From IMG/VR virus record IMGVR_UViG_3300031224_000003, positions 1 to 30,467 of that record: a stretch of 30,467 nucleotides of DNA. The stretch is one strand, 5' to 3'. Position numbers and translations under genes: made by a program. Positions 1 through 30,467 of the stretch are shown piece by piece. Within the stretch, counting starts at the first letter, position 1; each line of letters starts with the position of its first letter. This stretch comes from a virus. Below the pieces are notes generated by a model. That model was not told where the DNA came from and searched no databases. It saw only the letters and a program-made list of their open reading frames with translations.

Positions 1-127
1 GCTAATAATGACCCTAGGAAAAATCCATTTGCTACAAGACAAGATGCTTTAGATGCAATAGACGATACAGTTGGCTTCAATAGAGTTGAAGGTCTTATCA
101 TGTATTACAGAGAAAATGATAAAATTG
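1..127. repeat. Direct terminal overlap, copy 1 (circular closure)
   Basis: These 127 bases are identical to the last 127 bases of the window (30341-30467). The reading frame open at base 1 continues, in the same phase, the gene that starts at 30278. An exact 127-base overlap is what a de Bruijn assembler using k=127 leaves on a circular molecule, so I read it as an assembly overlap on a circle of about 30,340 bp. A short physical terminal redundancy cannot be excluded from sequence alone. Confidence 0.95.
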
Positions 128-810
128 TAGCAGGGATATTTGATGCACAAGGAGAAACTTTTGATGTAAATAATGACGACCATTTTATTTTATTTAATTC
201 ATTGGAAGACTTACAAGCTGAGTTTGAAGAGCAAGAAGTAATTATAGGAGGTGTTTACGATAACTTTCAAGTAGAAGGAAATATTATAGTTTGCATAAAT
301 ACAGATGGAAAAGCTGTATTTACTGGGTTTAATATTTCGGAAGATTACAAAATTATACACCTTATCAACAACTCAAATTTTGAAATTCAAATTGATAATG
401 AAAGTTCTAGTTCTTTAGAGGAAAATCAAATATCACTTCCTAATAACACGGTAAGTGTTGGTCTTCAAGGAACTACTGTTTTCGCATACATAACAAAAGG
501 AGGCTTAAACAAGTGGCAAATTATAGATGTCTTTGGAAGTAGATATATGCCTGAACATAAAGGTTTAACACAAGATGCAGCAGTTGTAGTGGGTGAAGAC
601 TCTGTGAGTAGATCTAAACAGATAGTAAATCTGTATGAGTCAGACCCATCTATAACCTCTGCTACTCTAACAGATGCAGAGCTTAATATTCGTGTTCCTG
701 GAAGGGTTGTTGGATTTGAACTTATATGCGAAAATGCTGGAGACAACGGAATCGTATATAAGCTAGTAAACGATACAACAGGAGTTTGGAAGAAATTTAT
801 TTTAACATAA
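1..810 (+). CDS. Spike/receptor-binding-like protein, C-terminal part (gene begins at 30278)
   Basis: This is the remainder of a 290-residue protein that starts at 30278 on the other side of the seam, open in frame from base 1. It is rich in beta-prone segments with many Asn, Asp and Gly, has no membrane segment and no catalytic motif that I recognise, and ends in a short beta-rich block (VPGRVVGFELICEN onward). The next gene starts six bases after its stop. It lies between a tail-fibre-like gene (29498-30274) and a leucine-rich-repeat gene (817-2094), so a role in the host-recognition spike complex is the most economical reading. The function is inferred from context only. Confidence 0.75.
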   Translation, partial: ANNDPRKNPFATRQDALDAIDDTVGFNRVEGLIMYYRENDKIVAGIFDAQGETFDVNNDDHFILFNSLEDLQAEFEEQEVIIGGVYDNFQVEGNIIVCINTDGKAVFTGFNISEDYKIIHLINNSNFEIQIDNESSSSLEENQISLPNNTVSVGLQGTTVFAYITKGGLNKWQIIDVFGSRYMPEHKGLTQDAAVVVGEDSVSRSKQIVNLYESDPSITSATLTDAELNIRVPGRVVGFELICENAGDNGIVYKLVNDTTGVWKKFILT

Positions 811-816
811 GAAAAT

Positions 817-2094
817 ATGTCAACATACACAGCAGATGATGTTCTTTTTGGATATCAATTTAACAGATTAGTATTTACAGTGCCTACACCGTCTTTAATA
901 GACAATACACAAGACCCTCCTGTAACAGGAAGATTTTTTTGTGGAAATACCTTTAGTGTTATAAGTGGAGAATCTATAATGAAAACCAGTATTTCTTTTA
1001 TTTTTCATAGTTTACAAACTCAAAGATTATCAATATCATGGGGCGATGGCACAATTACTGAAAAAAATATAAGTGTAGGTTCTAATGAAATTACGAGAAA
1101 TGAGCATGAATATACTGATGGTTTAGACAACCATACCGTTGTTTTTGTTTTTGAAAAGCCTAAACAAGTAAGTATAATCAACGTAGTTAATGTAAATGTG
1201 GGTGAAGTAATTCCCCAAGATATTAAAAAGTTTACTTCTTTAAGTAATATTTCATTTCGTGCAGAAAGTGGAATAAAATCTTTTCCTGCAGATTTAAGTT
1301 CTTTAAGCTTATTGACTAATTTGAGAGTTGAAAATGCAGAATTGCCAAAAATTGATAGTAGCTTGTTTTCTTTACCACTTAGAATATTAAGTTTAGATGG
1401 TTCAGTTGATTTTAGCGATAGCGTTGCTTTAGAAAGTCTCGCTAGGCTTCCTGAATTTATATTTTTAGAAGAACTTGATTTTACAGGAACAAATTTAACA
1501 GAGTTCCCTCTTAACTTTATTAATAGAAATTTATTGAAGATTTTAAATATTGGCGGAACTAATACTTTTACTACTCTTCCTCAAAATATACCAACTTCTT
1601 TAGAAAATTTATCTTTAAAAGGCAAAAATCCTCCCTTAACATCTTACGCTAATTTTGATAGATTAATAAATCTTACATATGTTGATTTTACTAAGGCTTT
1701 TGACAATCAAAATCTTTTAATAGGAGATGAAATTTCTTTTTTACACAAATTAAAAAATATACAATACAAAGGTACTAATACACAAATTCAAACTGATTCT
1801 GTCATAAATAATTGGTTCAACTTTATAGTTACTCGAGAATTTGCAAGTATAGAAGAAGATAGCGGTAATGATAAGTTTAGAGGTATGCAGTTTTTTTTAA
1901 CTCAAACTGCAAACCTTTTAAATCTTCCATCTGGCACTTATCAAGCCCCTATTGGTTTTGAAAAAAATGTAAGTAATGGAACACCAGCGAATGAACTAGA
2001 AAAAGTTTATTGTCTTGTAGAAAATTATGGTCATACTTGGGAAGTAGGGGACGGGGTTACAGATATAGGAACACAAACATTTTCACCATCATAA
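817..2094 (+). CDS. Leucine-rich-repeat protein, probable receptor-binding spike
   Basis: A 425-residue protein. Residues about 55-115 look like a small beta-sandwich domain carrying a WGDGT signature (residues 75-79), of the PKD-like kind often seen before leucine-rich repeats in Bacteroidetes surface proteins. Residues about 140-310 hold irregular leucine-rich repeats (for example LRILSLDG, LEELDFTGTNLTEFP, LKILNIGG) spaced roughly 20-25 residues apart. The C-terminal ~110 residues have no repeats and may be a cap or attachment domain. There is no signal peptide or membrane segment, which argues for a virion component over a secreted host-type protein. LRR folds bind proteins or glycans, so host recognition is likely. 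It follows the 290-aa spike-like gene by six bases. Confidence 0.8.
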   Translation: MSTYTADDVLFGYQFNRLVFTVPTPSLIDNTQDPPVTGRFFCGNTFSVISGESIMKTSISFIFHSLQTQRLSISWGDGTITEKNISVGSNEITRNEHEYTDGLDNHTVVFVFEKPKQVSIINVVNVNVGEVIPQDIKKFTSLSNISFRAESGIKSFPADLSSLSLLTNLRVENAELPKIDSSLFSLPLRILSLDGSVDFSDSVALESLARLPEFIFLEELDFTGTNLTEFPLNFINRNLLKILNIGGTNTFTTLPQNIPTSLENLSLKGKNPPLTSYANFDRLINLTYVDFTKAFDNQNLLIGDEISFLHKLKNIQYKGTNTQIQTDSVINNWFNFIVTREFASIEEDSGNDKFRGMQFFLTQTANLLNLPSGTYQAPIGFEKNVSNGTPANELEKVYCLVENYGHTWEVGDGVTDIGTQTFSPS

Positions 2095-2112
2095 ATAATA
2101 AAAATATAAGAT

Positions 2113-2493
2113 ATGTCAAAAATAAACGCAGTATTTCAAAGCAAAGAGAAAGTTAAATTCTCTAGTAAATTTAATACGAGAATTAACGAAGAAGTTGTAA
2201 AAGTCACATTCACAAATATGTACTTAACTGAACATACCTTAACAGTCAAAGGTATCTGGAGTTTTACCGATTCTCAAGGCAAACAAAGAAAGATAAATGA
2301 TATTTCCTTCACAATGCCTAATGCTCTAGTAGCTCAAACTGAACACATGATTGGAAGAATAAATGAAGCTAACATCTACGCTTATGCTACAAAGAGAATA
2401 CAGCAGGTTTTCTCCGCAATTCTCGACCAAGAATACGCTAAAGATGCTCAGTCTAATTTTGGATTGACAGGTAGTGATATTGAAATAATCTAG
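2113..2493 (+). CDS. Hypothetical protein, last gene of the virion module
   Basis: A 126-residue soluble protein with an N-terminal half rich in predicted beta strand (FTNMYLTEHTLTVKGIWSF) and a helical C-terminal half. I do not recognise the family. It starts 18 bases after the LRR gene, in an AT-rich leader typical of Bacteroidetes translation starts without a Shine-Dalgarno site. An inverted repeat follows its stop, and the next genes encode small membrane proteins, so it probably closes the spike/virion cluster. A spike adaptor or chaperone is possible, without direct evidence. Confidence 0.7.
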   Translation: MSKINAVFQSKEKVKFSSKFNTRINEEVVKVTFTNMYLTEHTLTVKGIWSFTDSQGKQRKINDISFTMPNALVAQTEHMIGRINEANIYAYATKRIQQVFSAILDQEYAKDAQSNFGLTGSDIEII

Positions 2494-2508
2494 TAGATTT
2501 TTCAACTT

Positions 2509-2541
2509 GGTTTTCTGGTGGTCATTTTAATTTAGAAAACC
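2509..2541 (+). terminator. Inverted repeat after the virion module; weak terminator or processing hairpin
   Basis: GGTTTTCT (2509-2516) is mirrored by AGAAAACC (2534-2541), an 8-bp perfect stem with a 17-base loop. No T run follows, so it is not a canonical intrinsic terminator. It sits in a 94-base gap between the presumed virion genes and the membrane-protein cassette. Confidence 0.35.
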
Positions 2542-2587
2542 TGAAGTAAATCAACTTTTATAATTAATAATTAAACACAAAACAAAA

Positions 2588-2923
2588 ATGAAAAATTTAT
2601 TTAAAACAAAAACATTCAAAATTATAGCACATCTTATTTTAGGTGCTATCTTATTTATTCTTTCAAGTATTTTAATGGACTTTGAAAGCTTAGGAATTAT
2701 TGGATTAACGGCTATTTGTTTAATTGCAGGCACTCTTTTAGGTGGCATATTCGAGTGGTTTCAACAGTATTTTAGTGGTCGAAATTCACAAAATAAAGTG
2801 ATGCAGCTTATGTACTATTTGAACATTTTAGCTAGAAAAAACAAAACAAAAGCTTGTTATAAAGATGCAGTAATAACAGGCGTTGGCTATGCAGTTGCTG
2901 CGGTAATTTGGTTTTACTTATAA
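2588..2923 (+). CDS. Small membrane protein (three hydrophobic segments)
   Basis: A 111-residue protein with hydrophobic stretches at about residues 11-29, 34-55 and 94-110, separated by a charged, Lys-rich loop. It opens a tight run of six small membrane proteins (2588-4501) that includes a recognisable holin. I do not recognise the family. It could be a lysis protein, a second holin-like pore or a virion membrane protein. The start ATG follows an A-rich leader 94 bases after the previous gene. Confidence 0.7.
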   Translation: MKNLFKTKTFKIIAHLILGAILFILSSILMDFESLGIIGLTAICLIAGTLLGGIFEWFQQYFSGRNSQNKVMQLMYYLNILARKNKTKACYKDAVITGVGYAVAAVIWFYL

Positions 2924-2933
2924 ACAAAATAAC

Positions 2934-3266
2934 ATGATATTTCAACTAGACAGTGCAACAAATAAATTAGTAGACTTCGGTATAATTGGAGTTGTATTAA
3001 TATTTGTTGCCTTCATGGCGTATAAAATGTGGATAAAAATCAATGAAGATCAAATAATTTGGAGAAACGAAGCTATACAAAGCAGACAAGACCTTACAGG
3101 ATTGATGCAAAAACAAAATGAAATTAATCAAGATTTGATTTCAATTAGAAGGCAGGACGTAAACCAGAACAAAGAGAATTTTCATGATATAAAAGAAAAT
3201 TTAAAAGAGATAAATCGCTCGACTAACGAAATTAAAATGAATTTAACAAGTGCTAGGAATAAATGA
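2934..3266 (+). CDS. Membrane-anchored coiled-coil protein
   Basis: A 110-residue protein with one membrane segment near the N terminus (about residues 16-33, FGIIGVVLIFVAFMAY) followed by a long, charged, Gln/Asn/Lys-rich helical region with heptad-like spacing. This one-TM-plus-coil design is common among small holin-, spanin- or antiholin-like phage proteins, but nothing fixes the family. Its stop TGA overlaps the next start (ATGA, 3263-3266), so the two are probably translationally coupled. Confidence 0.7.
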   Translation: MIFQLDSATNKLVDFGIIGVVLIFVAFMAYKMWIKINEDQIIWRNEAIQSRQDLTGLMQKQNEINQDLISIRRQDVNQNKENFHDIKENLKEINRSTNEIKMNLTSARNK

Positions 3267-3376
3267 AAAAAATACTAGATAAAATAGATAGTATGTTGAT
3301 GGACATTATTAAATTTTTGATTATCTGCATCATTATAGCCTTAGTTTTTGCTTTTGTTAATTATATAATAAAGTAA
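3263..3376 (+). CDS. 37-residue single-span membrane peptide
   Basis: A short gene starting in an ATGA overlap with the upstream stop and ending one base before the holin start at 3378. Its 37 residues comprise a charged N terminus (MKKILDKIDS) and one long hydrophobic stretch (FLIICIIIALVFAFV). The gapless packing on both sides is the main reason to believe it is translated. It may be a lysis accessory or virion membrane peptide. Confidence 0.6.
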   Translation: MKKILDKIDSMLMDIIKFLIICIIIALVFAFVNYIIK

Positions 3377-3377
3377 A

Positions 3378-3863
3378 ATGCCAGATAAAACAACATACAA
3401 AGAAAGAAATGGAACTACAAGAGTAGGCGATCTTCTGCGATCAATGGCAAGCGCTGGAAAGTTTGTTGCTCCGGAATTATTGGAATTAGCAAGCAATATC
3501 ACAGGAATAGAAGCTTTAGAAAAAATCGGCAACAAGATTAAAGGACAAAAAGAATTAAGCGAAGCAGACAAGATGATGCTGCAAGCAAGCATAGATCTAG
3601 ACAAGCAAGACATTATAAACGTAACGAAACGCTGGGAAGCGGACATGACTTCAGACAACATATTGAGTAAAAGTATAAGGCCTTTAACCTTAGCTTATCT
3701 TACTATTTCGCTGTCTATATTTGTTTTGCTAGATAGTGCAATAGCTAATTTTACAGTAAAAGAACAATGGATTTCGCTGTTAGAAACTTTACTTCTTGCG
3801 GTGTATTTAGCTTATTTTGGAAGCAGAGGAGTAGAAAAATTTAAAAAAATATCAAAACAATAG
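3378..3863 (+). CDS. Holin, 3TM family
   Basis: A 161-residue protein. The central segment RWEADMTSDN then SIRPLTLAYL is characteristic of the 3TM holin family (the gene-transfer-agent-type holins), followed by hydrophobic segments at about residues 105-125 and 132-150. The N-terminal third is soluble and helical. Holins of this family make inner-membrane lesions that let a muralytic enzyme reach the cell wall; the GH108 enzyme at 28815-29498 is the obvious partner, although it is about 5 kb upstream on the circle. Family recognition is by motif, not by search. Confidence 0.75.
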   Translation: MPDKTTYKERNGTTRVGDLLRSMASAGKFVAPELLELASNITGIEALEKIGNKIKGQKELSEADKMMLQASIDLDKQDIINVTKRWEADMTSDNILSKSIRPLTLAYLTISLSIFVLLDSAIANFTVKEQWISLLETLLLAVYLAYFGSRGVEKFKKISKQ

Positions 3864-3868
3864 AACGT

Positions 3869-4357
3869 ATGAATAAATTAGTAGGTATCGGATTAATTCT
3901 TGGCACAATGTTATGGTGGGCAAAAGGAAAAGCAGAAGTAATTGCAGACAATTACATGACCTCGTTTAAGCAATTAGAATATGAAATTGCTGGAATTAAA
4001 AATGTAAGTTGGGTAGGTGGTTTGCCTTTTTTTGGCAACAAGCCTGTAATTCGTTTTTTGTTGGATCTAAAAATTATAAATCCTTCGTTTACAGATTTTA
4101 TACTTGCGGAGCAAAGCACATTAAGGCTTAATAGGCTAGATTTTTTAGACAAGGAGGACAACATTATTGCTTCTAGTGTTGCCAACATAAATAGCATCAA
4201 CCTACCAGCACAAAGCGACACAACAATAAGAGATATAAATGTAGAACTTCCTGTTGCAAAAATACCAGGATTAATTACGCAACTAAGCGACTTTAACCCA
4301 GACAACTTAAATATGCGTGTTAGTTTAACTGTTGCTGGGCAGGAAGTTGTAATATAA
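3869..4357 (+). CDS. LEA/WHy-like protein with an N-terminal membrane anchor
   Basis: A 162-residue protein. Residues 1-20 form a short hydrophobic anchor (LVGIGLILGTMLWWA). The rest looks like a single beta-sandwich: LDLKIINPSFTDF, then alternating strands, and a late IPGLITQL segment. An asparagine-proline turn after a strand of alternating hydrophobic residues is the hallmark of LEA_2/WHy domains. Such domains bind water- or lipid-facing partners in stress proteins; in phages the role is not established. It lies five bases after the holin, so lysis or envelope interaction is the contextual guess. Confidence 0.6.
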   Translation: MNKLVGIGLILGTMLWWAKGKAEVIADNYMTSFKQLEYEIAGIKNVSWVGGLPFFGNKPVIRFLLDLKIINPSFTDFILAEQSTLRLNRLDFLDKEDNIIASSVANINSINLPAQSDTTIRDINVELPVAKIPGLITQLSDFNPDNLNMRVSLTVAGQEVVI

Positions 4358-4363
4358 GAGATT

Positions 4364-4501
4364 ATGGATAAGGAATTGATAAAAAAAGAGAAAAAAACAA
4401 AGCTGGAAGTTATAGTAGCTATTGCACAAGTAGCCATGTTAGTAAGCACAGCTATTGTTACTTTCTATCAAATTAATGAATTGATTAAGGATAGGAAGTA
4501 A
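4364..4501 (+). CDS. 45-residue single-span membrane peptide
   Basis: A short gene six bases after the LEA-like gene. It encodes a very basic N terminus (KELIKKEKKTK), a hydrophobic span (about residues 15-34) and a charged C terminus. It is the last of six consecutive small membrane proteins and is followed by a 72-base gap containing an inverted repeat. It is consistent with a lysis or virion-membrane accessory peptide; the family is unknown. Confidence 0.55.
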   Translation: MDKELIKKEKKTKLEVIVAIAQVAMLVSTAIVTFYQINELIKDRK

Positions 4502-4516
4502 AAGGACAACATACTC

Positions 4517-4556
4517 TATCAACATTAAGTCGTGAAATAAACACTATATGTTGATA
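4517..4556. promoter_or_regulatory. 9-bp inverted repeat upstream of the adenine methylase
   Basis: TATCAACAT (4517-4525) is exactly mirrored by ATGTTGATA (4548-4556), with a 22-base spacer, ending 17 bases before the methylase ATG. No T tract follows the second arm, so an operator or leader hairpin fits better than a terminator. It divides the membrane-protein cassette from the methylase/helicase module. Confidence 0.4.
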
Positions 4557-4573
4557 AAAATTTTGATAGAAAC

Positions 4574-5278
4574 ATGATAAACGATGTAAAACAGATCTTA
4601 GAAAAAAAAAGCATTTCTCAAAGCGATTTAGAAATACTTAAAAACTATGAGCCAAACGACGGCAAAAATTTGTTGTATTCATTTTTTACGCCTATATGGT
4701 TATGCGAAGTCATGTATAAATTTGCTATAAAACATGGCTTCGATAAAAACAAAGGTAAAATCTTAGAGCCAGCTTGCGGAACAGGAAATATTTTAGAAGT
4801 TTTAGACAATCCACAGAATTGCACAGCATTTGAGCTTGACGAAACCAATTACCAAATAGCAAAATTACGATCTCCCAAAACAGAAATATATAATACCTAT
4901 TTTGAAAAAGCATTTTTGCAACCACCAAAGTACAGAAGCAAAATAACCAAAGGCGTAACTTGGTTAAAAGATTATCCTTTTGATCTTGCTATTGGAAATC
5001 CACCATACGGCAAATATTCAGGTTTATATAAAACACATTTTAGCAATCTTAAAGCGCAACAATTTGAAATATTTTTTATGATGACTTGCGCGAAGCTTCT
5101 TAAAAAAGACGGTCTTATTGTTTTTCTTATACCTTCAGGATTTTTGCGAAATAGCTACACTTCTCAAAAAAGTAAAATAACCAAAGATTTAGAACTTATA
5201 GATGCTTACCGTATGCCCGATAACATATTTAAAGGCACAAAAGTACCAACCGATATAATCTTATTAAGAAAAAGATAA
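4574..5278 (+). CDS. N6-adenine DNA methyltransferase
   Basis: A 234-residue enzyme. The SAM-binding motif LEPACGTGN is at residues 64-72 and the catalytic NPPY at 142-145, with FTP (38-40) as the usual N-terminal contact. The motif order (SAM motif before NPPY) is that of gamma-type or type I-like N6 methylases. It is short: there is a catalytic core but no evident target-recognition domain. It overlaps the next gene by one base (TAATG) and lies upstream of a 1195-aa SF2 helicase. The pairing of methylase and helicase recalls large phage anti-restriction proteins such as P1 DarB, where both are fused. Protection of the incoming or replicating genome is the likely role. Confidence 0.85.
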   Translation: MINDVKQILEKKSISQSDLEILKNYEPNDGKNLLYSFFTPIWLCEVMYKFAIKHGFDKNKGKILEPACGTGNILEVLDNPQNCTAFELDETNYQIAKLRSPKTEIYNTYFEKAFLQPPKYRSKITKGVTWLKDYPFDLAIGNPPYGKYSGLYKTHFSNLKAQQFEIFFMMTCAKLLKKDGLIVFLIPSGFLRNSYTSQKSKITKDLELIDAYRMPDNIFKGTKVPTDIILLRKR

Positions 5279-5466
5279 TGGAAAAACAGCTCAGACAGAA
5301 AGTGAAAAAAATACTTGAAAGTATTAGTAAGGATCAAAACCCGACAATATTTGAAGCCATACAAGTAGAATCCGGATATAAAAACATAGAAAACCAGATG
5401 ATAAAAATGGCAATTAACGACGGTATTAGTTTGGAAGCAACGCTATACTACATTGAAAGACAATAA
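5278..5466 (+). CDS. Small hypothetical protein between methylase and helicase
   Basis: 62 residues, charged and largely helical, with no membrane segment. Its ATG overlaps the methylase stop by one base, so translation is probably coupled. The C-terminal text (MAINDGISLEATLYYIE) looks like a small helical domain. I do not recognise a family. Context suggests an accessory subunit of the methylase/helicase module. Confidence 0.65.
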   Translation: MEKQLRQKVKKILESISKDQNPTIFEAIQVESGYKNIENQMIKMAINDGISLEATLYYIERQ

Positions 5467-5469
5467 CGC

Positions 5470-6003
5470 ATGACAAATTTAGAACTGCTTAAAGACAATA
5501 ATTGGTTTATCCAGCATCCCGAAAAGGTGGCTGGAGAAGAATATAAAACGTCCGGTTTTATGTTTCCTCTTATGGTACGTGGTTCTAAAGAAGATGTATT
5601 GCGTGTTGTGGGATTAAAAGATAAGCCTAAAACTATTGAAGATTTTTACAAAAAAAACAATCTAAAAAAAGCTGCTGAAAATTTAACTTACGAACAATGG
5701 AAAGTAGAATCCAAAAAATGGAACGATTATACAGACAAATTAAGTGATAAATTAAATTCTGTTGCTGAAAAAGGCGAAATGGGTTTAGCAAAAAGAACGC
5801 CCGAATTTATAAAAGCTAAAAAAGAATTTGATAATGCTTTTATAAAATTACAATCTTTTAATAAGTCAACGCCTAAAAAATATTCTAAAAAAAGGTTTGA
5901 TGAAAAAACACAAAAAGCTAATCAAAATTACAAAGCCTTAGAAATAGCCAAAGCCAAAGCCATAGCCGTAAAAATAAAGCTAAAATTAGCCACTAAAAAA
6001 TAA
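5470..6003 (+). CDS. Hypothetical protein sharing a basic C-terminal tail with the helicase
   Basis: 177 residues, Lys-rich, with a possibly globular N-terminal third and a helical middle. The final residues, IAKAKAIAVKIKLKLATKK, almost repeat the end of the 1195-aa helicase (IAKAKAIAIKIKLKLAKAK). The codons differ between the two, so the likeness is kept at protein level and is not a recent DNA copy. A shared tail implies a common partner or destination, for example the capsid or another protein of the module. It starts three bases after the previous stop and ends four bases before the helicase. The function is otherwise unknown. Confidence 0.7.
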   Translation: MTNLELLKDNNWFIQHPEKVAGEEYKTSGFMFPLMVRGSKEDVLRVVGLKDKPKTIEDFYKKNNLKKAAENLTYEQWKVESKKWNDYTDKLSDKLNSVAEKGEMGLAKRTPEFIKAKKEFDNAFIKLQSFNKSTPKKYSKKRFDEKTQKANQNYKALEIAKAKAIAVKIKLKLATKK

Positions 6004-6007
6004 AACC

Positions 6008-9000
6008 ATGCAAGTATATAATGGATCATTAAAAGATAGCACCAAAGCCCTCATACAAAGTAATAGCCAATATGTAAAAAACGTATTGTTAAAAGCTAAA
6101 GGCTTAAACGCTCCACAAGGACAAACCTACACCATAGACGAAACCGTGGCAAAATACAATCCTGGTCTTACCAAAGATGAGATAAAAGCTTGGGTATGGT
6201 ACAGAAAAAAGCAAGGAATCCCAATGACTAGCTGGAAGTCTTATTTTGTAAAAGAAAAACAAAGTTTACTTAACTCGTGGTTAGAAAAAGAAATTATATT
6301 TTTTGATCCCACAGTAAACGATTTGGTTCCGTTTGCTATTTATACTTTTGGTAATGTTTACGAAAAAATAAGCAAGCTCAAAAAACAAGACACCACCATT
6401 ATAAAAAATTACGGACAGACAGTTTATGATAAGCATATTGAAGTTTTAGAAAATGCAAAACCAGAACCATTATCTATACAAAACCCTATTGTTGGAGAAC
6501 GTCCTGTTATTTTAGCTATTTCTACTATGGCTAAAAACTATAAAATAACAGATTTACGTGATGATCTTGTAGGCGTAAGGCCAGAAGGCGATGCACTACA
6601 ATCTATTTTTAAAGATTGGTTAAGAGAATATCCTAAAGAGCAAATAAAAAAAGTATCTGCGTGGGATATTGTATCTGTTTATTTACAAAACCAAAATAAA
6701 CCTAGAAATATAGATCAACAAGAATGGGATGCCAAAAAGAAAAACTCAAGAGATGAAGGCGAGCGATTATTTAAAATATTTTTACATGAAGCCTTAACAC
6801 TTCAAGACCAAATAAAAATAGATCAAATTTATAATGAACAGCATAATGCCATAGCTTTACTTAATCATAAAAAAATACCTATTGGCGTAGAAATTAGCCG
6901 AAAATTTGGAGATAACGATTTAGACCTAAGAGAAGCGCAAAGAGAGGGTATTGCCTTTATGGAGTTGGTGGGTAGTGGTATTATTGCTTATGATGTTGGT
7001 GTTGGTAAAACCATGACAGCCATTGCAGAATTATGTACGGCCATTAAAAACGGTAAATGCAAACGCCCTCTAGTTGTTGTACCTAATTCTACTTATGAGA
7101 ATTGGATAAGCGAAATGTTTGGTAAAAACGGCAAGCCTGGTATTCTTACAGGCACAGGAATAAAGCTAAACAAATGGTATAATTTAGGTAAAGGTTATTA
7201 TGAAAATATAGACTTTACTAAAAAAATAGATGAAAACACAATAACTTTAGTTACAACACAAGGTTTTGAAAAAATAGGCTTTAATGAAGAAACATCAAAA
7301 GACCACTTTGAATATTTAAAAAAAGTTGTAATACAAGACGATTATTCAGAAAGAAAATCAGAAAAAGAAGCAGAAAAAGCCGAGGAAATTATAGGCGTAG
7401 GTCTTAAAGATACTATTGCAGACATAGACGATTTAGGCATAGACTATATTTGTGTAGATGAAGCACATAATTTTAAAAAAGTATTTACGCAAGTTAAAGC
7501 AGACGAAGAAGGAAAGCAGTTTAATATATCAATAGGCGGTGATCCTGCAAAAAGAGCAATAAAATTATTTTTCTTAGCAAATTATATACAGCGAAAATAC
7601 GGCAGAAATGTAATGTTACTTACAGCAACACCATTTACTAACAGCCCTTTAGAGATATACTCTATGTTATCATTTGTAGCATACGAGTATATGAAAAACA
7701 ATAATATACAAAACCTCAAAATCTTTTTTGAGCAGTATATTCACGAATCGTCAGAATGGGTTGTAAGTCCTTCAGGTAGTATTAGGCAAGATAATGTTGT
7801 AAAATCATTTAACAATCGTATTTCTTTACAAAAGCTTATTAATTCTCACATTAATTTTAAAACAGGAGAAGAAGCTAATATAAAACGACCTTGTAAGATT
7901 AATATTCCAAAATTTACAAAACCAAGTGAGGAAAGCGTAAAACAGTTAGCAGAAAACGATCAGGTACTTAGTTATCTAAAATTAAACGAAACACAGCAAA
8001 TAAAACAAAAAAATATAAATCACGAAGCATCAAAAGGTTCTAGTAAAGAAGATCCGGGCAGGATATTAAGACTTATGGGAATGTCGTTAAATAATGCTTT
8101 AAGTCCTTTTTTATTAAAAAATTCAGAATCCCCGGTAGATGATACTGAATTTGTTGAAAATTCTCCTAAAATACTTTATACCGTAGAATGTATAAAAACT
8201 GTTCAACAATGGCATAACAAAAGAGGAGAGCCGTTGAGTGGGCAAGTTATTTACATTAATCGAGGTACAGAATATTTTAGATACATTAAATCATATTTAA
8301 TGCGTAATCTTAATTTAAAAACGAGCTTAAAAACAATATCTGGTAAAAAAGTAGATGAAGTAGAAATATTAACAGGAAAAACATCTAAAACTAAAAAAGA
8401 AAGCATCAAAGAAGGTTTTAATGGTGGCCAAGTTAAAATACTTATAGGTACTGCAACAATAAAAGAAGGTATTAATCTTCAAGAAAAATCAACTTGTTTA
8501 TATAATCTTTATCCAGATTGGAATCCCACCGATATAAGACAGCTAGAAGGCCGTATTTGGCGCCAAAAAAACGAAAACGCCTATGTGCGTATTGTTATGC
8601 CACTTATGGAAAACTCTATGGACGTTTTTATATTTCAAAAGTTAGAAGAAAAAACGGCACGTATAAATCAACTTTGGGAAAAGTCAGACCGAGGTAATGT
8701 TTTAGATGAAGATAGTCTTGATCCAGAAGCCGTCAAATATGCGTTAATTACAGATTTAGAAGTTCTGTTCGATTTTGAAATGAAAAAGATAAAAGAAAAC
8801 ATGAACAGGGAGCTTATGATAATAAACAGTAAAATAAGCGATATTGGAAATTATTTTGGTATAAAAACAAGCTATGAAAATTATAAGACAAGCCTTTTGG
8901 CTAGTGTTTCAGAATTATCAATAAATAATAAACATTTATTTGTTGATAATGATAAAAATTTTTATTATAATAATATAAGTCAAGTAGATATAGATGCTTT

Positions 9001-9595
9001 ACCAAAAAATAAGAAGGATATTATAGAGCGATATAACAAAGTAGATGTTTTAATTCAAGAATTTAAACAAGGTAATAGAGAAGATAAGTTTTTAATAGCA
9101 CTAAAAACAAGATACAATGCTTTGTCTGAATATGAAAGCTGGGACAGAACCTTAGACAGTTTTAAAACTTTACTATCTAAATTTTCTAAAATTAAACGTA
9201 GTATATTTAAGTCAAGAGGTGTAGATGAAAACACAAACATTGAAGAAATAATAGCCGATCTTAATAAAGAAAAAACAGAGATTGAAGAAAACTACCAAAA
9301 AATTAACAGTTCAGAATTTAAGCAAAAACTTATAGAGCAAATTCAGGACAAAAAAGAAAAGTTTTCTATTAAAAGTGGTAATTTAGACGAACGAGTTAAA
9401 GAGTTTTCTAAGCTCAATTATTTGATGAGTTATAAAATAAATCAGGTGGACGTAGATGAGTGCAAAATTCCTGTTATAGAATTGCCAGTACAAAACGTAA
9501 GCACCAATAAAAGTAAACAGATACAAATTGCTAAAGCTAAGGCCATAGCAATAAAAATAAAATTAAAACTAGCTAAAGCAAAACTTTCAGCATAA
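6008..9595 (+). CDS. Large SF2 (SNF2-like) helicase, anti-restriction/polyvalent type
   Basis: 1195 residues. Helicase motifs appear in order: Walker A DVGVGKT at about 330-336, DEAH at about 483-486 (YICVDEAHNF), motif III LLTATPF at about 537-543, and motif VI QLEGRIWRQ at about 845-853. The ~300-residue N-terminal region and the coiled-coil-rich ~300-residue C-terminal region match no domain I can name. The protein ends with the basic tail also seen on the 177-aa protein upstream. Large SF2 helicases next to an N6 methylase occur in phages and conjugative elements; P1 DarB, a methylase-helicase packaged in the virion and injected, is the best-known relative in architecture. I infer a DNA-translocating role in genome protection or processing, possibly virion-packaged. 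Confidence 0.85.
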   Translation: MQVYNGSLKDSTKALIQSNSQYVKNVLLKAKGLNAPQGQTYTIDETVAKYNPGLTKDEIKAWVWYRKKQGIPMTSWKSYFVKEKQSLLNSWLEKEIIFFDPTVNDLVPFAIYTFGNVYEKISKLKKQDTTIIKNYGQTVYDKHIEVLENAKPEPLSIQNPIVGERPVILAISTMAKNYKITDLRDDLVGVRPEGDALQSIFKDWLREYPKEQIKKVSAWDIVSVYLQNQNKPRNIDQQEWDAKKKNSRDEGERLFKIFLHEALTLQDQIKIDQIYNEQHNAIALLNHKKIPIGVEISRKFGDNDLDLREAQREGIAFMELVGSGIIAYDVGVGKTMTAIAELCTAIKNGKCKRPLVVVPNSTYENWISEMFGKNGKPGILTGTGIKLNKWYNLGKGYYENIDFTKKIDENTITLVTTQGFEKIGFNEETSKDHFEYLKKVVIQDDYSERKSEKEAEKAEEIIGVGLKDTIADIDDLGIDYICVDEAHNFKKVFTQVKADEEGKQFNISIGGDPAKRAIKLFFLANYIQRKYGRNVMLLTATPFTNSPLEIYSMLSFVAYEYMKNNNIQNLKIFFEQYIHESSEWVVSPSGSIRQDNVVKSFNNRISLQKLINSHINFKTGEEANIKRPCKINIPKFTKPSEESVKQLAENDQVLSYLKLNETQQIKQKNINHEASKGSSKEDPGRILRLMGMSLNNALSPFLLKNSESPVDDTEFVENSPKILYTVECIKTVQQWHNKRGEPLSGQVIYINRGTEYFRYIKSYLMRNLNLKTSLKTISGKKVDEVEILTGKTSKTKKESIKEGFNGGQVKILIGTATIKEGINLQEKSTCLYNLYPDWNPTDIRQLEGRIWRQKNENAYVRIVMPLMENSMDVFIFQKLEEKTARINQLWEKSDRGNVLDEDSLDPEAVKYALITDLEVLFDFEMKKIKENMNRELMIINSKISDIGNYFGIKTSYENYKTSLLASVSELSINNKHLFVDNDKNFYYNNISQVDIDALPKNKKDIIERYNKVDVLIQEFKQGNREDKFLIALKTRYNALSEYESWDRTLDSFKTLLSKFSKIKRSIFKSRGVDENTNIEEIIADLNKEKTEIEENYQKINSSEFKQKLIEQIQDKKEKFSIKSGNLDERVKEFSKLNYLMSYKINQVDVDECKIPVIELPVQNVSTNKSKQIQIAKAKAIAIKIKLKLAKAKLSA

Positions 9596-9606
9596 AACTA
9601 AACACT

Positions 9607-11829
9607 ATGATAACTTTAAGCAATTACAATCAAGAAGTAAGTAACGTAAATTGGTCTAAACTTCCAGCCGAAGTAAAATCGACTAAAAGCGATGTAGAAA
9701 ACATCATGCAATTTTACAACGATGATAAAGATATAAAAGAAGCCGTAGATGATTTTCTAAAGCTTATAAACGAAGCCTACCAAAAAGAAAAAACCATACG
9801 AGAGGTAAAACGTGATGCAAAGTATTTTAAACTTTATGCGCCAAAGCACCAACAGGACGTTGTAACCAGTAATGAATTAATAGACGTTGTAGAACGATTA
9901 GACAAAGAGCTAAAAGAAATACCAAAGCTATACGCCAGCGAGAAAAGCGATCTTCCTCTAAAAGAGCAAATCGTACACGCACATTATTTTTACGGTGGTA
10001 CAGATATATTTATACTGGAAAGCGACGGAAAAGAATTAATGTTCAGCTATGCTATTCTTAACCAAGATTACGAAATGTCCGAAGCTGGCTACCAATCTAT
10101 AAAAGAATTGGTAAATAACGGAAAAATAGAACTAGACTTCTATTGGACCAAAACCACATTAGCCAAAGCTTTATATGCAGTTGATAAAAAAGCGTTTCCA
10201 TTAGAAGAAATTGAAAAGCCAAAAGCTAAAAAAACTGAAAAAAAAGAAGCTAAACCAAAAGCTTCAAATAAAAAAGCTTCAAATAAAAAAGCTACATCTA
10301 AACCAAAGGTAAAAACCACCACCAAAAAAGTAAAAGCAAAAGTAAACGCAGAAACCGTAAGCAATTACGATGCAGAATATAAGTTAATCCGCAGGTTTAA
10401 TAATTTTATAAAATCTAAAATCCCGATTACCTTTAGAAAAATACAGTTGCTTTATATGGCGTTTCAAAAAGCGATAGTAAGCCGTCAGGTTAGAAAAACA
10501 TCTAGCGAAGCAGATTTATTAGCAGAAGTCAACAAAAAAGTAGTTAAGCTATTTAAAGCCGTAGAGGAAGGCGAACGAGATGCAGACGTAAGCTTAGGCG
10601 ATGATGCTCTACAAACTAAAATTACCAAGTTTGTTGGCTCTCAAAAAGTGAATTATGCAGTTACTCTGTTACGATCTTATATTGGCATGAACAATACTAC
10701 ACCAGATAAGCCAAAAGTACAGCGTTTAATTACCCGAATGGAAAACGCTATTAAAAAAGGACGTGTAGATAAAGAAAATAGACTTTACAAGCAAGTTCAG
10801 GAAGCCGTAAAAGATTTAAAAGCTTATGTAAAAGACAATGACGAGATAGACGTAAAAGCCTATGGTTTATCTGGAGCTAAAAAAAAACGTAAAACGCTAA
10901 ATATCTTAGACAAGATGAAAAACAAAAGCGGTTTAAAAGGCTCATGCAGTTGTTCTGAAAAAAAAAAAGATAGTCAGGACCTAACAGAACCTAAACCTGA
11001 AGATTTTGAAATAATAGACGATTATGATTTTGATGATGATAGTTATGATGATTCGATTGAAGATGAAACGCCAAAAAAAGAAGTCATAAAGCATACAGCG
11101 AAGTCTGTTAGTAGAAAAACAAAACGCCATGGCAAAGTTACCAACGCTCAACAGTTAGGGAATAATCAAGGCGAGTTTTGGGATATTGGCGGAGAAACAG
11201 GCAAATTCTTACAGCGAGTAGAGAAAAAGCCGTTTCATAGTGTAGCCATAACCTTAGACGGCCACCAGGGCGCAGGCAAAACTACTATGCTTTACCAAAT
11301 GGTAAACGATTTTAGTAAGTCAGGATCAACCCTCTTTGCAAGTCTGGAGCAACACCCACAAAGTGTATTAAGTCAGGATAAGATTAACGCCTACATAAGC
11401 GATCCTAGCCTAGTTGATATGGTAGGCGATTTTGACGATGCAAAAGAATTTTACAATATTGTAAAAGACTATGATTTCATTTTTATTGATAGCTGGCAAA
11501 AGTTGATCAATATGATTGGTAGAATAAGCTTCGATGAAGATTTACGCAAAAAGTTTGACGGCAAAGTGTTTGTAGTCGTGTTTCAGCAAACTACAACTGG
11601 CAGAACGAAAGGGGGAGCAGATATTGTTTTTGACGGAGATATCATCATAAAACTTGTCAAAGCTAAAAGCTTTCAAGACAACTATGCTTACTTTGACAAA
11701 AATAGATACACTCAAATCCCATTAGAAAATATTAAATACAACATTGCTAATGCTAGATGTGATATTGAAGGCGAAAATAGCAACTCGAATCATCCTCAAC
11801 AAAGTGTAGAAACTTTTGTGGTACAGTAA
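9607..11829 (+). CDS. Multidomain polyvalent-type protein with C-terminal RecA/RadA-like ATPase
   Basis: 740 residues with several visible parts. Residues ~105-195 resemble DUF2958 (HAHYFYGGTDIFILE then LFSYA-like and FYWTKTTLAKAL segments), a domain common in mobile-element proteins. Residues ~203-248 are a Lys/Ala-rich linker resembling histone H1, including a doubled KASNK. Residues ~250-440 are helical. A Cys pair (CSC) lies near 445 and an Asp-rich stretch at ~465-490. The C-terminal ATPase has Walker A GHQGAGKTT at 552-560 and Walker B FIFIDSW near 624-630, in a RadA/DnaB-like arrangement. A role in recombination, replication or DNA delivery is likely. It starts 11 bases after the helicase and is followed by a strong terminator. 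Confidence 0.75.
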   Translation: MITLSNYNQEVSNVNWSKLPAEVKSTKSDVENIMQFYNDDKDIKEAVDDFLKLINEAYQKEKTIREVKRDAKYFKLYAPKHQQDVVTSNELIDVVERLDKELKEIPKLYASEKSDLPLKEQIVHAHYFYGGTDIFILESDGKELMFSYAILNQDYEMSEAGYQSIKELVNNGKIELDFYWTKTTLAKALYAVDKKAFPLEEIEKPKAKKTEKKEAKPKASNKKASNKKATSKPKVKTTTKKVKAKVNAETVSNYDAEYKLIRRFNNFIKSKIPITFRKIQLLYMAFQKAIVSRQVRKTSSEADLLAEVNKKVVKLFKAVEEGERDADVSLGDDALQTKITKFVGSQKVNYAVTLLRSYIGMNNTTPDKPKVQRLITRMENAIKKGRVDKENRLYKQVQEAVKDLKAYVKDNDEIDVKAYGLSGAKKKRKTLNILDKMKNKSGLKGSCSCSEKKKDSQDLTEPKPEDFEIIDDYDFDDDSYDDSIEDETPKKEVIKHTAKSVSRKTKRHGKVTNAQQLGNNQGEFWDIGGETGKFLQRVEKKPFHSVAITLDGHQGAGKTTMLYQMVNDFSKSGSTLFASLEQHPQSVLSQDKINAYISDPSLVDMVGDFDDAKEFYNIVKDYDFIFIDSWQKLINMIGRISFDEDLRKKFDGKVFVVVFQQTTTGRTKGGADIVFDGDIIIKLVKAKSFQDNYAYFDKNRYTQIPLENIKYNIANARCDIEGENSNSNHPQQSVETFVVQ

Positions 11830-11886
11830 TTTTTTTTATATTTTTAAAGAGAGCTGCTAAGCAAGAGTTTATTTGTTTTAATTCAT

Positions 11887-11930
11887 AAAGTGTTAAATTT
11901 CAACGATAATTGAAATTTAACACTTTTTTT
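11887..11930 (+). terminator. Strong intrinsic terminator of the methylase-helicase operon
   Basis: AAAGTGTTAAATTTCAA (11887-11903) pairs perfectly over 17 bp with 11910-11926, leaving a six-base loop, and runs into seven T (11924-11930). The stem is AT-rich but long and flawless. It lies 57 bases after the 740-aa gene and marks the end of the long transcription unit before it. Confidence 0.9.
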
Positions 11931-11931
11931 G

Positions 11932-11961
11932 TTTGTTATTTCAATTATAGTTGTATTTTCG
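11932..11961 (+). promoter_or_regulatory. Candidate Bacteroidetes-type promoter for the 12004 operon
   Basis: TTTG (11932-11935) is followed, after 18 bases, by TATTTTCG (11954-11961), one mismatch from the Bacteroidetes -7 element TAnnTTTG. It sits directly after the terminator and about 42 bases before the ATG at 12004, as expected for a promoter starting a new unit. Confidence 0.55.
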
Positions 11962-12003
11962 CCATGTAGATTGGAATTAACCACTACCTAAATACTATAA
12001 ATT

Positions 12004-12459
12004 ATGAAAAATACAATTGTAATGTTCCACATTGGAAAAGGAGGTCGTTTTAATAATGGCGGACATTTAACTTACAAAGGAGTTCATGAGTTATCAGAAG
12101 TAGAATCTTATTTCGGAAAACATCTATTTATTCATGAAGATGATAAAACTTTAAATGAAGTATACGACAGTAGTGGCGATGAAGTTTGTACTATGGATGA
12201 ATATAATTCTGGAATTGGAACTATTAATTTTGACAATGAATATGACACTTATTACACAAAGACAATAAAAGATTGCACTGAAAAAGAGCTGGCTTTAATT
12301 GTTGCTGAAAATCCTTATGATTTAGAAAATCTAATTAAAGAAGCTACTGGGGAAGATTTTAATTTAATCAAAAAATTAAAAGAAAAAGGCTTTTTATCCG
12401 AAGCTGTTTTGAATGGAATGTATGATTTGAAATATTATGAAAAAAATGCTAACGACTAA
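12004..12459 (+). CDS. Hypothetical acidic protein
   Basis: 151 residues, acidic, soluble, with an N-terminal beta-rich segment (NTIVMFHIGKGGRFNNGG) and a helical C-terminal half with repeated Glu/Lys. I do not recognise a family with certainty. It has its own promoter candidate upstream and shares a terminator with the small gene that follows, so it forms a separate two-gene unit between the helicase module and the putative origin. That position is typical of accessory or host-takeover genes. The function is unknown. Confidence 0.7.
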   Translation: MKNTIVMFHIGKGGRFNNGGHLTYKGVHELSEVESYFGKHLFIHEDDKTLNEVYDSSGDEVCTMDEYNSGIGTINFDNEYDTYYTKTIKDCTEKELALIVAENPYDLENLIKEATGEDFNLIKKLKEKGFLSEAVLNGMYDLKYYEKNAND

Positions 12460-12468
12460 AAAAGTAAA

Positions 12469-12663
12469 ATGAAAAACGAAAACACAAACAAAGCAGAAGG
12501 GGTAAAACTGCTAATTAATTACAAAGAAGTGAGCAGGGTTTTAGCAAAAAACGAAACTTCTATCTCAAAAAGTAGATGCCCAAAAAAATACGAAAATGAT
12601 GTAGATAATCTACTTCTAAAAGTGGACGAGTGGCAATCTAAGTTAAATTTAAAACAAGATTAG
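12469..12663 (+). CDS. Small hypothetical protein, second gene of the operon
   Basis: 64 residues, charged, helical, starting nine bases after the 151-aa gene and ending 30 bases before a strong terminator. The middle (VSRVLAKNETSISKSRCP) could be a small helix-turn-helix, but it is too short and degenerate to assert. The operon layout is the main reason to call it a gene. Confidence 0.6.
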   Translation: MKNENTNKAEGVKLLINYKEVSRVLAKNETSISKSRCPKKYENDVDNLLLKVDEWQSKLNLKQD

Positions 12664-12693
12664 TAATTCAATTCAAAATAAACTTTGTTATTT

Positions 12694-12726
12694 AAAAGCA
12701 TGAAAATAAGTTTTTTCATGCTTTTT
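12694..12726 (+). terminator. Intrinsic terminator of the 12004-12663 operon
   Basis: AAAAGCATGAAAA (12694-12706) pairs perfectly with 12713-12725 across a six-base loop. The second arm ends in the T run 12722-12726, giving a 13-bp hairpin with terminal T tract 30 bases after the last stop. The A-rich first arm would also make it work on the other strand. Confidence 0.85.
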
Positions 12727-12735
12727 CTCCTTAAA

Positions 12736-13258
12736 CTTACAAATCTTACAAACTTACCAGCTAATCTCTTACAAATTAAAATATTGATATACAACAACTT
12801 AAAAAAACTTACAAAGATAAAAAAACAGCTTGTAAGAGTGTAAAGAACTAAAATAGAAATTATTACATCAATTCCTTACAAAATATTACAAAAAAAGCTA
12901 AACTTATTTTTAAAATAATTTTAAATTTTTCATTTGATTGTCTGCAAGCTTCGATTTTTAATTTTCAAAATTTGCCTTTTCATTACCCCCGACCCCAAAG
13001 ATTTAGTAGCATTGGGATTTGTAAGATGAAAGAGCAAAATCTAAAAAAGAACTTTTTTTGGCTCAAAAAACGAAAAAACGAGATTTACAAGTTCTTTTTT
13101 TTATATTATTATATATTATATTATTTTATTTACTTATAATATTAGAAAGTAATTGTAAGTTGTAAGAGTATATATTAAAGTATTCTATATTAATTAATTA
13201 CAAGCTTACAAAAAAATTACAAACAACTTACAAAAAATTTCGTTTGTAAGTTTGTAAG
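12736..13258. repeat. CTTACAA/TTGTAAG repeat array in a gene-free region, candidate replication origin
   Basis: The region from 12664 to 13520 has no convincing + strand gene. Within 12736-13258 the octamer CTTACAAA occurs at 12736, 12745, 12768, 12808, 12875, 13205 and 13227. Its reverse form TTTGTAAG or TTGTAAG occurs at 12830, 13018, 13153, 13160, 13243 and 13251, with shorter TTACAAA cores at 12886 and 13217. Some are tandem (13153/13160, 13243/13251) and one pair forms a perfect palindrome (13227-13234 with 13243-13250). The middle holds an almost pure A/T stretch (about 13095-13140). Clustered short repeats in both orientations beside an AT-rich stretch resemble iterons or initiator boxes, and the primase-helicase gene is 1.4 kb downstream. 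I infer a replication origin; a regulator- or partition-binding site is the alternative. Confidence 0.55.
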
Positions 13259-13267
13259 AGGGTAATT

Positions 13268-13422
13268 TTAATCAAAAAACAATCGTGCTTCCCTCCTGGC
13301 ATACCAGTCGTTGGCATCATCACTAAAATAATCGAAATCTTCTGTAAAACTTAAAGAATGTATTGTAATGTATGTTTATTGTAATTAGGGTACAATAAAG
13401 ATATGTTAGAATTATTTTTCAT
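13268..13422 (-). pseudogene. Coding-like remnant on the minus strand, one frameshift
   Basis: On the minus strand, an ATG at 13422 opens a 23-codon frame (MKNNSNISLLYPNYN onward) that stops at 13351. In the adjacent frame, 13375-13268 reads 35 codons with a protein-like composition (EDFDYFSDDANDW then YARREARLFFD) to a TAA. A -1 shift near 13363 would fuse them into about 51 residues. The stretch is also less AT-rich than its surroundings. It may be a decayed gene fragment or a sequencing frameshift in a small real gene. It is the only minus-strand coding signal I consider noteworthy. Confidence 0.3.
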
Positions 13423-13428
13423 TATTTG

Positions 13429-13460
13429 TTGTTTTAATACAGTATTTATTTATATATTTG
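13429..13460 (+). promoter_or_regulatory. Candidate promoter before the small DNA-binding gene
   Basis: TTG (13429-13431) is followed after 21 bases by TATATTTG (13453-13460), a perfect match to the Bacteroidetes -7 element TAnnTTTG. It lies about 60 bases before the ATG at 13521. A nearby hairpin, ATTGTA (13378-13383) with TACAAT (13391-13396), could be an operator. Confidence 0.5.
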
Positions 13461-13520
13461 CTTTCGTAAACGGCGAAACAACATAAATCAAGTTTCGTGC
13501 AAAGCGAAAAGATTAAATTA

Positions 13521-13712
13521 ATGAACAAAGATAATCAAAAAAACAAATACAACAATACAGTTGTAAACAGACTAGCTGAAAAGTACGGTGTAAGCAAAAG
13601 ATTAGTGCAAATGAGTATCAAAGGCGATAATAAAAGCGAAACAGGCATCAGCATAAAGCACGACTACGACAAGGGCTTACAACTTGTTGGAATGGCTCTA
13701 CAAAAATTATAA
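13521..13712 (+). CDS. Small putative helix-turn-helix protein
   Basis: 63 residues from the ATG at 13521. An in-frame GTG at 13497 would add eight residues but lacks support. The central text NRLAEKYGVSKRLVQMSI has the spacing and residues of a helix-turn-helix (Ala-x3-Gly turn, then a Ser/Lys-rich recognition helix). The rest is polar. It has its own promoter candidate and directly follows the repeat array, so it may bind those repeats as an initiator accessory or repressor. This is inference from motif and location. Confidence 0.6.
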   Translation: MNKDNQKNKYNNTVVNRLAEKYGVSKRLVQMSIKGDNKSETGISIKHDYDKGLQLVGMALQKL

Positions 13713-13732
13713 ACATTAAAACCTAAAAACCT

Positions 13733-14260
13733 ATGAAACCAATAATTGTATTCGGCAAAGCAGATGTTACTTCAAAAATTTTAATGAAGTCTTGTTTCAA
13801 ATTAAAAACAAAGCAATCATTATATATATCTAAAGATTTACAAAGTGTTTTACAAACTATTTTTAAACTATCCACAAACGAAAAAAACAAAATCTACTTT
13901 GTTGAAAGTATAAACGAAAGAAATCTCCTAGAATATATAGTCAAAGCTAACGATAACAAGCATTTTGTAATTAGTTCAGAAACAATTGATAATACAATTG
14001 CTGTTGAATTTATAAATGTATCTGACCTAGACAATTACGATGTAATAAGCTTTAACCGATTGCTTGTATATTATGCAAACATTATTACTGCTCAAATTCA
14101 AGTTAATTTTATTCCAGAAAACGCTAAAATAAAAGAAGGCAAAGCTTTAAAAAAAGCGTTCCAGCAGTACATCGACTTACAGTATTCAAAGATTGATGCT
14201 ATACGGCTTCAAAATATGCGAAACATCACAATTACAGATGCAATACAAGTGTCATGTTAA
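13733..14260 (+). CDS. Hypothetical protein
   Basis: 175 residues with a start reminiscent of an alpha/beta fold (MKPIIVFGKADVTSKILMKS), then alternating strands and helices. A glycine loop near the N terminus is too degenerate to be called a P-loop. The family is unknown. It starts 20 bases after the small DNA-binding gene and overlaps the next gene by seven bases, so it belongs to the same unit leading to the primase-helicase. Confidence 0.65.
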   Translation: MKPIIVFGKADVTSKILMKSCFKLKTKQSLYISKDLQSVLQTIFKLSTNEKNKIYFVESINERNLLEYIVKANDNKHFVISSETIDNTIAVEFINVSDLDNYDVISFNRLLVYYANIITAQIQVNFIPENAKIKEGKALKKAFQQYIDLQYSKIDAIRLQNMRNITITDAIQVSC

Positions 14261-14460
14261 GGCTGTTGTTTTTCATATTGATTTACGTTTTAATTTACTC
14301 CATAATGAGCTTTTTTGGAATCCTTGTATTTTGTCTTTTAGGACTATTTAAAATTAGCTGGATGCTTTCATTTTGGATGCTGCTAAGCTTTTGTATAGCA
14401 GTTATCTCTTATATAATTCTTTTAATAGTTGCAGGAAAAAAACGCCAATTTAAAAATTAA
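14254..14460 (+). CDS. Small membrane protein (two spans)
   Basis: 68 residues, almost entirely hydrophobic, with two long membrane segments (about 3-33 and 37-60) and a basic tail (GKKRQFKN). It overlaps the previous gene by seven bases. The role is unknown; possibilities include membrane attachment of replication proteins or superinfection exclusion. Confidence 0.6.
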   Translation: MLRLLFFILIYVLIYSIMSFFGILVFCLLGLFKISWMLSFWMLLSFCIAVISYIILLIVAGKKRQFKN

Positions 14461-14483
14461 TATTAACGCTCAAATTTAAAATC

Positions 14484-14546
14484 ATGAAACGATTTACCTC
14501 AATTTTAATTTTACTTGTTATTGGTTTATTTAATTTGATTATTTGA
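14484..14546 (+). CDS. Possible 20-residue hydrophobic peptide
   Basis: A short ATG-started frame after the two-span membrane gene, encoding MKRFTSILILLVIGLFNLII. It looks like a signal-peptide core or mini-membrane protein. Nothing but spacing and composition supports it; it may be chance in AT-rich DNA. Confidence 0.25.
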   Translation: MKRFTSILILLVIGLFNLII

Positions 14547-14648
14547 TTGTGTTTGATAATCAAAAAAAATCAAATCTTATCAAAACCAATGATAATCAAC
14601 AAAATTATTAACTGGAAAAGAAAAAAAAACACATAACCTCATAACAAA

Positions 14649-17600
14649 ATGCCAAATCACAAATACGACCTTTCTAAAATTTATGAAGTTACCCGAGACG
14701 GATTAGATATTCTGCTGCATTACTACCCAAAAGCAGGAGATGTTGGTAGGTTTATAAATTTTAAAATTAGAGAAGAAGACAACGCTAGTTCTAGAATATT
14801 TAAGCCAACTGATTCAGATTGCTATGTAATTAAAGATTTTGGTGGTAAGTCTTATAACCCTATATCATTAGTTTGTGAAGAAGAAAACTTAGGATTTTAC
14901 GATGCCTTGGTTTTTCTTTACAAGCTTTTCAATATACAAGGATTAACTATTCAGTTTTCTAAAGCAACATATAAAGATAAAATTGCTGATGCAGATGCAA
15001 ACATAAACGATCATACGTTTGATTATAAAAAAGAGCTGACCGATTTTGAATTAAAAAACATTGGTCCTTTTGTTACCCAGCAACATTGCGAAGATTTTAA
15101 GCTGCATACTGTAAATAAATACAGCAGAATTAAGCAGTTTAAGCCTGGTACACGCAAATTTGAACAGTATGGCGAAAAGCTAGTAGAACAAACAACTGTG
15201 TCTAGCGAAGCATATCCTTTGTATGTGTTTAAGCATAAAGATTGGCAAAAAATTTACAAGCCATTAAACGAAGATGCTCGTTTTCGTTTCTCGTATGCAG
15301 GAACGAAACCAAAAAATCACATTTTTGGTTTAGACTTGGTTAAAAATGAAATAGATCGACTTAAAAAAGCGTATGAAAAGGATTGTTCTGAAGCGGTAAA
15401 AGAAAAATTATCATTACCTTCAAAAGAGAAGTATAAAATAGACACAGTAATTATAGCTTCTGGAGATAGGGATGGTTTAAATCTATACTCTCTGGGTTAT
15501 TTTGTTATTTGGTTAAACAGCGAAACAGCAAAACTTCCTTACGATACCTACAAGTTTTTAAAAGAAAACATACACAACCTATATTATTGTGGAGATATAG
15601 ATCAGGTTGGCTTTATTGAAACGAAACAGATTGCTAAACAATACAGCGATATAAAAATTATAAGGCTTCCACAATGGCTTAAAAACCACACTTATAGAGG
15701 AAAAGGCAAAAAAGATGTAAAAGATTTTGTAGATATTTTAAATGATAAACTAAAAAATGAAAACGAAAGCTTTGATTACGTTTGTAGTAGTTTCAAAAAA
15801 TTAGTTGATTCTGCTTTGCCTTATCAATTTTGGTTTTCTAAATATGATAATAAAGGCAACTTTAAGGGGTGGGACATAGACAATATTGCCATGATTCAGT
15901 TTTTGGAGTTTAACGGCTTTTACAAGTATGCAGACGAGTTTAGCACAGAAGATTATGAGTACATTAAGTTTTCAAACGGTACAAATATTATACAATCTGT
16001 AAAGAAGGAAGATATTGAAGGATTCCCGGAGCAGTATTTAAAAGAAATTTATGCGCCAAAATCGCTTATCAATTTTGTTATACGTTCTACTCACGTAAAA
16101 ATTACCAAATTAAAGTCTTTACCAGTTTTGAAGCCAAACATACAAACGCATGGTTGGGATTTTCAACGTTTTTATTTTAGAAACACCATCATTAAAGTTT
16201 CAAAAGATAAAATTATCAAAGAAAAATACGATGAACGAAACGACTTTCATGTATTTGAAAATCAAATTTTAGAAAAGGATATTCACTTCAATCCAAAAAA
16301 ACCACCATTTAAAATTGAATATGACGAAGAAACCCAAAAACATACGTTTACGAAAATAGATGAAAACAACGATTATTTCAATTTTATAATTAATACCTGC
16401 CGTATTCATTGGCGAAAAAGCCATGAGGAACATTTTGAAGATGCTATTACAAAAATTGAAAACGAACCACACCTAACCCAAAAACAAAAAAAACTGCAAA
16501 TTGATAAAGTTGTAAAGGATCAAACAGAATATCGAGTAAAAAACAAATTCAAAATTACAGAAGAAGCGCTGCCATTGATTTATAATGAAGAACAAAAGCA
16601 GGCTTTGTTAAATCGAATCTTCTCAAATGGTTATTTGCTCCATCAACATAAAGTAATGAGCAGAGCTTGGCTAGTTTACGCCATGGATTATCGTATAAGC
16701 GAAAACAACGATAGCAATGGTGGCTCGGGTAAATCTTTAGTTTTTCATAAGATGTACAAACAACTTTTTAAAAATATCAAAACAATTAATGGCCGAGATA
16801 AAGAGCAGATTAAAGATAAGTTTATGCTTTCTGATGTTACCAAATTTACTTCATTAATTTGTGTTGAAGATGCAGATAAATCTTTTCCTTTTGAAATAGT
16901 TTACAACGCAGTAACCGATCAAATTTCTATACGTGTAATGCAAAAAGGGTATGTAGATATACCTTTTGGAGATGCGAGCAAATTTGTAATTACTACCAAT
17001 TTTGCATTGTACGAACAAGGATCAAGCAATAGGCGAGTATTGTTTAATATTTTTTCAGATTATTACCATGACGTTACAGACATAGATGCTGAAAAATACA
17101 CTCCAAAAAATGATTTTTCTACGGATTTTTTTTCAGACACCTGGTCTAACGAGCAGTACAGTAAATTTTATGAATATTGTTTTTATTCGCTTCAATTTTA
17201 CTTAAATACAGAAACAAAGATAGAAGCTCCAAACGAAAATGTACGGAAACGAAACGCAATGCAAAAGATAGGCCAGTATGACGGATTTTTCGATTGGGCT
17301 AGTTTGTATTTTTTTCCAAAAGATGGAAATTTAGATTGTTATATTTCAAAATCAGATATGTATAATCATTTTAAAGAAAAATCGGGTAACAACAAAATGA
17401 AAGCTGGCCCATTTAAAACTAAGCTAAAAGAATATTGCAAATTTGCTGGCTTTAAATTTAACCCTAAAGGTTGTAATTCTTTACAAGCAGATGGAAGAAT
17501 TATTAAAAGCATAGACGGAGATACTTATGAGTTTGTCTACATTAAGCAGTCTACTGTACCGCTAACAAATTATTGGCAAGTTCCTAAGCAATTAGATAGT

Positions 17601-17753
17601 GTATATACACAACTATACTTTTCTGATCCTAAACCAGAACTAGAAACAGACGAGGAAAATCAAATAAAAACAAAAGACGAAGGATTTACAGCACCAGATC
17701 CAAGCGAATCAGCTTTTGGTTACGATGATGAAGATATTGTAAACGATATATAA
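14649..17753 (+). CDS. Primase-helicase (Toprim-like plus SF3 helicase)
   Basis: 1034 residues. The N-terminal ~100 residues resemble a primase CHC2-type fold (YVIKDFGGKSYNPISLV, GFYDALVFLY) but lack the zinc-binding cysteines. A Toprim-like region follows, with IIASGDRDGLNLYSLGY at about 268-284 and YYCGDIDQVG at about 312-321 supplying the acidic residues. The C-terminal helicase has Walker A NGGSGKS at about 691-697, Walker B LICVEDAD at about 736-743 and a sensor FVITTN near 779, the SF3 pattern. Such proteins unwind and prime at phage or plasmid origins. It lies 1.4 kb after the repeat array, so it is probably the replication initiator-helicase of this genome. No DNA polymerase is visible, so the host enzyme is presumably recruited. 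Confidence 0.8.
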   Translation: MPNHKYDLSKIYEVTRDGLDILLHYYPKAGDVGRFINFKIREEDNASSRIFKPTDSDCYVIKDFGGKSYNPISLVCEEENLGFYDALVFLYKLFNIQGLTIQFSKATYKDKIADADANINDHTFDYKKELTDFELKNIGPFVTQQHCEDFKLHTVNKYSRIKQFKPGTRKFEQYGEKLVEQTTVSSEAYPLYVFKHKDWQKIYKPLNEDARFRFSYAGTKPKNHIFGLDLVKNEIDRLKKAYEKDCSEAVKEKLSLPSKEKYKIDTVIIASGDRDGLNLYSLGYFVIWLNSETAKLPYDTYKFLKENIHNLYYCGDIDQVGFIETKQIAKQYSDIKIIRLPQWLKNHTYRGKGKKDVKDFVDILNDKLKNENESFDYVCSSFKKLVDSALPYQFWFSKYDNKGNFKGWDIDNIAMIQFLEFNGFYKYADEFSTEDYEYIKFSNGTNIIQSVKKEDIEGFPEQYLKEIYAPKSLINFVIRSTHVKITKLKSLPVLKPNIQTHGWDFQRFYFRNTIIKVSKDKIIKEKYDERNDFHVFENQILEKDIHFNPKKPPFKIEYDEETQKHTFTKIDENNDYFNFIINTCRIHWRKSHEEHFEDAITKIENEPHLTQKQKKLQIDKVVKDQTEYRVKNKFKITEEALPLIYNEEQKQALLNRIFSNGYLLHQHKVMSRAWLVYAMDYRISENNDSNGGSGKSLVFHKMYKQLFKNIKTINGRDKEQIKDKFMLSDVTKFTSLICVEDADKSFPFEIVYNAVTDQISIRVMQKGYVDIPFGDASKFVITTNFALYEQGSSNRRVLFNIFSDYYHDVTDIDAEKYTPKNDFSTDFFSDTWSNEQYSKFYEYCFYSLQFYLNTETKIEAPNENVRKRNAMQKIGQYDGFFDWASLYFFPKDGNLDCYISKSDMYNHFKEKSGNNKMKAGPFKTKLKEYCKFAGFKFNPKGCNSLQADGRIIKSIDGDTYEFVYIKQSTVPLTNYWQVPKQLDSVYTQLYFSDPKPELETDEENQIKTKDEGFTAPDPSESAFGYDDEDIVNDI

Positions 17754-17814
17754 CCGTTTAGTATATGATTTCGGGCTTTAGTTGAGCCAAATATTAACAG
17801 ATAAAAACAAAATT

Positions 17815-18213
17815 ATGAGTAAGCAAAAAGTAAGTAAAAAAACACAAACTAAGCCTGAATTATATACGGTGTTAGGCTTCGTTGAAATTAAAAGAGACCA
17901 CTTCATAGACATTATGGATTCAATTGAAAAGCAACACGATTACGATATTATGTGTTCGGGTTATGCTAATAAGTTATATGCGGATGCTTTTGAAGCAAAT
18001 CTAACTTATAATAATTCACACTTGCAAAATGCTTTATTTCAAATTATACAAATGGCATTTAATGATGAACACGCACATAGTTGGATTGAGTATTATTGTT
18101 GGGAACTGCATTTTGGAACAGGATATGTTGACGGTTGCGTAAAAAGAAAAGACGGAACTATCGTAGATTTAAGTGATGCGGGTAAATTATACGACTACCT
18201 TAATGAAGCCTAG
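17815..18213 (+). CDS. Hypothetical protein
   Basis: 132 residues from the ATG at 17815; an in-frame TTG at 17782 would add 11 residues but is a weaker start. A basic N terminus (MSKQKVSKKTQTK) precedes a mixed helical domain containing several Trp, Tyr and His residues (HSWIEYYCWELHFG), ending acidic. I do not recognise it. It is the first of a series of short accessory genes after the primase-helicase. Confidence 0.65.
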   Translation: MSKQKVSKKTQTKPELYTVLGFVEIKRDHFIDIMDSIEKQHDYDIMCSGYANKLYADAFEANLTYNNSHLQNALFQIIQMAFNDEHAHSWIEYYCWELHFGTGYVDGCVKRKDGTIVDLSDAGKLYDYLNEA

Positions 18214-18214
18214 C

Positions 18215-18487
18215 ATGAAAGCAAAAAACGAAATAACGCCACAAGACAAAGCTGCTTTTTGCATGAACAAAGGCTTTTTTGTTGTTCCAGTATTAGTTAT
18301 AGAGCGAAGGTATTACAAAGAAAGTATTCGTCTAGATATACACAAACGAAAAAAATATTTAAAAACGATAAAAAATGAAAAAAATGAAATTTTGTATTAC
18401 AACAACGCAAGCTTCAGCAAACGTGTTTATGAAGCGTATACCAATCTGTATGACAAATTAATGCGTAAAGAAAAACTTATAAACTAA
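18215..18487 (+). CDS. Small basic hypothetical protein
   Basis: 90 residues, starting at the ATG at 18215, one base after the previous stop. It is Lys- and Tyr-rich, with no membrane segment despite a short hydrophobic patch (FFVVPVLVI). An upstream in-frame ATG at 18173 would overlap the previous gene by 41 bases and is less likely. The function is unknown; basic charge permits nucleic-acid binding. Confidence 0.6.
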   Translation: MKAKNEITPQDKAAFCMNKGFFVVPVLVIERRYYKESIRLDIHKRKKYLKTIKNEKNEILYYNNASFSKRVYEAYTNLYDKLMRKEKLIN

Positions 18488-18503
18488 TAAACCCAAAAAA
18501 CCA

Positions 18504-18596
18504 ATGAAAATACAAATAATTCCAACCCTAGAACCAACAAAACAACCTTGTTTTATGCACAATAAGTTTAATCAGTTGTTTTTGGTAACCAAGTAA
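18504..18596 (+). CDS. 30-residue hypothetical peptide
   Basis: An ATG-started frame (MKIQIIPTLEPTKQ, then PCFMHNKFNQLFLV) in the gap between two genes, ending exactly where a TTG-started frame begins. Its plausibility comes from the tight junction and a non-random composition. No family. Confidence 0.4.
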   Translation: MKIQIIPTLEPTKQPCFMHNKFNQLFLVTK

Positions 18597-18725
18597 TTGA
18601 ACGAAAAAAAATATTACGTAACGCTTTTAGATCCAAATGACGATAATTGTTTCCAAACGTGGGAATCAGACTTGAAAGATTACACACCAGTACCAGCTGG
18701 CTACAAAATAATACTTATAAACTAA
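18597..18725 (+). CDS. 42-residue protein with a TTG start
   Basis: It begins at a TTG directly abutting the stop of the 30-codon frame (TAATTG) and reads NEKKYYVTLLDPNDDNC to PVPAGYKIILIN. The composition is strongly protein-like (balanced acidic, aromatic and proline residues), and the frame ends 21 bases before the next gene. No ATG is available, so TTG start or translational coupling is required. The unrelated longer frame overlapping it from 18647 is not coding-like. Confidence 0.5.
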   Translation: MNEKKYYVTLLDPNDDNCFQTWESDLKDYTPVPAGYKIILIN

Positions 18726-18746
18726 TAAACTCAAAAACTCAAAAAA

Positions 18747-19076
18747 ATGACAACAGCACTAAACATCATCATCGGTATTTTCTTCACAATTGGACTAGCA
18801 TTTGTATTATTTCTACTCTATCAAGTAGTATGGCCTAGAATAGCGTGGTGGTTTAAACCAAAAGCCTATAAAAAATCATTACAAAACGCCAAAGCTAAGC
18901 AGAGTTACGACATAGCTAAGCAGCGTTTAGTTGCAAAACAGCAGCGCAAAAAGCCCTACCCGTACAATAAAGGAAAAAAAACAGAAGCAATTGTTTGGGC
19001 ATCTTCTCAAAAAATTGCAGACAGAAAATACAAACAAATAAGTCCGAAAAAGAAACGTCCAATCGAAATATTTTAA
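18747..19076 (+). CDS. Single-span membrane protein with a very basic tail
   Basis: 109 residues: an N-terminal membrane segment (about residues 5-28, LNIIIGIFFTIGLAFVLFLL) followed by a Lys/Arg/Gln-rich cytoplasmic tail. The tail charge suggests attachment of DNA, RNA or an acidic partner to the membrane. It lies in the accessory cluster and ends two bases before the next start. The function is unknown. Confidence 0.6.
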   Translation: MTTALNIIIGIFFTIGLAFVLFLLYQVVWPRIAWWFKPKAYKKSLQNAKAKQSYDIAKQRLVAKQQRKKPYPYNKGKKTEAIVWASSQKIADRKYKQISPKKKRPIEIF

Positions 19077-19078
19077 TC

Positions 19079-19327
19079 ATGCAAAAAGAACTAAAAGAGC
19101 TTCCCTGGTGTCCGTCAAAAAGTTGGTTAAAAAAGCACTATTATCCGTATCCATCGCATAAAATTACAGCAGCTTTTCGAGAAGCTATAAGGACTGTTCG
19201 CAACACGCCAGACAGCGAAGATTTACCCCAGGATCATTACTTAACTCCTCCCGAGTTTAAGGAATTTATAAAAATAATAGGTTTTATTCCAAAAGGATAT
19301 AAATCGCTTAAAAATCAAGATGAATAA
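19079..19327 (+). CDS. Small hypothetical protein
   Basis: 82 residues from the ATG at 19079, two bases after the previous stop. A longer frame from 18995 would overlap that gene by 82 bases and is unlikely. The N terminus (LPWCPSKSWLKKHYYPYP) is aromatic- and proline-rich; the C terminus reads IIGFIPKGYKSLKNQDE. The FIPKGYK element recurs at the end of a 24-codon frame at 19659. Family unknown. Confidence 0.6.
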   Translation: MQKELKELPWCPSKSWLKKHYYPYPSHKITAAFREAIRTVRNTPDSEDLPQDHYLTPPEFKEFIKIIGFIPKGYKSLKNQDE

Positions 19328-19421
19328 CGAATTGTGTAAAGTTTCGTGTGAGGCACGAGCAATTAATTTTAAACCTTGTTAGCGTTTCGTTTTTGAGCGT
19401 TGACACATAAAGTTAGAAATA

Positions 19422-19625
19422 ATGACTGAACAAAGATTAAAAGAACTGCAAGAAGGAATGAGTAATGATTCACTTATAAAGGAGGTGGAAAGGCAAATAA
19501 CAGAACTTGCAAGAACAGGTGGGAAAAGCTATAGAATGTGCGTACCCCCAATGCCCGAAGATACCGATATGATATTAAGTGAATTAGTTAGAAGGTACAA
19601 ACGAGCGTTGGCAAATGAACGCTAA
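19422..19625 (+). CDS. Small hypothetical phage protein
   Basis: 67 residues, helical, charged. The segment MCVPPMPEDTDMILSELVRRY is of a type I associate with short phage accessory proteins in Bacteroidetes, though I cannot assign a named family. It follows a 94-base gap with a small hairpin (TCGTG 19344-19348 with CACGA 19354-19358). Role unknown. Confidence 0.6.
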   Translation: MTEQRLKELQEGMSNDSLIKEVERQITELARTGGKSYRMCVPPMPEDTDMILSELVRRYKRALANER

Positions 19626-19658
19626 CTACCATATATCAACAATTCAAAATATTGCATC

Positions 19659-19733
19659 ATGCGCAAAACAGCCGAAAAAACAGACAAACTAATCAATTTT
19701 ATTCCAAAAGGCTATAAAAATTTTGAACAATAA
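19659..19733 (+). pseudogene. 24-codon fragment echoing the 82-aa protein
   Basis: This short frame (MRKTAEKTDKL then INFIPKGYKNFEQ) ends with the same FIPKGYK element as the protein at 19079-19327. The DNA also matches around it (TTTTATTCCAAAAGG in both). It could be the remnant of a duplicated, shortened copy, or a genuine micropeptide. Confidence 0.35.
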
Positions 19734-19743
19734 AAAAACTAAA

Positions 19744-20094
19744 ATGAAAATAGCAATAAATAAATCTTGTTTTGAGAAATTTGTAAAAGACTTAGATTGG
19801 ACAAAAATAGGAAATAGTGATTTTTATAAAAAAAATAATAAATATACAGATAAAAAAAAGTTGATGCTAAAGTATAAACGCAGTAACTTTATAAGTGGTG
19901 TTAGCGGTAGTGCTTTTACTATACTTAATAAAGGAGAAATTGTAGAAAACATTTTATTCAAAACACTTACAGAAGCAAGAAATTATATAAAAATGAAATA
20001 TCCTAAACGTAGATTTAAAGAAGATAAGGAAAATGTTTTTGTATGCTGTAATTACGGAACTAAATTTATAATAGAAGAACTGCATTACCGATAA
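19744..20094 (+). CDS. Basic hypothetical protein
   Basis: 116 residues from the ATG at 19744; the in-frame TTG at 19723 is a weaker start and overlaps the preceding fragment. It is Lys-rich with aromatic residues (DLDWTKIGNSDFYKK, KRSNFISGVSGSAF) and a predicted beta-alpha pattern. A CC pair occurs near the C terminus (VFVCCNYG). Family unknown. It is the last accessory gene before a 201-base structured gap and the cytosine methylase. Confidence 0.6.
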   Translation: MKIAINKSCFEKFVKDLDWTKIGNSDFYKKNNKYTDKKKLMLKYKRSNFISGVSGSAFTILNKGEIVENILFKTLTEARNYIKMKYPKRRFKEDKENVFVCCNYGTKFIIEELHYR

Positions 20095-20295
20095 AACGGT
20101 AAATGTATGGTATCGTTGCTTTAGCAATGGACTATACATATTGTTATCTGGTTTGAGCGATAGCGATAAACTTTACCGTTATAAAAATAAAACGGTTAGG
20201 TATATGAGTAGAAAAAGTAAAAAAAGCGGTGGAAAACACGTGTAGTAAGGTTTGCATTTTTCTTGCAACTGTTACGGTAATAAGAACATAAGATT
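20095..20295 (+). promoter_or_regulatory. Gap rich in inverted repeats before the cytosine methylase
   Basis: There is no convincing gene here. ACGGTAAA begins at 20097 and TTTACCGT recurs near 20171-20178, a perfect 8-bp inverted repeat about 66 bases apart. Inside lies a compact hairpin (TTGCT 20116-20120 with AGCAA 20123-20127). Further ACGGT copies sit near 20192 and 20274. The nested pattern could fold as a structured leader or bind a regulator controlling the methylase. No known riboswitch class is recognised. Confidence 0.35.
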
Positions 20296-21909
20296 ATGAT
20301 AAATGTAGGAAGTGATTTTAGTGGAGTTGGTGCTTTTAACCAAGCTTTAGATAAATTAGGTGTAAATTATAAAACTGTTTTTGCTTGTGATTGGGATAAG
20401 TACGCCAGACAAACATATATCCATAATTACGGAGAGCCAGATTACTACCCAAGCGATGTTTATGATAGGAAAATTCCAAAAAAACCACTTGATATTTATA
20501 TGACCTCCCCTCCTTGTCAGGCGTTTTCTTTAACCTGTAAACGAAAAGGCGAAAAAGATAAAAGAGGTGTTTTGTTTTATAATAGCCACGAATTTATTGT
20601 AAAAAATAAACCTAGATATTTTATTTTTGAAAACGTAAAGGGATTATTAAGCGATGATTCTGGCAAAACTTTTAATAGGTGGTTAGATTATTTAGGAGGA
20701 AAATCTATAAATGGAAACCCGGTTATATTCCCCTTAAAAGATTCTACGCCTTATCACATTTACCACAAAGTCCTAAACGCTAAAAATTACGGTGTACCAC
20801 AAAATAGAGAGCGTGTTTTTATAGTTGGCATACGTGATGATTCAGATAATAATTTTAATTGGCCAAAACCTTTTCATTTAACTAAAAGGCTAAAAGATGT
20901 TTTAGAAACTAATGTTGATGAAAAGTATTATTTAAGTGATAAGACGGTGAATTATTTGCATCAAAGAAGTGATAATTTTAACAATGGTAAAGTAAATTAT
21001 AAGTACGAAAATGACACAGCTTCATGTATTACAAAATCTTCATCTTCATTAGATATTAGTGATAATATTATAAAAATTGGAAATACAAATCCTTCTGGGA
21101 ATGGAATGAATGGAAATGTTTTCGATGCTGAAGGAATAAGTCCTACACTTTCAACTAACAAGGGCGAAGGAATTAAGGTAAAATCAGCAACTAAAAAAGG
21201 TTATGAAATTGCAACAGAAGGCGATAGTATCAATTTATCCAACTTAAACAGCGAAACAAGACGTGGACGAGTAGGAAAAGAAGTTGCACAAACTTTAGAT
21301 ACTGCATGCAATCAAGCAGTAATACAAATAGTTGGAAATATATATCCATCAAAAGGCGAAAATGGAGATATTATAAATCCAGAAGGAATTTCAAAAACTA
21401 TTAAGTCTGGTTCAACTAATAATCCTAAAAATGGAGGTGTAGGAAGTTGTAATTCTCCGAAAGTTATGGTTGCTCACGTTTCGAGAAGTGAAGAGGGTAA
21501 AAGGTTAAGACGTGAAGCTATGGCAAATGGTAAAAAAGATTTTACACCATTCCAAGCCAAACAAATTAGTTTTAAAGAATCTGATGTTATGAATTGTGTA
21601 ACAACTGCAACTACAAAAGATAATTTAGTAAAAATTGGCGCTATTAGAGGACGTGGAAGCAACAATACTCAACAATTAGAAAATAACGGAACAGGAAATA
21701 GTAATAGTATTACAACCGTTCAAAAAGACAATGTAGTTGTAAGTGATAAAATCAGACGTTTAACCCCTCGTGAATGTTTTAGATTAATGGATTTTCCAGA
21801 TACTTTCACATGGCCTGTAAGCAATAGCCAAGCGTATAAACAAGCTGGAAACACTATTGCTCGTGCTGTTTTAGCCAATACAATAGCAAAATTAAATGGC
21901 ATCACTTAA
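20296..21909 (+). CDS. C5-cytosine DNA methyltransferase with an expanded target-recognition region
   Basis: 537 residues. Classic motifs are present: I (SDFSGVGAF, 6-14), IV with the catalytic cysteine (SPPCQAFS, Cys 74), VI (ENV, 112-114), VIII (QNRERVFIVGI, from 169), IX (LTPRECFRLMDFP, from 489) and X (QAGNTIA, from 516). Between VIII and IX the region spans ~300 residues, longer than a single-specificity enzyme needs. From ~255 to ~480 it contains three or four imperfect units beginning IGN/VGN/IGA and ending in KV, AVIQ or VVV-type strands. Repeated target-recognition units are known in multispecific phage methylases. It most likely modifies phage DNA against host restriction. No cognate endonuclease is nearby. 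Confidence 0.9.
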   Translation: MINVGSDFSGVGAFNQALDKLGVNYKTVFACDWDKYARQTYIHNYGEPDYYPSDVYDRKIPKKPLDIYMTSPPCQAFSLTCKRKGEKDKRGVLFYNSHEFIVKNKPRYFIFENVKGLLSDDSGKTFNRWLDYLGGKSINGNPVIFPLKDSTPYHIYHKVLNAKNYGVPQNRERVFIVGIRDDSDNNFNWPKPFHLTKRLKDVLETNVDEKYYLSDKTVNYLHQRSDNFNNGKVNYKYENDTASCITKSSSSLDISDNIIKIGNTNPSGNGMNGNVFDAEGISPTLSTNKGEGIKVKSATKKGYEIATEGDSINLSNLNSETRRGRVGKEVAQTLDTACNQAVIQIVGNIYPSKGENGDIINPEGISKTIKSGSTNNPKNGGVGSCNSPKVMVAHVSRSEEGKRLRREAMANGKKDFTPFQAKQISFKESDVMNCVTTATTKDNLVKIGAIRGRGSNNTQQLENNGTGNSNSITTVQKDNVVVSDKIRRLTPRECFRLMDFPDTFTWPVSNSQAYKQAGNTIARAVLANTIAKLNGIT

Positions 21910-22252
21910 ATCTTAAATATTTGTTAATAGTAGTTTGTAAAGCTTTTACTTTTTTTACTTATATACCGTGTTGTTGTGCCGAGGAACGAGGGAACGTTTT
22001 AATGCACTATAATTTGAGTGTAAATTTGTCTTATTAGACAATAATTAATAATATGTAAATCAACAAAGTACGTGTTTAAAACTACCTAAAGCTATTCAAA
22101 GCTAATAAGCACGAACAAAAACGTATAAAAACGTAAAAAAACCTACAAAACCACAAGTACACTACCTAAAGCTGTTAATAGCTAAAAACTAAATGCAATT
22201 TCCTTTCTTAGTTTTACCAACGAAAGTTCATTGAAAATTTGGTTTTTAGGTT
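21910..22252 (+). promoter_or_regulatory. 343-base gap before the virion module: promoter candidate, hairpins, direct repeats
   Basis: No gene is seen here. It contains a weak terminator-like hairpin with a T tract (GTAAA 21937-21941, TTTAC 21945-21949, T run to 21957). There is a perfect -7 match TAAATTTG (22021-22028) with no clear -33 element, overlapped by a TTGTC/GACAA hairpin (22026-22030/22037-22041). Two direct repeats begin ACTACCTAAAGCT at 22081 and 22161, 80 bases apart. This is the natural control region for late transcription starting at 22253; the repeats may be activator sites. All of this is inferred from sequence. Confidence 0.4.
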
Positions 22253-24106
22253 ATGAGCATAGATTTAGCATTACAAAGGAGAGTTGTTTCATCTGGAAAA
22301 TTTGGCAGTTTGATTGAAAATTCAAGTTGCCAAACTTCCTTTTTAGGAAACGGAAATACTCACCTTTCAATTCAGCTAATTGCTAAGCTTGCAAAAAAGT
22401 ATCAAAAGCAGTCGGAACGCTGGGCGAAAGAACTTCAAAAAAATTCGCAAAGCCAAACGATAAAGGCTAATTATGATTTTCTTTATAATCATTTTCAGTA
22501 CAAAGCAGACGGTATTCAGCAAAACATATACAGTCCAAAATGCGCATGGCATAAACGCTATGAGGGTATAGATTGTAAATCGTACACACTCATTGCCAGT
22601 AGCTTATTGCTTATCCAGGGATATAACCACTTTTTGCGTAAAATCACCCAATTGGGCGATGCTCCAGGTGATTTTTCTCACGTATATGTAGTGATTCCAA
22701 AAGACCAAAACACCAATGATCTTAAAAAAGGTTACGATGTAATTGATGCAACAACGCACAACAACATAGAGCCACATTTTATACAAAAACATGATGTATT
22801 TATGGAAGCAATGCCACATATAGGACTAAATGGAACAAGATTCAACTGTTCACCTAGCTACGCAAAAAAAGTAGTAAAAGCCAGTAATGCTGGTAAGAAG
22901 TTACGCATAGGTAAAAGTGTTGGCGGTAGAAATTTAGCCAAATGGCGATGGGGCTTATTAGGCTCTCCAATGCCAAAAGCAGCGCAAAGCTTATTAAACA
23001 TTAAGCAAAATATAATTCAATCTGGTTTTTCTGAAAGCACTTTTCAACAAATGCTGGATTACGTGCTAGAAATTACTTCTGTTGGGTTTCCAAGTTCTCA
23101 AATTGTCTTTACTCCTACTTTAGAAGGGTTTAGAATTTCAGATACATTTGGTAAAGGCCTAACTTTTAAGCATCCTAACCCACAAAACGGAAAATGGCTT
23201 GAAAAAGTATTACTTCAAAACAATTCAAGGTTAAGAGGTTTACGTAGCTCGGAAGGAAGCTCAGAAGGAAGCTGGACTGACAATTTACTTGATGATATAG
23301 ATTGGGACGAAGTTTTAGGTAGTATAGGATCTCTTTTTAGCGGCGGTTGGTATGATAAAAACGAAGTAGAAGCAGATGCCGAAACAATCGTAAATTATTT
23401 TTCAGGATTAATCAATGGGATCAATCAAAATGTAAATAATCCTATTTTATTAGGGGAAAAAGTAGCGGAATTTAAAGCAATGTCAGAATTGCTTAGAAAA
23501 ATTGCCGCTTGCGCTGAAACTAGATGTTACGAAAATGGAAGTTGGTCAAGTGGTACCAAAAAAGGAATGAAAACAATCAAAACATTGGTAACACGCATCA
23601 AAATAAATGGCGGTGGATTAATATACAGTTGGTTGAGTTCTTATTTTGAAAAAGGAAGTCAAGTACAATCTTATGAACTTAATGCAAATCAATTTTACAA
23701 GCCAGGCGGTTCTATTTTTAAACTAATCCAAAATCCAAACGGTACAGGAAAAGGCATGACGTACACACAACAGGCAACTGTTTTTTCATATATGCCAAAA
23801 GCAAACGTACAAATTAAACAATTAGAATTTGTGCCGGAATTGATAGAAAATGATAGCGTAAGCGGAACATCTATTTTAAACTCTCTTCAAAATATTCTTG
23901 TAAGTACTGGCGCTATTCCTAGTAATAATTCAGGCAATACTACTTCAGGCGGTGGAGCTTCAACAGATGCAAATTGGCAAGGTCAAGATCCTTCTGTTTT
24001 AAACACCAACAAAACAAGCAATGCTTCATTGTGGATATTAGGCGCAATTGGAGCTGGATTACTTTTTAAAAATCAATTGTCAAATCAAATTAAGCCAGCA
24101 AAATGA
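22253..24106 (+). CDS. Transglutaminase-like cysteine peptidase with C-terminal membrane anchor
   Basis: 617 residues. Residues ~70-190 fit the transglutaminase/cysteine-peptidase fold: Cys 108 in GIDCKSYT, His 143 in DFSHVYVVIP and Asp 165 in YDVIDATTHN supply the expected Cys-His-Asp triad. A Ser/Gly/Asp-rich linker occupies ~333-370. The C terminus has a Gly/Ser-rich spacer and one membrane segment (about 587-603, LWILGAIGAGLLF) with a basic end. It is the first gene of the virion module, overlapping the next by four bases (ATGA). A membrane-held peptidase could mature virion proteins or cut peptidoglycan cross-bridges during entry. The triad is visible; the virion role is inference. Confidence 0.75.
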   Translation: MSIDLALQRRVVSSGKFGSLIENSSCQTSFLGNGNTHLSIQLIAKLAKKYQKQSERWAKELQKNSQSQTIKANYDFLYNHFQYKADGIQQNIYSPKCAWHKRYEGIDCKSYTLIASSLLLIQGYNHFLRKITQLGDAPGDFSHVYVVIPKDQNTNDLKKGYDVIDATTHNNIEPHFIQKHDVFMEAMPHIGLNGTRFNCSPSYAKKVVKASNAGKKLRIGKSVGGRNLAKWRWGLLGSPMPKAAQSLLNIKQNIIQSGFSESTFQQMLDYVLEITSVGFPSSQIVFTPTLEGFRISDTFGKGLTFKHPNPQNGKWLEKVLLQNNSRLRGLRSSEGSSEGSWTDNLLDDIDWDEVLGSIGSLFSGGWYDKNEVEADAETIVNYFSGLINGINQNVNNPILLGEKVAEFKAMSELLRKIAACAETRCYENGSWSSGTKKGMKTIKTLVTRIKINGGGLIYSWLSSYFEKGSQVQSYELNANQFYKPGGSIFKLIQNPNGTGKGMTYTQQATVFSYMPKANVQIKQLEFVPELIENDSVSGTSILNSLQNILVSTGAIPSNNSGNTTSGGGASTDANWQGQDPSVLNTNKTSNASLWILGAIGAGLLFKNQLSNQIKPAK

Positions 24107-25122
24107 TAACTCAAAAACCCATTAGGCAATTAAATGGTTTTTTTGGAAGCCTACTAAAAACGGTAATAAAAGGCGTAGTAGCTAGTATTGCTTTATCCGT
24201 AGGCGGACCTATTTTTGGAAGCGCAGCAGCTTATGGTTTTAACCGTCTGATGAATAATTGGACGGAAGATAGTGATTTTTGGAACGTAGGCAGTAAGTCA
24301 GGATCTATACAACCGAATCAGCCAGGGCAATCTCAATTAGGCAATAATGAAGCTAAAAACAAAGAAATTGCCGAGTGGATAGAAAGCAAATTAAACGAAA
24401 ATTGGAGACAAAACTTTTTTGTTTCCTTGTCAAGCCAAAATCCTAATTTTTACAAAACTGATGTATTTCGAGTAAATCTTAATAAAACATTACTGAAGCT
24501 TGAAGCTTTACGCTTATTTTATAAAGGACAAACAGCCGTTACCTCTTTACAACCAATTGGCAAGAAAAGCGGATTTGTAAACGAAAACGAATTAGATCAG
24601 GCTTTAGAAAATGCAGTTATAAAGAACAAAGCAGATATTTTTTACATTATTTCCCTAGTACTTAGAAACAATTATGAAAGAATGATGAAAGAAGCCGGGC
24701 AGCCTTTATTTGTCAAAAAGCTAAAAAACTTCAAGGCAAATGACTATGCAATTGTGCATACACCGGAGTTTATTTCATTTGATTTTAAAGCAAAAACAGA
24801 TGTCTATTTATATGTTGCCAGCGCAAACGAAAACGCAAACGTAAAATATAAAGATGGAATGACAGCCAGTACAGCTAATAGTCCTGCCGAATCACCTAAC
24901 ACTCCGTTGTTGATAAATGTTTTAAATGAAGGACCATCCATAAATGAACTTTCTTCAAGCACTAATCAATTAAATATAGAAGTTGATGCAAACGTAAAAC
25001 CAAACGTAAAGCCAAACGTAAATAATCAACCTATTTGGAAAAATAAAACAGTTCAAGGCGTTGCTGCAAGCGCAGCCCTATTGTTTTTTCTATTTAAAAC
25101 AAAAAAAAAAAGTAAATATTAA
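24103..25122 (+). CDS. Membrane protein of the virion module
   Basis: 339 residues. A hydrophobic, Gly/Ala-rich N-terminal region (about 13-48) and a C-terminal membrane segment (about 316-331, VAASAALLFFLF) with a very basic end (KTKKKSKY) frame a soluble middle that is helical (~75-210) then beta-rich (~220-260). A KPNV triplet repeats three times near 300. No family is recognised. It shares the anchor-plus-basic-tail layout with its upstream neighbour, and the overlap implies coupled expression. It is probably a virion membrane protein, possibly binding DNA on the inner face. Confidence 0.65.
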   Translation: MITQKPIRQLNGFFGSLLKTVIKGVVASIALSVGGPIFGSAAAYGFNRLMNNWTEDSDFWNVGSKSGSIQPNQPGQSQLGNNEAKNKEIAEWIESKLNENWRQNFFVSLSSQNPNFYKTDVFRVNLNKTLLKLEALRLFYKGQTAVTSLQPIGKKSGFVNENELDQALENAVIKNKADIFYIISLVLRNNYERMMKEAGQPLFVKKLKNFKANDYAIVHTPEFISFDFKAKTDVYLYVASANENANVKYKDGMTASTANSPAESPNTPLLINVLNEGPSINELSSSTNQLNIEVDANVKPNVKPNVNNQPIWKNKTVQGVAASAALLFFLFKTKKKSKY

Positions 25123-25145
25123 TTAAAATTAAAATCAAGTCAATT

Positions 25146-25601
25146 ATGAAAACACCAAGTACAGATCAGATAATGGACGGCCTTGAAAATGTCGTAGCCA
25201 TTTCAGTTGGAGCAATGGTAGGCAATGGAATTGCTGCTTTATTACCAGCTGAGAACAATGCAATTTACAAGGGCGCAGCTTCAGTAGCAGCCGTTGCAGG
25301 ATCAGTAATGATTAAGGGTAAATCAAGAGGAAGCAAAGCCATAGCGAATATGCTAAGAGGTTCAGCGGCTACACACGCAGTTTCCCTTACACAAGATCAG
25401 GCACAAAAATTAGTAGCTATTAATCCGGCACCAACCGTAGTAGACAAATTTGTTGAAGGCGCAGTTGGATTACGTGGTAACGAGTATTCTGGTTACCAAA
25501 AGATGCCTAGATTAACGGGAGGTCGAGCAATAATGCCAAGCTTAGACAGCTTTTCTTCTATGGACGAAGGTTCACAAGATAGAGCAGCATCGCTGGTATA
25601 A
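25146..25601 (+). CDS. Small membrane protein upstream of the capsid candidate
   Basis: 151 residues. The first ~60 are dominated by Ala/Gly/Val-rich hydrophobic stretches (VVAISVGAMVGNGIAALL, then GAASVAAVAGSVMI), followed by a basic patch (GKSRGSKA) and a polar C-terminal half. This layout suits an abundant small protein lining a virion membrane. It lies just before the capsid candidate. No family is recognised. Confidence 0.6.
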   Translation: MKTPSTDQIMDGLENVVAISVGAMVGNGIAALLPAENNAIYKGAASVAAVAGSVMIKGKSRGSKAIANMLRGSAATHAVSLTQDQAQKLVAINPAPTVVDKFVEGAVGLRGNEYSGYQKMPRLTGGRAIMPSLDSFSSMDEGSQDRAASLV

Positions 25602-25651
25602 TCATCAACACAAAAATTAAAATAGTAAATCAAAATTAAAAAACAAGTATT

Positions 25652-26278
25652 ATGAAAACAAAAATTAGATATGGAATTGCAGTCGCTTTTCTGTACACAA
25701 TCGCAACAGCAACAGGCTTTTCAAACAGCCTAAACAGTTTAATTGACAACGGCAAAGTGTCGTTGGAAGATTACGAGCTAGTTGCACGAGTAGACGTTAG
25801 TGGTGCATCTGGTATTCACGAATTAGTGAATGATGAGTTGAACATCGCGCAAGGAATTGTCAATTTTGACAAAGGGAAACTATCCCAAAACCAAGGATTT
25901 ATATTTGATAAAATCACGATTGGTTATTCTTTAGGAGTTGCAGATACAGATACATCAGCAGGCGCAGTTTCTTACGCCACAGCACTTACAGCTGCATTAA
26001 GAAATGCCGAGTTTGAGATCCTACAAGATGGAAAAGTAGTGTTATCGCTTCCAGCAGCTTCATTGTCTAATCCTTATACCTCTGGTAGTAAACAAGAGGA
26101 TAAATGGACAGAGCTAGAACGCTTTTACGCATTAAGCGATGAAGAAACAATGACTTGGAGATTAAAGTTTCCTAGCGGTGTAAGTGTGCCTGCTTTTACA
26201 GGCGCAGGAGGAACGCAACAATCATTGGTAGAAGTTCGCTTAGGTGGCTTTAGAACAGCCAAAAAGGTAACAGCATAA
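25652..26278 (+). CDS. Candidate major capsid protein (single jelly-roll-like)
   Basis: 208 residues, rich in predicted beta strand: YELVARVDVSG, FIFDKITIGYSLGV, AEFEILQDGKVVLSLP, ERFYALSDEETMTWRLKF and SLVEVRLGGFRTAKK. Eight or so alternating strands with a final short strand suit a single jelly roll, and the length fits the small capsid proteins of tailless membrane phages of the P23-77 type. The N-terminal ~25 residues are moderately hydrophobic, a possible signal or membrane-facing arm. A strong terminator begins 26 bases after the stop, as expected for a highly expressed gene with reduced read-through. No similarity to the HK97 fold is seen. This is an inference from strand pattern and context; a minor spike or pilin-like role remains possible. 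Confidence 0.5.
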   Translation: MKTKIRYGIAVAFLYTIATATGFSNSLNSLIDNGKVSLEDYELVARVDVSGASGIHELVNDELNIAQGIVNFDKGKLSQNQGFIFDKITIGYSLGVADTDTSAGAVSYATALTAALRNAEFEILQDGKVVLSLPAASLSNPYTSGSKQEDKWTELERFYALSDEETMTWRLKFPSGVSVPAFTGAGGTQQSLVEVRLGGFRTAKKVTA

Positions 26279-26304
26279 TATAACCTTCATCTAATTAATA
26301 TTTC

Positions 26305-26346
26305 AAAAAGGTTACCAATGCCAACGGTGTGTTGGTAGCCTTTTTT
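26305..26346 (+). terminator. Strong intrinsic terminator directly after the capsid candidate
   Basis: AAAAAGGTTACCAA (26305-26318) pairs over 14 bp (one G-T wobble) with TTGGTAGCCTTTTT (26332-26345), with a 13-base loop and a T tract to 26346. It lies inside an otherwise continuous gene cluster, so it probably sets the expression of the upstream gene above that of the downstream genes. Confidence 0.9.
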
Positions 26347-26367
26347 GATTATAAAAAGAACAATATA

Positions 26368-26739
26368 ATGGAAATAATGAATCAAAATATAAGAATTGCA
26401 AGCGTTACTTGTTCAATTCCAAATACAGGAACAACGTCTGGCGATGAAGTGTTTGAAAATATACCGGGTCAAATTATCGGATTTTCAACCAAAACAATTA
26501 AAGGCGATGATGAAGCTGCTTTAAAGGTGGCTATCAAAGAAAATGACAACGAGGTAGTAAGACCGATGCACCCGGCTTTTTCTGAAACGACAGGAAGAAG
26601 CTCGTTCTTTCATGGGCTTGTACCAGTTAAGGTTACAAATCCAAGCCGAATGACAGCAGTAGTAACAAGCAACAAAGCGACACGTAACGAGGTAATTGTA
26701 GAAGTTATTGTTGCGTACAAACACAATGACCAATGCTAA
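26368..26739 (+). CDS. Small beta-rich protein, possible minor capsid component
   Basis: 123 residues from the ATG at 26368 (a second ATG at 26377 would give 120). A longer frame begins with a GTG at 26329, but that lies inside the terminator hairpin and is rejected. Strands alternate through the protein (NIRIASVTCSIP, GQIIGFSTKTI, LVPVKVTNPSR, VIVEVIVAYKH) with no helix-rich part, so a small beta barrel is likely. It overlaps the next gene by seven bases. With the 208-aa protein it could form a two-protein capsid lattice or a vertex complex. Confidence 0.6.
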   Translation: MEIMNQNIRIASVTCSIPNTGTTSGDEVFENIPGQIIGFSTKTIKGDDEAALKVAIKENDNEVVRPMHPAFSETTGRSSFFHGLVPVKVTNPSRMTAVVTSNKATRNEVIVEVIVAYKHNDQC

Positions 26740-27002
26740 AAATTGACGTAGGCGTAGCCGTTATCACGAAAAACGTAAGACAGCATAAAGTAGAAGGCAT
26801 TAAACCGTCTTTTACTAATGCTGGCAATACGTCTATTCCAGTTTTAGGAATTATTCTTCTTCCTGGCGAAGTAAGAACGCTGAATTTTGACAATAATATA
26901 GTAAAAACGCATATAGACATCTTTTTTACTCCTTCTGCCAATCCAGCAAATGACATTAATAAATTAGTGATACACACAGGAATACCTTGTAAAAATGGAT
27001 AA
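26733..27002 (+). CDS. Small beta-rich protein, possible vertex or minor capsid protein
   Basis: 89 residues, strand-rich (LKIDVGVAVITKNVRQH, IPVLGIILLPGEVRTLNF, THIDIFFTP). It overlaps both neighbours by seven or eight bases, a sign of coupled synthesis in fixed ratio. No family is recognised. Its size and fold suit a penton, cement or spike-base protein. Confidence 0.6.
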   Translation: MLKIDVGVAVITKNVRQHKVEGIKPSFTNAGNTSIPVLGIILLPGEVRTLNFDNNIVKTHIDIFFTPSANPANDINKLVIHTGIPCKNG

Positions 27003-27786
27003 ACTCAACAAAATACAAAGTGCTTTAGAAAACGCATCCAAAAATTCTTTTATTGTCGTAAGACGGCACAAAAGTCATACAAAATTAGCAAAGGCCACTT
27101 TGGCTGCTATACATGAACTAGGAAACATAAAAGATTATTTTTTTGACATTCACAAAAAGCACAATGTAGACAAAGTTGATGTAGAATTTAGAAAACCGAG
27201 AGGAACTTCAAGCGTGCCTTTTGGCGAAATTATTACCTTAGAGTTTGTTAGCTCCCCAGCAACAAGCCCGACACCAATTCCGCAAGGTCTTGGTGTGGGA
27301 ACTGCTGGCGGTCTAAATGGTGGATTAGGAGCGTTAGGCGAATTGTACTTTAACAAAATTAGCGAAGAAGGAAGGGATTATAAAAGCAAGTATGAAAGCA
27401 AAGTTATTGAAAATGAAGTTCTTAAAGATAAAGTAAACGAGCTGCATCGAAACATTGATAAGCTTGATTTAGAACATAAATTCCAATCCGAAGGCGAAAA
27501 AGACCGTAAACCATTCATTGACAAAGAAACCGGCACTATGATTATGGGCGTTTTAGGTCCTATTTTACAAAACGCAATGAGTAAAGGAAGCGCAACCGGA
27601 CTTAATGCAGTAGATACATCTTTAAATGAGCAGCGGAAAAACATCATAAAGTATGCACAAATGGCACAAGTACCCGATTCAATTATGGATCGTTTAAACT
27701 TTGTTTTGCTGCAATTTCTAAATGAAAAACAAGACTTCATCACGAAATTAGAAAATATAATACAACAGCAAAATGAACCAACATAG
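26995..27786 (+). CDS. Coiled-coil protein with Gly-rich hinge, probable assembly or virion protein
   Basis: 263 residues in three parts: a basic N-terminal domain (~1-85) with mixed strand and helix, a Pro/Gly-rich hinge (~88-115, including GLGVGTAGGLNGGLGALG), and a helical C-terminal half with a coiled coil at ~125-165 and another helix pair at the end. Hinged coiled-coil proteins often act as scaffolds or linkers in virions. It overlaps neighbours on both sides. The role is inferred from architecture only. Confidence 0.6.
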   Translation: MDKLNKIQSALENASKNSFIVVRRHKSHTKLAKATLAAIHELGNIKDYFFDIHKKHNVDKVDVEFRKPRGTSSVPFGEIITLEFVSSPATSPTPIPQGLGVGTAGGLNGGLGALGELYFNKISEEGRDYKSKYESKVIENEVLKDKVNELHRNIDKLDLEHKFQSEGEKDRKPFIDKETGTMIMGVLGPILQNAMSKGSATGLNAVDTSLNEQRKNIIKYAQMAQVPDSIMDRLNFVLLQFLNEKQDFITKLENIIQQQNEPT

Positions 27787-27928
27787 CATAATTGTTAAAG
27801 GAGAAAATCAGTTTGACACAAAAGCCAGACATCAAGCCCTTAGCTATCTTAACAAAGAAGCTAAAACAGAAGAATTAGAGAAATTAGTCAAGTTGGCTAA
27901 AAATCCAATAATGCGAAAACTCTTATAA
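27773..27928 (+). CDS. 51-residue helical protein in the virion cluster
   Basis: A short gene starting 14 bases inside the 3' end of the coiled-coil gene and ending one base before the next ATG at 27930. It reads MNQHSIIVKGENQFDTK onward, basic and helical (LEKLVKLAKNP). The perfect fit between two genes and its balanced composition support translation. No family. Confidence 0.6.
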   Translation: MNQHSIIVKGENQFDTKARHQALSYLNKEAKTEELEKLVKLAKNPIMRKLL

Positions 27929-27929
27929 T

Positions 27930-28424
27930 ATGATACCAATATTAGCAAATAAAGCAGGAAGTTTTGTTACCGATAATGTAAAGCCAATTATTATAAGTAT
28001 TGGCGTATTAACAGGATCTTATCTGTTATACAAATGGATTAGTAAACCACGAGTAAGCGTTCAGTTTGATGCTTCTTATCCTTCAGCAAGTATTTCTGAC
28101 AACAAAGCAAAGCAAATTGCAAATGTTCTGTTTAATGCTATGTCAAACCCAGGAACAGACGAAGATGCAATTTTTAATGCACTTGCAGGATTAGGATTCA
28201 ACGATTTTGTAAAAGTGAGTAATTTTTTTGGCGTAAAATATTACGACACAGTTTTAGGCGTAGAAGGGGGATCTCTTTTTAACGATCAGTATGATTTAAG
28301 AGATTGGCTATATTTTGAACTAGGCAATTCAGATTTAGAGAAACTACATAATGTTGCTCCAAACTTAATCACTTTTGATAATCAGTTTAAAACTTTAAAA
28401 CGTGGGGCAAACAATTTAATTTAA
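27930..28424 (+). CDS. Membrane-anchored protein with annexin-like repeat
   Basis: 164 residues. One membrane segment near the N terminus (about 18-35, PIIISIGVLTGSYLLYKW) is followed by a soluble domain. There, SNPGTDEDAIFNALAGL, then FNDFVKVSNFFGVKY and LRDWLYFELG, follow the pattern of a single annexin repeat (GTDE loop, spaced hydrophobic helices, closing L..EL). Annexins bind membranes through calcium; a lone repeat in a phage membrane protein suggests a membrane-docking or fold reuse role. The resemblance is by eye and may reflect only a four-helix fold. Confidence 0.6.
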   Translation: MIPILANKAGSFVTDNVKPIIISIGVLTGSYLLYKWISKPRVSVQFDASYPSASISDNKAKQIANVLFNAMSNPGTDEDAIFNALAGLGFNDFVKVSNFFGVKYYDTVLGVEGGSLFNDQYDLRDWLYFELGNSDLEKLHNVAPNLITFDNQFKTLKRGANNLI

Positions 28425-28434
28425 AAAATTAGCT

Positions 28435-28818
28435 ATGAAATACGAAAAAATAATTTCAATTAACAATAAATATGGTCAGTCAATTTCATTAGTCGAAATA
28501 ACCAACACTACCAAAAAAACAGCAACCATTTCAAATGAAGCGGGGATTGCTACAATTGTTGGAGAGGACGAAGATATTATTTTGATTTCCCATATTAGTT
28601 TTGAGGACGAACAATTTAATTTTAAAAATTTACCGTCTAAAATTGACCTTTTTCCAAGCGATGATCTTTTAGATGAAGTTGTTATCAATTCGGAAAAAAA
28701 AAGCCTATTCAAGCCAATTGCAATAGCTGCAAGTGTGCTTTTTCTGTGGGCAAAATTAAGAGGAAAACCAAAAGGTTTAAATGCTGCTGCAAATCAACCG
28801 AGAAAAATAATATTATGA
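28435..28818 (+). CDS. Membrane-anchored carboxypeptidase-regulatory-like protein
   Basis: 127 residues. Residues ~25-80 fit the CarboxypepD_reg-like beta sandwich found at the N terminus of SusC/TonB-dependent receptors: ATISNEAGIATI, then DIILISHISFED, and the typical closing LDEVVI. A membrane segment follows (about 92-108, FKPIAIAASVLFLWAK) with a basic tail. The order is reversed compared with receptors, where the domain precedes a barrel. In a phage structural cluster this suggests borrowing of a host envelope domain. It overlaps the lysozyme gene by ATGA. Confidence 0.65.
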   Translation: MKYEKIISINNKYGQSISLVEITNTTKKTATISNEAGIATIVGEDEDIILISHISFEDEQFNFKNLPSKIDLFPSDDLLDEVVINSEKKSLFKPIAIAASVLFLWAKLRGKPKGLNAAANQPRKIIL

Positions 28819-29498
28819 GTAGTTTTAGTTTATATCAACCTATGTTGCTTCAAGTAGAAGGCGGATTTCAAAAAATGCCAAACGACAACGGCAATTACAA
28901 TAGTTTAGGGCAATTAATAGGCACTAATTTTGGTATTTCGGCACGTTGGTACGAAAGCATTTTAGGCAGGCCAACTACGCTCACTGATATTTTAAATTTA
29001 ACGAAAAATAAAGCTACACAATTGTATGAACAATACTTCTGGAACGCAATGCGAGCTGGCGAAATAAACAATCAATCTTTAGCCAATACCTATGCAGATC
29101 ATGGCATAAACGCAGGACCCGGACGAGCAGTAAAAATGATACAATATTTGTTGATTAATGAGTACGGTAAAAATATAGCCTTAGATGGTGCAATTGGTCC
29201 GCAAACATTGGGAGCTATAAACAGCGTAAATGCAGCAGCGTTAACAAATGACTTTAACGACCTTAGAAAGCAATACTACAACTATTTAGGCAATAATCTT
29301 AGTCAAGTAATGTCTAGGTATAAATCGTTTTTTCAAAATGAATTGAAGATAAAAGCAACTGCTTCACAAAGTAGTTTTGTCAAAGGTTGGATAAACAGAA
29401 TAGCCACTTTTGCAATAGAAAATACCGGATCAAGTATTGGTGTAGTTACCGTATTAATTGGTTTGGGAATTTTCTTTGCAGTAAAATATACTAACTAA
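28815..29498 (+). CDS. GH108 lysozyme with C-terminal membrane anchor
   Basis: 227 residues from the ATG at 28815, which overlaps the previous stop (ATGA); an earlier in-frame start at 28746 lies deep inside that gene. The N-terminal half is the glycosyl hydrolase 108 domain with the expected catalytic glutamate in VEGG (Glu 15) and the NFGIS segment. The middle carries the associated PG_binding_3 domain (ADHGINAGPGRAVK, DGAIGPQTLGAI). Uniquely, the C terminus ends in a membrane segment (about 203-222, IGVVTVLIGLGIFFAV). A membrane-anchored muramidase encoded among virion genes suggests an entry enzyme held in the virion membrane, perhaps also used in lysis with the holin at 3378. Confidence 0.85.
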   Translation: MSSFSLYQPMLLQVEGGFQKMPNDNGNYNSLGQLIGTNFGISARWYESILGRPTTLTDILNLTKNKATQLYEQYFWNAMRAGEINNQSLANTYADHGINAGPGRAVKMIQYLLINEYGKNIALDGAIGPQTLGAINSVNAAALTNDFNDLRKQYYNYLGNNLSQVMSRYKSFFQNELKIKATASQSSFVKGWINRIATFAIENTGSSIGVVTVLIGLGIFFAVKYTN

Positions 29499-30274
29499 TG
29501 GGATTTGATTTAATAAAGACAGGGGTAGATGGAGAAGGCGGTAAGTTTGTAAACACAAACAACGTACCCACAACGCAAGGTGGTTATTTTGCAGGAGAGC
29601 CAGCAACACCGGCCGAAGGTTTAAGCTTATCAGAAGCTTTTGATAAATTCCTCTTTCCTTCAACGCAACCTAGCATAACTTTCAATGTAGATAATGAAAA
29701 CATCGAAAAAGGTACAGATTACGCCAAAAGCATAGCTATTACCTTTAATCAAAATGATGCAGGATCTTTAGTTGGTTATTCACTAGAAAAAGACGAAACA
29801 GAAGTCTCTACAACACAAAACACTGCTTTTGCAGCAAATAATGTAATAGCTAACTTTACATTACAAGGATTTGTTAGTTATGCAGCAAATAGTGTTTTAA
29901 GCGCAGGTATAATAAGTACTCCGCTAAGAACAATTACACAAAGATTAAAAGTTTGGTATGGTGCATTATCAGCAATACCAACTAACTCAACACAAGTTAG
30001 AGCAATAGCAAATGATGTTTGGGATAACGCAAATACAATTACATTACAGACAGGAACAACTAATAATAAATTCGTAGTTGCTAGACCTACAAGTTTAGGA
30101 ACAGAAGCTAGTTTGCAAGCACAAGATATAACAAATAATGTAAGTTACACCTATGATTTTGTAGGAACAGTTAATGTAGTATTACCAAACGCTACAACAG
30201 AAGAGTACGGAATTTATGTGTTAGAAGTAGATAATGCTTACACTACTAATGCACAACATTTAATACAGAGTTAA
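29498..30274 (+). CDS. Fibre/spike-like protein
   Basis: 258 residues, no membrane segment. Its start overlaps the lysozyme stop (TAATG). The N-terminal ~60 residues (Gly-rich, ending LSEAFDKFLFPSTQPS) look like a linker or trimerisation neck. The C-terminal ~110 residues (VWYGALSAIPTNSTQVR to NVVLPNATTEEYGIYVL) resemble a domain I have seen in tail-fibre proteins of Bacteroidetes phages. It starts the three-gene spike cluster that continues across the seam. A host-attachment role is the likely reading. Confidence 0.7.
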   Translation: MGFDLIKTGVDGEGGKFVNTNNVPTTQGGYFAGEPATPAEGLSLSEAFDKFLFPSTQPSITFNVDNENIEKGTDYAKSIAITFNQNDAGSLVGYSLEKDETEVSTTQNTAFAANNVIANFTLQGFVSYAANSVLSAGIISTPLRTITQRLKVWYGALSAIPTNSTQVRAIANDVWDNANTITLQTGTTNNKFVVARPTSLGTEASLQAQDITNNVSYTYDFVGTVNVVLPNATTEEYGIYVLEVDNAYTTNAQHLIQS

Positions 30275-30277
30275 GCT

Positions 30278-30467
30278 ATGGCAATAGAAACAACAGGGGT
30301 AGTATTTACAGCAAATGGTTTAGTTATGCTAAATGATAGGGCTAATAATGACCCTAGGAAAAATCCATTTGCTACAAGACAAGATGCTTTAGATGCAATA
30401 GACGATACAGTTGGCTTCAATAGAGTTGAAGGTCTTATCATGTATTACAGAGAAAATGATAAAATTG
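30278..30467 (+). CDS. Spike/receptor-binding-like protein, N-terminal part (runs through the seam)
   Basis: This is the true 5' end of the gene that finishes at base 810. It begins at an ATG three bases after the stop of the previous gene (30274), and its protein starts MAIETTGVVFTANG. Base 30341 corresponds to base 1, and the frame is unbroken, giving a 290-residue protein (873 bases with stop). The ATG at base 100 is therefore internal and not the start. The N-terminal text (FATRQDALDAID followed by a region reading GLIMYYREND) resembles the head of fibre or spike proteins of Bacteroidetes phages. That assignment rests on general resemblance and on position between other spike-like genes. 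Confidence 0.8.
   Translation, partial: MAIETTGVVFTANGLVMLNDRANNDPRKNPFATRQDALDAIDDTVGFNRVEGLIMYYRENDKI
30341..30467. repeat. Direct terminal overlap, copy 2 (circular closure)
   Basis: Second copy of the terminal repeat, identical base for base to 1-127. Joining the two ends at this repeat gives one uninterrupted coding sequence across the junction, which supports a circular or circularly permuted molecule. Confidence 0.95.

Follow-up and report, generated by a model that had tools for sequence, protein, structure and literature searches.

A candidate single jelly-roll capsid gene in a circular 30-kb virus genome related to Salisaeta icosahedral phage 1

Which protein builds the shell of this virus, and to which class of virions does it belong? 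The window analysed here (30,467 nucleotides) is an entire IMG/VR virus record. Its ends are an exact 127-bp direct repeat and the map is therefore circular with 30,340 bp. A sequence-only reading of this genome had pointed to three adjacent genes for strand-rich proteins of 208, 123 and 89 residues, the first followed by a strong terminator, and had suggested that they form a jelly-roll capsid of the P23-77 type. We consider it highly probable that the virus is instead a tailless phage related to Salisaeta icosahedral phage 1 (SSIP-1), with the 208-residue protein (P208) as major capsid protein (MCP), folded as a vertical single jelly roll, and with the assembly and transcriptional read-through proposed below. 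This reading is built on genes and predicted folds; the Foldseek TM-scores are low and the models were computed from nine and seven sequences. The capsid region contains the following features:

25652..26278, + strand: P208, 208-residue predicted single jelly-roll major capsid protein (AlphaFold2, Foldseek, HHalign to SSIP-1 gp46/gp45; present in all loci)
26305..26346, + strand: intrinsic terminator separating the capsid gene from the remainder of the operon (hairpin and T run; recurs in relatives)
26368..26739, + strand: P123, 123-residue beta-sandwich protein, candidate penton or minor shell protein (AlphaFold2, fold matches, family, gene position of gp47)
26733..27002, + strand: P89, 89-residue putative shell-associated protein (HHalign; gene position of SSIP-1 gp48)

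Predicted folds and the terminator behind the capsid gene

All three reading frames lie where they had been placed, P208 at 25652-26278 and the other two overlapping by 7 nt. The mechanically listed frame of P123 begins with a GTG at 26329 and its start is the ATG at 26368. The AlphaFold2 model of P208 (pLDDT 78.4, pTM 0.79; alignment of nine sequences) has N-terminal helices at residues 2-20 and 25-32 and, as expected for a strand-rich protein, eight main strands (36-48, 55-59, 83-95, 120-125, 128-134, 153-161, 167-172 and 187-204). The comparison with known jelly-roll capsids that had been suggested gave as top Foldseek match in the PDB the capsid protein of Sulfolobus polyhedral virus 1 (SPV1; 6oj0_A, E 2.4e-4, prob 1.0). 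VP17 and VP16 of P23-77 were also among the matches, and so were C1q-like and spike domains. The TM-scores to the SPV1 protein are low (0.41/0.47), and hence the model supports the fold class, a single jelly roll, and not a close match. No significant Pfam or PHROG family was obtained for P208, P123 or P89, PDB sequences searched with phmmer and with a profile yielded nothing meaningful, and profiles of the 208 and 123 families found no second match among the window proteins.

P123 is modelled as a seven-strand sandwich (pLDDT 74, pTM 0.67; alignment of seven sequences). Its PDB fold matches, namely Ena3A, GOLD domains and HHIV-2 chain b, plausibly fit a jelly-roll-like sandwich without settling the fold. 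The model thus confirms the beta-rich nature foreseen for P123, for which a jelly roll is plausible. The family is present in 14 of the 16 loci of our first set. By HHalign it reaches 81% to intermediate or deeper members, and those reach only 26% to the small-virus group described below; P123 and P208 show no sequence kinship (HHalign 3%). We see about an even chance that P123 is a penton or minor shell protein. For P89, one of whose relatives gives a short BLASTP match to SSIP-1 gp48, a role as shell partner is suggested more tentatively. Cysteine is rare in both proteins, and yet one lies within the last eight residues in 14 of 15 P123 and in all 11 P89 members of the window group. As a guess from this conservation, P123 and P89 may be joined by a disulphide bond between their C-terminal cysteines.

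The terminator noticed behind the first gene is indeed there, with arms at 26305-26319 and 26332-26346 followed by a T run (MFE -21.4 kcal/mol, z = -3.0). A consensus scan detected no excess of terminators in the region (6 found, 6.9 expected). Of 16 loci, at least 11 (WIN, L002, G146, G040, G145, G257, G197, G279, G094, G195 and G118) show a hairpin with a T run directly 3' of the P208 homologue, and the sequences of these hairpins are unrelated. L042 and L043 likewise have a hairpin and T run in the gap after P208. It is this recurrence at the same gap, and not the consensus scan, that lifts the terminator beyond chance, and a recurrence so tied to one position supports the idea that the terminator helps to keep the capsid mRNA above that of the downstream genes. 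Termination after the capsid gene would be partial, with only some transcripts continuing into the genes for vertex and minor proteins, and such partial read-through could provide the high hexon to penton ratio.

Kinship with SSIP-1 and comparison with other viruses

SSIP-1 is a tailless phage with an internal membrane and a T=49 capsid that contains two MCP types (PMC6356626, PMC6260650, PMC4958249). According to a 2019 review its genome is hardly similar to anything in GenBank (PMC6356626). We compared profiles of the window group with 34 SSIP-1 proteins by HHalign. P208 matched gp46 (47%) and gp45 (36%), and the next best protein reached 0.7%. Taken by itself either percentage is weak, but when gp45 and gp46 were shuffled forty times each the maximal score was 17.5, compared to 29.9/31.6 for the real sequences. 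A fold search in BFVD returned I1ZBH9 and I1ZBI0 (211/256 aa, prob 1.0), accessions that carried no name and that fit SSIP-1 gp46/gp47 by length and order. In SSIP-1, gp34 is a Transglut_core protein and gp40 an AAA_25 protein, and gp34, gp40 and gp44-gp48 are annotated as structural. Together with the predicted fold, this homology to structural proteins bears out the earlier proposal that the gene in front of the terminator encodes the main capsid protein. The other cassette genes and two genes of the conserved set are:

22253..24106, + strand: 617-residue transglutaminase-like virion protein, hydrophobic C-terminus; homologue of SSIP-1 gp34 (HHalign 97.4%)
24103..25122, + strand: 339-residue protein with hydrophobic ends; position after the transglutaminase gene conserved
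25146..25601, + strand: P151, 151-residue membrane protein just upstream of the capsid gene, TM-like segment 16-34; position of SSIP-1 structural protein gp44
26995..27786, + strand: 263-residue coiled-coil cassette protein (cluster 4, 14 of 16 loci)
27930..28424, + strand: 164-residue cassette protein, hydrophobic N-terminus (cluster 5)
28435..28818, + strand: CarboxypepD_reg-like protein of 127 residues whose C-terminus is hydrophobic; same place in the cassette as the relatives' ~140-residue protein
28806..29498, + strand: GH108 endolysin with C-terminal TM segment 208-226 (Pfam 7.6e-17); homologue of SSIP-1 gp31 (HHalign 98.5%)
29498..30274, + strand: 258-residue protein opening the variable spike/receptor module (position, variability across relatives)
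3869..4357, + strand: 162-residue LEA-like (LEA_2-like) membrane-anchored protein of the conserved set (LEA family, HHalign 95.5% between groups)
9607..11829, + strand: 740-residue protein, RecA-like ATPase at its C-terminus; homologue of SSIP-1 structural protein gp40 (HHalign 96.2%)

In the transglutaminase-like protein the Cys (DCK), His (HVY) and Asp residues are kept in the aligned members including gp34, and for the homologue from locus L044 gp34 was the sole match among 50,697 phage records. The best SSIP-1 match of P151 is gp44, a weak one (HHalign). The SSIP-1 order gp44-45/46-47-48 equals the order 151-208-123-89 of the window, where P123 and P89 are tied to gp47 and gp48 by position and weak similarity. 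The 740-residue protein is a candidate for the packaging ATPase, of a type other than HerA or FtsK; the region ahead of its ATPase domain resembles an internal head protein encoded by Xanthomonas phage Rb1.

Thus, the window holds a gp34-type transglutaminase-like protein, a gp40-type ATPase, an MCP homologous to gp45/gp46 and the gp44-48 gene order of SSIP-1. It also shares with SSIP-1 a gp31 counterpart, a circular genome and the lack of a detectable HerA or FtsK. SSIP-1 differs in its two 208-type genes, its 43.8-kb genome and its hypersaline host, whereas the window has 30.3 kb and a replication module with primase-helicase, SNF2 and methyltransferases, and most of its proteins no longer match those of SSIP-1 by BLAST. 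Since it has one 208-type gene, we place it in the same lineage as a single-MCP variant. The cassette proteins have hydrophobic segments, and the phage is probably membrane-containing. By these sequence comparisons the nearest relative is SSIP-1 and not P23-77. In the literature that we searched, with most subscription journals outside its scope, no report of this lineage beyond SSIP-1 was found, and a prior description is possible.

P23-77 and the Sphaerolipoviridae resemble the window phage in their vertical single jelly rolls, and differ in having two MCPs and another gene content. A shell of this type would use P208 and P123 as two major capsid proteins that form joint pseudo-hexamers. Two MCP types have been described for SSIP-1 (PMC6356626, PMC4958249), VP16 and VP17 appear among the fold matches of P208, and P123 is beta-rich and conserved. 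However, the matches of the 208 family in SSIP-1 are gp45 and gp46, to neither of which the P123 family is similar, and L044 likewise carries two tandem 208-type genes. In addition, the position of the P123 gene after the terminator suggests fewer copies of its product. With one jelly-roll MCP-type gene and a P123 family unrelated to it in sequence, a VP16/VP17-like pair is unsupported in the window. The packaging ATPase of P23-77 and the Matsushitaviridae is of the FtsK/HerA type. Six-frame searches, in which the controls worked, found neither HerA (DUF87, PF01935) nor FtsK (PF01580) nor Terminase_6C in the window, and P23-77 was absent from the results of every sequence search. We therefore find the two-protein shell that had been suggested unlikely, and retain P208 as the MCP of an SSIP-1-related phage.

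Less probable still is a role of P208 as a spike on the surface or as a minor jelly-roll protein, with the true MCP encoded elsewhere in the cassette. The C1q-like and spike domains found among its matches share the jelly-roll fold, but P208 is homologous to gp45 and gp46, which are SSIP-1 structural proteins of similar size. It is present in one copy at the same place in nearly every relative, usually with a terminator behind it, the window has no other protein that matches the 208 or 123 profiles, and the variable genes are the spike genes.

Outside the capsid region the window has a lysis set of holin, GH108 endolysin and Rz-like spanin, and the following genes:

4574-9595: N6 methyltransferase and an SNF2 helicase that resemble DarB-like antirestriction proteins
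14649-17753: primase-helicase (DUF5906), common to Polaribacter phage Leef_1 and Bacteroides phage BT-TP2
817-2094: possible receptor-binding protein with leucine-rich repeats, located in the variable spike region

The replication module appears, from its sequence similarities, to have been swapped with unrelated phages. In the Persicobacter relative an ArdC-like antirestriction protein adjoins the ATPase gene. That the virus is tailed and its genes for terminase, portal and tail have diverged past detection is hardly credible: Leef_1, which shares the primase, is tailed, and holin and endolysin are of ordinary phage types, but none of the 30 window proteins scanned matched terminase, portal or tail families of the Caudoviricetes significantly in Pfam or PHROGs, the six-frame search for Terminase_6C was empty, and the cassette matches that of a tailless phage. 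The P208 model and the gene content thus agree with the tailless, single jelly-roll virion that had been suggested.

SPV1 (Portogloboviridae) provides the best fold match, a single jelly-roll MCP (prob 1.0 at the low TM 0.41/0.47), and has one hexon protein and a separate penton protein (PMC8459092), as we propose for the window phage. It is an archaeal, non-lytic virus with an A-form DNA core, and no genes in common with the window were found by sequence; the relatives of the window sit in Bacteroidota genomes. FLiP and Cellulophaga phage phi48:2 are tailless and infect the same host phylum, and FLiP has an internal membrane. The FLiP group is characterized by a double jelly-roll MCP, ssDNA and a Rep protein (PMC5894146). 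None of these was seen in the window, and a FLiP-like phage was rejected for lack of Rep and double jelly roll. Two further candidates were set aside: Flavobacterium prophage fF4, considered since prophage finders miss it, is a myovirus (PMC7761591), and the Charybdis elements are described as 4.6 kb in size and from marine archaea (PMC12324425).

Relatives in Bacteroidota genomes and small circular viruses

The 617-residue protein led to the L002 prophage of Aquimarina spongiae DSM 22623 (45% identity), and P208 to plasmids of Persicobacter sp. JZB09 (26%, E 7e-8). The latter strain has the element twice, once on a circular plasmid of 47.6 kb and once within a 632-kb replicon (L003, L004). 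A three-sequence profile was positive in 15 of 399 Flavobacteriaceae genomes (~4%), and in a phylum-wide sample 8 of 395 Bacteroidota genomes (2%) gave matches; the eight loci of this search, on seven contigs, all have the cassette and one P208. In genome G445 there are two elements of this kind, separated by 105 kb (L105, L106). By gene clustering, all 16 loci of the first set encode both P208 and the transglutaminase-like protein. The cassette order there begins with the transglutaminase-like protein (~550 residues), followed by proteins of ~300, ~155, ~200 (P208), ~125 (P123) and ~90 (P89), and continues with the ~270-residue coiled coil, ~60, ~180, ~140, endolysin, variable spike genes, LEA-like protein and RecA-like ATPase. 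A putative tyrosine integrase (cluster 12, named from its sequence and not by family search) adjoins the element in six loci.

Relatives in IMG/VR were reached only by alignments of the transglutaminase domain. Scans of viral contigs with the single 208- and 617-residue sequences and scans based on A1, A4 and A5 returned none, and tblastn of the 208-, 617- and 263-residue proteins against phages gave nothing. One relative has 37 kb and two have ~45 kb, while most matches are contigs of ~9-13.6 kb, and the cassette is found in dozens of small viral contigs. Twelve contigs of 11.6-13.6 kb (L061, L062, L065, L067, L072-L074, L084, L088, L089, L091 and L092) have exact end repeats of 86-127 bp and hence look like complete circular genomes. 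The order in the small viruses is LEA, transglutaminase, P151, P208, P123, coiled coil, small proteins, P89 and spike, with AAA_25 ATPase and lysozyme genes elsewhere; the LEA-like gene is usually just before the transglutaminase-like gene. A Pfam/PHROGs scan of ten proteins of one member (L051) recognised no polymerase or Rep. HHalign between the window group and this 12.5-kb group reaches 99% for the transglutaminase, 96% for LEA, 92% for P151, 90% for P89, which keeps its position, and 68% over 136 columns for P208. The orphan SSIP-1 is now linked to prophages in the sampled genomes and to many small circular viruses. Culturable hosts are at hand with Aquimarina spongiae and Persicobacter, in which the virion might be inducible.

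Proposed shell assembly and the number of capsid genes

In the assembly that we propose, P208 barrels would stand upright in homo-hexameric capsomers, like VP4 in SPV1, and the two N-terminal helices might sit at the base of the shell or at an internal membrane. The beta sandwich of P123 could close the five-fold vertices in the manner of SPV1 VP10 or HCIV-1 VP9, and P89 might be a partner of P123 or a cement protein.

The window and nearly all relatives have a single P208 gene. Tandem P208-type pairs are found in SSIP-1 (gp45/gp46) and in L044 (2715-3446 and 3530-4186, 243 and 218 aa). In a tree the L044 pair groups with single-copy relatives, apart from the SSIP-1 pair. The SSIP-1 branches are long and the backbone of the tree is weak, and thus an independent duplication can only be suggested. 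On balance we favour the view that a large and mostly unrecognised lineage of tailless jelly-roll phages, the majority integrated or very small, extends across the phylum Bacteroidota, and that SSIP-1 was the first of them to be seen. Most members would have one MCP and SSIP-1 and L044 two in tandem, and the 12-kb members would be complete viruses in which no polymerase or Rep is recognisable. One- and two-MCP shells within one lineage mean that the step to two jelly rolls could be watched, possibly more than once, and such a natural series bears on the origin of double jelly-roll capsids (PMC8812541).
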